Below, in pieces: positions 1 through 64,000 of a stretch of 64,000 nt of DNA. Position 1 is the first letter of the stretch. Every line of letters begins with the position of its first letter. Origin of the DNA: Methylocystis rosea SV97 (GTDB lineage Bacteria; Pseudomonadota; Alphaproteobacteria; Rhizobiales; Beijerinckiaceae); assembly GCF_000372845.1 (NCBI RefSeq), contig NZ_KB889963.1:372001-436000 (forward strand). The letters are read 5' to 3'. Both the position numbers and the translations under genes were made by a program. The notes below the pieces were generated by a model. It ran no database searches, was not told where the DNA came from, and saw only the letters and a program-made list of their open reading frames with translations.

Positions 1-680
1 AGCGGCGCCGTGGGCAGTGGCGCGAGTTGCGGCGCAGCGGCGGCGCCGGTGGGAACAGGAATGGTCGCGCCAAGCGGCGCAGCCGCCGGATTGGTCGGCA
101 TCATCGCCGCGCCTGCCGACGGCGCTGGCTCCGACTGGAGGTCCGCGCCAGACGCGGGCTCCGCGGCCGCCGCAGGCTCGGCCGGCGCCGTGGCGCTTTC
201 CTCAAGCGCGGGCGCTTTGGCGGTCTCATCCGTCGGCGCGGCGTCCTGCGGTTGCGGCGCGGCGCTACCGAGAACGGGTTCAGCGGCTTCCGGAGCGGCC
301 AAAGGCGGCGCCGTGGCCAGCGCCGGATCCTCGCTCGGCCCGACCGCGCTCCACGGCCCCAAGACCCAGGTCAGGGCGGCCAGTCCGGCGATAACCACCG
401 CGGCCGCCGCGAAGAACAAGGCCCGACGGCCGCCTTCGCGTTCGTCCTCCGGCTCGTCGTAGAATTCTTCGTCGGTCGCATGGACCGCGCTCCAAGCTTC
501 CTCTGCGCGCGGCGCTTGAGGAGAAGGACCCGGATTGATCGCTGCATTCGTTGGCGGGCGCTCGAAGCCCTGAGCCGGCGCAGCAGTTGGCTCGGGGGCG
601 TGGCCGAGGTCGCGGCGCAGCAGCTCCTTAAACTCGGCAAATTCAGCCATCAGCTCCTTATCGTCGCCGATATCCATCAT
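1..680 (-). CDS. Ala/Pro-rich single-pass membrane protein, cut by window edge
   Basis: Reading from an ATG at 680 (a second ATG follows at 677), the minus-strand frame stays open to the window edge, about 226 codons, so the C-terminus is missing. An AAAGGG lies about 9 nt upstream of the ATG. The first 85 residues are hydrophilic and acidic. A single membrane segment follows at about residues 87-107 (ALFFAAAAVVIAGLAALTW), then more than 110 residues dominated by Ala, Pro and Glu, as in periplasmic linkers. This suggests a type II inner-membrane protein with a low-complexity periplasmic stalk. No family is recognised. The Ala-rich frames on the plus strand here are shadows. Confidence 0.7.
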   Translation of the reverse strand, partial: MMDIGDDKELMAEFAEFKELLRRDLGHAPEPTAAPAQGFERPPTNAAINPGPSPQAPRAEEAWSAVHATDEEFYDEPEDEREGGRRALFFAAAAVVIAGLAALTWVLGPWSAVGPSEDPALATAPPLAAPEAAEPVLGSAAPQPQDAAPTDETAKAPALEESATAPAEPAAAAEPASGADLQSEPAPSAGAAMMPTNPAAAPLGATIPVPTGAAAAPQLAPLPTAP

Positions 681-996
681 GCCTGAACCCTTTCATTGGC
701 GCGCGCCAAAAAACTCCGCGATGAGTCGCGCGCGGTCGCACCATCCGCGCCCAGACAAACGTTAAAATGTGGCTGTACTGCGCCGGGTTGCTTTGAGGAC
801 ATTAAAACTGGTTAATTTCAGTCTGTTGGATGTGAGTTGACGGCGCAGCTTGCTGCTGGCGCGCGCGGCATGCGGCGTAAATTCGCAGCCTTGCTGGAAG
901 ATATCCAAATTAACGAAATTGACCTTTGCGCCGCGCGATTCCTAAAGTTTCGGAAGGCGCGGAGAAACGCGCTTTCTTCTCCAACGGGCTGCTCAA
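681..996. other. Divergent intergenic region, no gene seen
   Basis: The 316 bases lie between two divergent genes and should hold both promoters. A weak sigma-70-like candidate for the plus-strand cytochrome gene is TTGACC near 920 with CTAAAG about 17 nt downstream. I see no RNA gene or strong hairpin. Confidence 0.4.
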
Positions 997-2253
997 GTGA
1001 CCCTTTCCTGTCTACGCAAGGCGCGCCAAGCCGCGCTTTGCGCCGTCTTCGCAGTGCTCGGCTCCCCGCTCCACGCGCAGCCTGCGCCACCTCGCGCCGG
1101 CGCGGCGGACGAACGCGGCCTGACGGCGCTGGAACTCCTCGGCAAGCGGGTGTTCGAGGACGCGAGCCTGTCGCGACCGGCGGGCGTCTCCTGCGCCTCC
1201 TGCCATGACGCTGCGACGGCCTTTCAAGGCAATAATGGTTCGAACGTCGCTGCCGTGGCGCGGGGCTCGCTGCCGACGTCTCTGGGCAAGCGCAACACGC
1301 CGTCGATCATGTATGCGTCCTTCGCGCCGCCTTTCGAATTCATCGACGATAAGGACGAAGAAACCGGCAAGATCGAAAAAATTCCGGCTGGCGGACAGTT
1401 TTTCGATGGCCGCGCACACGATCTCCTCGCCCAGGTCGAAGGTCCGATGCTCGATCCGCTCGAAATGAACGCGCCTTCGAAGCGCTTCGTCGTCGACACG
1501 GTGCAGGGCGGCGCCTACGCCGACCTTGTCCGCCAGGTCTATGGCGACAAAGTTTTCGCCGATCCGGACGCCGCTTTCGTGAAGCTCGCGCAAGCGGTCG
1601 TCGCCTTCGAGGCGAGCGCACGCTTTCATCCCTTCGCGTCCAAATTCGACGATTATCTGCGCGGGCAAGCGCAGTTGACGGCGCTGGAGAAGAAGGGCTT
1701 CGAACTCTTCAAGGACCCCAAGAAGGGCAATTGCCTCGCCTGCCACGCCGGCAAGGAGGATTCGCGCAATCCGCAGGACTGGCTCTTCACCGATTTCACC
1801 TATGACGCGCTCGGCGGTCCAAGAAACAGAGCGATTCCGAGCGCGGCGAAGGCTGATTCAGCTCCCGATCTCGGCCTGTGTGCGCTACCGGGACTCGCTG
1901 AAGTCGCTCCCGCGGGCTTCAAGGTCGAGAGCGTCTGCGGCGCCTTCAAAGTGCCGACCTTGCGCAACATCGCCGTCACCGGCCCCTATCTGCACAATGG
2001 CGTCTTCGACAAGCTGCGCGACGTCGTCGCCTTTTACGCGACGCGCGACACCGATCCTGGTCACTGGTACCCGAAAGACCGAAGCGGCAAGCCGGAAAAA
2101 TATGACGACCTGCCGGCGTCCGCGCATGAAAACGTCAACGTCGACGAGGTTCCCTACGATCGCAAGCCCGGGCAAAAGCCGCGGCTGTCCGAAAAGGACA
2201 TCGACGCCATCGTCGCGTTTCTCGAAACATTGACCGATCGGAACAAACCATAA
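997..2253 (+). CDS. Di-haem cytochrome c peroxidase / MauG-family protein
   Basis: A 418-residue protein with a signal peptide at residues 1-28 (hydrophobic core ending SPLHAQP), so it is periplasmic. Two CxxCH haem c sites are visible: CASCH at residues 66-70 and CLACH at 246-250, the arrangement of bacterial di-haem cytochrome c peroxidases and MauG-like proteins. Members reduce H2O2 or carry out oxidative cofactor chemistry; sequence alone does not separate these here. The start is a GTG; no upstream ATG gives a better signal peptide. It is monocistronic and converges with murI, with 48 bases between the stops. Confidence 0.88.
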   Translation: MTLSCLRKARQAALCAVFAVLGSPLHAQPAPPRAGAADERGLTALELLGKRVFEDASLSRPAGVSCASCHDAATAFQGNNGSNVAAVARGSLPTSLGKRNTPSIMYASFAPPFEFIDDKDEETGKIEKIPAGGQFFDGRAHDLLAQVEGPMLDPLEMNAPSKRFVVDTVQGGAYADLVRQVYGDKVFADPDAAFVKLAQAVVAFEASARFHPFASKFDDYLRGQAQLTALEKKGFELFKDPKKGNCLACHAGKEDSRNPQDWLFTDFTYDALGGPRNRAIPSAAKADSAPDLGLCALPGLAEVAPAGFKVESVCGAFKVPTLRNIAVTGPYLHNGVFDKLRDVVAFYATRDTDPGHWYPKDRSGKPEKYDDLPASAHENVNVDEVPYDRKPGQKPRLSEKDIDAIVAFLETLTDRNKP

Positions 2254-2301
2254 CGCCTTCTGGAACATTAGCGCTTTGGCGAAACTCGACCACGCCCCGC
2301 A

Positions 2302-3123
2302 CTAGGCGGTAGGGACAACAGCGGTCCACGCAAGGCCGTAGCGCGCGAGCGCTGCGACGAGCGGCGCCGGGGGACGAGCGCCGCTCGTGAAGATGATGCT
2401 ACGGGAGACCGGCTGGCGTCCCGGCGCGTCCGCGCCGAAGCGCTCGCCAAGCAATTGATCCGCGCGCCGCGCGATCGCCGGCGCGGGGTCGATCCACTCG
2501 ACGGGCCAGGGCGCAAGACGTTTGAACTCGTCGATCAGCAGCGGATAATGCGTGCAGGCGAGAACGATGGCGTCCGTGCGCCTGCCGCCTTCTTCCTTGA
2601 AACAGGGTGCGATCTCGGCGCCGATGTCCGCGTCTCTCACGCCTTCCCCATGCATGTAGCTCTCAGCGAGACCCGCCAAGCGTTTCGAGCCGACGAGCGT
2701 CACCGAGCAATGTGCGGCGAATTGCTCGATCAGGTTTTGCGTATAGTCGCGCGCCACCGTGCCCTGCGTGCCGAGCACGGAAATCATCCTTGACCGTGTG
2801 CGCTCCGCCGCCGGTTTGATCGCCGGCACCGTGCCGACGAAAGGCAATGCCGGCCAATGCACGCGCAAATAGGGCAGAACGATCGTCGACGCGGTGTTGC
2901 AGGCGATGACCACGATGTCCGGCGCGTGCTCGGCGATCAGCCTCTCCATCAGTTCCATCACGCGTTCGACGAGCTCCGGCTCCTTCCAGGACCCATAAGG
3001 GAAGCCGGCGTCATCCGCGCAATACACATAATCCCCGTGCGGGCGCAGCTTGACGGTCTCGGCGAAAACCGTGAGGCCGCCAAGGCCTGAGTCGAAGACG
3101 AGGAGTTTGGGCGGAGGGGTCAT
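2302..3123 (-). CDS. murI: Glutamate racemase
   Basis: Converts L-glutamate to D-glutamate for peptidoglycan, in the cytoplasm and without a cofactor. The 273 residues are normal for the family. The N-terminal FDSGLGGLTV (residues 10-19) supplies the Asp-Ser pair. The two catalytic cysteines are C75 in ACNTAS and C190 in ACTHYP, the latter followed by H192. It starts at an ATG at 3123 and stands alone, convergent with the cytochrome gene downstream. Confidence 0.95.
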   Translation of the reverse strand: MTPPPKLLVFDSGLGGLTVFAETVKLRPHGDYVYCADDAGFPYGSWKEPELVERVMELMERLIAEHAPDIVVIACNTASTIVLPYLRVHWPALPFVGTVPAIKPAAERTRSRMISVLGTQGTVARDYTQNLIEQFAAHCSVTLVGSKRLAGLAESYMHGEGVRDADIGAEIAPCFKEEGGRRTDAIVLACTHYPLLIDEFKRLAPWPVEWIDPAPAIARRADQLLGERFGADAPGRQPVSRSIIFTSGARPPAPLVAALARYGLAWTAVVPTA

Positions 3124-3233
3124 GTGCGGCGAATCTCGAAGCGAATAGGACAGGATTCCCGTGACAAGATCAACTGCCGGTCGGTCGAGGACAATATTTG
3201 ACGGGTTGTTCTAACCCGTCGAGATTAGGCATC

Positions 3234-3446
3234 ATGCGAGATGTAAAACACCCTCAGGCCCGCGCTGGCGGAACTTCTGAAGAAATCACGAGGCAGGCGC
3301 GTCGCATCACAGGCCGAGCGGCGGAACCTGGCGTCAAACAGGCGGAGATTAATCGCGCGATTGATGATCTCATGCGCTTTCGCGAAACCACGCGAAAGGC
3401 GCCGCTGGCCGAGGTTTTGGGCGCGCGCCATCAAAACCCTAAATAG
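3234..3446 (+). CDS. Small hypothetical protein, 70 aa
   Basis: A 70-residue hydrophilic, Arg-rich, mostly helical-looking protein from ATG 3234; an upstream in-frame start at 3198 would add 12 residues. An AGG sits about 8 nt before ATG 3234. No Cys, no membrane segment and no recognised domain. Residue balance (many Ala, Arg, Glu, no low-complexity runs) looks more like protein than like a shadow frame. It lies between divergent murI and the 3' end of truB. Moderate to low certainty that it is expressed. Confidence 0.45.
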   Translation: MRDVKHPQARAGGTSEEITRQARRITGRAAEPGVKQAEINRAIDDLMRFRETTRKAPLAEVLGARHQNPK

Positions 3447-3545
3447 CGGCTGGCTTCGCCGTCGAATGCGCCGGTCCTCGCTGGATCGGCTTGCCGACGA
3501 ATTGCCCGCAGCATCGTCCGGCTGCGTCGCGATTGTCGAATAGGC

Positions 3546-4448
3546 TCAGAACGGAAGATTAAACACCCGCGCCGGCGCGAGCGCGCCCTGGACGATTTCG
3601 CCGAAGGCGACCGGCACGCCGCCGCAAGCGGCGTAGACAATGCCCTCATGCGGCGCGTCGCGGCCCCGCAAAATCACCGAGCCGCCACGCCGCAGCCGCG
3701 CCGCCATGTCGCGATCGACAACGACGCAAGGCAGTTCGGCCAATCCGGCTTCGACCGACAGCAGCGCCTCTGCGGCCATGTTCTGATTTTCGATCTCGTC
3801 GAGCGTATAGGCGTCGTCCTCGACAAAAGGCCCGACGCGGGTGCGTCTCAGCGCCGTGACATGGCCGAAACAGCCCAAAACCCGACCGAGATCGCGCGCA
3901 ATCGCGCGCACATAGGCGCCCTTGCCGCATTCCATGACGAAGGTCGCGTCGTCGCGAGACGCGTCGATCAACGTCAGCGAGCGGATCTTGACCACGCGCG
4001 GCTTCAAATCGACCAGCTCGCCCTCGCGGGCGATGTCATAGGCGCGCTCGCCGGCGATTTTAATCGCCGAGAACTGCGGCGGCGTCTGCAAAATCTCGCC
4101 GACGAACTGCGGCAGCAGAACTTCGATCGCGGCGCGCTCCGGCCGCACAGCGCTCTCCCGCACGCCCCGACCGTCGGCGTCGTCAGTGTCGGTCTCGACG
4201 CCCCAATGCACGGTGAAACGATAGGCCTTCTCGCCGTCCTGAACGAAGGGCACGGTCTTGGTCGCTTCTCCGAAGGCGACGGGAAGAATGCCGGACGCGA
4301 GCGGATCGAGCGTGCCCGCATGGCCGGCCTTTTGGGCGTTATAGATGCGCTTGAGGCGCGACACCGCCTGCGTGGACGTCAGGCCGACAGGCTTATCCAG
4401 CGCCAACCAGCCGTCCACGACGACTCGGTCCGATTTTTTTTTGCTCAT
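3546..4448 (-). CDS. truB: tRNA pseudouridine(55) synthase
   Basis: Makes pseudouridine 55 in the T-loop of tRNAs. The 300 residues include [12 protein letters not shown], with the catalytic Asp at residue 48. The start ATG at 4448 overlaps the rbfA stop by 4 nt, so the two are translationally coupled. Codons 3-5 form a run of nine A (MSKKKS), a possible slippage site. rpsO and pnp, which often follow truB, are not present downstream. Confidence 0.96.
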
Positions 4449-4873
4449 TCCTCAACGCCATCCTCTTTGGCGTCGTCGCCATCGGCGAGATCGCGCTTCA
4501 CACGGTCGGAACTGAGCAGCGCGTCGATGCGCGACACATTGTCGAATGTGTCGTCGATGCGAAAGCGGATTTCGGGCGCGAACTTCAAATTCACCTCTTG
4601 CACGATCTCCCCGCGCAAAAATCGCTTGTGGCGATCCAGCGCGGCGAGCACCTCAGGCTCATCCTTGCCGCCAAGCGGAACGACGTAAATCGTCGCGAGC
4701 TTGAGATCGGGACTCATCTTCACCCGCGAAACGGTCACGACATGCTGTTCGAGCACCGGATCGCTGATTTCGCCGCGCGTGAGCAGGCGCGCGGCGGCGT
4801 GACGAACGAGTTCGCCGACGCGCAACATGCGCTGCGACGGCGCCCCGGCCTGTGAGTGATGAGCTCTGGACAT
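4445..4873 (-). CDS. rbfA: 30S ribosome-binding factor A
   Basis: Cold-shock and 30S maturation factor that binds near helix 1 of 16S rRNA. The 142 residues contain the RbfA KH-like core ([37 protein letters not shown]) and an acidic C-terminal tail. It lies between infB (150 nt upstream) and truB (4-nt overlap) in the canonical order. The gap to infB contains a palindromic repeat. Confidence 0.95.
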
Positions 4874-4974
4874 TTTGGACCCGGTAATTGCAGTCGTCTC
4901 ACGCCCGCGCCTGTGGCGGACATCCCGCGCATGAAGCGTAATGAATGAAGGTAGCGCGGCTCAGCGCGACGAGG

Positions 4975-4997
4975 ATGGCCGGGACGCGCCCGGCCAT
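4975..4997. repeat. REP-like palindrome in the infB-rbfA gap
   Basis: A perfect inverted repeat with 9-bp arms (ATGGCCGGG and CCCGGCCAT) around a 5-nt loop. It resembles the short intergenic palindromes of the form ATGGCCGGG...CCCGGCCAT that are scattered through many Rhizobiales genomes (from memory). Inside the operon it could form an mRNA stem between infB and rbfA. Confidence 0.6.
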
Positions 4998-5022
4998 GAC
5001 GTTTCGCGGCGGCGAGCGCCGC

Positions 5023-7641
5023 TTACAGCGTTCGCTTGATTTCCTCGACGCGATAGCACTCGATGACGTCGCCGGCGCGCATGTCCTGGTAGTTCTCGAA
5101 AGCCATGCCGCATTCCTGTCCAGCGGCGACTTCCTTGACCTCGTCCTTGAAGCGCTTGAGCGTCGAGAGCTTGCCCTCATGCACGACGACATTGTCGCGG
5201 ATGAGCCGCACATTGGCGCCGCGCTCGACATTGCCATCCGTCACGCGGCAGCCAGCGACCTTGCCGACCTTCGAAATATCGAAGACCTCGAGGATCGTTG
5301 CATTGCCCAGCAGGGTTTCGCGCAGCGTCGGCGCCAGCAGGCCGGACATCGCGCCCTTCACGTCATCCACGAGATTGTAGATGATGTTGTAGTAGCGAAT
5401 CTCGATGCCGGCGCGTTCCGCTGCGTCGCGCGCCTCTTTGTGCGCGCGCACGTTGAAGCCGATGACCGCGGCGTTGGAGGCTTCGGCGAGCGAAATATCG
5501 GATTCCGAGATGCCGCCGACGCCGGCATGCACGATGCGCGCCCCGACCTCTTCGGTGCCGAGCTTTTCGAGCGCCGCGGCGATAGCTTCGACCGAGCCCT
5601 GCACGTCGCCCTTGATGACGAGCGGGAATTCCTTGCGGCCCGCCGTCTTGAGCTGGCTCATCATGTCGGAAAGCGAACCGCGCGCCGAACCGCCGCGCGC
5701 GGCGATCTTGTCACGCTTCATCCGCTCGCGATATTCGGCGATCTCTCTGGCGCGGGCTTCCGACTCGACGACGGCCACGCGGTCGCCGGCTTCCGGCGTG
5801 CCGCTGAAACCCAGAATCTCGACAGGGAAACTCGGGCCGGCTTCGGGACGCGCGGCGCCCTTGTCATCGAGCAGCGCGCGCACGCGGCCCCATTGGGTTC
5901 CGGCGACGACAATGTCGCCCACGTGAAGCGTGCCGCGCTGAACCAGCATGGTCGCCACAGGCCCTCGACCCCGGTCGAGCCGCGCCTCGATGACCGTGCC
6001 TTCGGCGGCGCGATCGGCGTTGGCCTTGAGGTCAAGCACCTCGGACTGAAGCGCGATCAGCTCGAGCAGCTTGTCGAGATTGGTCTGCTGCTTCGCCGAG
6101 ACTTCGACTTCGAGCGTGTCGCCGCCCATGGATTCGACCTGCACTTCATACTGCAGTAGTTCGGTGCGCACCCGCTCAGGCTTGGCGTCCGGCTTGTCGA
6201 TCTTGTTGATGGCGACGATCAGCGGGACATGAGCGGCGCGGGCGTGATTGATCGCCTCAATCGTCTGCGGCATGACGCCGTCGTCAGCCGCGACGACCAG
6301 CACCACAATGTCCGTGACCTTGGCGCCGCGGGCGCGCATCGCCGTAAAGGCGGCGTGGCCGGGCGTGTCGATGAAGGTGATGGCGTGACCGTTGGGGGCC
6401 GTCACCTGATAGGCGCCGATATGCTGGGTAATGCCGCCGGCTTCGCCGGAGACGACATTGGCCTGGCGAATGGCGTCGAGCAACGACGTCTTGCCGTGGT
6501 CGACGTGGCCCATGATCGTGACGACAGGCGGCCGCGCCGTGAGATCGACGTCGACGTCGGGCGTGTCGAACAGGCCTTCCTCGACGTCGGATTCGGCGAC
6601 GCGCTTGACCGTGTGGCCCATCTCTTCCGCGACGAGCTGCGCCGTATCAGCGTCGACGACGTCGTTGATCTTGTGCATCTCGCCCTGCTTCATCAGCAGG
6701 CGGATGACGTCGACCGCGCGCTCCGACATGCGGTTCGCGAGTTCCTGAATGGTGATCGTCTCGGGAAGGATCACCTCACGCAGAACTTTTTCCTTCTGCT
6801 CCACCTGGCCGCGGAACAACCGCTGCTGGCGGCGCTTGAAGGAGGCGACGGAGCGCGTCCGTTCTTCGTCGGTTCCGGCCGTGGCGGTGGAGACCGTCAG
6901 CCGGCCGCGATCTTTCATGGCCCCGCCGCGAGAGGGGGTCGGGCGCGGCGGCGCGGGCGGCGTGAAGCCGCCGATGGTGCGCACGGGCGGTCGTCGCACC
7001 GCGGTTTCGCCCTCTGTGCGAATGGGCGCGCGGGCGCCGGCCGGACCAGGCGCGGCAGCCCCGACGGAACTGCGCGGCGCCGCAACGCCGGCGGCGTCAC
7101 CGGGCAGCCGGCGACGCGCTTCTTCCTCAGACTTGCGTTTCGATTCGGCTTCGCGCGCGAGACGCTCTTCTTCCTCGCGCTTGCGCGCGTCGGCGGCGGC
7201 GCGCTCGGCGTGCTCGCGCTCCTCGCGTTCGTTGCGCGCCTTGGCGTCGATTTCCGCGCGGCGGCGATCGTCCTCTTCGCGCGATTTCGCATCGACGAGC
7301 GCGCGGGCGCGCGCCTCGCGCTCCTCATCGGTCAACGCGCGCAGCACAACGCCCGAGCCGGAGCGCGGCGCAGGCGCCGAACGCTGTGTCTCGGATCTCG
7401 GCGCGGCCTTCGGCGGCGGCGCCGGCGGCTCCGCAATCGGGGCCGTCGCGCCGGCCGGCTTCGCCGGCTCGACGTGTCCGGGCGCGCGGCGCTTCACCTT
7501 CTCGACCACGACCACTTTTGAGCGGCCATGGGAGAAGCTCTGACGGACCATGCCGTGCTCGACCGGTCGTTGCTTTAAGTGCAACGTCTTCGACGGCGCG
7601 ACGGTCAGAGTTTTGTCGCCGCTGTTCTCGCCTTCGCTCAT
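5023..7641 (-). CDS. infB: Translation initiation factor IF-2
   Basis: GTPase that brings initiator tRNA to the ribosome. It has 872 residues with the long charged N-terminal region usual in alphaproteobacteria (Arg/Glu/Ala-rich, about residues 100-190). An IF2_N module follows (TIQELANRM), then the G domain near residue 380 with GHVDHGKTS (G1), DTPGHAAF (G3) and NKIDKPDA (G4). Domains II-IV end in [10 protein letters not shown]. It starts at ATG 7641, 37 nt after the ylxR-like gene. Confidence 0.97.
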
Positions 7642-7678
7642 CCAGTTCCCAATCCTGGGTCGCTACGACCCGTTAACT

Positions 7679-8332
7679 TCAGTCTGCGCAGCCGTTCGGC
7701 TTCGCCTCGTTTTCGTCGCCCGCCGCCGTCGCGCCGTCGATGCATACGCCCCGATAGGCGGCGAGTCGACGGCATCGCCCGATGAAAGCCGTCGTGGGAC
7801 CGCTCCCGGCGAGGGCAGCATGTATCACATTTGTGCGGCCCAACGCCAAATCCAATTGCAGCGACGAAAATAAGCCGATGACGGGGGTCGTCGACCCGGC
7901 GCGCCGGGCAGCTTGGGCAAGCTTGCGCTTGCCGTCTTCGCCGCCGTCGCGGGCTTCGATCAGCGCGCGGACAGAACCTTGCGCGAGGGCGTCGGCGACC
8001 TTGCCGAAGCCTGCAACAACGGCGCCCGCCTTATTGGCCAGCGACAGCATCTGCAGACAATCAGCTTCGAGCAATCGGTCGACGTCCTCGGCCAATTGCG
8101 GCGCGGCGTCGATCTGTGTCTTCAGCGCGCGCGCAAACAGACGCTTTTGCGCCGCCTGCGCAACGACGTCGGCGCGCGCCGTCACCCAGACGCCGCGGCC
8201 CGGAAGCCGCGCCTTGATGTCGGGCGCGAGCGCGCCGTCCGGCCCGCGCACAAAGCGGATCATCGCCTCGGGCGCGCCGCTCTGGCGCGTCACGATGCAG
8301 GTCCTCTCCGAAACATGCGGCTCGCGCGTCAT
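7679..8332 (-). CDS. YlxR-family (DUF448) RNA-binding protein with L7Ae-like C-terminal part
   Basis: The N-terminal third carries the YlxR signature (RTCIVTRQ, then RLPGRGVWVTA). The C-terminal part (LLSLANKAGAVVAGFGKV-type segment) looks like the ribosomal L7Ae/YlxQ fold, a fusion common in Rhizobiales. Its position between nusA and infB is conserved. It may bind RNA or regulate RNase P; this is family knowledge, not shown here. Start is uncertain: ATG 8332, or TTG 8344 just after the nusA stop. Confidence 0.88.
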   Translation of the reverse strand: MTREPHVSERTCIVTRQSGAPEAMIRFVRGPDGALAPDIKARLPGRGVWVTARADVVAQAAQKRLFARALKTQIDAAPQLAEDVDRLLEADCLQMLSLANKAGAVVAGFGKVADALAQGSVRALIEARDGGEDGKRKLAQAARRAGSTTPVIGLFSSLQLDLALGRTNVIHAALAGSGPTTAFIGRCRRLAAYRGVCIDGATAAGDENEAKPNGCAD

Positions 8333-8348
8333 GCCCTCGATCAATCCG

Positions 8349-9944
8349 CTATTCGCCTTCCGCCTGAGCTTCAGCCTCGACCTCGGCCGGCGCCACCGGC
8401 TCCTCGATCCAGCCCACGCGCACCCGCGCGAACATGATCATCGCTTCAGCCTCTTCACGCGACAGGTCAATGCCCTCGAAATAGCCCTCGTGCTTGACCG
8501 TCTCGCCATCCTTCTTCTCGCTCCAGCCGACGAGGTCGTCCGGCACGCAGCCGGCGAAATCCTCCATCGTCTTCACGTCGTTCTCGCCGAGCTTCACCAT
8601 CATCGCGGTCGTCAGGCCCTCGATCTCGCGCAGGTCGTCGGCGACGCCCAGCGCCTTGCGGCGCTCTTCGTTCTCCGCCTCGATGCGCTCCAGATAGTTC
8701 TTGGCGCGGTTCTGGATTTCGGCGGCGGTATCCTCGTCGAAGCCCTCGATCGTCGCGAGTTCGGGAAGTTCGACATAGGCGAGCTCCTCGACCGAACGGA
8801 AGCCCTCGGACGCCAGCAGCCGGCCAACGACCTCGTCGACGTCGATGGCGTTCATGAACGACTTCGTGCGCTCGACGAATTCCCTCTGCCGGCGCTCCGA
8901 CTCTTCGGCCTCCGTGAGAATGTCGATGTCCCAGCCGGTCAGCTGTGAGGCGAGACGCACATTCTGGCCGCGCCGCCCGATCGCGAGCGAAAGCTGATCG
9001 TCAGGCACCACGACCTCGATGCGTGAACTGTCCTCGTCGAGGACGACCTTGACCACTTCCGCCGGCTGCAGCGCATTAACGATGAAGGTCGCGGCGTCCG
9101 CGGACCAGGGAATGATGTCGATGCGTTCGCCCTGCAGCTCGCCGACGACCGCCTGAACGCGGGAGCCGCGCATGCCGACGCAGGCGCCGACCGGATCGAT
9201 CGAGGAATCGCGCGACACCACAGCGATCTTGGCGCGCGAACCGGGATCACGCGCCACCGACTTCACCTCGATCACGCCGTCATAGATCTCCGGCACTTCC
9301 TGCTTGAACAGCTTCGCCATGAATTGCGGATGGGTGCGCGAGAGGAAGATCTGCGGGCCCCGCTGCTCGCGGCGCACATCGTAGACATAGGCGCGGGCTC
9401 GATCGCCCGGGCGGAACATTTCGCGCGGGATCATCTCGTCGCGGCGGATAATGGCTTCGCCGCGGCCAAGGTCGATGACGACATTGCCGTATTCGACGCG
9501 CTTGACCACGCCGTTGACGATTTCGCCGATGCGATCCTTGTATTCTTCATACTGGCGGTCGCGCTCGGCCTCGCGCACTTTCTGCACGATGATCTGCTTT
9601 GCAGACTGCGCGGCGATGCGGCCGAAGTCGAAAGGAGGCAGCGTCTCCGAGATCCAGTCGCCGGACTGCGCCGCCGGATTGCGCTTGCGCGCTTCGGCGA
9701 GCGAAATCTGCGTCGAGTCGTTTTCGACCTCGTCGACGACGAGCAGCAGCCGCGAGAAGCGAACTTCGCCTGTCTTGGCGTTGATCTCGGCGCGCACCTC
9801 GGTTTCCTGGCCGTAGCGCGAGCGCGCCGCCTTCTGCAGCGCGTCCTCCATCGACGCGATGACGATCGAACGGTCGATCGACTTTTCGCGCGCGACGGCT
9901 TCGGCGATCTGCAAAATCTCAAGTCGGTTGGCGCTGACGGCCAT
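8349..9944 (-). CDS. nusA: Transcription termination/antitermination factor NusA
   Basis: RNA polymerase-associated elongation factor. Its 531 residues comprise the N-terminal polymerase-binding domain, an S1 domain (about 135-200), two KH domains (GACVGMRGSRVQAVV; LAIGRRGQNVRLASQLTG), then acidic helix-hairpin-helix repeats typical of proteobacteria. ATG 9944 is preceded by GGGGAG and starts 2 nt after the rimP stop. NusA autoregulation of this operon is known in enterobacteria and is relevant to the hairpin leader upstream. Confidence 0.97.
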   Translation of the reverse strand: MAVSANRLEILQIAEAVAREKSIDRSIVIASMEDALQKAARSRYGQETEVRAEINAKTGEVRFSRLLLVVDEVENDSTQISLAEARKRNPAAQSGDWISETLPPFDFGRIAAQSAKQIIVQKVREAERDRQYEEYKDRIGEIVNGVVKRVEYGNVVIDLGRGEAIIRRDEMIPREMFRPGDRARAYVYDVRREQRGPQIFLSRTHPQFMAKLFKQEVPEIYDGVIEVKSVARDPGSRAKIAVVSRDSSIDPVGACVGMRGSRVQAVVGELQGERIDIIPWSADAATFIVNALQPAEVVKVVLDEDSSRIEVVVPDDQLSLAIGRRGQNVRLASQLTGWDIDILTEAEESERRQREFVERTKSFMNAIDVDEVVGRLLASEGFRSVEELAYVELPELATIEGFDEDTAAEIQNRAKNYLERIEAENEERRKALGVADDLREIEGLTTAMMVKLGENDVKTMEDFAGCVPDDLVGWSEKKDGETVKHEGYFEGIDLSREEAEAMIMFARVRVGWIEEPVAPAEVEAEAQAEGE

Positions 9945-9946
9945 TG

Positions 9947-10702
9947 TTAGTCTCCCCTCGAACGGCCGGAGGGCTTTGGTTTGCCGCCGGCCTTCTTGAA
10001 CTGGGTTTGCACGCCGGCCGGAGCCAGCGGTTTCTGCTTCTGTTGCGCGGGGCCGCGAAAGCGTCCCGGTCCGCGGCGCGGACGTTCCTCCGCGTCCGCC
10101 TCCTCCTGAGTCTCTTCAGTCTGCTGGAGCTTTCCAGCCCGCAGCGACTCGCGAATGAGCGCCTCGGTCAGCACCAGCCGGCCTTCGTCGAGATCGGCGA
10201 GCGGCAGCGACACGGCTTTTTCCTCATCCGAGCGCGCGTCGGTGCGCTCCAGCGCAAGCGTCGCGCCTTGTCCCTCGCCTTCGACGCCGCGAATGACGCC
10301 GCGAAAACGCTTGCGTCCGCTCGCCACGGGATGGGTCAGTTCGATCTTCACCTCATGACCGATGGCGCGGTGAAAATCCGACAGACGCACCAGCGGACGA
10401 TCGACGCCCGGAGAAGAAATCTCCAGTCGATATTCGCTGGCGATGAGATCGGCGACGTCGAGTTCGGGCGACAGCGCCTGGCTCGCCGCCTCGCAATCAT
10501 TAACGGTCATCGTTCCGTCCGGACGCTCCGCCATGATCTGCAGAATGGGTCCGTTCTGCTGCAAGAGCCGCACGCGCACGAGTCGGTAGCCCAACTGCCC
10601 CAGCACCGGCTCTACAAGATGCGCGACGCGCGCGGCGACGCCGGTCTCACTGATGAGACGCGGTTCGTCAAAGGTCGTGCTGGCGGCGGCGTTTTGCGTC
10701 AA
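9947..10702 (-). CDS. rimP: Ribosome maturation factor RimP
   Basis: 30S assembly factor, first gene of the operon. The core is recognisable ([46 protein letters not shown]). The C-terminal tail is longer than usual, basic and Gln/Pro-rich. I place the start at TTG 10702 because AAGGA lies 6 nt upstream and the protein then begins a few residues before the conserved core. The longer frame from TTG 10732 would begin almost on top of the leader terminator and has no Shine-Dalgarno. Confidence 0.9.
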
Positions 10703-10735
10703 GCGCTGTCCTTGAAGCTCTCGAACGATCAAAGC

Positions 10736-10767
10736 AAAAAGAGCGGGTCCCCGGAGGGCCCCACTCT
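10736..10767 (-). terminator. Intrinsic terminator/attenuator in the rimP leader
   Basis: On the minus strand an 8-bp stem (AGAGTGGG / CCCGCTCT, one G-U pair) is extended inside by CCC/GGG and is followed by TTTTT. It lies only 33 nt before the proposed rimP start, so it should act as an attenuator of the operon rather than end an upstream gene. Confidence 0.75.
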
Positions 10768-10774
10768 CAATCGG

Positions 10775-10794
10775 CGATCATCCGAGAATGATCG
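10775..10794 (-). promoter_or_regulatory. First hairpin of the rimP leader
   Basis: A perfect 7-bp stem (CGATCAT / ATGATCG) with a 6-nt loop lies 7 nt upstream of the attenuator hairpin in the same transcript. Together they form a compact two-hairpin leader. Attenuator-type rimP leaders have been predicted in alphaproteobacteria (from memory, not checked). Confidence 0.55.
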
Positions 10795-10814
10795 TTATGA
10801 GATGAAGTTCGGCC

Positions 10815-10844
10815 CTATATGGCAGGGGAAGGGCGAAAAATCAA
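10815..10844 (-). promoter_or_regulatory. Candidate sigma-70 promoter of the rimP-truB operon
   Basis: On the minus strand TTGATT (10844-10839) and ATATAG (10820-10815) are separated by 18 nt. Transcription would start about 20 nt before the first leader hairpin, which fits a short attenuated leader. Confidence 0.4.
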
Positions 10845-11357
10845 GAAATCTTGAAACCAGTCGCTCAGCCGATCGTCGCCTACCAACGAAGGTCAGAGTC
10901 CGAGTCGCGATGTCAATTCTCCCGTTCGGTCTATGAATTAGTTCTTTACCGCTGCTTTTACTAGGAACCCGAATACAAACACAGTAAACGCGAGACCCCT
11001 GCCCCCGCGGCACTCCAACAATGGGCGTCGCGTCCCGTTTCGGCTGCACCAATCGCCGTACGCAAAGGCGTAAGAAGCCCGGCCCTCGCGGTCTTTGAAT
11101 TCACATCTTCTTTTGCGAGAATCGCACGAAAGCGCGCGTGTTGACCTTGCGGCGATGCGCCCATAGTTTCGCGCCGGGTCTGATGTAATTCTTTTTTCCG
11201 GTCGTTCGGGCGCGGCCGCCAAATGCGACATTGTGGAGATTATTATCGAAGCGCGTTCGTTTTCCGACGCTGGAATCGTCGTCGACTCTCATGCTTTGCG
11301 CGCGTGCGCCACAGGGGGGCGCTGAATTTGCCGCCGTCAGACGCTGCGAGCGAGTCC
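10845..11357. other. Long divergent intergenic region, no gene seen
   Basis: Between the rimP promoter and the glycosyltransferase gene. Open frames here are short and not protein-like. A weak plus-strand promoter-like match is TTGACC near 11139. The first 45 codons of the open frame that continues into the glycosyltransferase (from 11223) also look non-coding (many Arg, Cys, Tyr). Confidence 0.4.
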
Positions 11358-13259
11358 ATGTTTCTGGAGCCCGCGCGCAACGTTCGGCGCGAGCAAGACG
11401 GTTTCCTTGCGCTGTCGCAGGAGCCTTGGCTGCGCTTTTGCGGCTTGAAGGGATTTCCGCCTGGGAGATTCGTCGAACTTCGCTATGCGGCGAGCTTCTA
11501 TGACGCGCCGGTGCGGCCCATCCTGCGATTTTGGATTGGCGAGGAATTCAAAGAGCACATTCTGCCATCGCCCTGCGAAGGCGTGGGCGTTTGGATCGGG
11601 CGTGTTCCGCGCGAGACGACCGAGGTCTGGATCAGCCCGACGAATCGTCCCGGTCCCTTCAGCTTCCGCATATTGAGCGCGCGGCCGCTGGGCCGCGTCG
11701 AGGCGCTGCGCAAAGCGTCGGCGGCGCCCAAGCGTCTGTTCTTCGCGCTGTCGGCCGATATGGTCGGGCTCACCGAGGAAGCGGAGCTCAACTGGCGCTG
11801 GGCGCTCGGCGCCGCGCCGATGTCGACGTACCCGTTCTGGCGCGCCGCGCGGACGCGCGGGAGCGATCCTCGCATAGACCGGCCTCGGACCGACTGGGCA
11901 AAAGCGCCGAGAGTGGTCGCGCTAGTCGACGCCTGCGGCGCGGCGCCGCGCGACATCGAAACGACGCGCGCGAGCGTCGTAGATCAGACCTATCCGCATT
12001 GCGCATTCGTCACAACGACAGACGGGACGCAGTTCGATGCTGGCGATCTCGTGTTGCCGCTCATCGCCGGCGATCGTCTGGCGCCCGACGCCTGCGCCTG
12101 CTTTGTCGAACATTTCGCCCGACATCCGCAGCACGCCATCGCCTATGCGGATGAAACCGTCGGCGAAGGCGACGCCTTGCGCCCGATCTACAAACCCGGC
12201 TGGAGCCCGACGCTTCATCGTTTTGAAAATTATGTCGGCCGCGCGGCCTGCGTTCGCGCAAGCCTCCTGGCGGGCGAATCCGGCTGGATCGAAGCCGGCG
12301 CCGACGCACTGATCGACCGGCTGCTGTCACGCGCGGGAAACGACGACGTCGGCGCGCTGCGCCGGCCATTGTTTAGCCTTGCGCGCGCCGTGAGCGGGCG
12401 GCGAACGACGATCGACGCTGTATTTCGCGGCCCGCCGCCTGCGGTGACCATCGTCATTCCGACGCGCGACCGCATCGATCTACTCGCGCCCTGCCTCGAC
12501 AGCCTGCTGCGCAAGAGTCTCTATCCACAATTCGACGTCATTGTCGTCGACAATGACAGCGTCGAGCCGCGCACGCAGGCGCTGCTGCATGGGCTGCAAG
12601 CGCAGGACCCCCGGCTCAAAGTCCTTCGCAAGTCAGGCGCCTTCAATTTCTCCGCCCTGTGCAACGCCGGCGCGGTCGCCGGGCGCGGCGACTACCTGAT
12701 TTTCCTCAACAACGACACCGAAATGGTGACGCCGGACTGGATCGAACGGCTGCTCTTTTTTGCGTCGGCGCCGGATGTCGGCGCTGTGGGCGCGAAGCTC
12801 CTTTATCCCGGCGGCCGCGTTCAGCACGTCGGCGTCTTGCTCGGCATGGGCGGCGTCGCAGGCCATTTCGGCGCCGGCGTGACCGAAGACGATCGCGGCT
12901 GGATGAGCCGAAATGTCTTGCCGCACGACGTCTCGGCGGTGACCGGCGCCTGCATGATGATCGAACGAGACAAATTCGACGCCGTCGGAGGCTTCGATGA
13001 GATCAATCTTCCCGTCGAGCTGAACGACGTCGACTTATGCCTGCGACTGGCGGCGCGAGGCTGGCGCACGATCTGCCACACGCAGACGATTCTCATCCAT
13101 CGTCAGTCGGCGAGCCGCGGCGGCGGCGCGCTTCGTCTGCAGCGCGTCTACGAGACGGAGCGCCGCGCGTTTTACGAACGCTGGCGCGCCGTCATTCGCG
13201 ACGATCCGCATTTCCATCCGGGGCTGTCTCTTTACACTAATAGCGAAGCTTTACCGTGA
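11358..13259 (+). CDS. Family 2 glycosyltransferase, O-antigen/capsule type
   Basis: About 633 residues from ATG 11358. The C-terminal half is a GT2 (GT-A fold) domain: VTIVIPTRDR near residue 364, the acidic VVDNDS, then YLIFLNNDTEMVTPDW around residue 450 with the metal-binding acidic motif. The N-terminal 350 residues resemble the accessory region found in large O-antigen glycosyltransferases but have no clear motif. The start is uncertain: TTG 11328 has AGGGGGG 8 nt upstream. Cytoplasmic or membrane-associated; donor and acceptor unknown. It is followed, 171 nt later, by a KpsE-like gene on the same strand. Confidence 0.85.
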   Translation: MFLEPARNVRREQDGFLALSQEPWLRFCGLKGFPPGRFVELRYAASFYDAPVRPILRFWIGEEFKEHILPSPCEGVGVWIGRVPRETTEVWISPTNRPGPFSFRILSARPLGRVEALRKASAAPKRLFFALSADMVGLTEEAELNWRWALGAAPMSTYPFWRAARTRGSDPRIDRPRTDWAKAPRVVALVDACGAAPRDIETTRASVVDQTYPHCAFVTTTDGTQFDAGDLVLPLIAGDRLAPDACACFVEHFARHPQHAIAYADETVGEGDALRPIYKPGWSPTLHRFENYVGRAACVRASLLAGESGWIEAGADALIDRLLSRAGNDDVGALRRPLFSLARAVSGRRTTIDAVFRGPPPAVTIVIPTRDRIDLLAPCLDSLLRKSLYPQFDVIVVDNDSVEPRTQALLHGLQAQDPRLKVLRKSGAFNFSALCNAGAVAGRGDYLIFLNNDTEMVTPDWIERLLFFASAPDVGAVGAKLLYPGGRVQHVGVLLGMGGVAGHFGAGVTEDDRGWMSRNVLPHDVSAVTGACMMIERDKFDAVGGFDEINLPVELNDVDLCLRLAARGWRTICHTQTILIHRQSASRGGGALRLQRVYETERRAFYERWRAVIRDDPHFHPGLSLYTNSEALP

Positions 13260-13430
13260 CGTTGGTCGCTTGCACGGGGGCCCCGACCCGCTTAGTTTGC
13301 GGCGCGGGAAAACTGTCTACTCCGCCCGAGTGATAGGGCCGCCAGGGACCGACGCCGCGTCAGCGCGCTTAGGCGTTTCAGCCTCAGTTAACATGCGTAG
13401 CGCATGAACAGGTCAGCGACTTGAGGGTAG

Positions 13431-14735
13431 ATGAGCACGCATAGGGCTCCGAGACCGCCTAAACTGTCAGAAGTGATCGCCACCGCGCAGAACGTGGCGC
13501 GTTTCTCGTCGACCAAGGCGGTGGAGATTCTCGCGCCGCTGACGACAAAGGACGCCGCAAGCCGCCTGCCGACGCTGATTCGCGAAAGCTTCGAGGGCAT
13601 GGCGGAGAAACTGGCGACCGCCAGGGCGGACGCGGGCGGCGGGCTGCTCGGACGCAGCTTCATCTTCGCCGTTGTTCTGCCGACTTTCCTGTTCTGGCTT
13701 TACGCCTGCTTCTGGCAGTCGGAGCGCTACGTCGCCGAGACGCGGCTGACCGTGCGCGCCCAACATGAAAAAAAATCGGGGACCGACGCGGCGTCGATGA
13801 TCACCAAGCTGACGGGTGGGGGTTCCAGTACGGCCTCGCAGGACGCCTTCATGGTGCTCAATTACGTGAAAAGCCGGGCCATTGTCGCCGACCTCGGCGG
13901 CCGCGACTACATGGAGAAAAAGTTTGCGGGCTCCGGCGTCGACTATTTTTCACGGCTCGGCAGAAACGCCAACGCCGAAGAAGTCTGGAAATATTGGCTG
14001 AGTCATATTTCGGCCAGCGTCGACACCCTTTCCGGCATTTTGACCGTGCGCACCGACGCATTCCAGCCCAAGGACGCGCTCGACGTCGCGCGCGATATCG
14101 TCAGGCTCAGCGAGGAACTCGTCAACAAGATCACCGTGCGCAATCGCACCGACGCATTGAGCCGCGCCGAACTCGAAGTGACGCTGTCCCGTCAGATGCT
14201 CGCCGACGCGCGCGAGAAGACGCTTCAGTTCCGCAACAAGAACGTCATCATCGACCCGGGTTCGCGCGCTACAAGCATTGGCGAACTGTTGGCCAAGCTC
14301 ACCATGGAGCGCATGGACATCGTCAACGCGCTTTCGACATTTTCTTCGTCGCTCTCCAGCGATGCGCCCAGCCAACGGCTGCAACGCACGCGTCTTGCGG
14401 CGATCGACCAGCAGATCGCGGAGCTCAAGAAGAAGCTTACGGACCCGCAAGGGGCCGACGCCGTTTCCTCGCAGATCGCGTCCTATGAGCGCCTGAAGCT
14501 CGACGAGCAATTCGCTGAAAGACTCTATTCGATCGCGCAGACCTCCTACCATCACGCGCGGCAGGAACTTGCAAAACAGCAGCTCTATCTCCTCACGATC
14601 GTCGAGCCGACGTTGCCGGAATCTGCGAGTTACCCGAAAGCCACGGCGAACACCATCCTGCTGTTTTGCGCGCTGCTCGTCGCCTGGGCGGCGATTTCGC
14701 TGATCGTTGCGAGCATCGACGATCACATGGTTTGA
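13431..14735 (+). CDS. KpsE/Wzz-type polysaccharide export inner-membrane protein (copy 1)
   Basis: 434 residues with the polysaccharide co-polymerase topology: a cytoplasmic N-terminus, TM1 at about 77-95, a long periplasmic coiled-coil-rich region (two stretches with heptad-like Leu/Ala), and TM2 at about 408-427 near the C-terminus. YVAETRLTVRA after TM1 and PTLPESASYPK before TM2 are typical of the KpsE/BexC/CtrB family, which links the ABC exporter to the outer-membrane channel. Its 3' end overlaps the convergent 359-residue gene by 13 nt. A second copy lies at 15865-17166. Confidence 0.88.
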   Translation: MSTHRAPRPPKLSEVIATAQNVARFSSTKAVEILAPLTTKDAASRLPTLIRESFEGMAEKLATARADAGGGLLGRSFIFAVVLPTFLFWLYACFWQSERYVAETRLTVRAQHEKKSGTDAASMITKLTGGGSSTASQDAFMVLNYVKSRAIVADLGGRDYMEKKFAGSGVDYFSRLGRNANAEEVWKYWLSHISASVDTLSGILTVRTDAFQPKDALDVARDIVRLSEELVNKITVRNRTDALSRAELEVTLSRQMLADAREKTLQFRNKNVIIDPGSRATSIGELLAKLTMERMDIVNALSTFSSSLSSDAPSQRLQRTRLAAIDQQIAELKKKLTDPQGADAVSSQIASYERLKLDEQFAERLYSIAQTSYHHARQELAKQQLYLLTIVEPTLPESASYPKATANTILLFCALLVAWAAISLIVASIDDHMV

Positions 14736-15802
14736 GTGTCCCGCGCGACGACGTCGGCGTCATCGGAGAGCGCGGAGACAACCGATTCCTCAGCGAAGGA
14801 ATAGAGCGCCAAATCGGCTTCAAGAAGGTCCGCGACGAGGCTGATGCGCGACAGCCGATCGGCCAGCGCGCTGATCGAAGGGTGCACCACCGGCTCATAA
14901 TCGCCGGTGAGATCGTGACCGAGAATGCCGGCCAGCAACGCGCTGAAATCACGAAAGCGGCTGCGCACGCCCACGAGCTCCATCGACGCCAGGTTCTCGA
15001 GCGCCGCCGGGACGTGACGGCGCTCCGGCGTCTCGCCCGGGATGCAGCCGAACATTCGCGTCATCGGGCTTATGAGCGCCTCACGCTCCTCATCGGAAAC
15101 ATTCCGGAATTTCGCAAGGATGCCTTTCGGATCTTCGAGCGGCAGGTCGCGAACAAAATCGATCAACGCCGTCAGCCCGGTGAAGAGCAGCGGCAGCATA
15201 TGCGTCGAATCCGACTTCTGGATCAGGCTGAGGATCACCAGTCGCTGCGCCAGCTCCTCGAAGGGGTCGCTCAACAGCGCCGCTGTAGTGAATTTCGCAT
15301 TGGAAAGAAAATGCGCGTAGCGTGGGAAGCTCGAGCGCCCCGACATGAAGATTGATTTGTTGAAACTGTTGTTAATGAGCACGAGCATGGTCTCGAAGGC
15401 GTAGCGCTCGGTCGACGGGTAGGTGAGCGTGAACAGATTTCTCGACCGTCCGCCCAATTTCTCGATGGGGCGAATCGAACCGTCGAACAGAAAAAATTTG
15501 CGCTCGATGTGCCGTCCCTTCTTGAATCGCCGGTAGATCAGAATTCCGGTGTCGGCTTCGAGCAGTTCGATATCCTCAACGCCCGGCAGCCCCTGGATCA
15601 TCTTGTCGTCGATCAGAAAGCCAACGAGACCGGTGGCGTGAATGCCGAGGTCGCGCACGTCCGGACGCTGAATGGTCGCCGAGATTTCAACGTCTTCTTC
15701 TCCCGGTCTGCGGACCAGGATCTTCGGAACAGCGGAAGGATTGTCCGGCGCGAGCCAACCACGAATGGCGGCGCCGTCGTCGGCGTCAATATTGAAAAAC
15801 AC
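14723..15802 (-). CDS. Unknown protein of the capsule cluster, 359 aa
   Basis: A full-length, protein-like frame without signal peptide, membrane segment or motif I can assign. The N-terminal 110 residues look beta-rich (FNIDADDGAAIRGWLAPDN, then VEISATIQRPDVRDLG and LVGFLIDD). The rest looks alpha-helical. It follows the kpsT-kpsE(2) pair on the same strand with a 62-nt gap, so it is probably cotranscribed and linked to polysaccharide synthesis or export. The start ATG at 15802 has GGAG-like bases upstream. No function proposed. Confidence 0.75.
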   Translation of the reverse strand: MFFNIDADDGAAIRGWLAPDNPSAVPKILVRRPGEEDVEISATIQRPDVRDLGIHATGLVGFLIDDKMIQGLPGVEDIELLEADTGILIYRRFKKGRHIERKFFLFDGSIRPIEKLGGRSRNLFTLTYPSTERYAFETMLVLINNSFNKSIFMSGRSSFPRYAHFLSNAKFTTAALLSDPFEELAQRLVILSLIQKSDSTHMLPLLFTGLTALIDFVRDLPLEDPKGILAKFRNVSDEEREALISPMTRMFGCIPGETPERRHVPAALENLASMELVGVRSRFRDFSALLAGILGHDLTGDYEPVVHPSISALADRLSRISLVADLLEADLALYSFAEESVVSALSDDADVVARDTQTM

Positions 15803-15864
15803 GATCGCTCCATCTCAACGGATAAGCGCCGTCGATCCGCGTTTCGGCCCCGCTGCCTCGCCCG

Positions 15865-17166
15865 CTATTTGGCCATATGATCGCGGACAAGGAAGGCCAC
15901 GGCGACGAGCGCCAGCCAGCCGATCGTCGCCGGCGCGACAATAATGCCCCATTCGATCCAACGCCGGGGATAGAGAGATTTTTCCGCAAGCGTCGGGCGA
16001 AGGAAGGAGACGAGATAGGCGCGCTGCGTTTCGAGATCGACTCGGGCGTTTTCAAACATCGATGCGGCGAGCGCGTATCTTTGCCGGGCGAGATCAAGCT
16101 CGATTTGATGCATGGAAAGCACGCCCGCACGCTGCGCCAGAGAGCCCTCCCCCCTCTCGCCGCCGCCGGCGATTTGCGTCGAATATTCGTCAATCTGGCT
16201 CTTGAGGCTCTGAACTCGCGCGGTGAGTAGGCGCGCTTGAGGCGAGTCCGACGTCTCCGAGTCGCTGTGCAGCGCGAGATCTTCCTGCGTCGCCGCGAGT
16301 TCAAGCCGAAGCGTGGTGATGAGCTTGTTGATCGCCTCCGCCGCAGCGGGCGCGTCAAGCACGCCCTCGGTATTGCGCGCGTCGCGCATGGAGCCAGTCG
16401 CATTCTTCAACTGTTCTTCGGCGCGCGTCAGTTCCGTGCGCGCCTGCGCCAGCGCATCGCGCCTGGAGCGCGTTGACAGTTCGTTAACCAGCCGTTCCGA
16501 AAGGTCCGTGACGTTCTGTGCGATGGCGAGCGAATCGCTTGGCGTGAAGGCGCGCACATTGACGGAAATGATGCCGGACATCATGTCGAGGCTCGCGTCG
16601 ATCCGCCGTTTCCAGTATTTTTCCAGCTCCTCAACCGAGTCTTCCGGATCGAAACTCGAAAAATAGTCGACTCCGGAACGCGAGAACATGGCGCGCAAGC
16701 CGACCTTCCGGTCGAGCGCTTCGACCATCGAGCGGCTCCGGATGAAATTGACGAGAACCTGCGCGTCCTGCATCTGCTGAGAGGCCTGCGAACCCATGGC
16801 GCCTCCGCTCAAGAGATCGAGACTCGACGCTTCGCCGGCGCGTAGCGAAAATTTGGTTTCGGTCACATATTGCTTGCTGGCGATCAGCCCCCAATAGATC
16901 GAGGCGACGAGGAACGGGGCAATGACGAAGGCGGCGAAGCTGGCGAGGACGCCGAGGCGAAACGCGCGGTCGCCGCGTCGCGCCTGGAAGCCGCCGCCCC
17001 CAGCGATGACGCTCGTCGGCGCGCGGGATTTGTTCGCGGCCCTGCGCAGCGCGCGCGAGATCGACTTCGCCTTAAAGCTAGCGTCCTGCGGGCTCAGCGG
17101 CCCCCGCTCGGGGTCGGCGAGCGCGACCGTGATCTCCGGCTGCTGGGCGTGAACGGCTTCAGGCAT
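15865..17166 (-). CDS. KpsE/Wzz-type polysaccharide export inner-membrane protein (copy 2)
   Basis: 433 residues with the same topology as the copy at 13431: TM1 at about 71-94, periplasmic coiled coils, TM2 at about 408-428. YVTETKFSLRAGE follows TM1 and PTLAEKSLYPRRW precedes TM2. Both copies end in a short DHM-containing tail (VRDHMAK here, DDHMV in copy 1). I choose ATG 17166, whose codon overlaps the kpsT stop by 8 nt; the frame is open to 17202. It is coupled to kpsT, so it is the better candidate partner of this ABC exporter. Confidence 0.9.
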   Translation of the reverse strand: MPEAVHAQQPEITVALADPERGPLSPQDASFKAKSISRALRRAANKSRAPTSVIAGGGGFQARRGDRAFRLGVLASFAAFVIAPFLVASIYWGLIASKQYVTETKFSLRAGEASSLDLLSGGAMGSQASQQMQDAQVLVNFIRSRSMVEALDRKVGLRAMFSRSGVDYFSSFDPEDSVEELEKYWKRRIDASLDMMSGIISVNVRAFTPSDSLAIAQNVTDLSERLVNELSTRSRRDALAQARTELTRAEEQLKNATGSMRDARNTEGVLDAPAAAEAINKLITTLRLELAATQEDLALHSDSETSDSPQARLLTARVQSLKSQIDEYSTQIAGGGERGEGSLAQRAGVLSMHQIELDLARQRYALAASMFENARVDLETQRAYLVSFLRPTLAEKSLYPRRWIEWGIIVAPATIGWLALVAVAFLVRDHMAK

Positions 17167-17812
17167 TGAGCTTCTTATAAAGTTCGATCGCGTCGTCGAC
17201 ACTGTTGAAGACGTGCATTCGCCCGCCCGCCAGCACCATGCCGCGATCGCAATATTGCTGAATGGTCGTCATGGCGTGCGACACCATGATAACGTCCGCC
17301 GTTCGCCGGCGCTTGGAGAACTCCTCTTGGCAGCGCGCAGCGAAGCGCGCGTCGCCAACGGCGGTGACCTCGTCGATGAGATAGCAGTCGAATTCGATCG
17401 AGAGCGACAGGCCAAAGGCGAGACGCGCCATCATGCCGGACGAATAGGTGCGAATCGGGGCGTCGATATAGGCGCCAATCTCGGCGAAGTCCTCGACAAA
17501 GTCGATAACCTTGCGCGCGTCCTGTCCGTACACGCGCGCGACGAACTTCACGTTTTCGCGTCCGCTGAGCATCGGGTGCAGCCCGCCGGAAAACCCCAGC
17601 GGCCAGGAGACGCGCGAGGAGCGCACGACCCGCCCTCCGTTGGGCAGCTCGGTGCCTGCGAGGAGGCGCATCAGAGTCGACTTTCCGGCCCCATTGACGC
17701 CGAGAATGCCGTAGCTGCGGCCAGCGGCGAAATCGAGGCTGACATGATCGAGCACGACCTTCCTGTGGCCGTGCGAGCGATAATACTTAAAGACATTGTC
17801 AAGCTTGATCAT
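17159..17812 (-). CDS. kpsT: Polysaccharide ABC exporter ATPase, KpsT family
   Basis: ATP-binding subunit of a capsule-type ABC-2 exporter. The 217 residues carry Walker A GVNGAGKST (38-46), the SSGMMARLAFGLSLS signature region and Walker B CYLIDEV, the KpsT/Wzt pattern. It lacks the C-terminal glycan-binding extension of Wzt proteins. The permease KpsM that it needs is not adjacent, and no other ABC-2 permease is seen in the window. The gene starts at ATG 17812, divergent from the rhamnosyltransferase gene, with 195 nt between. Confidence 0.92.
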   Translation of the reverse strand: MIKLDNVFKYYRSHGHRKVVLDHVSLDFAAGRSYGILGVNGAGKSTLMRLLAGTELPNGGRVVRSSRVSWPLGFSGGLHPMLSGRENVKFVARVYGQDARKVIDFVEDFAEIGAYIDAPIRTYSSGMMARLAFGLSLSIEFDCYLIDEVTAVGDARFAARCQEEFSKRRRTADVIMVSHAMTTIQQYCDRGMVLAGGRMHVFNSVDDAIELYKKLNA

Positions 17813-18007
17813 GATTCCCGAGCGGCGGACGGTGGCGTTCCGTCACATTCCCCCGGCGCAGCCCCTAGCGCGCCGCGGGCCTTGGTTACGCCGAATTTTT
17901 GGCTAAGTCATGGCGAGACAAACGGTTTTCGTTTAAGCCGGAGACGGTTGAATTTTCGTAAATTTCCACCGCCACGAATTGCCCAAGCTCGACTGGAAGG
18001 CGCCCGC

Positions 18008-20515
18008 ATGACGGAAAAGAAATCCGAAACCAGGCTGCAATGGGCGCGCCGCCATCTGCGCAATGGCTACATTATCCTGACCACACGCGGCGCCGTGGCG
18101 CTTTACGGCGCGGCGATGCGCGAACTGGCGAAGCTGATCGATTCGCCGGTCGGCGTGTTTCTCGCACCGCGCGATCTTTTTCGGGACGGTCCGCGCTTCC
18201 TGCGCGAACAGGGGTTGCGCGCCGCCTGCGGCGCCGTATTGCGCCAGATCGCCGCGCAATATGATCCGCCGCTTGGCCGGCGACGCAATCCGATCAACGA
18301 CCCGCTGCGTCAGGCGGCGATCAGCTATTACTACACTTATGAATTGACCAAGCCGGATGGGGTCGTTCCCTCCCGCCGTCCGGTCAATGAAATGGATTTC
18401 GCGCTCGAGACGCCTTTCGCCTTTGACGTGGGCCCGAAGCGCGCGCATTCGATCGTCGCCATCGTCCACGCCTTCTATCCGGACGTGCTGCCGCTTGTCC
18501 TCGAAAAGCTGCATAACGTTCCCGGCGCGCTGGATCTTTGCGTCTCGACGGACACCGAGGAAAAGAAGCGGGCGGTCGACGAGGTCTGCGCCGGCTGGCG
18601 CAAGGGCAAGGTTTTGACGCGCATCTGCCCGAATCGCGGGCGCGACATCGCCGCCAAATTCTTCGGGTTTCGCGACGTCTACGCCAATTACGAGCTGTTC
18701 ATCCACGTTCACACCAAGCGCTCGCCCCACGGCGGTGAGGCGCTGGCGCGCTGGCGCGACTATCTCATCGACAATCTTCTCGGATCAGAGCGCATCGTGC
18801 GCTCGATTCTCTCGCTGTTCGACGATCCGCGGCTCGGCGTCGTGTTTCCGCAGCATCTTTTCGAACTGCGCGGCATTTTGAATTGGGGCTACGACTACGA
18901 TCTGGCGCGCAATCTGTTGAAGCGGATGAATATAGAGATCGACAAGAACCTCACGCTCGAATTTCCCTCCGGCTCGATGTTCTGGGGCAGGACCGCCGCG
19001 ATCCGACCGCTGCTCGACCTCGACATCGACTTTGCTGACTTTCCGCCAGAGAGCGGACAGGTTGACGGCACCCTTGCGCACGCGATCGAACGTTCTCTGC
19101 TGATGATTGCTGAATCGCGCGGCTTCGAATGGCTCAAAGTCGCGCAGCGCGATCTCTATCCCATGGGCCATACGCTGCTGCCCGTGCACAGCGTCGACGA
19201 CCTCGCGGAGCATCGGCTTAAGGTCTTCCAACCCGCGCTCGCATGCGTCGACTCCAATTTTCATGCCTATGCAACCCCGATCGCCGAAACGCGGCCTCTG
19301 CTCTCCTATCCGTCGCGCAATGATCGGCCGCGCCTGACGCTGCTGACCCCGACGGTCAATCCGCAGCAGACCTTCGGCGGAATCGCCACCGCGATGAAGC
19401 TCTTCTCGGCGTTGCTCGCCGAACTCGGCGATGATTTCGACGCGCGCATCGTGGTGACCGACGCGGATATCGAACCCGAAGCCTATGCGACGCTGTCCGG
19501 CTATACGCCGGTTCCCTATGCGGCGAGTCTCGATACTGAAAGAGCTGCGCTCGTCGACGCCAATGAGCGGGAAGGCGGCAGGCTGAACGTGCGCGCCAAC
19601 GACATTTTTTTCGCGACCGCCTGGTGGACCGCGGAATTCGCACTGGCCATGGAGCGCGAGCGGGCCCGCTATTTCGGCGGCGAGCGTCCGTTCATTTACC
19701 TCATTCAGGACGACGAGCCGAACTTCTATGGCCGCGGCTCAAAGTCCAGTCTTGCCGAAGCGACCTATCATCACGGCGATCAGACGATCGCGATCGTCAA
19801 CTCCGAAGAGCTCTTCTCGGTCATGACCCAGAAATATCGGTTCCGTGACGCCTACTATGTTCCCTACGAGCTCAACGAACGCATTGGCGAGCGGCTTCAA
19901 AACGTCGCGCGGGAGCCGACGATGCTCGTTTACGGTCGGGAAACCGTCGCGCGCAACGCCTTTGAGTTGATTTGCGCGGCGCTTTTCATCTGGCAGCAGC
20001 GCGATCCGATTCGGGCGAGCCGCTGGAACATCATTTTTCTCGGCGAGGATTTTCCAGACTCGCTGCTCTATCCGGTGCAGAACGCCACCGTCGGCGGGAA
20101 GGCCCGGCTCGATGACTACGCCGACCATCTCAGCCGCGCGCTTGTCGGCGTTTCGCTGATGATCTCTCCCCACCCGAGCTATCCGCCGCTCGAAATGGCC
20201 GAAGCCGGGCTCGCGACGATCACCAACGCTTTCGCGGGGAAGGATTTGCGCCGCCGGTTCGACAACATCGTTTCGCCCGCGCGGCTCGATCCCACATCGC
20301 TTGCGGATCTCATCGAGGACACTGTCGCGAAAATGGAGCCTTTCGTCGGCGCCATCGTTGCGCGTCAGCGTCCCTCAGCGCCGCCGGCCGATGCGATGCG
20401 TCGCTTCGATCCCAAAACCGTCGCCGCTGAGCTGCGGCGCGCCGCGGCTTCGCCGCTCTATGCGACCGGCGAAACCTCCCGCTCCATCTCGGCGAGCACC
20501 TGCGAGATATATTGA
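18008..20515 (+). CDS. RgpF/WsaF-type rhamnan glycosyltransferase, two-domain
   Basis: 835 residues from ATG 18008, with GGAAGG about 7 nt upstream; the frame is open from 17213 but the extra part overlaps kpsT and is not protein-like. Residues about 120-420 match the rhamnan synthesis F family ([59 protein letters not shown]). Residues about 440-820 look like a WsaF-type GT-B rhamnosyltransferase ([48 protein letters not shown]). Both parts fit the adjacent dTDP-L-rhamnose genes. The last 58 nt overlap the convergent rfbA. Confidence 0.87.
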
Positions 20516-21345
20516 CCATAGCCGCTTTTGGAGAGTTTTGACGAGGCGGCGCGCGCCTGCGCGGCGTCGATCCAGCCGGCGCGGAAGGCGATCTCTTCGA
20601 GACAGGCGACGCGCTGTCCCTGCCGTTGCTCGATGGCGCGCACATATTCGCTGGCTTCGATCAGCGCCTCGGGCGTGCCGGTGTCGAGCCAGGCGAATCC
20701 GCGACCAAGTCGGGCGACCTGCAGTTCGCCGATCTCCAGATAGATGCGGTTGAGATCGGTGATCTCCAGTTCGCCGCGCGGCGAAGGCTTCAGTTGCGCC
20801 GCGAATTCCGGCGCGCGCTCATCGTAGAAATAAAGGCCCGTCACCGCCCAATTCGATCGTGGGCGCGTCGGCTTTTCTTCGATCGAGATCGCGCGGCCGG
20901 CGGAATCGAATTCGACGACGCCGTAACGCTCCGGATCGCGCACATGATAGGCGAACACCGCCGCCGAGCTGCGCGACGATTCGCTTAGCACTTCCGGCAG
21001 GCCATGGCCGTAGAAGATATTGTCGCCAAGGATGAGCACCGATGGTTCGCCATCGACGAATTCGCCGCCGATGAGATAGGCCTGCGCCAGCCCCTCCGGC
21101 CGCGGCTGCACGGCATAAGACAGCGACAGGCCCCATTGCGCGCCGCTCCCGAGCAGCCGCTTGAAGGAAAGCAGATCCTCCGGCGTGGTGATGATCAGGA
21201 TCTCACGCACGCCGGCGAGCATTAGCGTGCTGAGCGGGTAATAGATCATCGGCTTGTCGTAGACGGGGAGCAATTGCTTCGACGTGACGAGCGTCATCGG
21301 ATGCAGCCTTGTGCCGCTTCCTCCCGCGAGAATGATGCCGCGCAT
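20458..21345 (-). CDS. rfbA: Glucose-1-phosphate thymidylyltransferase
   Basis: First enzyme of dTDP-L-rhamnose synthesis: dTTP plus glucose-1-phosphate gives dTDP-glucose. It starts at ATG 21345 (AGGA 7 nt upstream), so the protein begins [16 protein letters not shown], the conserved nucleotide-binding loop. [18 protein letters not shown] follows. About 295 residues, normal length. It lies 11 nt after the rfbD stop and its 3' end overlaps the rhamnosyltransferase gene on the other strand by 58 nt. Confidence 0.96.
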
Positions 21346-21356
21346 GAGAATCCTAT

Positions 21357-22247
21357 TCAGTTTGGAATTAATCGGGCGACGCAGGCGTTGACGGAATCGC
21401 GCCACTTCGGCAGCGCGATGCCGTAGCTGGCTTCAAGCTTGGCGTTGTCGAGCCTTGAATTCGCCGGGCGACGCGCCGGCGTCGGATAGTCTGCGGTGGC
21501 GATGCGTTTGACGCGCACCGGCCGGCGGCCTTTCGTCTCCGCTGCGGAGAAGATCGCGTCAGCCATGTCCGCCCAGCTGGCTTCGCCCTGCCCGGTCATG
21601 TGGAAAACGCCGCGCAGGCGCGGATCGGAATCGTCGACCAGCCTTTCGGCGATGGCGAGCAGCGCGTCGGCGATGTCGAGCGCGCTCGTCGGATTGCCGA
21701 TCTGGTCGGCGACGACGCCGATTTCCTCACGGGTCTCGCCAAGACGCAGCATCGTCTTGACGAAATTCGTTCCAAACGGACTGTAAACCCAGGCGGTGCG
21801 CAAAACGGCGCAATTCTCGCAACGAGCGGCAATCTGCCTTTCGCCTTCGAGCTTCGAGCGCCCATAGGCGCCGGTCGGGCTGGGTTCGTCGTCTTCGCGA
21901 TAGGGACGATCGAGCGCGCCGTCGAAGACATAGTCGGTCGAAAGATGCAGCAGCGGCACCTTCAATTCGGCGGCGGTTTCGGCGACGAAGCCCGCGCCCG
22001 CGCCATTGACGCGCATCGCCACGTCAGGCTCGCTCTCGGCCTTGTCGACCTGAGTATAGGCGGCGGCGTTGATGATGGCGTCGCAGCGCACGCTGCGCAA
22101 AGACGCAAGAACCATGTCGCGGGAGGAGAGATCGAAGCGCGGACGGCCGAGCGCCAGCATTTCGACGCCTCTCGGCGCGCGCTCGATGAGCGAGCTGACG
22201 ACCTGGCCGGTGAGCCCCGTGACGGCGATGCGCTTCATCTTGCCCAC
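21357..22247 (-). CDS. rfbD: dTDP-4-dehydrorhamnose reductase
   Basis: Last step of dTDP-L-rhamnose synthesis, an NAD(P)H-dependent short-chain reductase. Its 296 residues have the Rossmann start [14 protein letters not shown] (GxxGxxG form), [19 protein letters not shown] and YGRSKLEGE, the Tyr-x3-Lys catalytic pair. It starts at ATG 22247 right after the rfbC stop and is followed by rfbA in a tight operon. Confidence 0.96.
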
Positions 22248-22248
22248 T

Positions 22249-22800
22249 CTACGCGAAAACTTCCGTCAGATCGCGCAGCCGCGGCCATTTGCGATCCTTG
22301 TCCGACAGCACGGCGCTTTCGGCGGCGGCCGGCCACGCTATGCCGATGTCAGGGTCGTCCCAGGCGACGCCGCAATCATGCTGCGGCGAATAGAAATTCG
22401 TCACCTTGTAGATGACTTCCGTATCGGGCTCGAGCGTGACAAAACCATGCGCGAAACCGATCGGAATGAGCAGCTGACGCCAGTTCTCTTTCGAAAGCTC
22501 GACGACGACGTGACGCCCGAACGTCGGCGAAGACCGCCGTAGATCGACGGCGACGTCGAGAATGCGGCCGCTGACCACGCGAACGAGCTTGTCCTGCGCG
22601 AAGGGCGCGGTCTGGAAATGCAGACCGCGCACCGTCCCGACGTCGCGGGACAATGAGTGATTGTCCTGGACGAAGTCGAAATTCAATCCGGCGTTCGCCC
22701 AGGTCTTTTCGTTGTGCGTTTCACAAAAGAAGCCGCGCTCGTCGCCGAATTTTTTAGGCGTGACGAGCTTCAGCCCCGAAAGCTCGAGATCTTCAAACAA
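22249..22800 (-). CDS. rfbC: dTDP-4-dehydrorhamnose 3,5-epimerase
   Basis: Cupin-fold epimerase. The core is GDERGFFCETHN, VRGLHFQ (catalytic His region) and GFAHGFVTLEPDTEVIYKVTNFY. I place the start at TTG 22800, with AGGGGGG 7 nt upstream, giving a 183-residue protein of normal length that begins FEDLELSGLKLV after the start Met. ATG 22839, inside the end of rfbB, is the alternative and would give 196 residues. The frame is open far upstream but that part is antisense-like and overlaps rfbB. Confidence 0.93.
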   Translation of the reverse strand: MFEDLELSGLKLVTPKKFGDERGFFCETHNEKTWANAGLNFDFVQDNHSLSRDVGTVRGLHFQTAPFAQDKLVRVVSGRILDVAVDLRRSSPTFGRHVVVELSKENWRQLLIPIGFAHGFVTLEPDTEVIYKVTNFYSPQHDCGVAWDDPDIGIAWPAAAESAVLSDKDRKWPRLRDLTEVFA

Positions 22801-22819
22801 ACAGCCCCCCTGTCGCCCG

Positions 22820-23896
22820 TCAGGCGACGGCTTCTTCATCTTGCTCGGTAAGCACGCCGAGACGCTCGCCCCGATATGTGCCCGAGCGAATCGCTTGCCA
22901 CCAAGCTGAATTGTCGAGATACCAGCGCACGGTTTTGCGAAGACCAGTTTCAAACCGCTCGGCCGGCCGCCATCCGAGTTCGCGCTCGATCTTGGAGGCG
23001 TCGATGGCGTAGCGCAGATCATGTCCCGGCCGATCGGCGACGAAGGTGATGAGATCGCGATGCGATCCGGCGCGCCGCGGACGGAATTCATCCATCAATC
23101 CGCAGATCGCTTCGACCACGTCAATATTGCGCCATTCATTGCGTCCGCCGACGTTATAGGATTCGCCGACTTCGCCTTCCCGCGCCACGCGCATCAGCGC
23201 CGAGGCGTGGTCCTCGACATAAAGCCAGTCGCGCACATTCTCGCCGCGGCCGTAGACCGGCAGCGGCTTCTCCTCGATCGCGTTGATGATGGTGAGCGGA
23301 ATGAGCTTCTCCGGAAAATGATAGGGACCGTAATTATTGGAGCAATTGGTGACGATCGTCGGAAGACCATATGTGTGGCGCCAGGCGCGCACAAGATGAT
23401 CCGACCCCGCCTTCGACGCCGAATAGGGCGACGTCGGAGCATAGGGCGTGTCTTCGCAGAAGAGGCCTTCCGCGCCGAGGGCCCCGAATACCTCATCGGT
23501 GGAGATATGCAGGAAGCGGAAGGCGCCCGCACGGGCGCGGTCGAGCAGCCGCCAATAGTCCAGCGCCGCCCGCAGCATCACGAAAGTGCCGACGACATTG
23601 GTTTCAACGAAGGCGGCCGGCCCGTCGATCGAGCGATCGACATGGCTTTCGGCGGCAAGATGCATGACGACGTCGGGCTGAAAATCCTCGAAGGCGCGCG
23701 CGACTGCCACCGCGTCACAAATATCAGCTTGAAGAAAGGAAAAACGGGGACTGTCGGCGATGGGCCGCAGCGAGGCGAGATTTCCCGCATAGGTGAGCTT
23801 GTCGAGAACGAGAATCTGATCGACGCTCTTGCCGATGACGGCGCGCGCAACCGCCGAGCCAATGAACCCCGCGCCCCCGGTGATCAATAATTTCAT
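22820..23896 (-). CDS. rfbB: dTDP-glucose 4,6-dehydratase
   Basis: Converts dTDP-glucose to the 4-keto-6-deoxy sugar. It starts at ATG 23896 ([19 protein letters not shown], the NAD-binding GxxGxxG) and has 358 residues, normal for Rfb[11 protein letters not shown] and [15 protein letters not shown] carry the catalytic Thr/Asp/Glu and Tyr-x3-Lys. It leads the rfbBCDA operon; the 93 upstream codons in the same frame look non-coding. Confidence 0.96.
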
Positions 23897-24072
23897 CAAA
23901 GCCCCGCTTTTCGCTATCGCTCCGCCCTGAAATCGCGCCTTCACGCCCGCGCAGGTGAGCCTTATTGCGAAGGCGGCCTGCCAAGGCGGAGGTCGGCGCT
24001 CCAGCCGTTTACGCGGACTATGTGGCGGAACAACGTCATGGCGCTGCGTAAGAATTTGGCGCCGCTGCGGGC

Positions 24073-26184
24073 GTGACGGCGCTGAATTGCGCGATTGCGG
24101 CGCGCGCGGATATGCTCCTGCCGACTTCAGCTTCGCATGGCGACGGCGCCATGCCTCACGCTTGGGCGCGGCCGTCAATGTGGAGAGAGCAGTTCGACTA
24201 TTACTGGGATGGGCGGCGCCGACTGGCCATCGGCTGGTTTGAGGGCGCCGAACGCGCGGCGGTCCGGCCGGAACTCACGGTCATCTCGGCGCGCGACGAG
24301 CGCTTTACGAACGCGCCCACCCTCGTCGACGTCATCAGCGCCGCGCGCTGGCGCGCCCGCATCATTGTCGTTGATGTGCCGCCTGAGCATCGATTCGTGC
24401 GATTGACCGCGGCCGATGGCGCCGAACTCATCCTGGCGCTCTCAGCGGAGCGCGACCTGCCGCAGGGCGGCGACTGGCGTCTGCTCCTAACGTTGCTGCC
24501 AGACGCCGGCGGCGCCGACCCCGTCGCCTTTCGGCTGGCGGCGTTTCCGGCGCGCGGCGACGTCGAACGGCTGTCGCGCGAGCAGACCGCGGCGGCCGGC
24601 GCGCGATTGGTATGGGCGATCGGCCAGCGCCGGGTCGTCGAACGCGCCGATAACGCCGTCGTCATCCGCCTCGCCCCGGCGCGCCGCATCTTCCCGGCCT
24701 ATCAGAGCCGACTCGTCCTGGAGGCGGCGCCGTTCGAATCGTCAGCGGCCGCCGACGCGCGCGAGGCGCCCTTCGCCATCATGGAGCATTGGCTGCGCGA
24801 ACCCGGCGCGCCGCGCATTATTCTTCGCCTGCGAATTCCCGATTCGATCGAAGAGAGCGCCACGCTGCTCGGCCGATGCAGCGTGGCGCTGGCGATGAAC
24901 CAGCGCCGGCGGCTGAAAGGCTGGACGCTCGAGCAGCGGTCGGCGGGAGAACCGGCCGTCGATCCGCTCACCTTCGACGACCTGCGGCAGGCGACAGGCG
25001 ATCCGCATGAACACCCCGACGCGGCGGAAACGGCGGAGCCGGTCGTCGTCGGCAATCTTTTGGCGCTCCTTGTCGATCCTGAAGAGGCGGAAGTCGATGG
25101 CATAGCCTTGCGCCGCAGCCGCGAGAAAGCCGCTCCCGGCATGGGCGAAACCGCGGAAATCGAATTTTACGGCGCAGCGCTTGGCGATGACGTCGGCCTT
25201 GTTTGCCCGGCGGCAGGGCCCGGCGATCTCGGCATCGCGCCGGTTGATCCCGGCGGCCCCGCCTTCGCGCGGCTTTTTCGAGTCGAAGGCGACGGGCTGG
25301 CGCCGCGCCGCGCCACGGATGACGAGGGACTTCTTGACGATCTCATGCGCCGCGCCGCCGACGCCGCGCGCGCCGGGACCGGCGCGGCCGCTCGCGCCGT
25401 TGCCGAACGCGCCGCCGGGCTGAAAGGCCGGCGCGACAAGTTTGTCGCTTCGCTGAACGGCGCTCTGGCGCGGGCGGAAGTCGCTGCGCGTTTTGAGCCG
25501 CCGGGCCTGTGGGATGCGCTCGAGCCTTTGGCGCAAGCGAGCTTCACAGCGCTCGTCATCGGCGAGACGGGGCCGGCCCGCGCGCGCTTGCAGCAACTCG
25601 GCGGATATGGCGCCTTTTGCGCCGATCCCGCGCTTGCGGCGGGGATCGCGGAGGGCGGCGAATTTGCGCAGTCCGCGCGCCTCTCCGCCGACGCCGCCCC
25701 CGCGCGCAGCGCGCCTTCTCTGCTTGCCCGCTATCTCGACGCCTGCGGCGCCCAAGGCATGGCGCCGGCGGGCGTTGACGCCACGCAAGAAGCGCGGCTC
25801 ATGCGCGCGCTCTTGAAGGAGCCGGATGTCGCCGCATTACGCGAGGCGCGGGTCGCTCTGGCGATCGACGACGGCGTCCGGCGCGAAGCGGCGAAGGCGG
25901 CGCGATTCATCGTCGACGCCGCCGCGGTCGAGCGGGCGCGCGCGCATTTCGCGGAAGCTGGCGCGATGGACGCCGCCGACATGCTCGACGCCTATCTTGA
26001 CATACGGCGGGCTGGCGGCTGGGCGCCGCCGCACGAAGCGCCGACTCTCGCCGCGCTCGTCGCGCGCGCCGGCGTCGAACGCGACGCCGCCCGGCTCGAA
26101 GCCGAAAGCCTCGCGCAGGCGCCGCCGGCTCAGGAGCGGTCGAAGGGATTATTTGCCGCGATGCGCGGCTTGTTTGGACGCTGA
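24073..26184 (+). CDS. Large unknown protein of the polysaccharide region, up to 703 aa
   Basis: A long, very Ala/Arg-rich protein with no signal peptide, membrane segment or motif I can assign. The first third looks beta-rich ([20 protein letters not shown] at 24178 onward). The last third is alpha-helical with repeated short hydrophobic heptads. The start is uncertain: GTG 24073 gives the longest form, and ATGs occur at 24112, 24151 and 24178. The conserved-looking sequence begins at 24178. Divergent from rfbB with 176 nt between, so it probably shares that regulatory region. It may be a cluster-specific accessory protein; no function is proposed. Confidence 0.7.
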
Positions 26185-26398
26185 TGGCCACGCCCGCGCG
26201 GCCTGCGGCTGTTCGCCTGAACAAGCGTTGGAGACCGCTGTCTCCGTTCTCTCGTCAGAGCCGCCGAATCAATTGGTTGCCTCCCCGCTCGTTGCGAAGC
26301 CGCGAAAGCGACAGTCACTTCTCAAGAATGTGACACTGAAATGGAATATTCTGTCTCGGAACAAATGGCGCAAGAAACGCTGAAAACTTCGGTGCCCC

Positions 26399-27286
26399 AT
26401 GCCCTTTTCGAAATTGAGCCGCGAGCAAAAGCGGACGACCCTGAATGAGCTCCGGCAGGCGCTGTTTCAGCACGAACTCTGGTACGAGAATTTCAACAGA
26501 ACGATCATTTGCGATCAGGTTCCCGACGAGCGGGACTTCCGAGAAGATGCGAACCACAGGTGGCCGCTCGGACAATGGCTGCATGGCGCTGGCGCCGGTC
26601 GTCTGGGTTCGCACCCAAGTTTTTCCCAGATTTTGCTCGCGCATGAGCTTATGCACCGGCACGCGGCAATCATGCTCCGAACCGCGTCGGAGCACCGGTC
26701 CATTCCTCTCGACGACTATGAATTATTCCTGTCGGCCCTGAAGCAGGTTCGCGCCCAATTAGTGACCATCAAGCACGAACTCGAGGATGCGCTTCGTAAT
26801 CGTGATCCGTTGACAGGCGCGGGGAACCATATCGCGATGTTGACGGCGTTGAGCGAGCGGCAGGCTCTCGCGCCGAGACCCACATGTCTCGCGATGATGG
26901 ACCTGGATCACTTCAGGGAGGTGAACGACACATACGGCCACACGCTCGGCGATGAATTTCTCGTGCAATACGCAGAATTCGTGATGTCCCACTTGCGGCC
27001 CCATGATGAGTTTTTTCGCTTTGGAGGCGAAAAGTTCCTCTACTGCGCCGCGGATGCGGACCTGGAACAGGGGCGCGCGATCGCAGAGCAGTTGCGAAAG
27101 GGCTTGTCGGACAGAGAATTCTTCGTCGAAGGCTATTTGCCGCTCACGGTAACGGCTTCCTTCGGGCTTACGCTCCTCGACCCATCCGTTCCCGTCGAGC
27201 AATCGATCGAGCGCGCCGACCAGGCGTTGCACGCCGCCAAAGCCGCAGGTCGCGATCGGATCGCGAATTGGCAGGCGCCAAACTAA
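26399..27286 (+). CDS. DgcZ-like CZB-GGDEF protein with degenerate zinc and catalytic sites
   Basis: 295 residues with the domain order and length of E. coli DgcZ (YdeH): an N-terminal CZB zinc-binding domain (about 15-125) and a C-terminal GGDEF domain (about 135-290). CZB histidines H25, H82 and H86 are present, but the Cys of the family motif CxFGxW is a Trp here (WPLGQW, W55). The GGDEF motif reads GGEKF (209-213): the last acidic residue is Lys. The metal Asp in MMDLDHF and the RxxD inhibitory site (RPHD, 200-203) are intact. It may therefore bind c-di-GMP rather than make it, or be a weak cyclase. It is followed by a terminator. Confidence 0.85.
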   Translation: MPFSKLSREQKRTTLNELRQALFQHELWYENFNRTIICDQVPDERDFREDANHRWPLGQWLHGAGAGRLGSHPSFSQILLAHELMHRHAAIMLRTASEHRSIPLDDYELFLSALKQVRAQLVTIKHELEDALRNRDPLTGAGNHIAMLTALSERQALAPRPTCLAMMDLDHFREVNDTYGHTLGDEFLVQYAEFVMSHLRPHDEFFRFGGEKFLYCAADADLEQGRAIAEQLRKGLSDREFFVEGYLPLTVTASFGLTLLDPSVPVEQSIERADQALHAAKAAGRDRIANWQAPN

Positions 27287-27389
27287 GGCCAATCCAAAAA
27301 GGGACGACCTCGCGCGCGCCGCTGGCGGCGCCCGACTCGCACGGCGGCAATCGACCCCGCGGCGCGCCAGTTGGCGAACGGTGGAACTC

Positions 27390-27484
27390 GCCTGTCACGA
27401 GAGCGTAACCGACAGGCCATAGGGATGCGGCTTTCAAAACTCGGACATTTTCGCCCCGCCGGCGCCGAGTCGGCGGGGTTTTTT
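27390..27484 (+). ncRNA. Possible small RNA or structured 3' UTR
   Basis: Two stems occur in a gene-free stretch: a perfect 7-bp stem GCCTGTC/GACAGGC (27390-27417) and the terminator at 27454-27484. A competing stem GGCGA/TCGCC (27373-27392) overlaps the first. This may be a terminator-ended small RNA or the 3' UTR of the CZB-GGDEF gene. No known RNA family recognised. Confidence 0.3.
27454..27484 (+). terminator. Rho-independent terminator
   Basis: A perfect 8-bp GC stem (CCCCGCCG / CGGCGGGG) with a 9-nt loop, followed by six T. It ends transcription from the CZB-GGDEF gene or from a small RNA in the 168-nt gap. Confidence 0.9.
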
Positions 27485-27639
27485 GCTGCGCTGAGAGAGC
27501 GTTACGAATAGGCGCGTTGCTACCAACCAAAGCTGAAAAATCCTCTTGGTCGTGGAGGGCGTCTCCTGCTCAAACTGCTCAAAACCTGGGCGTCAGGCGA
27601 CGCTTGCCGGAACGCTCGCGTATTTATAGGTGGGCCTAC

Positions 27640-27966
27640 ATGCTATCCAGGAACTCCGTTCAACCCCGACGTTGTCACCAATGTTTCGATGACAAGGGAA
27701 GCGGAGTTCGAAACTTGGTCCTGCGACGAATGTTTAGCGCTGAACGCCGTTCAATTGCGGCGCGGTTTGTTCGCCGCGCCACCGAAGGGTTTCGTGGCGA
27801 GAAGCTGGTCGCTCAACTTTGTGAAGATTGTCCCGAGGCGACAATACGAGATTTGACGGCAGGCGCTTTTATTGCGGTCACCCGACAACAAGAGGACCAA
27901 GCTGCGGTTCTCGCCATTTATGACGTTGCCATTCTGCTTCGTAAGGCGAATAAGTTGGGCGTGTGA
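27640..27966 (+). CDS. Hypothetical protein, about 108 aa
   Basis: From ATG 27640 with AGGTGGG about 7 nt upstream; a longer frame from 27517 looks non-coding. The N-terminal part has a CxxC pair (CHQC) and is basic. The C-terminal 45 residues are a regular amphipathic helical segment (TIRDLTAGAFIAVTRQQ; VLAIYDVAILLRKANKLG). Its base composition is lower in GC than the neighbours. The stop overlaps the next small frame, suggesting a two-gene unit. No family recognised. Confidence 0.5.
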   Translation: MLSRNSVQPRRCHQCFDDKGSGVRNLVLRRMFSAERRSIAARFVRRATEGFRGEKLVAQLCEDCPEATIRDLTAGAFIAVTRQQEDQAAVLAIYDVAILLRKANKLGV

Positions 27967-27992
27967 TCAATCGTCCGGTTCAAGAGGATGGC

Positions 27993-28175
27993 ATGACAGA
28001 TCCCGAGAAAACCGAAGCGGAAATTTTGCAGCAGTGGATTGAGGCTGTCGGCGGCGGCATCTCTCTTGGAGAGAGCCTGTTGAAATCTGTAGAGGTGTCA
28101 AAAAGGGGCGATAAGTTGACGATCGTGCTGAAGAAAAAGAAGCAGAGAAAAGGGTCCGACCAAACACAGCCATAG
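27993..28175 (+). CDS. Small hypothetical protein, 60 aa
   Basis: From ATG 27993, preceded by AGAGG at 7-8 nt, a good Shine-Dalgarno; the frame is open to 27963. It is an acidic helical N-terminal half (DPEKTEAEILQQWIEAVGG) and a very Lys-rich C-terminus (LTIVLKKKKQRKG). No domain recognised. It is cotranscribed with the preceding small gene by position and likewise AT-richer than the region. Confidence 0.55.
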   Translation: MTDPEKTEAEILQQWIEAVGGGISLGESLLKSVEVSKRGDKLTIVLKKKKQRKGSDQTQP

Positions 28176-28248
28176 TCGCTCCGGACCGACCCCGCCGAGG
28201 CAGCGCCGACCGAGCGCTACGCGCGCTACAAAATGATATATTCCCCAC

Positions 28249-29799
28249 ATGAGCGAGATCGAGCTAAAACTCTTGCTGGACAAGAAGATGTCGAGCGAGA
28301 TTTGGGCGCGCCTGAAGGCGTCGAAGCTGGCTCACGGCGCTCCCGTAACGAAAACGCTCAGAAGCATTTATCTCGATACGCCCGACCACGCACTGAACAA
28401 GGCGGGAATTGCGCTGAGGCTCAGGCGCGATGGGCGGCGGTGGATTCAGGGCGTAAAAACCAGGGCGACGTTGCACGGCGGCCTATCGCAGGTCGGCGAG
28501 CTAGAGAACCCGGCGCCTGGCGGACGCCTGTGTCTCGATGCAATTTCGGATTCATCGATTCGTGAGGAGATCGTTGACCGCGTCAACGGCGCTCCGCTTC
28601 AAACCGTTTGCGAGACCGTGATCACGCGCAGGACGAGCGAGTTGATGCTCTCCGACGGCACGCGCGCCGAGCTCGCGCTCGACATTGGCGAGGTTCGGGC
28701 TGGCGAACGATCTGCTGAACTCTCCGAGTTGGAAATCGAACTCCTCGCAGGCAAGGCAAGCGGACTGTTCGACATTGCGCTTATCCTGGTTCCCGATGGC
28801 GGGTTGCAATTCTCCCGTCTTTCCAAGGCCGCGCGCGGTTATTTGTTGGCGCAAGAGGGACGGATCGATTCGCCGCTTGCGCCCCGCAATGCTCAGAACC
28901 TTGCGCTTGACCCGGCGCAAACCGCCGAGCAAGCGGCCCGTGACGTCTTGCGCGAGTGCCTCGATCAGATCGCCACGAATGTGCTCGTCGTTCGCCAGCT
29001 GGACGACGACGAGGGGCCGCACCAGCTGCGGGTTGGTCTGCGGCGGTTGCGCAGCGCATTTTTGGTCTATGCCGCCGTGCTGCGAAGCCCCGAGATGAAG
29101 CGGCTTGACGCCGAGGCGCGCTGGCTCGGACAAGAAGTCGGGAGCCTGAGGGATCTCGATGTGGTGGCGAACGACATGGCGCGGCGCGAAGCCGAAACTC
29201 ATCCCGACGAGCCCGGACTTTCGGCGCTCGCCGATGTGGTCGCGCGGCAGGCGAAAGAACGGCGCGAGCAGCTGCGCAAGCTTCTTGTCGGCGCGCGCGT
29301 GCAGGCGTTCCTCATCGATCTTGCACGCTTCGTGGAGACGCGCGGTTGGCTTGTGCCTCAGGATTTCGTCCAGACCGAGCGGCTGGCGGCGCCGATTACA
29401 ACGCTCGCGCGCGCATCTCTTAACAAACGCTGGAAGAAGACAGCGAAGCATGCCCAGGGACTTGAGACGCTGACCGTGGAACAGCGCCACGAGTTGCGCA
29501 AGGAGCTCAAAAAGCTGCGCTATGCCGTCGAGTTCTTCTGCTCCTTATTTCCGGCGAAACGAATCGATCCTTTCTTGAAGCGTCTTAAGAAGCTGCAGAC
29601 CGTATTTGGCGATCTCAACGACGCCGCGACGCTGAAAGCGACGTTCACGGGAACGGACGTCCCCGGCGCCGAAGATCCATCGGTACAGCGCGCCATCGGC
29701 TGGATGATCGGGGCGAGTCAGGCGCGCGCCGAATTGGGCTGGACCGGCGCCAAGGCGCTCTGGAGAGATCTCGAGCAGACCCGCCCGTTCTGGAAATGA
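28249..29799 (+). CDS. CYTH-CHAD domain protein, probable inorganic triphosphatase
   Basis: 516 residues. The N-terminal CYTH domain (about 1-200) begins with the ExExK signature EIELK (residues 3-7), and the Arg/Lys/Glu-rich strands of the triphosphate tunnel follow (ALRLRRDGRRWIQGVKTR). The C-terminal CHAD domain (about 225-510) has the conserved helices and His (HQLRVGLRRLRSAFLVY; RHELRKELKKLRYAVEFF), known to bind polyphosphate. CYTH enzymes of this form hydrolyse tripolyphosphate. No partner gene is adjacent. Confidence 0.9.
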   Translation: MSEIELKLLLDKKMSSEIWARLKASKLAHGAPVTKTLRSIYLDTPDHALNKAGIALRLRRDGRRWIQGVKTRATLHGGLSQVGELENPAPGGRLCLDAISDSSIREEIVDRVNGAPLQTVCETVITRRTSELMLSDGTRAELALDIGEVRAGERSAELSELEIELLAGKASGLFDIALILVPDGGLQFSRLSKAARGYLLAQEGRIDSPLAPRNAQNLALDPAQTAEQAARDVLRECLDQIATNVLVVRQLDDDEGPHQLRVGLRRLRSAFLVYAAVLRSPEMKRLDAEARWLGQEVGSLRDLDVVANDMARREAETHPDEPGLSALADVVARQAKERREQLRKLLVGARVQAFLIDLARFVETRGWLVPQDFVQTERLAAPITTLARASLNKRWKKTAKHAQGLETLTVEQRHELRKELKKLRYAVEFFCSLFPAKRIDPFLKRLKKLQTVFGDLNDAATLKATFTGTDVPGAEDPSVQRAIGWMIGASQARAELGWTGAKALWRDLEQTRPFWK

Positions 29800-29966
29800 C
29801 GACGTCGCGATCGCCGCGCCATTGGGCGTTTCCTCAATAATTTTTGGATTGCCCCTGGCGCCATGTTACATGGCCGCGCGAAGTGGTTGGGCGCTGAGGA
29901 TTGCGGCGCGCGATGCGATGAGCGCTGTCTTGTTGATGGATGTCCGATATTGGGAGACTGAAATCT

Positions 29967-30815
29967 ATGCAGAGCGATCCTTTCAGCGAAATTAACGCCA
30001 CCTTCCGAATGCTCTACGGCGCAAATCGCGACGAGGTGTTCGCATCGACGCCGGTCTCGGCGATTACATTGATCGGGACCGGCGAAATCTGGCGCATCGA
30101 GCATGGCGCGGTAGTAAAGTCCTATCCGCCGACGCCGTGGCTTTCGCAGGTCAAGTCGCTGATGCATGCGGTAATCGGCGTCCAGGGAACCTGGGCGCGC
30201 CTGGTGCGCGGCAGGGACCTCGAGTCCGCACGGCTTGCGGCGGTACGCCTGAATAAGGCGCTGGAGGAGGCCGTGTCGCGTTTGTCGCGTGAGCTGCCCG
30301 CCGAACTCGTGTCCCCCGCGCAAATCGTTCTGGGCCAGCTGCTTCAGCTCTCAGTCAACTGGGCCGCAGGTCAGATGGCGACGCCGGCGGAACTCCCGGA
30401 GGCTGTCGAAAAGGTTCAGGTCGAACTTGAAAAGATCATCACCGCGGTGGGAGAAGCGGTCTACGCGTCCATCGTCAGAGGCTTGCACAGTTTCATCGAC
30501 GAGACCGACCCTGCCGTCTGGGAGACCTGTCTCGTCTGCGTTTGCGGCGTGGCCTTTGGGCGCCGCGACAATATTGAAATCGCAGCCGCCATGTCGTTGA
30601 TGGGCGAAGAGTCGGTCGGAACGCGGCTTCTCTATCTCGAGAATGCCCACGATTTGCCTCAGGCCATGGCGTGTTTGGCTGCGGCTCTCGCCGATAGGGA
30701 TCTTGGAGAAGGCGTTTTCAACGATCCCTATCGCATATGGCGCGATCTTCTGGGCGACGTCGCCGCCCGGCATGTTGGCAAAGGCTTCTTCCCGACGCTC
30801 GGCCGTGATCGATAA
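29967..30815 (+). CDS. Unknown protein, 282 aa
   Basis: From ATG 29967 (GGGAG 11 nt upstream); an in-frame ATG at 29940 would add 9 residues. Soluble-looking, with an alpha-helical middle (ARLAAVRLNKALEEAVSRL; LPEAVEKVQVELEKIITAV) and a C-terminal half with a CxxCxC-like LVCVCGVAFGRR. No signal peptide or membrane segment. No family recognised. It converges with a tiny membrane ORF (stop-to-stop about 50 nt). Confidence 0.65.
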   Translation: MQSDPFSEINATFRMLYGANRDEVFASTPVSAITLIGTGEIWRIEHGAVVKSYPPTPWLSQVKSLMHAVIGVQGTWARLVRGRDLESARLAAVRLNKALEEAVSRLSRELPAELVSPAQIVLGQLLQLSVNWAAGQMATPAELPEAVEKVQVELEKIITAVGEAVYASIVRGLHSFIDETDPAVWETCLVCVCGVAFGRRDNIEIAAAMSLMGEESVGTRLLYLENAHDLPQAMACLAAALADRDLGEGVFNDPYRIWRDLLGDVAARHVGKGFFPTLGRDR

Positions 30816-30865
30816 CGATTGCGTTCTGAGCGTCAGCCAGAGACGCCGCCGTGCGACTGCAAAGC

Positions 30866-30994
30866 TTAGAAGAGGCCCGCGTTATAGGCGGCGACGTGAC
30901 TGAATTCGCCAAGGGCCATCGCGATGTTGAGCGCTTCGGCGGCCAGTGCGATAGCGACGACTCCAAAAATTCCTGTCGTGATCATCGGTCCCAT
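30866..30994 (-). CDS. Small membrane peptide, 42 aa
   Basis: ATG 30994 is preceded by AAAGGAG at 6-7 nt, the best Shine-Dalgarno in the area. The product is MGPMITTGIFGVVAIALAAE followed by ALNIAMALGEFSHVAAYNAG and LF: a single hydrophobic helix (about 4-28) with a short polar end. The frame stops cleanly at 30866. It lies just downstream of the kinase-phosphatase gene on the same strand (stop of that gene at 31115, 120 nt away), so it might be in the nitrate operon. Function unknown. Confidence 0.65.
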   Translation of the reverse strand: MGPMITTGIFGVVAIALAAEALNIAMALGEFSHVAAYNAGLF

Positions 30995-31114
30995 GACGTT
31001 CTCCTTTCTGCGTTAATCAGAAGTTAAGGAGAGACGCGCGCTGGCGCTGTGCGCCGTCGCACAAGCCCTGAAGGCCGGAAATCGCCCGGCTCAAGGAGAT
31101 CCCCTACGCCGCTG

Positions 31115-32821
31115 CTAGCGATAGAAAAGCGCGACCGCCAGGAAGAGCGCCAGCAGCAAACAGAGCGTTTGCCAGAAGATGAGGGGATTGCGTTCGTAGA
31201 GAGACTTTTTGCGCAGCGCCAGCGGTTGCCCCCGCGCCGCGCCGTTTTCAAGCTCGAAGGCGAACTCCAGCACATCGCCGAAACGATCTTCGCGCGCGAC
31301 GGCGATCGCTTTGACGATGGCGGCGTCGAGCCAGGCGGGGAGGTCGGCTCGCTTGAGGGAAAGCGGAAGCGGCTTTGTGAAGCGCGGTCTACTGAACGGC
31401 TCGATCTCGCCGTAGGGGTAACAACGGCCGAACATACGATAGACGGTGACCCCGAAAGCATAGAGATCCGACGCTTCGTCGCCGACGGCGCCGTCGAAAA
31501 GCTCGGGCGCCATATAGCTCGGCGTGCCGGGCGCATGCGCTTCCGGCAAATTCTCGAGGTTCGGCGCGCGGCAAACGCCGAGATCGACGAGCCGCAGCCC
31601 GCCATCCTTGAGCAAAATGACGTTGTCCGGTTTGATGTCGCGGTGGATGACGCCGCAGCGATGCAAGGTCGCGATCGCGCGCGACAAACGCGTCGCGATC
31701 GAAACGCCTTCGGCAAGATCGATGCGCGGCTCGCGCCGCAGGCGCCCCTCCAGCGTCTCGCCATCGTAATATGGCATCACCGAATACAGCCGGCTTTGTC
31801 TGCCCGGGAGCAGTTCGACGACTTCGCCGATGAACGGACTTCTCACCCGCGCCGCAACCCAGGCTTCATTGACGAAGGCGAGCCGGTAGGCGGCGTCATC
31901 GGCGACGCGCGGATGCGGAAACTTCAATACGACCGCTTTTCCGTTCTGCGTATCCGTCGCCCGCATCAGCCGACTGTAGCGCCCTTCAGAAAGAAGGCCG
32001 TCCATTCGAAACTCGTCGACAAGATTTCCGATTGCCGGCAGCTCGCCAATCGGCAAGGCTGCGAAGGCGCGGGACAAAGCGCGCTCGTCGGCCGGCGGCA
32101 CATCGATGACGTCAACGACAAGCGCAGTGACATTGTCGTGGCTGCCCGCCTCGAGCGCCGTCTGAACGATTCTCTCCGACGTCTCCTGCGGCCCGCCCCT
32201 TTCGGCGAGCAGCGCACGAAGCTTGGCGTCTGGCAACACCCCATGAACGCCGTCCGAACACAGCAGAAATCGATCATGCACACTGAGACTATGCATGCCT
32301 TGGTCGAACAAAAGCGCATCGTCGAAGCCGACCGCGCGAAGGAGCGCATGGGCGAAATCACCGCGACCGATCGTGTGGTCTTTCGTCAGTCGCTCGAGGC
32401 TGGCGCCAGCCAGTCGGTAGACGCGCGTATCGCCGACATGAAGGATGAAGGCGTTTCGACGCGACAGGATCAGCGCGCTGAACGTCGTCGCCATGCCTTC
32501 CAATGAAGGATCGACTCTCGACTGCGCCGCGATCCAGCTGTTAGCCGCTTCGAGCGAGCGGGCGGCGGCGCGACTGACGCCCAAGGTCTCCGGCTGCGCA
32601 TAGTAGCCATCGATGAAGGTGCGCACAGCAGTCTCAGCCGCGGCGCGCCCGCCCTTGTGGCCGCCAACGCCATCGGCGATGGCGGCGACGACGCCCTGCA
32701 CGGCGCCGGCGCCGCCTGGACCCAGGCAAAATGCGACATAGTCCTGGTTGTCAGGCCGTCTGCCTTTTTGCGTCGCAAAGCCCGCTTCGATTCGAAGATC
32801 ATGAACGACGCGGACCGACAC
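31115..32821 (-). CDS. Fused PP2C phosphatase and Ser/Thr protein kinase, tail-anchored
   Basis: 568 residues. The N-terminal PPM/PP2C domain (1-245) has the metal aspartates in RPDNQD (23-27), IADGVGGH (D50), CSDG (D190) and SHDN (D229). A protein kinase domain (about 275-520) has K300 (VVLKF), HRDIKPDN (393-400) and DLG (413-415, in place of DFG), then the APE helix (MAPE). The Gly-rich loop is poor. A C-terminal segment (about 548-566) is a membrane helix, so the catalytic domains face the cytoplasm. It ends the nitrate operon, 14 nt after narK. Such fusions are known beside nitrate genes; the substrate here is unknown. Confidence 0.88.
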   Translation of the reverse strand: MSVRVVHDLRIEAGFATQKGRRPDNQDYVAFCLGPGGAGAVQGVVAAIADGVGGHKGGRAAAETAVRTFIDGYYAQPETLGVSRAAARSLEAANSWIAAQSRVDPSLEGMATTFSALILSRRNAFILHVGDTRVYRLAGASLERLTKDHTIGRGDFAHALLRAVGFDDALLFDQGMHSLSVHDRFLLCSDGVHGVLPDAKLRALLAERGGPQETSERIVQTALEAGSHDNVTALVVDVIDVPPADERALSRAFAALPIGELPAIGNLVDEFRMDGLLSEGRYSRLMRATDTQNGKAVVLKFPHPRVADDAAYRLAFVNEAWVAARVRSPFIGEVVELLPGRQSRLYSVMPYYDGETLEGRLRREPRIDLAEGVSIATRLSRAIATLHRCGVIHRDIKPDNVILLKDGGLRLVDLGVCRAPNLENLPEAHAPGTPSYMAPELFDGAVGDEASDLYAFGVTVYRMFGRCYPYGEIEPFSRPRFTKPLPLSLKRADLPAWLDAAIVKAIAVAREDRFGDVLEFAFELENGAARGQPLALRKKSLYERNPLIFWQTLCLLLALFLAVALFYR

Positions 32822-32835
32822 GGCTGTTCCTCAGC

Positions 32836-34098
32836 TCAGATTCGCGCGCCGGAAACGGCGCCCCAGGTCGTGCGCCAACGCGTCTTCACGAAGATCAAAC
32901 CGACGAGGCCGAGCAGCGCAAGGAAACCGAAGAAGACGAACCCGGCGGTGAAGCCGCCCGTCGCGCCTTTGGAGTAGGCGAGCGTCTTGGCGAGGAAAAA
33001 TCCGCCAAAACCGCCTGCGGCGCCGACGAGGCCGGTCATCGCGCCGATCTCCCGGCGAAAACGCTGCGGCAGCAATTGAAACACCGCGCCATTGCCCATG
33101 CCGAGCGATAACACGCCAACAGAGAACAGCGCCACCGCGGCAAAGGCGACGGGCGGCAACTGCATCAGACCCCATCCCGCAACGCCTTTCGCAGGGGCCG
33201 GTCCCACTGGCAGAAAGGCGACGGCGAAATAGCAGGCGGAGACGAGAACGAAGAGGAAGCACAACGTCTTCACCCCGCCGATGCGGTCCGCGATATAGCC
33301 GCCGACGGGCCTGAAACCCGAACCGAAAGCGACGATCAGCGCGACCATGAGGCCCGCGGCGACTCCCGTGGCGTGATACTGCGTCGTGAAATAGAGCGGA
33401 AGCGCCGAAGCAAGACCAACGAAGCCGCCGAAGGTGATGAAGTAGAAAAACATGAACCAGCGGCTGTCGGAGTCCGCGAGCATTCTGCCGTAGTCGGCAA
33501 GAGCAATCGTCGTTTTGCCGCCGGGCGCGTCCTTGGCGGCCAGCGAATAAATCAGCAGCACCAAAACCATCAGCGCGAGCAGTACGCCATAGACGGTCTG
33601 CCAACCGTAAGCCTCGGCGATCGAGGGCGCAAAAAGCGTGTCGAGCACGACCCCCATATTGCCGGCGCCGGCGATGCCCATCACCAGGCCCTGATATTGC
33701 GGCGGATACCAGCGGCCCGCCTGCGGCAGGGCGACGGCGAAGGACGCGCCGGCGAGCCCGAGAGACAGACCGAAAAGCGCGATGGCGATCGAACTACTCA
33801 GGCCAAAGACGCACACCAGAGATACCGCGAACATCACGATCGCCTGCGCGAGGATGCCCGTCATCTTCGGGCCGATCGCGTCGGCGAGGAGGCCGAGCGG
33901 AACGCGAAAGAAGGCGCCGCCGAGAACTGGAATCGCGACGAGCGAGAGTTTGTCCTCGACGGAAATCGGCATGCCTTTGGTGATGTAAATCATCAGCGGG
34001 CCGAGTGAGACCCAAGCCATGAAGCTGATATCAAAGTAGAGGAAGGCCGCAAGCAACGTCGGCCAATGACCGGCCTTTTTAAAATCCGACAGTTTCAT
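32836..34098 (-). CDS. narK: Nitrate/nitrite transporter, MFS NarK family
   Basis: 420 residues with 12 predicted membrane helices. Nitrate-signature-like GIAGAGNMGVVLDTLFAP and a second Gly/Asn-rich GMGNGAVFQLLPQRFRREIG in the C-terminal half identify the NNP subfamily. It imports nitrate for the reductase. Start ATG 34098 has AAGGAG about 8 nt upstream and lies inside the end of nasA (20-nt overlap), so translation is coupled. Confidence 0.93.
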   Translation of the reverse strand: MKLSDFKKAGHWPTLLAAFLYFDISFMAWVSLGPLMIYITKGMPISVEDKLSLVAIPVLGGAFFRVPLGLLADAIGPKMTGILAQAIVMFAVSLVCVFGLSSSIAIALFGLSLGLAGASFAVALPQAGRWYPPQYQGLVMGIAGAGNMGVVLDTLFAPSIAEAYGWQTVYGVLLALMVLVLLIYSLAAKDAPGGKTTIALADYGRMLADSDSRWFMFFYFITFGGFVGLASALPLYFTTQYHATGVAAGLMVALIVAFGSGFRPVGGYIADRIGGVKTLCFLFVLVSACYFAVAFLPVGPAPAKGVAGWGLMQLPPVAFAAVALFSVGVLSLGMGNGAVFQLLPQRFRREIGAMTGLVGAAGGFGGFFLAKTLAYSKGATGGFTAGFVFFGFLALLGLVGLIFVKTRWRTTWGAVSGARI

Positions 34099-36859
34099 CA
34101 GATGCTCCTTCTTTCATGTTTGGCTTGTCCTCTCGCGCGAAATCGATCGCAGACTCGGCGGCGAGAGAAATCTTGATGAGACGTTGAATTTCCGGTTGGC
34201 AGGAGCCGCAATTGGAGCCTGCGCGAGTGGCCTTCCCGACGTCGAGCGCCGAGCAGCAGCCTTGTTGAATTGCCGCTTCGATTTGCTTTTGGCCGACGCT
34301 AAAGCATGAACAGACGAGCGGACCGTCATTCGTCAGTTGTCGGCTCGAGCGACCGGACAACAGCGACAGCCGTTCTGACTGATCAAGACGATCGCGGGCG
34401 AAGAGTTCGAGCGCCAGGTCCCAGGATTGTGCAACGGGAGACAAAGCCCAGATGAGCGTTGCGCGGTCCCCGACGAAGGCTGCCCCCGAGAGAAGACTCT
34501 TGGTTTCGTCAATCAATTGTATGACGTCTTCGCTCGCGGCAGCTGTGCGGATGACGTCTGTCCAGGCGTCATCCGACAGGTCGGCGGCGACGCGATAGCC
34601 GTAGCCATTGGCGACGGCGACGCGCGCCCACCATACGCCCTCGGGCAACGTGATCGAGCCGCGCGAGAGGAGGAAGCCCTGGCGCGCGAAGCGCAGAGGC
34701 GTGATGATGGCAGGCGTCGCCTTCGATTCCGGCTGTCCCGAGAAAGGATCGACACAGGGCGCGACAAGTGCGCCAATGCGCGCATCCGCGGCGGTTTCAT
34801 CGGTCCAGTGAATCGGCGCAAAAATATGCCCGGCAGGCTGTCTTACAGTCGCCACTGCGCGCAAGACGCAACTCCCATACGGCGTCGCGACGCGGGCGAA
34901 ACCGCCGTCTTCTACGCCAAAGTGTTCAGCGTCCGACGGGTGAACCTCGACAAAGGGTTCAGGAAGATGCCGCGCAAGGCGAGGGCTCGCGCCAGTGCGC
35001 GTCATGGTATGCCATTGTTCGCGAATGCGGCCGGTGTTGAGCCGAAGCGGAAAGTCCTTCGTCAATGTGGTCGCCAAGTTCGGCTTCGCCGGCGCAATGA
35101 ATTTCGCGCGTCCATCTTGCGAGATGAAGCCCCCTTCAGCGAAGAGGCGCGCTCGGCCCTTGCCGTCGCCCTCATCAATCGGCCACTGCGTCGGCTCGAG
35201 CGCGTCATATTGGGCGTCGCTTAAGCGCGCGAGACCGCCAATATCGAAGGCCCGCGTTGCGTCATTCTCGAAAGCCGAAAGCGCGGCGTGTTCGCGAAAA
35301 ACATCTGCAGATGAGCGATAGGCGAAGCCTGCAAAGCCCATGCGTCGCGCGACATCGGCGAAGAGCGACCAGTCGGCGCGAGTCTCTCCCGGCGGGGGTA
35401 GAAAAGCGCGCTGACGCGAGATGCGGCGCTCCGAATTCGTCACCGTGCCGCTCTTTTCGCCCCACGCCTGCGCCGGCAGGAGCAAATGCGCGCCGCTATT
35501 GATCGTGTCGTTCGACGCCACATTGTCGGAGACGATGAAGAGTTCGAGCTTGCCGAGAGCGGCGCGCACGGCGTTGGCGTTTGGAAGCGACGCCGCCGGA
35601 TTGGTGCCGACGACCCACAGCGCCTTGATGTCGCCGCGCGCGATGGCGTCAAACATCTGCACCGCCTTCAGCCCCTCGCGCGTCGCCATTCGTGGCGCAT
35701 TCCAGAATCGGCGAACGCGGTCGATGCTTTCGATCTCAAAACCCATATGCGCGGCGAGGCTATTCGCAAGTCCGCCGACTTCGCGCCCGCCCATGGCGTT
35801 GGGCTGGCCGGTCAGGGAGAAGGGCGACGCGCCAGGTTTGCCGACTCGGCCCGTCGCGAGGTGACAATTAATGATGGCGTTGACTTTGTCGGTCCCCTGC
35901 GCCGACTGATTGACGCCCTGCGAGAAGCAAGTGACCGTGCGCGGCGTCTGCGCGAATAATTCGAAGAAGGACGCGATGTCGACCTCGCGCAGTCCGGTCG
36001 ACGCGGCAGTCCCTTCAATCGACGGCGCGATGGTCTGTGCGGCCTTCAGGGCCTGCGTCAGCCCCGTCGTAAGACGGCGGATGTAATCATCGTCGAAGGC
36101 GCCGAGCTTCGCGAGATAGACAAGCAGGCCGCAAAACAGCGCCTGATCCGCGCCCGGCGCGATTTGCAGAAACAGGTCGGCGCTTTCAGCCGTCGGGGTG
36201 CGGCGCGTGTCGATGACGACGAGCTTGGCGTTGCGCTCCTCCTTGTTGCGCATGATGCGCTGGAAGAGCACTGGATGACACCAGGCGGCGTTGGAGCCGA
36301 CGAGAACGATGAGGTCGGCTTGGTCGAGGTCTTCGTAGCAGCCCGGCACGACGTCGGCGCCGAAAGCGCGCTTGTGGCCCGCGACCGTGGAGGCCATACA
36401 CAGGCGCGAATTTGTGTCGACATTGGCCGAGCCGATAAAGCCCTTCATCAGCTTGTTGGCGACGTAATAATCTTCGGTCAGCAACTGCCCCGAGAGATAG
36501 ACCGCGACGGCGTCAGGACCGTGCTCATCGACGATGCGGCGAAATCCGTCCGCGGCTTCATCCAGCGCCGCATCCCAGCTCACGCGCGCGACGGCGCCGT
36601 CGGCCTGTCGGCGCATCGGATGGAGAAGGCGCCCTTCGAGCCCGAGCGTTTCCCCAAGCGCCGATCCCTTTGAGCAGAGCCGCCCAAAATTTGCCGGATG
36701 CGCCGGATCGCCAATCACGTCGGCGCCATTTGCGGACGCGAGCACGCCGCAACCGACGCCGCAATAGGGGCAGGTCGAGCGCGTCGTCGTCGCCTGAACA
36801 GGCGCGATGCTGTTGTGCAGATTTTCAAGCGCCGCCGGCGCCAGGACTTCATCGAGCAT
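34079..36859 (-). CDS. nasA: Assimilatory nitrate reductase, molybdopterin catalytic subunit
   Basis: Reduces nitrate to nitrite in the cytoplasm. About 926 residues from ATG 36859 (GAGG 6 nt upstream; the frame continues to TTG 36871). N-terminal [4Fe-4S] cysteines CPYCGVGC (C30, C33, C37) and C62, bis-MGD-binding body, and a C-terminal BFD-like [2Fe-2S] domain (CSCFSVGQKQIEAAI; GSNCGSCQPEIQRLI). This matches NasA/NarB-type enzymes with a fused electron-entry domain. The upstream reductase ends just before the start, and narK overlaps the end. Confidence 0.96.
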   Translation of the reverse strand: MLDEVLAPAALENLHNSIAPVQATTTRSTCPYCGVGCGVLASANGADVIGDPAHPANFGRLCSKGSALGETLGLEGRLLHPMRRQADGAVARVSWDAALDEAADGFRRIVDEHGPDAVAVYLSGQLLTEDYYVANKLMKGFIGSANVDTNSRLCMASTVAGHKRAFGADVVPGCYEDLDQADLIVLVGSNAAWCHPVLFQRIMRNKEERNAKLVVIDTRRTPTAESADLFLQIAPGADQALFCGLLVYLAKLGAFDDDYIRRLTTGLTQALKAAQTIAPSIEGTAASTGLREVDIASFFELFAQTPRTVTCFSQGVNQSAQGTDKVNAIINCHLATGRVGKPGASPFSLTGQPNAMGGREVGGLANSLAAHMGFEIESIDRVRRFWNAPRMATREGLKAVQMFDAIARGDIKALWVVGTNPAASLPNANAVRAALGKLELFIVSDNVASNDTINSGAHLLLPAQAWGEKSGTVTNSERRISRQRAFLPPPGETRADWSLFADVARRMGFAGFAYRSSADVFREHAALSAFENDATRAFDIGGLARLSDAQYDALEPTQWPIDEGDGKGRARLFAEGGFISQDGRAKFIAPAKPNLATTLTKDFPLRLNTGRIREQWHTMTRTGASPRLARHLPEPFVEVHPSDAEHFGVEDGGFARVATPYGSCVLRAVATVRQPAGHIFAPIHWTDETAADARIGALVAPCVDPFSGQPESKATPAIITPLRFARQGFLLSRGSITLPEGVWWARVAVANGYGYRVAADLSDDAWTDVIRTAAASEDVIQLIDETKSLLSGAAFVGDRATLIWALSPVAQSWDLALELFARDRLDQSERLSLLSGRSSRQLTNDGPLVCSCFSVGQKQIEAAIQQGCCSALDVGKATRAGSNCGSCQPEIQRLIKISLAAESAIDFAREDKPNMKEGASDETVGF

Positions 36860-36867
36860 GAGCGGCC

Positions 36868-38457
36868 TCAATAGACGTCCTGTTGATAGCGCCCGCTCTT
36901 CTTGAGCTGCGCGACGAAGGCGACCGCTTCATCGGCGTTGCGGGCGCCGAATTCGGCGACGACGTCGACAAGCGCGCGTTCGACATCCTTGGCCATGCGC
37001 TGCGCATCGCCGCAGACGTAAAAATGCGCGCCTTCCGCCAGCCACGCCCATAATTCACGCCCGGACTGGCGCATGCGGTCCTGCACATAGAATTTTTCTG
37101 CGCCGTCGCGCGACCAGGCGAGCGACAGACGCGTGAGCAGACCTGTCGCCTTCATCGTTTCGAATTCGTCGGCGTAGAAGAAATCGCAGGCTGAACGCTG
37201 GTGTCCAAAGAAGAGCCAGTTCCTGCCGGGCGCGCAGGTCGCCGCGCGCTCCTGCAGAAAAGCGCGAAACGGCGCAACGCCGGTGCCAGGCCCGATCATG
37301 ATGATCGGCGTCGTGGGATCGTCTGGCAGCGCGAAGCCATGCGCCGACTGCACATAGACCGGAAGGCTGTCGCCTGGCGCGATGCGTTCGGCCAGAGAGG
37401 TCGAGGCGACGCCAAGACGCTTTCGCTTGCCGACGACATATCGAACCGCGTCGACAGTCAGCGAGAGGCGTCCCGGCGTCGCCTTGGGGGAGGAGGAGAT
37501 GGAATAGAGGCGCGGCTGCAGCGGCTCCAGCGCTTCGACAAAGGCTTCCGGATGTGGCCGCGCGCCTGGAAATTTCTGCAGCACGGAGAGCACGTCGAGC
37601 GTTGCCGCGTCGCCGTCAGGATCTTTGCCCTGCGCCAGCAAACGCGCCTTCTCGCGCTGCGCGCCGCCGGTAATGAAGGAGATCAACTCGAAAAGCGCAT
37701 CAGGCGCCGGAGACAGCGAAACGTCACTGAGCAAGGCGTCGCGAAGAGTTTTGTCGCGCACCGGCGTCACATGCGAGGCGCCGAGCATGGCGATGATCTG
37801 GTCGACGAGGCCGAGATCATTTTTGGGAAACACGCCGAAGCTGTCGCCAACTTTGTAGCTGAGTTCGGTGGCGCCGAGATCGAACTCGATATGCCAGGTG
37901 TCTTTTTCCGAACCGTCCTTGTTCAGCCGACGGCGAGAAGCGAACGTCGCCCGTGCCGGATTATCCCGCGAGCAGCCGGGCGCCGCAACGTTAGTGGGTT
38001 CAACTTGCGCAACAATGGCCGGCGCCGGCGAAGGCTGATCCAGCTCCGCCGCAAGCGCCTTCAGCATGCGCGCCGTGTCCTTGCCGCCGGGCGCGCAGAG
38101 ATTGAGGCGCGCTTCCTTTCTAGTGGCCAGAGCCTCCGCATAGGTCTCGCAAATGTAGCCGCACTGGCCGCAGTCCTGTTGCGCCATGGCCGCCATCAGG
38201 CGGCGACGCAGCGGACGGCCTTGGGCAAGCTGCATGCGCGATTCGAGCGCCAGCGTCTGGTCATGCCACGGCGCCTCGCCATCGTCGTTATCGGCGCCAG
38301 CCATTACAGCGGCGTTCGCTTCTGGCGTGAGCGGCGTGATCGAGCTGTCATCGGGCGCGGCGAAGCCGGCAAAAAAACCGCTGAGCCAGGCGCGCTGCTC
38401 GGGCGTGAAAGGCGCGTTCGGCGGAATGAGAAAAGGCGGGGAGGACTGATGAGTCAC
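36868..38457 (-). CDS. FAD/NADPH reductase (CysJ-type) with an N-terminal Cys cluster
   Basis: 529 residues. There is no flavodoxin (FMN) domain. The N-terminus has FTPEQRAWLSGFFAGF (17-32), also seen at the NirA N-terminus. A Cys cluster C96-x2-C99-x3-C103-x17-C121 (DCGQCGYIC, NLCAPGG) looks like a [4Fe-4S] site. The rest is the CysJ/CPR-type FAD and NADPH module (PRLYSISSSPKA; GPGTGVAPFRAFLQERA). It probably feeds NADPH electrons to NasA and/or NirA. GTG 38457 overlaps the nirA stop by 4 nt. Annotation pipelines usually call it sulfite reductase subunit alpha; context argues for nitrate/nitrite. Confidence 0.88.
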   Translation of the reverse strand: MTHQSSPPFLIPPNAPFTPEQRAWLSGFFAGFAAPDDSSITPLTPEANAAVMAGADNDDGEAPWHDQTLALESRMQLAQGRPLRRRLMAAMAQQDCGQCGYICETYAEALATRKEARLNLCAPGGKDTARMLKALAAELDQPSPAPAIVAQVEPTNVAAPGCSRDNPARATFASRRRLNKDGSEKDTWHIEFDLGATELSYKVGDSFGVFPKNDLGLVDQIIAMLGASHVTPVRDKTLRDALLSDVSLSPAPDALFELISFITGGAQREKARLLAQGKDPDGDAATLDVLSVLQKFPGARPHPEAFVEALEPLQPRLYSISSSPKATPGRLSLTVDAVRYVVGKRKRLGVASTSLAERIAPGDSLPVYVQSAHGFALPDDPTTPIIMIGPGTGVAPFRAFLQERAATCAPGRNWLFFGHQRSACDFFYADEFETMKATGLLTRLSLAWSRDGAEKFYVQDRMRQSGRELWAWLAEGAHFYVCGDAQRMAKDVERALVDVVAEFGARNADEAVAFVAQLKKSGRYQQDVY

Positions 38458-40208
38458 GCCATGCTCTCCTCATTGACAAGACGGCGCAGCGTCTCGATGT
38501 CGTGACGGCGCGCGAAGCCGACAAAGGTTTCGTCCGCGTTCGCGCGGTTCTTTCGATAGGCGCGGAGTATTTTCGCCACCATTTCCGGCGCCTTTTCCTC
38601 CTTCACATTTTGATAAAGTTCGGAGGCAATACGCGCGTCTTCCGCAAAGCCGCCGCCGACGAGAATGTGATAGCCCTCGACCGTGTCGCCCTCGTCATTC
38701 ACCGGCACGCGCGCGCCGATCAGTCCGATGTCGCCGATGTAATGCTGCGCGCATGAGTGGTGGCATCCGGTGAGATGAATGTTGATCGGCGTGTCGACCG
38801 GCGACGCGTTTTCGCAGTGCGCCGCGATTTCTTCCGCATGCCGCTTGGTGTCAGCGGCGGCGAAACGGCAGCCTGAACTGCCCGTGCAGGCGACGAGCCC
38901 GGCGCGAATCGGCGAGGCTTGCGTCGAAAGACCGAGCGCCTCGATCATCGCGACAGCTTCGGCAATCTGTGTGTCGCTAACGCCCGTGATCAGCACATTC
39001 TGCCAGACCGTGAGACGCAGGCCGCCGTCGCCGAATTGGCGCGCGATCTCGGCGAGACCGCGCGCCTGCTCGGGGGTAAAACGACCGACCGGCAACATTA
39101 CGCCGATCCAATTGAGTCCCGTGTCTTTTTGCGGATGCACGCCGATATGCGCCGCGCGATCCTGACGCGGGCGAGTGGCGATCGCGTCCGTGCCGATGCG
39201 AAGCAGCTTGCGACCCAGTTTTTCTTCGACGGCGGCGAGAAATTTGTCGAAGCCGAAAGCGTCGAGCACATATTTGAGCCGCGCCTTGGCGCGGTTGGTG
39301 CGATCGCCATGCTCGATGAAGACCCGCAAAATTTTGTCGGCGACCTCCACCGCTTCGTCCGGCGGCACGATCACGCCCGTGTCGCGCGCAAAGTCCTTGT
39401 GACCAGTAATGCCGCCGAGCGCGAGGCGGAAATAAACGCCCGGCGCGACACCATGCGCATCGTTCACGTCAACGGCCTGAAAGCCGATGTCATTGGTGTC
39501 TTCCAACGCGCCGATCAATCCCGCGCCGTCAAAGGCGATGTTGAACTTGCGCGGCAGTCCGTAAAGCGAGCGATCGTTGAGGATGTGATGATGCATGGCG
39601 CGCGCATAGGGGCGCGTGTCGATCAGCTCCTGCGGATCGACGCCGGCGGTCGGCGTGCCGGTGATGTTGCGGATATTGTCCGCGCCGGAGCCCTTGCTCC
39701 AGAGTCCGAGATCCTGAACCGCCTCCAAAATATTCGTGGCGTTTTTCGGCGCGATCTCGCGAATCTGGATATTGGCGCGCGTGGTCACATGCAGATAGCC
39801 GCCGCCGTAATTTTCCGCGAGATCCGCAAGCCCGGCGAACTGCCAATGCGTCAGTGCGCCATTGGGAATGCGCAGCCGGCACATATAGGAGTCCTGCGCC
39901 GGCGCGACATAGAAGAGTCCGTAATAGCGCCAACGGAAATTGTCGGCGGGCTTTGGCGGCGCGTTCTCTTTCGCTTGAGCGACAAGGCGCGGCCAGGCGT
40001 CGAATGGATGCTCCTCGCGCTTCCATTTTTCCTGATCGGTCAGCTTGCCGCCTACCGCGACGACGCGGTCCTGCGCAGATAAATGCGCGGCGTCGGGCCC
40101 CATCGGCTGCGCTGGCGAGGGCGGCGCCTTTTGTCCACCGCGCGCGGAAAAGCCGGCTGCAAAGCCTTCGAGATAGCGCTTCTGGTCGAGCGTGAAATCG
40201 ACGGACAT
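38454..40208 (-). CDS. nirA: Assimilatory nitrite reductase, sirohaem-[4Fe-4S] type
   Basis: Reduces nitrite to ammonium with six electrons. 584 residues with two ferredoxin-like half-domains (YMCRLRIPNGALTHWQ; NWIGVMLPVGRFTPEQ) and the sirohaem/[4Fe-4S] cysteines CTGSSGC (about 440-446) and CHHSC (about 480-484). The N-terminus FTLDQKRYLEGFAAGFSA resembles that of the next gene. A sulfite reductase role is possible from sequence alone, but the nas context favours nitrite. It starts 1 nt after the upstream FAD gene ends. Confidence 0.93.
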   Translation of the reverse strand: MSVDFTLDQKRYLEGFAAGFSARGGQKAPPSPAQPMGPDAAHLSAQDRVVAVGGKLTDQEKWKREEHPFDAWPRLVAQAKENAPPKPADNFRWRYYGLFYVAPAQDSYMCRLRIPNGALTHWQFAGLADLAENYGGGYLHVTTRANIQIREIAPKNATNILEAVQDLGLWSKGSGADNIRNITGTPTAGVDPQELIDTRPYARAMHHHILNDRSLYGLPRKFNIAFDGAGLIGALEDTNDIGFQAVDVNDAHGVAPGVYFRLALGGITGHKDFARDTGVIVPPDEAVEVADKILRVFIEHGDRTNRAKARLKYVLDAFGFDKFLAAVEEKLGRKLLRIGTDAIATRPRQDRAAHIGVHPQKDTGLNWIGVMLPVGRFTPEQARGLAEIARQFGDGGLRLTVWQNVLITGVSDTQIAEAVAMIEALGLSTQASPIRAGLVACTGSSGCRFAAADTKRHAEEIAAHCENASPVDTPINIHLTGCHHSCAQHYIGDIGLIGARVPVNDEGDTVEGYHILVGGGFAEDARIASELYQNVKEEKAPEMVAKILRAYRKNRANADETFVGFARRHDIETLRRLVNEESMA

Positions 40209-40209
40209 T

Positions 40210-41439
40210 TCAGGCGGCCTCTTGCATCGGCGGGCCGAACATCAATTCGTCGCGCATAGATGAAACTTTCGCGCCGGAACGGATGAGATCGAGGAGATCG
40301 GCCGCGCCGCTCGTATCCCCGATCAGGATCGCGCCAACGAGCCTGTCGTCACGCACGACAAGCTTGCGATAGAGACCCATGCGCGGGTCCTTGCAGACGA
40401 TACGGCGCGCATCGCCTTCGCCGAGATAATCGCCGGCCGAGAAAACGCGCACGCCGGACACTTTTAAATTGGTGGAGACGACGCTGCCGCCATAGGAGGC
40501 GCCTTGTCCGGCGAGCCGCATGGCGAGCACGCGCCCCTGCTCATAGGCCGGCTCGACGAGCCCGTAACAAGCGCCGTGATGTTCGGCGCACTCGCCGATG
40601 GCGAAAACGTCGGATTCGCTTGTCTTCAAGCCATCGTCGACCTTCACGCCCCGCCCGACGTCGAGACCCGCCTGTCGCGCGAGGTCAGCGTTGGCCTGAA
40701 TGCCGACGGCAAAAATCACGGCGTCGGCCGGAATCTTTTGTCCGTCCGCGAACTCTACATTCTCGACTCGGCCAGAGCCGCTGATGCGCGTCGTATTGGC
40801 GTTGAGAAGCACGCGCACGCCTTTCTCTTCGACGAGGCGGCGCAGGATGTCGGCGCCGGCCGCATCGAGTTGGCGCTCCATCAGCCGATCCATGACATGG
40901 GCGAGCGTGACGTCGACGCCGCGGCGCGCCAGGCCATAGGCCGCCTCCAGTCCCAGAAGGCCGCCGCCGATGACGAGCGCGCGCATCTCCTTTCCCAGCC
41001 GCGACAGCGCCTCGACGTCCCGCACGTCGCGAAACGTATGAACGCCCGGAAGATCAGCGCCTTCGATCGGCAGCCTTGCCGCGCGCGAACCCGTAGCGAG
41101 CACGAGTTTCGAGTAGTCGACGCTCTCGCCATTATCGAGGATGAGACGCCGCGCCGCGGCGTCGATCTTGATGACCTTGCGGCCGCTCAGAACCTCGACG
41201 CCGGCGACGCGCCACCATTGTGCCGGCTTGAGTTCGATGTCATCGACCGACAATTCCCCGGCGAGCACCGAAGACAGCAGCACGCGATTATAAGCAAGTC
41301 GCGGTTCGTCTCCGATCACGAGAATGTCGTATCGACCCGGCGCCCGGTTCGTCAGCTCCTCGACGAAACGCGTAGCCGCCATGCCGGCGCCGACGATGAC
41401 AAGCTTTTCGCGACTTCTGCAATCCTGCAATACAGTCAT
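40210..41439 (-). CDS. NirB-like FAD-dependent NAD(P)H oxidoreductase
   Basis: 409 residues matching the N-terminal FAD/NAD half of NADH-nitrite reductase NirB: KLVIVGAGMAATRFVEEL (FAD), LVIGGGLLGLEAAYGLARRG (NAD), and DVFAIGECAEHHG. The sirohaem half of NirB is absent; nirA follows instead. It could pass NADH electrons to NirA or NasA. It is the first gene behind the sigma-54 promoter and ANTAR-type leader at 41557-41631; ATG 41439 has only a weak Shine-Dalgarno. Confidence 0.9.
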   Translation of the reverse strand: MTVLQDCRSREKLVIVGAGMAATRFVEELTNRAPGRYDILVIGDEPRLAYNRVLLSSVLAGELSVDDIELKPAQWWRVAGVEVLSGRKVIKIDAAARRLILDNGESVDYSKLVLATGSRAARLPIEGADLPGVHTFRDVRDVEALSRLGKEMRALVIGGGLLGLEAAYGLARRGVDVTLAHVMDRLMERQLDAAGADILRRLVEEKGVRVLLNANTTRISGSGRVENVEFADGQKIPADAVIFAVGIQANADLARQAGLDVGRGVKVDDGLKTSESDVFAIGECAEHHGACYGLVEPAYEQGRVLAMRLAGQGASYGGSVVSTNLKVSGVRVFSAGDYLGEGDARRIVCKDPRMGLYRKLVVRDDRLVGAILIGDTSGAADLLDLIRSGAKVSSMRDELMFGPPMQEAA

Positions 41440-41556
41440 GTTTCGACTCTGCTGAACGGCCGAACGGTCCGGTCACAGGTCGCTTTGCCTTACGGGTGAT
41501 GAAAACGGGCAAGACGACCAAAGCGCGACGCAAATTGCGAAATCGCTTCTGTGACG

Positions 41557-41605
41557 GAGCCCGACTTTGGGCTCGTTCCGGCGGACCGGCGGTCGTCGTT
41601 GACCG
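41557..41605 (-). promoter_or_regulatory. Tandem hexaloop hairpins, probable NasT (ANTAR) binding leader
   Basis: On the minus strand two stems stand in tandem: CGGTCAACGACGACCG (41605-41590, 5-bp stem, loop AACGAC) and GAGCCCAAAGTCGGGCTC (41574-41557, 6-bp stem, loop AAAGTC), with a 15-nt linker. Both loops are six bases with A at position 1 and G at position 4, the published signature of ANTAR-protein RNA targets. NasT, an ANTAR protein, is encoded upstream at 42912-43484. No canonical terminator follows: a 12-bp imperfect stem (41478-41519) lacks a U tract, and GCCCG-TTTT (41510-41501) could pair with the second hairpin's 3' arm. Confidence 0.7.
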
Positions 41606-41615
41606 ATGGGGTGAT

Positions 41616-41631
41616 TGCACTTTTCGGGCCA
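41616..41631 (-). promoter_or_regulatory. Sigma-54 promoter of the nir/nas operon
   Basis: TGGCCCGAAAAGTGCA on the minus strand matches the -24/-12 consensus TGGCACG-N4-TTGCW at all but two positions, with GG and GC exactly 10 nt apart. Transcription should start near 41605, the first base of the first hexaloop hairpin. Confidence 0.75.
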
Positions 41632-41716
41632 GAGGCCCCGGCGTGGTTTTTCCCCGGGAATGCGGGCGTTTGGCGCTGACCGACGGCAGCCGGCGGGATT
41701 TTGCGGCGCCGAATGC

Positions 41717-41735
41717 TTAGGCGCGAGGCGCCTAA
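41717..41735 (-). terminator. Perfect hairpin after nasS, possible transcription end
   Basis: An 8-bp perfect stem (TTAGGCGC / GCGCCTAA) with a 3-nt loop lies 31 nt after the nasS stop and before the next sigma-54 promoter. No U tract follows on the minus strand, so it may be a Rho-dependent end or an RNA-stabilising stem. Confidence 0.4.
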
Positions 41736-41766
41736 CGGCTGGCGCTTTTGAACAGAGGTTCAGCGC

Positions 41767-42915
41767 TCATAGGCGCTGTCCGATATCGAAGCCGGCGAGA
41801 TAAGCTTCATAGCTGCGGTCGTCGAACGAGGGTCCCGCAAAAGCCCCGATTTCGCGCTGAACATGCGGCCCACCGATCGCAGCGTCGAAAAGATCTGGGC
41901 GCAGAACGCTCTTCGCGCGATCGGCCATCTCTGGCGAATGGCGCGTCTGCCCCCAGCGCAGCATCTGCGCATAGACCCATTCGGCTTGCCGTGGATCCGG
42001 CCGCATGGCGCCGTCTCGTCCAATGATCAGGTAGTTGGCGTCGCTTCGTTCGTCGCGCGCCTTGACGCGCAAATGGCCGGTGAGCACGCGCCCGATAATC
42101 TCGGCGTCGACGCCGACATATTCAGGGCGCGAGAGAATGTGCGAAACCTCGCCTAGGTCTTGCGGCTCGTCGACGAAGGCGGCCCCCCTGTCGAGCGCGC
42201 GGATCAGCGCCGCAACAAGATCAGGATTATCGTTGGCGAAGCTCTCGCGCAGAGCGAGGACTTTCTCGGGCGCGCACGCGAAAATCTCGCAGCCGAAATG
42301 CAGAATGACCCCAACGCCGGCGTCGACCGCGACAGAACTCCAGGGCGCGCCGACGCAAAAACCGTCGAGCTGACCGCGCGCCAGATTTTCCACCATGTAG
42401 GGCGGCGGCAGTGCGATCAGCCGCAGGTCTTCATCCGGATCGACGCCGCCTTCCGCCATCCAGTAGCGCAGCTGATAATTGTGCATGGAAAATGGAAAGG
42501 TCATGCCGAAGGTCAGGGGCTCACGTCCCTCGGCCCGTCGCCGCGCGACGAGCTTGGCGAGCGCGCGCGCGGTTTGCGCCGGATGCGCGACCTCGCCTTC
42601 CGCGGCGAGTTCGGCATAAAGCGCCGTGGACACCGCGATCGCATTGCCGTTCATCGCGAGATTCATCGGCGCGACAAGCGGGACTCGCACATGGCCCAGT
42701 CCGAGCGTGGAAGCGACCGCCATCGGCGCCAGAAGATGCGCCGCATCGAAACGGCCAATGGCGAGCTTGTCTCTAATATTCGCCCACGACGCTTCGCGGA
42801 TCAGTTCGACGTCGAGACCTTCCGCCTTGGCGAATCCCTTATGCACGGCAATTAACAGCGCGGCGGCGTCGACGAGCGGAATGAACCCGATTTTCACATG
42901 CGCCTCGCCGGTCAT
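41767..42915 (-). CDS. nasS: Nitrate-sensing NasS (NrtA-like periplasmic-protein fold, no signal peptide)
   Basis: 382 residues of the CmpA/NrtA nitrate-binding family (KIGFIPLVDAAALLIAVHKG; FDAAHLLAPMAVASTLG). It lacks a signal peptide, consistent with NasS, the cytoplasmic sensor that holds NasT inactive until nitrate or nitrite binds. Its ATG overlaps the nasT stop by 4 nt. It is the last gene of the outer-membrane protein-nasT-nasS operon. Confidence 0.9.
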   Translation of the reverse strand: MTGEAHVKIGFIPLVDAAALLIAVHKGFAKAEGLDVELIREASWANIRDKLAIGRFDAAHLLAPMAVASTLGLGHVRVPLVAPMNLAMNGNAIAVSTALYAELAAEGEVAHPAQTARALAKLVARRRAEGREPLTFGMTFPFSMHNYQLRYWMAEGGVDPDEDLRLIALPPPYMVENLARGQLDGFCVGAPWSSVAVDAGVGVILHFGCEIFACAPEKVLALRESFANDNPDLVAALIRALDRGAAFVDEPQDLGEVSHILSRPEYVGVDAEIIGRVLTGHLRVKARDERSDANYLIIGRDGAMRPDPRQAEWVYAQMLRWGQTRHSPEMADRAKSVLRPDLFDAAIGGPHVQREIGAFAGPSFDDRSYEAYLAGFDIGQRL

Positions 42916-43484
42916 TTAAACATCTCCGCCGCAGTGATGACCGAGCGTGCAATTTCGATAATCTTTTTGTTTTCGCGCATGGCCGCGCCGCGCATCAATT
43001 TGTAGGCGTCTTCTTCGGAAAACTTCTTCGCCTTCATCAATATGCCTTTGGCGCGTTCGATCGTCTTGCGCTCCTCAAGATCGGATTTGGCCTGTTCGAG
43101 TTCATCCCGAAGCTTAGAGAAGGCATTGAACCGCGACACGCACAGATCGAGGATCGATTTGATGCGCTCCTTTTTCAACCCGTCGACGATATAGGCCGAG
43201 ACGCCAGCATCGACCGAGGCCTGAATCGACGCCGTATCGCTCTGATCGACAAACATGGCGATCGGCCGACGCACCGCGCGACTGACCTGAAACATTTGCT
43301 CAAGCGTATCGCGCGAAGGATTCTCGAGATCAATCAGGATCACGTCGGGGTCGCTGGCGTAGATGTGCTTCAGCAGATTGTGCATCTCGCTGATGCGCTC
43401 GACCTCTGTGAAGCCGGCTTCACGCAGTCCCTCCTCGAGGATCAGCGAGCGGATGGGGCTTTCGTCGACAATGACGATCTTCAA
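42912..43484 (-). CDS. nasT: NasT, receiver-ANTAR RNA-binding antiterminator
   Basis: A receiver-like domain (IVIVDESPIRSLILEEGLRE; Asp in DVILIDLENP) followed by an ANTAR domain (ERKTIERAKGILMKAKKFSE; KLMRGAAMRENKKIIEIA). It binds hexaloop hairpins in nas leader RNAs and prevents termination when NasS releases it. I place the start at TTG 43484, giving 190 residues beginning with the receiver strand, the usual NasT length. The frame extends to GTG 43580, but those 32 residues look non-coding. Confidence 0.9.
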   Translation of the reverse strand: MKIVIVDESPIRSLILEEGLREAGFTEVERISEMHNLLKHIYASDPDVILIDLENPSRDTLEQMFQVSRAVRRPIAMFVDQSDTASIQASVDAGVSAYIVDGLKKERIKSILDLCVSRFNAFSKLRDELEQAKSDLEERKTIERAKGILMKAKKFSEEDAYKLMRGAAMRENKKIIEIARSVITAAEMFK

Positions 43485-43581
43485 TTCACGGCGTCCAGTG
43501 AGCGCATGTATGGGTCGCGCCAGCGGCGGCGCATCGCCGTCAGTCTCCGCGATCCGCCCGCCGGGCCGCGACCAACGCACG

Positions 43582-44814
43582 TTATATCTTGAAGCGCAAC
43601 GACATGCCCGCCTGCCAGTTCTTCATGATCTGCGGACCGTTGAGATTCTGATAGACGGGAAGACCGGCCTCGACCGCGACCGTTGCATTGTCATAGCCGA
43701 TAAATTTGCCGCTGATCGTCGCGCCGCCGAAGACTTCGACCCGCTGGCCGCCATAGAAGGCCGGATTGGCCGGCACGGCCGGGCCGCGGATTTCCGGATC
43801 GAAGCCGCGAATCGGGCCCTGCGTCGAACCGCTTACGCGCAAAGTTGTGGTGAGACCGGGCGTCCAGGTGTAGCCGCCCCAGGCGTTGAATTCATGCAGA
43901 TCGCCCCATCGGTAGCCCCCGGAAGGATTCGGGCCGAGCGGAAAGCGCAGGCGATATTCGAGCAAGTAGTCCCAGGAATAGTCCAGTGAATTTGCGGCCA
44001 GAGGGAAGCGCCCGCGATAGCCGAGGCCCCATGACCAGGGTCCCAGATAGCCGGCATAGACGATGCCCGGCAGGAAATCGAACGTGCCCGTGCCGGGCTG
44101 CATGCCATAGAACCCTCGGATGTTGCGGCGGGTTCCGTCGGGCAGGAGAAAGTCCTTGAACGTGGCCGTGTAGCTGCCGGCAGGCAAGGAGACGCCAAGA
44201 GAGAGCTGGATGCGGTGGACGTCGTCCTGATAGATGCGATAGACGCCCGATAGAGTGACGTCGGCAAGGCTCGTCGTTCCCGGCAAACTCCTGCCGAGCG
44301 GCAGAATGCCCGACGCGCCCTTGAAGGTTAGGGCGTTGAGATTTTTCTCGATCATGCCGGCCGTGAGAACCACTGCGAAATCTTTGGTCACGCCGTAGTT
44401 CAGGCCGACAATTTGCGTCGCGACCGCGATATTTTGCGGGATGATGCGCACGGTTTGGCGGGGATTGAGAAAGAACGGCACCGTCGTGACGATATATTCG
44501 TTGGAGACCGTGCGCGTTCCCATTTTGATGCCCGACAGATTAGCGAAGACGGGCGTAATGGAGAGAACGAGTTTGCCGGCGGCCGGCATGTCGACGCCAA
44601 ACATGCCCATGGGCGCTGGCGGCGGAGGCGGCGCGGCCGGCGCCGGGGATGGCGGCGGCGCTTGAAGTTGTATCGCAGTCGCCTCGGACGGCGCGCTCTT
44701 GCGGGGCGCGGCGCTCGCGCCGGTCGCCACGAGTACGGCCGCCACGACTATCAATCTTGCGCCGCGCCATGGCGGCTGTCGGCGCATCGATCGCTGGGGC
44801 TGTGCTCTCTTCAT
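43582..44814 (-). CDS. Outer-membrane beta-barrel transporter-like protein
   Basis: 410 residues from ATG 44814 (an upstream ATG at 44832 would add six). Signal peptide to about residue 36 (LIVVAAVLVATGASAAP). A Pro/Ala linker follows, then a barrel-like sequence with alternating strands, matching the phenol MetA-degradation/transporter family (GLNYGVTKDFAVVL; LSGVYRIYQDD; VYAGYLGPWSWGLGYRG) and ending in a Phe-x-Ile C-terminus. It leads the nasT-nasS operon, so it may be the nitrate porin. Family members are poorly characterised. Confidence 0.8.
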   Translation of the reverse strand: MKRAQPQRSMRRQPPWRGARLIVVAAVLVATGASAAPRKSAPSEATAIQLQAPPPSPAPAAPPPPPAPMGMFGVDMPAAGKLVLSITPVFANLSGIKMGTRTVSNEYIVTTVPFFLNPRQTVRIIPQNIAVATQIVGLNYGVTKDFAVVLTAGMIEKNLNALTFKGASGILPLGRSLPGTTSLADVTLSGVYRIYQDDVHRIQLSLGVSLPAGSYTATFKDFLLPDGTRRNIRGFYGMQPGTGTFDFLPGIVYAGYLGPWSWGLGYRGRFPLAANSLDYSWDYLLEYRLRFPLGPNPSGGYRWGDLHEFNAWGGYTWTPGLTTTLRVSGSTQGPIRGFDPEIRGPAVPANPAFYGGQRVEVFGGATISGKFIGYDNATVAVEAGLPVYQNLNGPQIMKNWQAGMSLRFKI

Positions 44815-44856
44815 CGCGAACCTCATCTGCATCTCGCCTGTGCGCGCCCAGAAACG

Positions 44857-44906
44857 AAAAAAGCCGCTGCCTGAACGCCTGCGAAGCAGACGTTCAGGAC
44901 AGCGGC
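44857..44906 (-). terminator. Strong intrinsic terminator in the leader of the nasTS operon
   Basis: On the minus strand a stem of about 20 bp (one bulge; arms beginning GCCGCTG and ending CAGCGGC) is capped by a TTC loop and followed by TTTTTT. It lies about 40 nt before the outer-membrane protein start, with no gene upstream, so it is an attenuator to be overcome by antitermination. Confidence 0.9.
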
Positions 44907-44915
44907 GATGCTGGG

Positions 44916-44931
44916 GGCCCTTCTGTGGGCC
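44916..44931 (-). promoter_or_regulatory. Hexaloop hairpin before the terminator, probable NasT site
   Basis: GGCCCACAGAAGGGCC on the minus strand: a 5-bp GC stem with loop ACAGAA (A at 1, G at 4), 9 nt upstream of the terminator. The stem just upstream (CGTCG/CGACG, 44935-44948) has a 4-nt loop without the A/G signature, so only one of the usual two ANTAR hairpins is clear. Confidence 0.55.
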
Positions 44932-44967
44932 GGGTGACGTCGCAAGCGACGCCCTCGCGCCATCGGA

Positions 44968-44983
44968 TGCAATCGCGGCGCCA
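44968..44983 (-). promoter_or_regulatory. Sigma-54 promoter of the outer-membrane protein-nasT-nasS operon
   Basis: TGGCGCCGCGATTGCA on the minus strand matches TGGCACG-N4-TTGCW at all but two positions with correct GG-N10-GC spacing. Start near 44957 gives a leader of about 125-145 nt carrying the hexaloop hairpin and terminator. A perfect dyad (TACAGC/GCTGTA, 44986-45000) abuts the -24 element. Confidence 0.7.
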
Positions 44984-45805
44984 CCTACAGCGAAGCTGTA
45001 TGGCGCGCGTCGCTGAGCCGCTTTGGACGACAGGCTTTTGCAGGGGTTCGCCCTTGCACGCGCGCGCTCGCGAAGCGTTCACGAGGAACCATTCGCGTGG
45101 CGCGCTTTGCTTGCGAGGCGGCAACGAGCGCTGAAAAAATTTGCATTCTGCCGCCAACAGCGACAGCCGCTTCGTCCTTGTAGCCGCGTTTGCCGTGATG
45201 ACGCGGCCTTCTAAACGTCTTCCGTCCGACGTCCGTGTTTGGACATGAGTACGCAATGAGAGGATGTGAAACTTGTCTCGCGGCCGCCTCAGAGGGCTCG
45301 CTATGAACGAGACGAAGAAGAAAGCGCCGATGACCGATCAGCTTCGTCGCCCGCATCGATAAGGGCCAGTCGAGTGATAGGGTCGCGGGCGCCGATCCTG
45401 CCGTCGCCCCTTCGGACTGAAGAAGAGGCCGAGATTTCCGCCGACGGAGGACGAGCAGACCTCTCGCCGCGAATGGAAGGTCCGCTCCCGGCGCAACGCG
45501 TATCCTCGGGAAGACTGGGGCATCCGGTCGAAAGGCCTTTTCGTCGCGCCCTTCAATGCCGCGAGGGTGAAATTGATGGTCGATGCCGGCAGCGGCGCGC
45601 CGGTGAGGGTATTCACCTGGTATGCGCCATTTAGCTGCTTGCTAATGCATTTGCGCCCGTTCGGACGACACAGATGTGAGCGCAGTCCAACGACGACCTA
45701 AAATCCTAATAGCGCCTTTACATCATTTGCGCGCAAATTGCGGTTCGTGGTTCTCGTTTGGCGAAGCATCAAGGCGAGAACGCGACATTAAAGTGAGATG
45801 CGCTC
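44984..45805. other. Long intergenic region between nas and kdp, no gene seen
   Basis: 822 bases of divergent intergenic DNA upstream of the nasTS-operon sigma-54 promoter and the kdp operon. It should hold enhancer (NtrC-like) and kdp promoter sites, which I cannot pinpoint. An open but start-less plus-strand frame (about 45381-45690) reads somewhat like protein but has no domain or start codon. One tiny frame at 45303 encodes 18 residues; neither is called. Confidence 0.4.
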
Positions 45806-45919
45806 ATGCCTCTATCTCTCATAGGCCTAGGCGTCGCGGCCTTTATCTTTGTGATCGCGAACAATCTGGTTCACGAGATGCGCGCGCGGCGTGCGCGCAT
45901 TGATTCACGGCGCCAGTAA
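45806..45919 (+). CDS. Small membrane ORF at the head of the kdp operon, 37 aa
   Basis: ATG 45806, product MPLSLIGLGVAAFIFVIANN followed by a basic tail LVHEMRARRARIDSRRQ: one membrane helix with a positively charged, probably cytoplasmic, C-terminus. GTGAG is about 10 nt upstream. It stops 16 nt before the next small ORF, so both are probably translated from the kdp mRNA. Function unknown. Confidence 0.55.
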   Translation: MPLSLIGLGVAAFIFVIANNLVHEMRARRARIDSRRQ

Positions 45920-45935
45920 GCGTGGAGAGGAACAC

Positions 45936-46019
45936 ATGCTCGATCTTCTGTACGTTGGCCTCGGTCTTTTCCTGTTTGCGGTCGTTGGCGCCTATGCGCG
46001 GGCCTGCGGGCGCCTTTAG
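45936..46019 (+). CDS. Small membrane ORF before kdpF, 27 aa
   Basis: ATG 45936 with GGAGAGG at 5-6 nt, an excellent ribosome binding site. The product MLDLLYVGLGLFLFAVVGAY plus ARACGRL is a single membrane helix. It stops 9 nt before kdpF, so it is inside the operon. Similar short peptides ending in a Cys-x-Arg-Leu-like tail occur before kdpF in other bacteria (from memory). It may be an accessory to KdpF. Confidence 0.65.
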   Translation: MLDLLYVGLGLFLFAVVGAYARACGRL

Positions 46020-46028
46020 GAGAACCGC

Positions 46029-46115
46029 ATGTTTGAACCTGTCATCGGACTGATCGTCGCCGTTCTTCTCGGCGCCTATCTCGCCTATACGCTGCTCCAT
46101 CCCGAAAAATTCTAA
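46029..46115 (+). CDS. kdpF: Potassium-transporting ATPase subunit F
   Basis: 28 residues, one membrane helix: [20 protein letters not shown] then TLLHPEKF. The Leu-x-x-Pro-Glu-Lys-Phe ending is the KdpF signature. It stabilises the KdpABC complex, probably with lipids. AGGAG lies 6 nt upstream; kdpA starts 31 nt downstream. Confidence 0.92.
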
Positions 46116-46146
46116 AGGGAGGCTCGGCATATGCCGGGCGTTCGCC

Positions 46147-47856
46147 ATGACTTCCATTGGGCTGGCGCAAATCGCCATCGTCCTGCTTGCCGTTATTGTC
46201 GCCGCTATTCCGCTCGGCAATTACATAGCCACCGTCTTAGCGGGCGAGCGCAGCCTGCTCTCTCCCGTGCTCTCGCCCCTTGAGCGCGTCTTCTACAGAC
46301 TCGCCGGCGTTGATCCAGCGCGCGAGCAAAACTGGCTTGCCTACGCGATGTCCATGCTGGCCTTCAGCGTCGTTGGATTTGCGTCGCTCTACGCCCTGCA
46401 GCGGCTCCAGGCCTATCTGCCGCTCAATCCTCAGGGCTTTAGCGGGGTTCCCGCCGACCTCGCCTTCAACACGTCGATGAGCTTCGTCACCAACACCAAT
46501 TGGCAAAACTACGGCGGCGAGTCGACGATGAGCCACCTGACGCAAATGCTCGGCCTCACGGTGCATAATTTCGTATCCGCCGCCACCGGCCTTGCGATGG
46601 CGTTTGCGCTGGTGCGCGGTTTCTCGCGCGCCGAATCGCCGACCGTCGGCAATTTCTGGGTCGACCTCACCCGTTCGACGCTTTACGTGCTCCTGCCGCT
46701 CTCGATCGTCGTCGCGCTCGCCCTCGTCGCTCTCGGCGTGCCGCAGACGCTTCAGGGATCGGTCGAAGCGACGACGCTGGAGGGCGCCAGGCAGATGCTC
46801 GCCATAGGCCCGGTCGCCAGCCAGGAGGCGATCAAGGAGCTCGGCACCAATGGCGGCGGCTTCTTCAACGCCAATTCCGCGCATCCTTTCGAGAGCCCGA
46901 ACGCCCTTTCCAACATGCTGGAAATCTGGGCTCTGCTTGTCATCCCCTTCGCCACGGCCTTCGCCTTTGGGCGTGCGGTCTTCGACTATCGACAAGGTCG
47001 CGCGATCGCCATCACGATGATGATCGTGCTCGTCGCGGGCGTATCAGTCGCTTACTGGGCCGAGGCAGGCGGCAATCCGTTGCTGACGGAGATCGGCGTC
47101 GATCCTTCGCCTGGCAATATGGAAGGCAAGGAGGTGCGCTTCGGCCCTGCGATGAGCGCGCTATTTGCCGCGTCGACCACGGGCACGAGCTGCGGCGCCG
47201 TCAACGCCATGCATGACTCGTTCATGCCGCTCGGCGGTCTCGTTCCCTTGTTCAACATGCTGATGGGCAGCATCGCGCCGGGCGGCGTCGGCGCCGGGCT
47301 CTACGGGTTTCTCGTGTTGGCGATCATCGCGGTTTTCATCGCCGGCCTCATGGTCGGCCGCACGCCGGAATATCTCGGCAAGAAGATCGAGGCGCGCGAG
47401 ATGAAGCTCGCGATGCTCGCGGTGCTGATCTATCCGCTCAGCGTTCTTGCCTTCACCGGCGTTTCGGTCATGCTTCAGACCGGTCTCGCCAGTCTCAACA
47501 ATGCCGGCCCGCACGGGCTTTCCGAAATCCTTTACGCATTCGCCTCGGCGACGGATAACAACGGATCGGCTTTCGCAGGCCTGACGGGCAATACGCCTTG
47601 GTACAACACGACGCTCGGCGTCGCGATGCTGCTCGGACGCTTCGCCTTCGTCATTCCCGTATTGGCGATCGCCGGCGCGTTCGCTGCGAAAAAGAAGGGC
47701 GCTGCTTCAGTCGGCACCTTCCCCACGCATGGGCCCCTCTTCATCGGCCTGCTGCTCGGCGTCATCGTCGTCCTCTATCTGCTGCAATATTTTCCGGCGC
47801 TCGCGCTCGGCCCAATCGTCGAGCATTTCGCGCTGCTTGCAGGAAAAACCTTCTAA
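46147..47856 (+). CDS. kdpA: Potassium-transporting ATPase subunit A
   Basis: Potassium channel-like subunit of the high-affinity Kdp pump. 569 residues and about ten membrane helices. The selectivity-filter loops are visible: [32 protein letters not shown] and [19 protein letters not shown]. It precedes kdpB by 12 nt. Confidence 0.97.
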
Positions 47857-47868
47857 GGAGCTTGTTAG

Positions 47869-49917
47869 ATGTCGCATAAAGTGGCCGCTCCCGGTCTGTT
47901 CGACGCCGCGATCACAAAGCGCGCCGCCGTCGACGCCTTCAGGAAGCTCGATCCGAGACGCCTTGCCCGCAATCCAGTGATCTTCGTCACGGAAGCCGTG
48001 TCGGCGGTGGTCACGGCGTTCTATGTGCGCGATCTCCTCGCGCAGAACGGCGCCGCCTTTTTCTCTGGCCAGATCGCCGCCTGGCTGTGGTTCACCGTGC
48101 TCTTCGCCAATTTCGCCGAAGCGGTGGCGGAGGGACGCGGAAAGGCCCAGGCGGACGCCTTGCGCAGGACACGCAGCGATTCGCACGCCAAACGATTGAT
48201 TGATCCGCAAGACAAGAGCGGGATGAAGGACGTCTATGAAGGCGTGTCGGCGCTCGATCTCAAGCTCGGCGACGTGGTGCTGGTCGAAGCGGGCGACCTC
48301 ATCCCCGGCGATGGCGAAGTGATCGAAGGCGTCGCCTCGGTCAACGAGTCGGCGATCACAGGCGAGTCCGCGCCGGTCATCCGCGAGGCGGGAGGCGACC
48401 GTTCAGCCGTGACCGGCGGCACGACGGTTCTCTCCGACTGGATCAAGGTGAAGGTTACCGCCGCGCCGGGTTCAACCTTCATCGATCGGATGATCGCGCT
48501 CGTCGAGGGCGCCCAGCGGCAGAAAACGCCGAACGAACTCGCGCTGTCGATTCTCCTGTCCGGGCTGACGATCATTTTCTTGATTGTCTGCGTGACGCTT
48601 TGGCCGCTCGCGATCTACTCTGGCGCGGCGATTTCGGTCACCGTGCTGATCGCGCTGCTCGTCTGCCTGATCCCAACGACGATCGGCGGACTCTTGTCGG
48701 CGATCGGCATCGCCGGCATGGACCGGCTGATCCGCTTCAACGTCATCGCGACCTCGGGTCGCGCGGTGGAGGCGGCGGGCGACGTCGACACGCTGCTTCT
48801 CGACAAGACCGGAACGATCACTTTCGGCAATCGCATGGCGGATGAGTTCATTCCTGTCGAGGGCGTCTCGGAGCATGCGTTTGGCGAAGCCGCTCTGCTT
48901 GCTTCGCTGGCGGATGAAACGCCGGAGGGCCGCTCAATCGTCGCTCTCGCGAAAAGCGCCCTTGGCTTTTCGACGCCGGACCTCGGCCAGGAAGCGCAGA
49001 TCGTTCCCTTTTCCGCGCACACGCGCATTTCGGGGGTCGATCTTCCTGGACGTATGCTGCGCAAGGGTGCCGTCGACGCCGTCGCGGCGCAAGTCAAGTG
49101 CGTTCCTGTCGATTTCGAACGCGCCGTCGAACGGATTTCGCGCGCCGGCGGCACGCCTCTGGCCGTTTCAGAAAACGGCAGGCTGCTCGGCGTCATTCAT
49201 CTCAAAGACATCATCAAGCCCGACATCAAATCGCGCTTTGCCGCCTTGCGCGCCATGGGCATCAAAACGGTGATGGTCACCGGCGACAATCCGATCACCG
49301 CCGCGGCGATCGCCGGAGAAGCGGGAGTCGACGACTTCATCGCGCAAGCCAAGCCCGAGGATAAACTCGCCTATATCCGTAAGGAGCAGCAGGGCGGCCG
49401 CCTGATCGCCATGTGCGGCGACGGCACCAATGACGCGCCGGCGCTCGCTCAAGCGGACGTTGGCGTCGCCATGCAGACCGGCACCCAGGCGGCGCGCGAA
49501 GCCGGCAATATGGTCGACCTCGACAGCGATCCGACGAAACTCATCGAGATCGTCGCGATCGGCAAACAGCTGCTGATGACGCGCGGGTCGCTGACCACCT
49601 TCTCGATCGCCAATGACGTCGCCAAATATTTCGCGATCATTCCGGCGCTGTTTGTCGTCGCCTATCCCGAACTGGAGGCGATCAACATTATGAAGCTCGC
49701 CTCGCCGCAGTCGGCCATCCTCTCGGCGGTGATCTTCAACGCGCTCATCATTATCGCGCTCATCCCGCTCGCGCTGAAGGGCGTCCCGTACCGGCCCGTG
49801 GGCGCCGCCGCTTTGTTGCGACGAAATCTGCTGATCTATGGACTCGGCGGTCTGATCGCGCCCTTCATCGGCATCAAGCTTATCGATCTCGCCGTCTCGG
49901 CCGCTCATCTCGCATAA
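47869..49917 (+). CDS. kdpB: Potassium-transporting ATPase subunit B
   Basis: P-type ATPase catalytic subunit, 682 residues. Phosphorylation site [11 protein letters not shown] (D312), actuator [12 protein letters not shown]-domain, and the hinge [19 protein letters not shown]. Seven membrane helices. It couples ATP hydrolysis to K+ movement through KdpA. kdpC starts 11 nt downstream with AGGAG. Confidence 0.97.
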
Positions 49918-49928
49918 GGAGCCCTCAG

Positions 49929-50528
49929 ATGCTCTCCCAAATTCGTCCGGCGGTCGTCATGATCGTTCTTTTCGCCGCGCTGACCGGAATCGTCTATCCG
50001 CTCGCGATCACCGGCGTTGCGCAACTCGCCCTGCCGGCGCAGGCCAATGGAAGCGTGATCGAACGCGATGGAACAGTGATCGGCTCGGCGCTGATCGGAC
50101 AGAACTTTGCCTCCGATCGCTATTTTCACGGCCGGCCTTCGGCGACGACAGGCCCCGACCCAGCTGATCCTTCGAAATCCATCGACGCGCCCTACAACGC
50201 ATCGAACTCGATGGGCTCCAATCTCGGGCCGACGTCGAAGAAGCTTGTCGACCGCGTCAATGCGACGATTGAGGCGGAATTCGCCGCCGGCCGCGTCGAC
50301 GTCGTCGCCGCCGACGCCGCGACGACGTCCGCCTCCGGCCTCGATCCACATATTTCGCCGCAGTTCGCGCTGGCGCAGGCGGGAGCCGTCGCCAAGGCGC
50401 GCAATCTCAGTGAATCGCAAGTGCGCGCCGTTGTCGAAGCGAATCTCGAAGGGCGCGTTCTTGGCGTGATCGGCGAGCCGCGTGTAAATGTGCTCTTGCT
50501 GAATTTGGCTCTTGATCGCTTACAATAG
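49929..50528 (+). CDS. kdpC: Potassium-transporting ATPase subunit C
   Basis: Periplasmic-facing subunit of KdpFABC. 199 residues with one N-terminal membrane helix ([20 protein letters not shown]) and the family motifs [42 protein letters not shown] and [14 protein letters not shown]. Ends 27 nt before kdpD. Confidence 0.96.
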
Positions 50529-50555
50529 AGGTGACGCCCGAGAAGGTAGACGTCT

Positions 50556-53255
50556 TTGGCCCGCGACGACGGAGACTTCGACCGCCGACCCGACCCCGAT
50601 GCCCTCCTTGCCCTGAGCGATAAGGAGAGCAAAGGGAAGCTTTGCGTGTTCCTTGGCGCCGCGCCCGGCGTCGGAAAAACCTACGCGATGCTGGCGCGCG
50701 CGCAAACGGCAAAGGCCGAGGGCGTCGATGTTGTCGTAGGCGTAGCGGAAACGCATGGGCGCTCTGAGACGCAAGCGCTCCTCAACGGTCTTGAGACGCT
50801 GCCACGTCGCAAATGCGAATACCGCGGTCGGATCATAGAGGAATTCGACATAGACGCGGCGCTGGCGCGAAAGCCTCAGCTCATCCTCATCGACGAACTC
50901 GCGCACACGAACGCGCCCGATAGCCGGCACCCCAAACGCTGGCAGGACGTCGAAGAGCTGCTCGACGCCGGCATCGACGTCTGGACGACGCTCAACGTTC
51001 AGCATCTTGAAAGCCTCGCCGACGTCGTTTCCCGCGTGACCGGCGTCGCGGTGCGAGAGACCGTTCCGGATCGAGTCCTGCAGAAGGCTGCGGACGTTAT
51101 CCTCGTCGACGTCACGCCAGACGAACTGCTCCAGAGACTTAAGGACGGCAAGGTCTATGTTCCCGAGACCGCGAAGCGCGCGACGCAGAATTTTTTCACG
51201 CCGCGCAATCTCACCGCCTTGCGTGAACTTGCGCTGCGGCGAACGGCCGAACGCGTCGACGACCAAATGGTCGATTTCCTTCGCCAAGGAGCGATTGAAG
51301 GCCCCTGGGCGACTGCGGAACGCTTACTGGTTTGCGTTGGCCGCGATGCGAAATCCGAGGCCGTGGTTCGCGCCGGCGCACGACTGGCGACAGGCCTCAA
51401 CGCGACATGGATCGCGCTTTATGTCGAGCGCGCCGGCCAGGAGGAGCGATCCGCCGAGGTCGTGAGAAATGTTGATCAAGCGTTGCGGCTGGCGGAGCGG
51501 CTTGGCGCCGAGATCGAGCGCGTCTCGGGAGACGATCTCGCTGGCGAAGTGCTCCGTTTTGCAAGACGCGAAAATATTACGCAGATTGTGCTCGGCCGTT
51601 CGCCAGCTCGGCCCTTCGCCCGACTCGTGCGACGTTCCCTGACCGACGAAATTCTTCGGCAATCGACGGATATCGCGGTTCACGTCGTCGTCCAGGAGGA
51701 TGGCGCGCTTCAAGCCAGACGCGCGCCGAAATTGCCGACCCTGTCAGAGACGTGGCGCGGGGTCGGCGGCGCCGCAGTGTCGGTCACGATTACGGTGATG
51801 GTTGGATATGTGCTCGACCGCTGGCTCGGTCTTGCCAATCCGTCGGTGATCTTCCTCCTTCCGGTCGTGCTTTGCGCCGTCGGCTTGGGAATGTGGTCCG
51901 CGATCATGGCGGCGGTTCTTTCCTTTCTCGCCTGCGACTTTTTCTTTTTCAATCCGCGCTACGAACTCACCATTTCCCAACCGCAGGAATTTCTTTCGCT
52001 CCTTGTCGCGCTGGTCGTCGCCGTCATAACGGCAATGCTCGCGAGCAAGATGCGCAACTACGCACAGAACATGCGCCAGCGGTCTCAGGCGATGCAGTCG
52101 CTGTTTGAATTTTCTCGCAAGCTTTCGACGATAACGACGCTCGACGACATTCTCTGGGTGTCGGCTTCTCAAATTCAGAAAGCCGGCGGCGTATCCTGCG
52201 TTGTGCTGCTGATGCCGGAAGAGACCGGTTTGAGACTGGCTGCCGCCTGGCCGCCGGTCGATCAAATGGACGCCGGCGAACTCGCCGCCGCGCGATGGGC
52301 GCTGGAGAAAGCCGAGCCCGCCGGATGGCGGACGGATACGCTGCCGAATGTGCGTTTCCAATTCCGGCCTCTCACGACGGCGCGCGGCGTCGTCGCCGTT
52401 TGCGGGATCGAGCCCCAGACGCCTCAGGAACCGTTCTCGGCTGCGACGGAAAGCACGATTGCGGCGCTGATTGAACAGACGGCGATTGCGATCGACCGAT
52501 CGATGCTCGTCGGCGACTCGGTCAAGGCGGCGGCTCTCGAAGAGAATGAAAAACTGCGGACGATTCTGCTGTCCGCCCTCTCGCATGATCTCCGCACGCC
52601 GCTCACTTCGATCACGGGCGCAGTGACGAGCCTCCGCGAGCTTGGCGAGCAGCTCTCGCCCGAAGATCGCAAAGACCTTCTCCTCTCGATCGAGGAAGAG
52701 GCCGGACGTCTATCGCGCTTCATCGCCAATCTGCTGGACATGTCGCGTATCGAGTCCGGCGGTCTGTCGCCGCGCAGCGATCTCGTCAATGTGGCCGACG
52801 TCATCCGCAACGTGCTGGAAAGATCTCGAAAAACTTTCTCCGGAAAAGACACGTCAATCAGCATCGCGCCGGACTTGCCGCCTATCCGAGGCGACGCCAA
52901 TCTCCTGGGTCAGGTATTGTTCAACTTGATCGACAATGCGCATAAATATGGCGGCCCGACCGGCGTGATCATTCATGCGCGGCGGGAGGGCGCTGACGTG
53001 GTCATCACCGTGACGGACGAAGGGCCTGGCGTGAAGGCGGCGGACCTCGAACGCATCTTCGAAAAATTCTATCGGAGCGGGCGCGTGGATGGCCGCAAGG
53101 CTGGAACCGGGCTCGGACTCTCGATCTGTCGCGGACTCGTCAAGGCCATGGGCGGAACCATCGTCGCTCAGAGCCCTGCCGTTCGGCGACGCGGGACAAG
53201 GATCATCATGCGCTTCCCTGCCGCAAGCCTGTCGAAGCAGGGTGTTGCGGCATGA
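50556..53255 (+). CDS. kdpD: Osmosensitive K+ channel sensor histidine kinase KdpD
   Basis: 899 residues. N-terminal KdpD domain with Walker A GAAPGVGKTY (34-43), a universal-stress-like domain (LLVCVGRDAKSEAVVRAG), four membrane helices (about 405-500), a GAF-like region, and a histidine kinase with phosphorylated His in LSHDLRTPLTS (about 676), N box NLIDNAHKYGG and G box GTGLGLSICRGL. Senses K+ limitation and phosphorylates KdpE. It starts at TTG 50556 with AGAAGG upstream and overlaps kdpE by 4 nt. Confidence 0.96.
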   Translation: MARDDGDFDRRPDPDALLALSDKESKGKLCVFLGAAPGVGKTYAMLARAQTAKAEGVDVVVGVAETHGRSETQALLNGLETLPRRKCEYRGRIIEEFDIDAALARKPQLILIDELAHTNAPDSRHPKRWQDVEELLDAGIDVWTTLNVQHLESLADVVSRVTGVAVRETVPDRVLQKAADVILVDVTPDELLQRLKDGKVYVPETAKRATQNFFTPRNLTALRELALRRTAERVDDQMVDFLRQGAIEGPWATAERLLVCVGRDAKSEAVVRAGARLATGLNATWIALYVERAGQEERSAEVVRNVDQALRLAERLGAEIERVSGDDLAGEVLRFARRENITQIVLGRSPARPFARLVRRSLTDEILRQSTDIAVHVVVQEDGALQARRAPKLPTLSETWRGVGGAAVSVTITVMVGYVLDRWLGLANPSVIFLLPVVLCAVGLGMWSAIMAAVLSFLACDFFFFNPRYELTISQPQEFLSLLVALVVAVITAMLASKMRNYAQNMRQRSQAMQSLFEFSRKLSTITTLDDILWVSASQIQKAGGVSCVVLLMPEETGLRLAAAWPPVDQMDAGELAAARWALEKAEPAGWRTDTLPNVRFQFRPLTTARGVVAVCGIEPQTPQEPFSAATESTIAALIEQTAIAIDRSMLVGDSVKAAALEENEKLRTILLSALSHDLRTPLTSITGAVTSLRELGEQLSPEDRKDLLLSIEEEAGRLSRFIANLLDMSRIESGGLSPRSDLVNVADVIRNVLERSRKTFSGKDTSISIAPDLPPIRGDANLLGQVLFNLIDNAHKYGGPTGVIIHARREGADVVITVTDEGPGVKAADLERIFEKFYRSGRVDGRKAGTGLGLSICRGLVKAMGGTIVAQSPAVRRRGTRIIMRFPAASLSKQGVAA

Positions 53256-53944
53256 GCGGCGAGAGCGTTCTTGTCGTTGACGATGAACCTCAAATACAGC
53301 GCGTGTTGCGGCCGTCGCTGACGGCGAGCGGCTACGAGGTCATAGAAGCGGCGACAGGCCGCGAGGCGCTGGCCGCCATATCGGCCAATTCACCCGATCT
53401 CATCATCCTCGATCTCGGTCTTCCCGACATGGACGGCAAGGAGGTGTTGCGGAAGTTGCGAATCATCACGCGAACGCCGGTGATTGTTCTCTCGGCGCGC
53501 GATCGTGAATCGGAGAAGATTGCAGCGCTCGACCTAGGCGCCGACGACTATGTCGAGAAGCCGTTTGCGATGGGAGAGCTGCTGGCGCGCATGCGCACGG
53601 CCTTACGTCACTCCCAGGATACAGCGACCTCTGAATCCGAACGCGTCGTCGCCAACGGGCTCGTCGTAAATCTGTATAAGCGAAGCGTCGCAAAAAACGG
53701 CGCGCCGGTGAAACTGACGCCGAAGGAATTCGAGCTCCTCGCCTTTCTCGCGCGACACGCCGGCCGGCCTTTGACGCAACGAGAAATCTTGAAAGCGGTT
53801 TGGGGACCGGCGCATCAGAACGACAGCCAATATCTGCGCGTATTCATCGGCCAGCTACGGGCGAAGATAGAGGAAAACCCCGCAACGCCCACAATCATCG
53901 TGACCGAGCCCGGCGTCGGCTACCGATTTATCGAGATCGAATAG
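53252..53944 (+). CDS. kdpE: Kdp response regulator
   Basis: 230 residues of the OmpR/PhoB family: receiver with D10/D11 and phospho-Asp D54 (IILDLGLPDMDG), conserved Thr/Ser and Lys (VLSAR; VEKPF), and a winged-helix DNA-binding domain (VKLTPKEFELLAFLARHAGR; GVGYRFIE). It activates the kdp operon. ATG 53252 overlaps kdpD by 4 nt and it is the last gene of the operon. Confidence 0.97.
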   Translation: MSGESVLVVDDEPQIQRVLRPSLTASGYEVIEAATGREALAAISANSPDLIILDLGLPDMDGKEVLRKLRIITRTPVIVLSARDRESEKIAALDLGADDYVEKPFAMGELLARMRTALRHSQDTATSESERVVANGLVVNLYKRSVAKNGAPVKLTPKEFELLAFLARHAGRPLTQREILKAVWGPAHQNDSQYLRVFIGQLRAKIEENPATPTIIVTEPGVGYRFIEIE

Positions 53945-54099
53945 GATGATTTTTGTCTGACCGGCGGGCATCAGCGCAATACCAATGAATAAACCAACAA
54001 TCGGCAGGATACCTGCGAAGGCGTCGGGCCGCTATTTCAATAAAACTCTTTGATTTATCATTAATTTCAGATGATTATCGACGATAATAGCCTTTGATT

Positions 54100-54184
54100 T
54101 GGTGCCCAGGAGAGGACTCGAACCTCCACGGCTTTCACCACTGGTACCTGAAACCAGCGCGTCTACCAATTCCGCCACCTGGGC
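54100..54184 (-). tRNA. tRNA-Leu(CAG)
   Basis: A complete cloverleaf on the minus strand: acceptor GCCCAGG/CCTGGGC, D-arm GCGGAATTGGTAGACGC, anticodon stem CTGGT/ACCAG around loop TTCAGGT (anticodon CAG), a long class II variable arm, T-arm GGTTCGAGTCC, and an encoded CCA. The variable arm and identity fit leucine. An AT-rich stretch with a short palindrome (ATTATC/GATAAT, near 54074-54088) follows its 3' end. Confidence 0.97.
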
Positions 54185-54368
54185 TTAGAGCGCGTCTCAT
54201 AGGGGCAGCGGACGCCTCGTGTCAATGCGCGCTTTATGCAAAACCACATGGCCGCCCAGGTTGCGGCGGCGCCAGCCTCGCGCATTTCCTTCGTCGTCAA
54301 ATTTCGCTAGAGCCATAGCGACCATTTTTCCGGCGGGAGCCGGCGCGGCGCAAGCGGAGCAAATCGCA

Positions 54369-55400
54369 ATGATCGGCGACAATAACCAGACCATTGGCGA
54401 AGGACGGGTGGTGACGGTGTTCGGCGGCTCCGGCTTTGTCGGCCGCTACGTCGTCCGGGCGCTGGCGCGCGACGGCTGGCGCGTGCGCGTCGCTTGCCGG
54501 CGGCCCGACCTTGCCTTCTTTCTTCAGCCGCTCGGCCGCGTCGGCCAGGTCGTGGCGGTGCAGGCCAATGTGCGCAGTCCGGAGTCGATTGCGGCGGCCC
54601 TGCGCGGCGCCTCGGCGGTGGTCAATCTTGTCGGCATCCTTGCTGAAACCGGCGCGCAGAAATTTTCGCGCGTCCAGGCGGGCGGCGCACGCACGATCGC
54701 CGAAGCGGCAAAGACGGCCGGCATCGACAATGTCGCGCATATTTCCGCCATCGGCGCCGATCCGCAGTCGCGTTCGGCCTATGGCCGAAGCAAGGCGGAA
54801 GGCGAAGCCGCCATGCTTGCGGAGGTTCCTGCCACGGTCATCCTGCGCCCTTCAGTGATTTTCGGGCCGGAAGACGACTTCTTCAACCGCTTCGCCACCA
54901 TGGCGCGCTACTTCCCGTTCGTGCCCATCGTCGGCGCCGAGACGAAATTCCAGCCGGTCTATGTCGGCGACGTCGCCGACGCGGTGGCGATCGCGCTCGC
55001 CGGCCGCGCCAAGCCGGGCGTCGCTTATGAACTCGGCGGTCCGGAGGTCAAAAGCTTCGCGGAGATCGTCGACTATGTTCTGAAGGTGACGCAGCGCCAG
55101 CGCCGCGTCCTGAAACTCTCCTTCGGAACCGGCAAGCTTATGGCCAGCGTGACGCAGATGATGACCAAGCTGTCGCTGGGCCTTTTCCCGAAGCTCCTGC
55201 GCATGACGCGAGATCAGGTCGAATTGCTCAAGCACGACAATGTCGTCAGCGACGCGGCGAAGGCCGACGCGCGCACGCTTCAAGGTCTCGGAGTCGCCGA
55301 TCCGCAATCGATCGAGTCGATCGTGCCGACCTATCTCTATCGCTTCCGCAAGGTCGGGCAGTATCAGACGCAGCGGCTAGGCGAATCCGCGTCGCGTTGA
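54369..55400 (+). CDS. NDUFA9-like NAD(P)-dependent epimerase/reductase
   Basis: About 343 residues from ATG 54369 (GGAG about 10 nt upstream); the frame is open further but overlaps the tRNA side and looks non-coding. The N-terminal Rossmann fold reads VVTVFGGSGFVGRYVVRALA. Motifs HISAIGADP, YGRSKAEGE and ILRPSVIFGPEDDFFNRFA are typical of the complex I NDUFA9-related atypical SDRs of alphaproteobacteria. Often linked to respiratory complex I or quinone-related reactions; the substrate is not known. Confidence 0.88.
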   Translation: MIGDNNQTIGEGRVVTVFGGSGFVGRYVVRALARDGWRVRVACRRPDLAFFLQPLGRVGQVVAVQANVRSPESIAAALRGASAVVNLVGILAETGAQKFSRVQAGGARTIAEAAKTAGIDNVAHISAIGADPQSRSAYGRSKAEGEAAMLAEVPATVILRPSVIFGPEDDFFNRFATMARYFPFVPIVGAETKFQPVYVGDVADAVAIALAGRAKPGVAYELGGPEVKSFAEIVDYVLKVTQRQRRVLKLSFGTGKLMASVTQMMTKLSLGLFPKLLRMTRDQVELLKHDNVVSDAAKADARTLQGLGVADPQSIESIVPTYLYRFRKVGQYQTQRLGESASR

Positions 55401-55417
55401 CGACGTCGCGTTCTGAA

Positions 55418-56131
55418 CTAGGGCCCGCGGGCGGACGGCGTCGTTTCACCACGCGGCTGTGGCGGCAGCATCCGATGGATGCGGGTCATGAAGGCGACGG
55501 CAAAGAGCGGCGTCAGCACGTTCAGCCCCGGCGTCGCGACGAAGACGGCGATGAACAGTCCGGCGACGAAGAGCCATAGCGCATGGCGACGGCGCAACGC
55601 CTCCGACTCTTGCAGCGAACGAAAGCGCGTCGCGGCGAAGAGAAAATATTCGCGCCCGAAAAGATAGGCGTTGGCCAGGAGGAAGGCCGCGGCGTTTATT
55701 CCCGGCACAAAGAGCAGCAGCAACGCAAAGAAATTGACGATCGCCGAAATTCCAGCGAAGCGCAGTCCCATGAGAATCGCCTGGGTCGCCGGAATGGCGC
55801 GACCGTGCTGTCCCGGCGGATAGAGATCCGCTTCGACGTGATCGGCGAGATCGTCGAGGAATAATCCGGACACCAGCACGGAGACGGGGGCGATGAGAAA
55901 CGCCATCAGGAAGAACAGTCCGGCGCCCGTCGCATAGGTCAGCGCCGTCCGCAGCCAAGGATGCTCGACCATCACGAAGGACATGGCGAGCTTATCGAGA
56001 CCCACCCAGGCGAGCGCCAGCAACAGGAAGGTCATGCCGAGGCTCTTGAGCAGCACCGCGCGGAACGGCGGCGTCACGATCTGGCGCAGCGCCGCCAAAG
56101 CGGCCTCGAACATTTCGGTCATGCGAGTCAA
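55418..56131 (-). CDS. EI24/CysZ-like membrane protein
   Basis: 237 residues with about six hydrophobic segments, and LIAPVSVLVSGLFLDDLADHVE and NAYLFGREYFLFAATRFRS, which mark the EI24 family. E. coli CysZ, a sulfate importer, belongs here; the role in this organism is open. Stop is convergent with the epimerase gene, 18 nt away. Confidence 0.85.
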   Translation of the reverse strand: MTRMTEMFEAALAALRQIVTPPFRAVLLKSLGMTFLLLALAWVGLDKLAMSFVMVEHPWLRTALTYATGAGLFFLMAFLIAPVSVLVSGLFLDDLADHVEADLYPPGQHGRAIPATQAILMGLRFAGISAIVNFFALLLLFVPGINAAAFLLANAYLFGREYFLFAATRFRSLQESEALRRRHALWLFVAGLFIAVFVATPGLNVLTPLFAVAFMTRIHRMLPPQPRGETTPSARGP

Positions 56132-56177
56132 TCACCTGCATCAATCGGCGAGTCGCGCCGCGGAAGTCGGAGAGCGC

Positions 56178-56236
56178 CTAGAGTGCTGCGAAAAAGTGGA
56201 ATCCGGTTTTTCGCGCCGAGCGCGCTATGAATCTAG
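56178..56236. repeat. Rhizobiales-type intergenic palindromic repeat
   Basis: GCGAAAAA and TTTTTCGC (56188-56214) form a perfect 8-bp inverted repeat around GTGGAATCCGG, flanked by CTAGA at 56178 and TCTAG at 56232. This pattern resembles a short interspersed palindrome common between genes of Rhizobiales (from memory). The T/A-flanked stem may also act as a bidirectional terminator. Confidence 0.55.
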
Positions 56237-56303
56237 CGGCCGCCATCCAGATGGCGTTTCGCAGCGCGCGACGCAAGAGCCGGGTGCGGTCAAAGGCCTG
56301 ACG

Positions 56304-56891
56304 CTAACTGCTGAGATGCGCGCCGAGATTTTCGAGGCCTTTCTCGAATTGATCACCGATCATCTTGTCGCGGCTGACGAAGATGTTCATCGCCCTGCTC
56401 GCGAGGCTGGCGTTGCCGGACATGCTCCAAACGACATGAGTCTTGCGCGCCGCGGAGTCGCCGCCCAAGCCCAGCGTGCGCGCGAGCCAGCGACCTTTCG
56501 TCAGTTCGCCGTCAGGAACGAGAAAAAAGGTCACGTCATTAGCCGCCGCAAAGGGCTTGCGCATATCGAGCCTGAGATCCACGCGCTCGCTCGGTCGACT
56601 GTCGACGATGGTCATGCGCCCCGCGCCGACACTTCTGTCGCCGGACCATTCGAAGGCGGCGCCGGGGCCCGCTGCGGGTCCCTCATATTGGATGTCAGCG
56701 TTTGGATCGAGTTTCGCCCAGGGTGACCAAGACTGCCAATTGCGCAGATCGTTGATCGCGGCAAAAACCTGGCGCGGCGGCGCATTGATGACCGCCTCGC
56801 GCCGCACCACGAAACTATTCGGCTGGAGGTAAACGGCCAGTGCGAGCAAAGCGGCGCCGTAGAACAAAACGATGAGCAACAAGCCAGTCAT
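56304..56891 (-). CDS. SRPBCC-family protein, membrane-anchored
   Basis: About 195 residues from ATG 56891, preceded by GGAGGGG at 6 nt; the frame is open to 56957 but that start lacks a ribosome site. An N-terminal membrane helix (LLLIVLFYGAALLALAVYL), then a START-like SRPBCC domain (VINAPPRQVFAAINDLRNWQ; SWSPWAKLDPNADIQYEG). Such proteins bind hydrophobic ligands; none is inferred here. Its upstream neighbour is the phosphopantetheinyl transferase gene. Confidence 0.85.
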   Translation of the reverse strand: MTGLLLIVLFYGAALLALAVYLQPNSFVVRREAVINAPPRQVFAAINDLRNWQSWSPWAKLDPNADIQYEGPAAGPGAAFEWSGDRSVGAGRMTIVDSRPSERVDLRLDMRKPFAAANDVTFFLVPDGELTKGRWLARTLGLGGDSAARKTHVVWSMSGNASLASRAMNIFVSRDKMIGDQFEKGLENLGAHLSS

Positions 56892-56946
56892 AAACCCCTC
56901 CAATGCGTGCGCCAGGAGAACCCGCGACACAACTAGCGCGCCGGGC

Positions 56947-57639
56947 TCAGGCTTCAAATGAATCGGCAGCCTGGATCAGCGCGGGCACGTGCGTTTCCTC
57001 GATTCGGAAATTGACGTCGTCGCCGCGCGCCGCCGCGGCGATGAAGAAACCTGCGCGCCGCCACTGCTCGACGCCGTAACTGTCGCCGGAATCGCTGCTA
57101 ACGGCGAGCGGCGACAGGTTGACGACAAAGCTGTCGAGCCCGCCCGCCAACCCCCGCCCGTCGGCCTTCAGGACAGCCTCCTTGAGAGTCCAGATCGCAA
57201 AGAAAACTTCGCTCTGCGACTCTGGATCGGATTGGGCGCGCACGACCGCCGCCTCTTCGGGCGCAAAAAAACGCTCCGCCACCTTCAGGGCGTCTCGCGG
57301 CCTGAGAAACGACTCGACGTCGACGCCGACGTCGCGTCCCGACGCGATCGCCACGGCGGCCATGCCCCGGGTATGCGACAGGCTCACGTCAAGGCTGGTG
57401 AGCGGCGACAGCAGGAACGGCTTGCCGTGCGGCGTCACGCCGAATTGCCACGCGGCGGGCGCAGTCCCTTTCGCGCGCCCGGAAAGGCTGGCGCGCAACA
57501 GCGCATGCGCGGCGACATAGGCGTCGCGATCCGATTCGAACGCGAAACGCGCCGCCCGCGCTGTTTCGGCTTCGTCGAGAAGCGCAGCGAGCTTCGGCCA
57601 TTCATCGTCGACGATATTCGCGACGTCGATGAAGAACAC
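56947..57639 (-). CDS. 4'-phosphopantetheinyl transferase, Sfp/AcpT superfamily
   Basis: Transfers the phosphopantetheine arm from CoA to carrier proteins. 230 residues with VGVDVES (105-110; D107, E109) and WTLKEAVLKADGRGLAGG (150 onward; E154, K158), the Mg-binding and catalytic motifs. The long two-domain form suggests Sfp-type broad specificity. It starts at GTG 57639, 39 nt after the FNR gene. No polyketide or peptide synthase is in the window, so the carrier partner is elsewhere. Confidence 0.92.
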   Translation of the reverse strand: MFFIDVANIVDDEWPKLAALLDEAETARAARFAFESDRDAYVAAHALLRASLSGRAKGTAPAAWQFGVTPHGKPFLLSPLTSLDVSLSHTRGMAAVAIASGRDVGVDVESFLRPRDALKVAERFFAPEEAAVVRAQSDPESQSEVFFAIWTLKEAVLKADGRGLAGGLDSFVVNLSPLAVSSDSGDSYGVEQWRRAGFFIAAAARGDDVNFRIEETHVPALIQAADSFEA

Positions 57640-57677
57640 GTCGACGACGGCGGCGGACGTCTCAGCGTCGGCCGACG

Positions 57678-58748
<1,071 letters not shown>

Positions 58749-58915
58749 TCAAACGCGGAAGATCGAAGACGCCGTTTGCGTCGCGTGTGCGCCGTCGGCC
58801 GGCGCTGCGGGCGCGTCTTGCGCGGCGGCCGGCGTCAAATTCGCCCTGCCGGTTCGTCTATCGCATTTGTCGAGAGATTCAAACCCGCTGGGGCGTAGTC
58901 TGGAAAAATTGCGCG

Positions 58916-59305
58916 TCAGCCCTGCTGGGCGGGGGTCGTTAAGACCAGCCCGTCGAGTTCCGGCCTTACGGTGATCTGGCAGCACAGCCGCGAATTCGGC
59001 TTCACGTCAAAGGCGAAGTCGAGCATGTCCTCCTCCATCTGCGACGCCTTGCCGGTTTTTTCGGCCCATTTTTCATCAACATAGACGTGACAGGTGGCGC
59101 AAGCGCAGGCGCCGCCGCATTCCGCGGCGATCTCGGGAATGTCGTTGCGTCGGGCTGTCTCCATCACGGTCGAACCGACCTCGCCCTCGACGGATCGGGC
59201 TTGACCCTGGGAATCGACGAAGGTGATCTTGACCTTTGTCGGCGCGCCGCCCCCCGGTTCCGCGCCATAGCGGGTCGCCGCATCCTCAAAGCTCATCTTC
59301 GCCAT
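58916..59305 (-). CDS. [2Fe-2S] ferredoxin, adrenodoxin type
   Basis: 129 residues from ATG 59305; AGGAAGAG lies about 10-17 nt upstream, and in-frame ATGs at 59329 and beyond are weaker. Cluster ligands C63-x5-C69-x2-C72 (ECGGACACATC) and C108 or C109 (RLCCQI) define the vertebrate-type/FdxB family. It is an electron carrier that could serve Fe-S assembly or hydroxylases. Divergent from the methyltransferase gene. Confidence 0.93.
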   Translation of the reverse strand: MAKMSFEDAATRYGAEPGGGAPTKVKITFVDSQGQARSVEGEVGSTVMETARRNDIPEIAAECGGACACATCHVYVDEKWAEKTGKASQMEEDMLDFAFDVKPNSRLCCQITVRPELDGLVLTTPAQQG

Positions 59306-59542
59306 GACGCCTGTCTCTTCCTCATGCATGCTCGACTTTCGCGGCGCTCCCGACTGTGCTTGAAGCAGGAAAGCCACGGGCCGCTATTCTTCCGCGCGTC
59401 GTGCGGTTGCTCCGCCAGCGCTGCCCAAATTGTCGCCGTTCAGTTAGCACCCGTCCGTTTGCGGCGCTAGCCCCTCCCGACGCGCGCGACCGTAGGCCAC
59501 ATTCGATGCAATTCAGCGGCAACCGCCGAAAGAGACGCGCAG

Positions 59543-60349
59543 ATGACGGACATCGCTTTAGGGTTCCGGAACGCCGATGGCGCGCTACGGTCTGAGCTGA
59601 CCGGGTGCCTCGATTTCATGAACGAAACGCCTTTTTTCAAGCGCTACAAGCAGGAGACTTGGGACGCGCTGCAAATATCCGGAAACAGTAAGATATTGGA
59701 TGTCGCCTGCGGCGTCGGCTTCGACGTCATCGGACTCGCGCGGCGCTTCCCACGCGCCGACGTATTCGGGCTCGATTCGTCGCATGGCTTTCTTGGCTTG
59801 GCGCGAGAGCGGGCGCGGGGGCTTCCCAATGCGCTTTTCGTCGGCGGCGACTCCCGCGGCCTCCCCTTCGGCGATCGCGTGTTCGATGGCGTTCGAATCG
59901 ATCGCTCCTTGCAGCACATCAGCGCTCCCATCGAGGCGCTGCGCGAAATGGTCCGGGTGACGCGCAAGGGTGGCAGAATCGTCGTGGCCGAGCCCGATTG
60001 GGGAACATATTTCGTCTACAACGGGAAACTCGAAACCGGGGCGAAGATGGCGCGACTATGGGAGAAGTCTTTCGCCAATCCTTACATCGGCCGAGAGATC
60101 GGCGTTCTGCTCCAAAAGTGCGGCGTCGAAAACATCGGCTGCAGGGCGCATGCTCTCGTCGTCAGAAGTCTCGACGCGGCGGAGATCATCTTCGACCTCA
60201 CGCGCGTGACGGAGAATTGCTTGTCCGCGGGCGTCTTAACGCGAGACGAGGCGGAAGACTGGTCGAGCGCGACTAAAGCGGCGTCCCAAAGCGGCGCGTT
60301 TCTCGCGTGCCTGAACATCATGCTGTGGGAAGGTTCGATCCCGGACTGA
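59543..60349 (+). CDS. Class I SAM-dependent methyltransferase
   Basis: 268 residues. The SAM-binding motif LDVACGVGFDVIGLARRF, the acidic end of strand 2 (ADVFGLDSS), and post-I/III motifs FDGVRIDRSLQHIS and REMVRVTRKGGRIVVAEPDW are the UbiE/methyltransferase type. ATG 59543 has AGAGACG about 6 nt upstream. Substrate unknown; the neighbours give no hint. Confidence 0.9.
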   Translation: MTDIALGFRNADGALRSELTGCLDFMNETPFFKRYKQETWDALQISGNSKILDVACGVGFDVIGLARRFPRADVFGLDSSHGFLGLARERARGLPNALFVGGDSRGLPFGDRVFDGVRIDRSLQHISAPIEALREMVRVTRKGGRIVVAEPDWGTYFVYNGKLETGAKMARLWEKSFANPYIGREIGVLLQKCGVENIGCRAHALVVRSLDAAEIIFDLTRVTENCLSAGVLTRDEAEDWSSATKAASQSGAFLACLNIMLWEGSIPD

Positions 60350-60372
60350 GCGGTTGCGCCCTGCCAGCGTTG

Positions 60373-60969
60373 CTATAACCGGGCGCGCGTCCATTGGCCG
60401 ATGCGCAGCGCGATACGCGCCGCGGCGTCGCTGAGCGCCCGCGCCGCTGGCGAGCCGGTGTGTTCCGGCGCCGGCGCCTCTTCGACAAAGATCCGCGCCG
60501 CCTTCGCCCGGCCGCCGCCCGAGTCGACCAGTTGGACGGAAACTTCAATGATGGCGAGATTACGAGCGAGGTCGATCTCGAAGCGCCGCACGTCCGTCTG
60601 CAGTTTTGTTTGCGCGCCAAAGTTGGAAGAGGCTGAAAGACCGCACTGCTGCAGCGCTTCAATCAAGCGGCGCTGGAAAAGACGCGGCATCGGATCGGAC
60701 CACTGCACGCCGGGAAGAATGGCCACGCTGTCATCGCCGGCGCGAACCACAATCCGATCCGAGGAGGTCGGCGCGAGCGCAGCGGGTTCAGGCACGTAGA
60801 CCGCGGGGCCGCTGCGCAAAGCGACGCTTCGCAAAGCGCCCGTCTCGGTCGTCAGATCGAACGTCTCGCGCGTCGCCTGGGCGCAGGCCGACACGAGAAA
60901 CGCGACCGACACGATCACCGTCGCCTGCGCGACCTTGCGTTGCGTCGAAGCGGACGCCTTCAGTTTCAT
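60373..60969 (-). CDS. ABC-type transport auxiliary lipoprotein (PqiC/MlaD-associated)
   Basis: About 198 residues from ATG 60969; longer frames to 61038 are Arg-rich and non-coding. The signal peptide ends in LVSAC, a lipobox, so it is a periplasmic lipoprotein. The mature part (VYVPEPAALAPTSSDRIVVR; LFQRRLIEALQQ; DVRRFEIDLARNLAIIEVS) matches the DUF330/PqiC-type auxiliary lipoproteins found at the end of MCE operons. It follows mlaD by about 100 nt. Confidence 0.85.
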   Translation of the reverse strand: MKLKASASTQRKVAQATVIVSVAFLVSACAQATRETFDLTTETGALRSVALRSGPAVYVPEPAALAPTSSDRIVVRAGDDSVAILPGVQWSDPMPRLFQRRLIEALQQCGLSASSNFGAQTKLQTDVRRFEIDLARNLAIIEVSVQLVDSGGGRAKAARIFVEEAPAPEHTGSPAARALSDAAARIALRIGQWTRARL

Positions 60970-61065
60970 GCCGACCCGTCGCCCCATTTCGCCCGCGCGC
61001 CCCGTCGAGCGCGTCGTTCTTCTATCCGATCCGCGCATTGGCTCAAAGCCACGCTTTGGATTGAT

Positions 61066-61968
61066 TTAACGCCCTTGATACTCCGGCACGGACTGGGACG
61101 GCCCGAAGATGAATTGTGATGGGTTTTTCTCAACCGAATGCAGCGTGCGATCGAATGTGTCGACGGCCTTGCGACCATCCACAGCGAGCTGTCCATATTC
61201 GCGCAGCCCCGTCGCGGCGAAACGATTGATGCGTTCCGAGGCCCCGGCGATATTGCCGGCGATCGCCTTGATCTGCTTGGGATCAATCGCCTTGATCGTC
61301 CTTTCGCCGGCCGCAAGCAGCTGATCGAGCCGCGCCGCCGCCGGTTTAAGCGATCGTGCGACGTCCGTCGCGTCGTGGATGAAAGTCGTGATCGAAGCGG
61401 AGTTATCGGCGAAAGTCTTGCTGACCGTTGCAGCGTTTTTAAGCGTCGCGGTGATGGCCGGACCATTATCGTCTATGAGCTTGTCGAGTTTCGTGAGGAC
61501 TTCGGCGGCCTTTTTCGACAGGCTCTGAACATTGACGAGCAAATTTTGGATTTCGGAGCGCTCGGCCTGAATTTGGGGATACTTCTGGCCGACTTGCGCC
61601 GTCAGAGGCGGGGCGCCGGGCGTGCCGCCGACCAGTAGGACGTCGGAAACGCCCGTAAAGCCCCGCGTCTCGAGACGCGCGCGCGTGTCGGTCTTGACCG
61701 GCGTTCTGCTGTCGATCCTGACGAGCACATCGACCTTGCTCGGATCTTGTTCGGAAATCCCAAGATGCGTGACCTCGCCGACCTTCACGCCATTGAACAG
61801 CACCGAGGACCCGCGGCTCAGCCCTGAAACCTCGGTGAACACAATCTGGAATGTATCCTGCCGGCCAAGCTGGCTCGGACCGGAAAACCAGTAGACGAAA
61901 AGAAAGGCGGCGAAGGCGACCGCCAGCGTGAAAGCGCCGATCAGGGCGTAGTTGGCGCGGGTTTCCAT
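61066..61968 (-). CDS. mlaD: MCE-domain protein MlaD
   Basis: Periplasmic-facing lipid-binding subunit of an outer-membrane lipid transport system. 300 residues: one N-terminal membrane helix (about 8-28), an MCE domain (FTEVSGLSRGSSVLFNGVKVGEV) at about 40-120, and a helical C-terminal region. Longer C-terminus than E. coli MlaD. ATG 61968 overlaps the mlaF stop region. Confidence 0.93.
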   Translation of the reverse strand: METRANYALIGAFTLAVAFAAFLFVYWFSGPSQLGRQDTFQIVFTEVSGLSRGSSVLFNGVKVGEVTHLGISEQDPSKVDVLVRIDSRTPVKTDTRARLETRGFTGVSDVLLVGGTPGAPPLTAQVGQKYPQIQAERSEIQNLLVNVQSLSKKAAEVLTKLDKLIDDNGPAITATLKNAATVSKTFADNSASITTFIHDATDVARSLKPAAARLDQLLAAGERTIKAIDPKQIKAIAGNIAGASERINRFAATGLREYGQLAVDGRKAVDTFDRTLHSVEKNPSQFIFGPSQSVPEYQGR

Positions 61969-62798
61969 TGTTCGTCCTTCTGCTCAACGCGCGCCGCAGT
62001 CAGTCTGCCGCCGCGCACGCCGTGGAAATAGGCCTTCAGCCACGGGTGGTCGGATGCGAGCAAGGTTTCCAGCGGCCCTGCGGCGATGACCCGACCTTCA
62101 GCGAGCGCCGCCACCCTGTCGCAAATAGAATACAGGCTGTCGAGATCGTGCGTCACCATAAACACGGTCAGCCCGAGGGTCTGCTGCAGCGTGCCGATCA
62201 GCGCGTCGAATTCGGCGGCGCTGATCGGATCGAGCCCCGATGTCGGTTCGTCCAGGAACACAAGCTCGGGATCAAGCGCCAAGGCGCGCGCCAGGGCCGC
62301 GCGCTTCACCATGCCGCCCGACAATTCTGACGGAAATTTGTCCGCGGCGTCGGGATTGAGGCCAACGAGCTCGAGCTTCAGCAAAGCCAGCTCGTCCATC
62401 AGTCGTTCCGACAGGTCGCGCGTTTCGCGCATCGGCATCTGAATATTCTGTTTCACCGTCAGGCCCGAAAACAGCGCGCCGTTCTGAAACAGCACGCCCC
62501 ATCGCTGTTCCAACGCGCGCCGCTCAAGCGGCGGCAGCATGTCACGATTCTGTCCAAAAACCTGAACGGAGCCGCTCCGCTTGGGCGTGAGACCAAGGAT
62601 CGTGCGGGTGAGAACCGATTTTCCTTGGCCGGAGCCGCCGACGACGCCGAGCACCTCGCCGCGGTAGACGTCGAGATTAAGCCCTTTGACGATGGTTTTG
62701 TCGCCAAAGCCGACCACGAGATCGCGCACGCTGATAATGACGTCGCGATTCGGACGCGGTTGAGCGGCGTCGTTGGCGTGAGCCGAGGCGTTGGTCAT
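61941..62798 (-). CDS. mlaF: Lipid-transport ABC ATPase MlaF
   Basis: About 285 residues from ATG 62798; the frame is open to 63071 but that part overlaps mlaE. Walker A GGSGQGKSVL, signature LSGGMVKRAALARALALDPE and Walker B LVFLDEPTSGLDP. It lies 8 nt after mlaE and overlaps mlaD by 28 nt. With MlaE and MlaD it should move phospholipids between membranes. Confidence 0.94.
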   Translation of the reverse strand: MTNASAHANDAAQPRPNRDVIISVRDLVVGFGDKTIVKGLNLDVYRGEVLGVVGGSGQGKSVLTRTILGLTPKRSGSVQVFGQNRDMLPPLERRALEQRWGVLFQNGALFSGLTVKQNIQMPMRETRDLSERLMDELALLKLELVGLNPDAADKFPSELSGGMVKRAALARALALDPELVFLDEPTSGLDPISAAEFDALIGTLQQTLGLTVFMVTHDLDSLYSICDRVAALAEGRVIAAGPLETLLASDHPWLKAYFHGVRGGRLTAARVEQKDEQWKPAPTTP

Positions 62799-62806
62799 CG
62801 CCGCGC

Positions 62807-63955
62807 TCAATAGTCGATCGCCGCAAAAAATACGGCGAACACCCCATCCATCACAATGACCATGAAGATTGATTTCACGACCGAGGACGTGACCTGTCGG
62901 CCGAGCGATTCGGCGGAGCCCTGCGTCGCGAGCCCGTCCATCGACGCGATGAGGCCAATCACCAGCGCCATAAAGGGCGCCTTGATGATGCCGACAAGAA
63001 ACGTATGCAACGCGATCGCCTCTTTGAGCAATGACGCGAACGCCGCGGGGCTGATCCCCCCATACCACCAAGCCACGAGCATGCCGCCAAAGAGCGCCGC
63101 CATGTCGGCGACGAAGGTCAAAATCGGCAGGGAGATCACCAGACCGAGCACGCGCGGCGCGATCAGCACCTCGAAGGGCGAAAGTCCCATCACCAGCAGC
63201 GCGTCGACCTCCTCGCGCATTTTCATCGAGCCGAGTTCGGCGGTGATCGCCGAGCCTGAACGGCCGGCGATCATGATCGAGGTGAGCAGCACGCCGAGCT
63301 CGCGCAAGACAAGAATGCCGATCAGGCTGACCGTGTAGCTGGACGCGCCGAACTTGAGCAATTGAAAGATGCCCTGTTGCGCGACGATGCCGCCGACCAG
63401 AATGTTGATCAACACGATGATCGGGACGCTGCGAAAGCCGACCAGCTCGATTTGCGCGACGAGCGAAGTGAGCCTGAACCGCCGCGGATTGGCGGCCACA
63501 TAGATCATCGAGGAGACGAATTCGCCGAGAAAGCCGACGCCGCGGTAAAATTCGCGAAGCGCATCCACGATGGATTCGCCGAAATCCGCGAGCAGAACGA
63601 AGAAGACATTGAACCGCGGCCGCGAGGGCGCAGCAAAGTCGCGGTAACGCGTTTCATCGAGCAGCGTCGAATATTCAGGCCGCACATGTTCGAGCGTGAC
63701 CGCGACGTCGCGGCGCGCGAGATCATGCCGCGCGCGATTGATCAGCCAGGCGCCGGCCGTGTCGAGTTGCGAGACTTGCGAAAGATCGATGGCGATCGTA
63801 CGGTCGAGACGCGCTTCCTCGACAATTCGACGCCCCTCCTCCTCCAGGCGCTGAGAGGCGATGAGCGTCCAGTCGCCCGAAAGCGCAAGGCGCACGCCCT
63901 GCGCGGCGGATTGGCGCGCGACCTTGGGCGGACGCTGCATCGCCGCGACGGTCAT
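62807..63955 (-). CDS. mlaE: MlaE-type ABC permease with fused N-terminal STAS domain
   Basis: 382 residues. An N-terminal STAS domain (about 20-110; VRLALSGDWTLIASQRLEEE; IDLSQVSQLDTAGAWLI), the role MlaB plays as a separate protein in E. coli. Then a five- to six-helix MlaE permease (VGFRSVPIIVLINILVGGIV; ITAELGSMKMREEVDALLVM). The fusion is usual in alphaproteobacteria. ATG 63955; upstream genes lie beyond the window. Confidence 0.94.
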   Translation of the reverse strand: MTVAAMQRPPKVARQSAAQGVRLALSGDWTLIASQRLEEEGRRIVEEARLDRTIAIDLSQVSQLDTAGAWLINRARHDLARRDVAVTLEHVRPEYSTLLDETRYRDFAAPSRPRFNVFFVLLADFGESIVDALREFYRGVGFLGEFVSSMIYVAANPRRFRLTSLVAQIELVGFRSVPIIVLINILVGGIVAQQGIFQLLKFGASSYTVSLIGILVLRELGVLLTSIMIAGRSGSAITAELGSMKMREEVDALLVMGLSPFEVLIAPRVLGLVISLPILTFVADMAALFGGMLVAWWYGGISPAAFASLLKEAIALHTFLVGIIKAPFMALVIGLIASMDGLATQGSAESLGRQVTSSVVKSIFMVIVMDGVFAVFFAAIDY

Positions 63956-64000
63956 CGGGCTTCGTTCCGCGCTAGAGTCAGTGATCGGCTCATTGATCGC

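Follow-up and report, generated by a model that had tools for sequence, protein, structure and literature searches.

In NasS-NasT systems, NasS frees the ANTAR protein NasT in the presence of nitrate, and in Klebsiella the Ntr system and NasR act in series. RNAs targeted by ANTAR proteins carry two tandem hexaloop hairpins, with A at position 1 (A1) and G at position 4 (G4) of the loop (PMC3369931, PMC8934654) and a C-G pair closing each loop (PMC7496416). In the EutV system, lengthening the linker by 20 nt abolished antitermination (PMC8934654). In actinobacterial ANTAR RNAs that act on translation, the dual hairpin itself contains the Shine-Dalgarno sequence or the start codon, and binding represses (PMC8164766). 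In Paracoccus denitrificans, nas mRNA is present with glutamate, NasB, NasG and activity are present only with nitrate, and a nasS mutant makes the protein without nitrate; a third, translational level of control was proposed, without an RNA mechanism (PMC5424462). In the same work nas mRNA was missing from a nasT mutant, and mutation of a hairpin named HI had an effect in a transcriptional fusion (PMC5424462); this speaks for control at the level of mRNA in that relative.

The leader analysed here, from Methylocystis rosea SV97, shares with the ANTAR antitermination leaders (EutV in eut, NasR in nasF, NasT in nas and nos) a pair of hexaloop hairpins, P1 and P2, whose loops are closed by C-G pairs and have G4 and, always in P1 and in most cases in P2, A1; it also has a nitrogen operon behind it and nasS-nasT adjoining. 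It differs from them in having no terminator that overlaps P2, and the hairpin that meets competition is P1, not P2. As in the actinobacterial RNAs, control would fall on the ribosome-binding site, but the distance from P2 to the Shine-Dalgarno sequence is about 105-110 nt, and activation by NasT would come about through refolding. The leader also recalls translational riboswitches, which sense a small ligand bound by the RNA, in having two exclusive predicted folds that hide or open the Shine-Dalgarno sequence, whereas its sensor would be an RNA-binding protein. We found no description of an ANTAR protein opening a distant Shine-Dalgarno sequence in the parts of the open-licence literature at hand, which is weak evidence of absence.

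A sigma-54 site and paired hexaloops before the nas operon

The window, by which we mean the whole 64,000-nt stretch of DNA analysed, carries these genes in minus-strand order, with a 327-nt gap between nasS and the oxidoreductase gene:

42912..43580, minus strand: nasT, response regulator with an ANTAR domain (Pfam PF03861, PF00072)
41767..42915, minus strand: nasS, nitrate sensor of the NasS-NasT pair, overlapping nasT by 4 nt (Pfam PF13379)
40210..41439, minus strand: gene 1 of the nas operon, an FAD/NAD(P) oxidoreductase (FAD gene) resembling the N-terminal half of NirB (Pfam PF07992, PF18267)
38454..40208, minus strand: nirA-type nitrite reductase (Pfam PF01077, PF03460)
36868..38457, minus strand: CysJ-like flavoprotein (Pfam PF00667, PF00175)
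34079..36871, minus strand: nasA-type assimilatory nitrate reductase (Pfam PF00384, PF01568, PF04324)
32836..34098, minus strand: narK-like MFS transporter (Pfam PF07690)

Beyond nasT, the open reading frames at 46147-53255 (plus strand) are presumably, by likeness, the potassium-transport genes kdpA, kdpB, kdpC and kdpD. An inverted repeat, TTAGGCGC-CTC-GCGCCTAA (41717-41735, minus strand), stands 3' of nasS and upstream of the sigma-54 site, and may mark where the nasTS transcript ends or serve as a regulator site; a partly similar repeat (TAGGCG..CGCCTA) occurs in Methylocystis sp. MJC1. The leader opens with four elements:

41616..41631, minus strand: sigma-54 -24/-12 promoter, TGGCCCG-N4-GTGCA (GG-N10-GC in 28/28 distinct leaders; RpoN gene present)
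41590..41605, minus strand: P1 hairpin, CGGUC|AACGAC|GACCG, candidate first NasT docking hairpin at the predicted transcript start (loop A1, G4 and C-G closing pair in 28/28)
41578..41589, minus strand: linker hairpin, CCGG-UCCG-CCGG (94.0% of cells paired in alignment A3, described below)
41557..41574, minus strand: P2 hairpin, GAGCCC|AAAGUC|GGGCUC, candidate second NasT docking hairpin (covariation; loop conserved)

Sigma-54 promoters follow the consensus GG-N10-GC at -24/-12. The original prediction had read a site with two mismatches here, and the site at 41631-41616 (minus strand) indeed matches 10 of 12 consensus letters with GG and GC intact; among the 28 distinct leaders every one has such a site, with 9-11 of the 12 letters. 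The predicted start on the first base of P1 is likewise borne out in its spacing, since that base lies 12 nt past the C of the -12 element in the window, and the offset is 12 nt in 23 leaders, 13 in four and 11 in one (n=28). A sigma-54 start at P1 is very probable as a prediction. The promoter would, judging by the site, give a nas transcript starting from or beside the first base of P1 under nitrogen limitation. The genome has one RpoN match (PF04552).

The two hexaloop hairpins (AACGAC and AAAGTC, each with A1 and G4) and the 15-nt linker (41589-41575) had been described exactly, and NasT, named as the ANTAR protein next door, is the only ANTAR protein encoded in the genome. P1 and P2 recur in 28/28 distinct leaders in near-fixed register, and the C-G closing pair is present in both hairpins of all of them; the P2 loop has G4 in 28/28 and A1 in 24/28 (G instead in L123, L124, L132 and L133). 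The linker hairpin, if folded, leaves 3 nt between P1 and P2, as against 3-4 nt in 6/7 nrtA-first pairs and 7 nt in the remaining one (L060), which fits the sensitivity of EutV to linker length. With tandem A1/G4 hexaloops, C-G closing pairs and an ANTAR protein in the genome, the leader reads, by its sequence, almost certainly as an ANTAR leader of NasT type, to which NasT is predicted to bind. Folding of the leader alone exceeded shuffles only moderately (z -2.4; 4/200 shuffles equally good), and Rfam at gathering scores found a tRNA in the window and no ANTAR element.

A covariance model of P1-linker-P2, built from seven leaders including the window's, returned this leader as the single strong site in the 3.9-Mb genome (79.1 bits, next 19.2 bits). 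The search for other NasT targets, run up to E 10, gave 33 model matches, of which only the window's scored above 19.2 bits; the nine weaker matches that we read (L103-L111) gave no convincing dual A1/G4 pair. The model matched 35/397 family genomes at E 1e-5 and 8/397 genomes of the order at E 1e-6, the window's genome and G017 being in both sets. In one locus of the order search (L232) P1 was not seen by pattern, and two matches of the family search (L139, L140) with none of seven nas proteins nearby were taken as chance. Among FAD homologues across the order, 29 non-window loci gave no credible dual hairpin, with minus-strand loci mis-oriented, so that this is no proof of absence.

For comparison we fetched 40 nasT loci of the window's family; of the 29 loci fetched from the family search with the covariance model, a set that leaves out seven further weak matches, 27 have the FAD gene directly downstream. 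The sample comprised 31 leaders, including the window's and three further loci, of which three were identical duplicates, leaving 28 distinct leaders with 156-200 nt from P1 to the start codon (169 nt in the window). Hand-picked strands from these 28 served for reading loops and closing pairs only, not covariation. Alignment A3 was built with MAFFT, without structure, from 25 leaders, L065, L067 and L069 being too diverged. At L119 a second copy of the leader stands 100 nt from the first with one N in between, which probably reflects an assembly gap bridged by repeated sequence; the gene-adjacent copy was used. In L133, L135 and L136, nasS and nasT are absent from the 3-kb locus, so the leader tracks the enzyme operon and not nasTS. 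In G017, nasS (locus L037) and the nas operon with its leader (L133) are on separate contigs, and the gene after nasS is, by likeness, presumably a transposase.

Terminators in sister leaders

We scanned leaders for a stem that is followed by a U-tract and whose 5' arm overlaps the 3' arm of an A1/G4 hairpin. The scan left out 22 Rhodobacterales loci whose next gene best matched a NasS-like protein and 18 loci in which neither the next gene nor nasS had been identified. The original prediction had remarked that a conventional terminator is not visible, and 0/28 window-type leaders have one overlapping P2. By the same scan, overlapping terminators occur in 18/23 NasT leaders that precede nrtA in the window's family, in 16/21 nrtA-first Rhodobacterales leaders and in 0/24 nasA-first Rhodobacterales leaders. 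When overlap was ignored, any terminator-like match was present in 0/28 window-type, 21/23 nrtA-first family, 17/21 nrtA-first Rhodobacterales and 3/24 nasA-first Rhodobacterales leaders. Finding terminators in the sister leaders indicates that the scan works and that the window's class is without the usual platform. The window's genus also has an nrtA-first leader with an overlapping terminator (L035), and genome G058, with a single ANTAR protein, has both an nrtA-first leader with a terminator (L049, on C7) and an FAD-first, two-fold leader (L136, on C11).

The earlier guess for release, that the 3' arm of P2 pairs with a downstream GCCCG-TTTT, found no support. In the window the two strands could form five G-C pairs, but GCCCG with TTTT is confined to the window among the 28 distinct leaders; its counterpart is GCCCGTTCTC in L113 and GCCCATTTGC in L114, and GCCC itself is missing in L126 and L129. 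Neither the search of 41400-41800 on the minus strand nor the 28-leader scan gave a terminator-like site. We consider it extremely unlikely that this pairing forms a terminator.

Two crossing predicted folds between P1 and the ribosome site

The strands of the two predicted folds, which we call A and B, are:

41591..41597, minus strand: LR2 5' strand GACGACC, from the P1 loop and 3' arm (97.1% of cells paired in A3; in the RNAalifold consensus)
41550..41555, minus strand: 5' strand GUCACA of helix M, fold A (86.7% of cells paired; double changes in 2/6 pairs)
41513..41519, minus strand: anti-P1 strand GGUCGUC, which forms LR2 with P1 in fold B and HB with GCGACC in fold A (from the MFE structure, A3 and RNAalifold)
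41472..41483, minus strand: GCGACCUGUGAC, which supplies the 3' strands of HB and M to fold A; in fold B its CGACCUGUGA serves HS as anti-Shine-Dalgarno strand
41465..41471, minus strand: LR1 3' strand CGGACCG, pairing with linker CGGUCCG (41588-41582) in fold A (double changes in 3/6 main-helix pairs and one flanking pair)
41444..41455, minus strand: HS 3' strand UCAGCAGAGUCG with the Shine-Dalgarno-like AGAG at 41450-41447 (double changes in 8/10 HS pairs)

The minimum free energy (MFE) structure of the window's leader is fold A, with P1, P2, M (GUCACA:UGUGAC), HB (GGUCGU:GCGACC) and LR1 (CGGUCCG:CGGACCG); that of L126, L128, L129 and L133 has LR2 (GACGACC:GGUCGUC) instead. RNAalifold, run on the 25 leaders of A3, returned LR2, the linker hairpin, P2 and the top of HS unprompted, which is fold B. 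Fold A leaves the Shine-Dalgarno sequence (a weak AGAG in the window) open, and fold B breaks P1 and closes HS over it. The two folds are mutually exclusive, since LR2 would cross both M and LR1, and HS draws on strands that M and HB also use.

Changes on both sides of a pair occur in A3 in 14/35 pairs of fold A (shuffle mean 5.8) and 13/27 pairs of fold B (shuffle mean 4.4); for each fold, 0/500 shuffles scored as high, and slid structures scored below both. As plain shuffles ignore kinship, we used a tree-aware null, in which substitutions were simulated along a FastTree tree with their number and type kept per branch (a custom script, not R-scape). Of 2000 such nulls, the double-change score was reached by 0 for HS, 1 for P2, 31 for inner HS and 43 for LR1; the null was not exceeded at 5% by M (137), P1 (502), the linker hairpin (775) or HB (893).

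LR2 is near-invariant, with no double changes in A3; in L136, a single case that A3 does not register, P1 is AAAGGCGAUCC and the anti-P1 strand GGUCGCC, and the match is still 7/7 counting G-U. Taken as a plain 7-nt match, LR2 was equalled between 3 and 357 times in 500 shuffles, depending on which of 14 leaders was examined. In isolated 3' ends, pairing of the Shine-Dalgarno strand exceeded the shuffle mean in 17/17 and lay beyond 95% of shuffles in 5/17. Duplex energies, compared with swapped partners and shuffles, put LR2 below shuffles in most leaders, were mixed for M and HS and uninformative for LR1; this comparison was replaced by the alignment counts. Taken together, the comparison of leader sequences supports the predicted elements, their conservation, and the covariation of HS and P2.

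We next consider energies, computed with ViennaRNA as the unpaired probability of the Shine-Dalgarno region when either P1+P2 or LR2+P2 is enforced. On going from P1+P2 to LR2+P2 in the window, this probability fell from 0.60 to 0.25 and HS rose from 0.00 to 0.94; the two ensembles have energies of -70.1 and -67.2 kcal/mol, respectively. With P1+P2 enforced, the region was more open in 22/25 leaders and less so in one, and HS was higher with LR2 in 23/25; the Shine-Dalgarno sequence hardly opens in L126, L129, L134 and L136 (whose two states lie about 12 kcal/mol apart), and L137 is reversed. The loss of M when LR2 is enforced follows from topology and proves nothing, and comparing the free ensemble with P1+P2 enforced is uninformative within the genus because the free fold there is fold A already. 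As to whether a competing helix opens the Shine-Dalgarno sequence in dependence on the NasT site, the observations are 137 and 43 of 2000 nulls for M and LR1, an invariant LR2, and energetic coupling in 22/25 leaders and in 3/5 of a second family (below).

Equilibrium folding of transcripts of increasing length gives P1 first. As soon as GGUCGUC is exposed, LR2 reaches a probability of at least 0.59 in 23/25 leaders (both helices are near zero in L136 and L137), and after transcription has passed the 3' strand of M, P1 is more probable than LR2 in 24/25. At full length the window's leader settles at equilibrium into fold A, with P1 at 0.99, and LR2 is ahead of P1 in only 7/25 leaders. An off state would need kinetic trapping, because the full-length equilibrium favours fold A.

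These observations can be assembled into a switch as follows. P1 and P2 would be docking hairpins for NasT, released by NasS when nitrate is present. GGUCGUC, once transcribed, may invade P1 to form LR2; the anti-Shine-Dalgarno strand would then be free, HS would close over the ribosome site and the operon would be off. If NasT captured P1 and P2 first, LR2 would be barred, GGUCGUC would pair with GCGACC, and M and LR1 would form, barring HS and leaving the ribosome site open. NasT would thus be a translational activator, and effects on mRNA, via Rho or decay, could follow. We favour such a translational switch coupled to P1 with a probability of about 0.55; the coupling is computed, whereas NasT binding and the direction of switching are what we infer. 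The sequences suggest that the broken hairpin is P1, not P2, and that the hidden element is the Shine-Dalgarno sequence. The most informative part of the leader is its 3' half with the hairpin over the Shine-Dalgarno sequence, outside 41557-41631, the segment first annotated.

Two other accounts bear on the same data. NasT may control transcription through an unconventional stop, either a U-poor hairpin (the LR2-closed domain or HS) or Rho, with NasT preventing termination. The characterised NasT systems are described as antitermination (PMC3795266, PMC6759348, PMC5424462) and the P. denitrificans nasT mutant has no nas mRNA (PMC5424462), but U-tract terminators number 0/28 here against 21/23 in the nrtA-first sister leaders by the same scan, and HS, which covers the Shine-Dalgarno sequence, covaries most strongly. 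On balance we hold transcription control to be unlikely, at about half the weight of the translational switch or slightly less. Less likely still, HS, M and LR1 could be standing structures of the mRNA, serving stability or a fixed translation rate and unswitched by NasT, which would act on P1 and P2 otherwise. That LR2, the sole link between P1 and the ribosome site, is without covariation in A3 speaks for this. Against it stand the crossing of LR2 with M and LR1, the strands that HS has in common with M and HB, the retention of GGUCGUC in A3 amid diverging flanks, and energies that couple P1 to the Shine-Dalgarno sequence in 22/25 leaders.

Control in series by sigma-54 and NasS/NasT on one transcript, as originally proposed, is well supported, as the promoter feeds P1, NasT adjoins and RpoN is present, but it is already described in kind, general nitrogen control followed by NasT control having been reported for nas genes (PMC5424462). 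If the translational switch is real, nitrogen status, nitrate and translation are joined on one short transcript, and the docking site has been kept while the terminator was swapped for a ribosome-site switch, which would make the expression platform exchangeable.

A second family and the Rhodobacterales leaders

Five leaders of a second family (f28) were found by the order search after the model had been framed; the gene behind one of them encodes an NMT1-like binding protein. TGGCACG stands in front of 5/5, with GC in the -12 element of three and GT in L227 and L228 (read by eye, unscored). In 5/5 both hairpin loops carry A1 and G4, the anti-P1 strand matches 7/7 in four and 6/7 in one, and LR2 exceeds P1 in 5/5 truncated transcripts. 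With P1+P2 enforced, the Shine-Dalgarno sequence opens more in 3/5, equally in one and with the reverse sign in one. RNAalifold on the five returned P1 and P2, and not LR2 or HS.

The P. denitrificans nas leader (L149) is like the window's in its adjoining nasTS, its dual hexaloops and control by Ntr and NasT in series (PMC5424462), but it has other sequence and genes, and its P2 can itself pair with the Shine-Dalgarno sequence. The LR2/HS arrangement was not found in it, nor did the scan find a terminator. RNAalifold on 21 nasA-first Rhodobacterales leaders paired P2 directly with the Shine-Dalgarno sequence (GCAUCGGAGC in the leader of L149 at 5865-6050), and this pairing is near-invariant. 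It was equalled by 14/1000 P2 shuffles in L149 and by 11 to 403/1000 over 16 leaders; with P1+P2 enforced in L149, GGAG opens only from 0.19 to 0.30, and a local hairpin over the Paracoccus Shine-Dalgarno sequence was not above shuffles. We treat the pairing of P2 with the Shine-Dalgarno sequence in Paracoccus as a lead. The HI hairpin is placed 137 bp from the start codon (PMC5424462) and, by distance, should be P2 of L149, at 136 nt.

A single NasT could serve two platforms, a terminator before nrtA and a Shine-Dalgarno switch before the enzyme operon, with translational activation extending to Paracoccus and explaining why P. denitrificans has nas mRNA without Nas protein before nitrate. 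This wider proposal is tentative, and we give it somewhat less than even odds; if true, it is a candidate answer to the unexplained translational 'level 3' of nitrate assimilation in P. denitrificans. Finally, several nasA-first Rhodobacterales leaders carry an extra hexaloop hairpin behind P2, such as CCGC|GACGAU|GCGG in L149.
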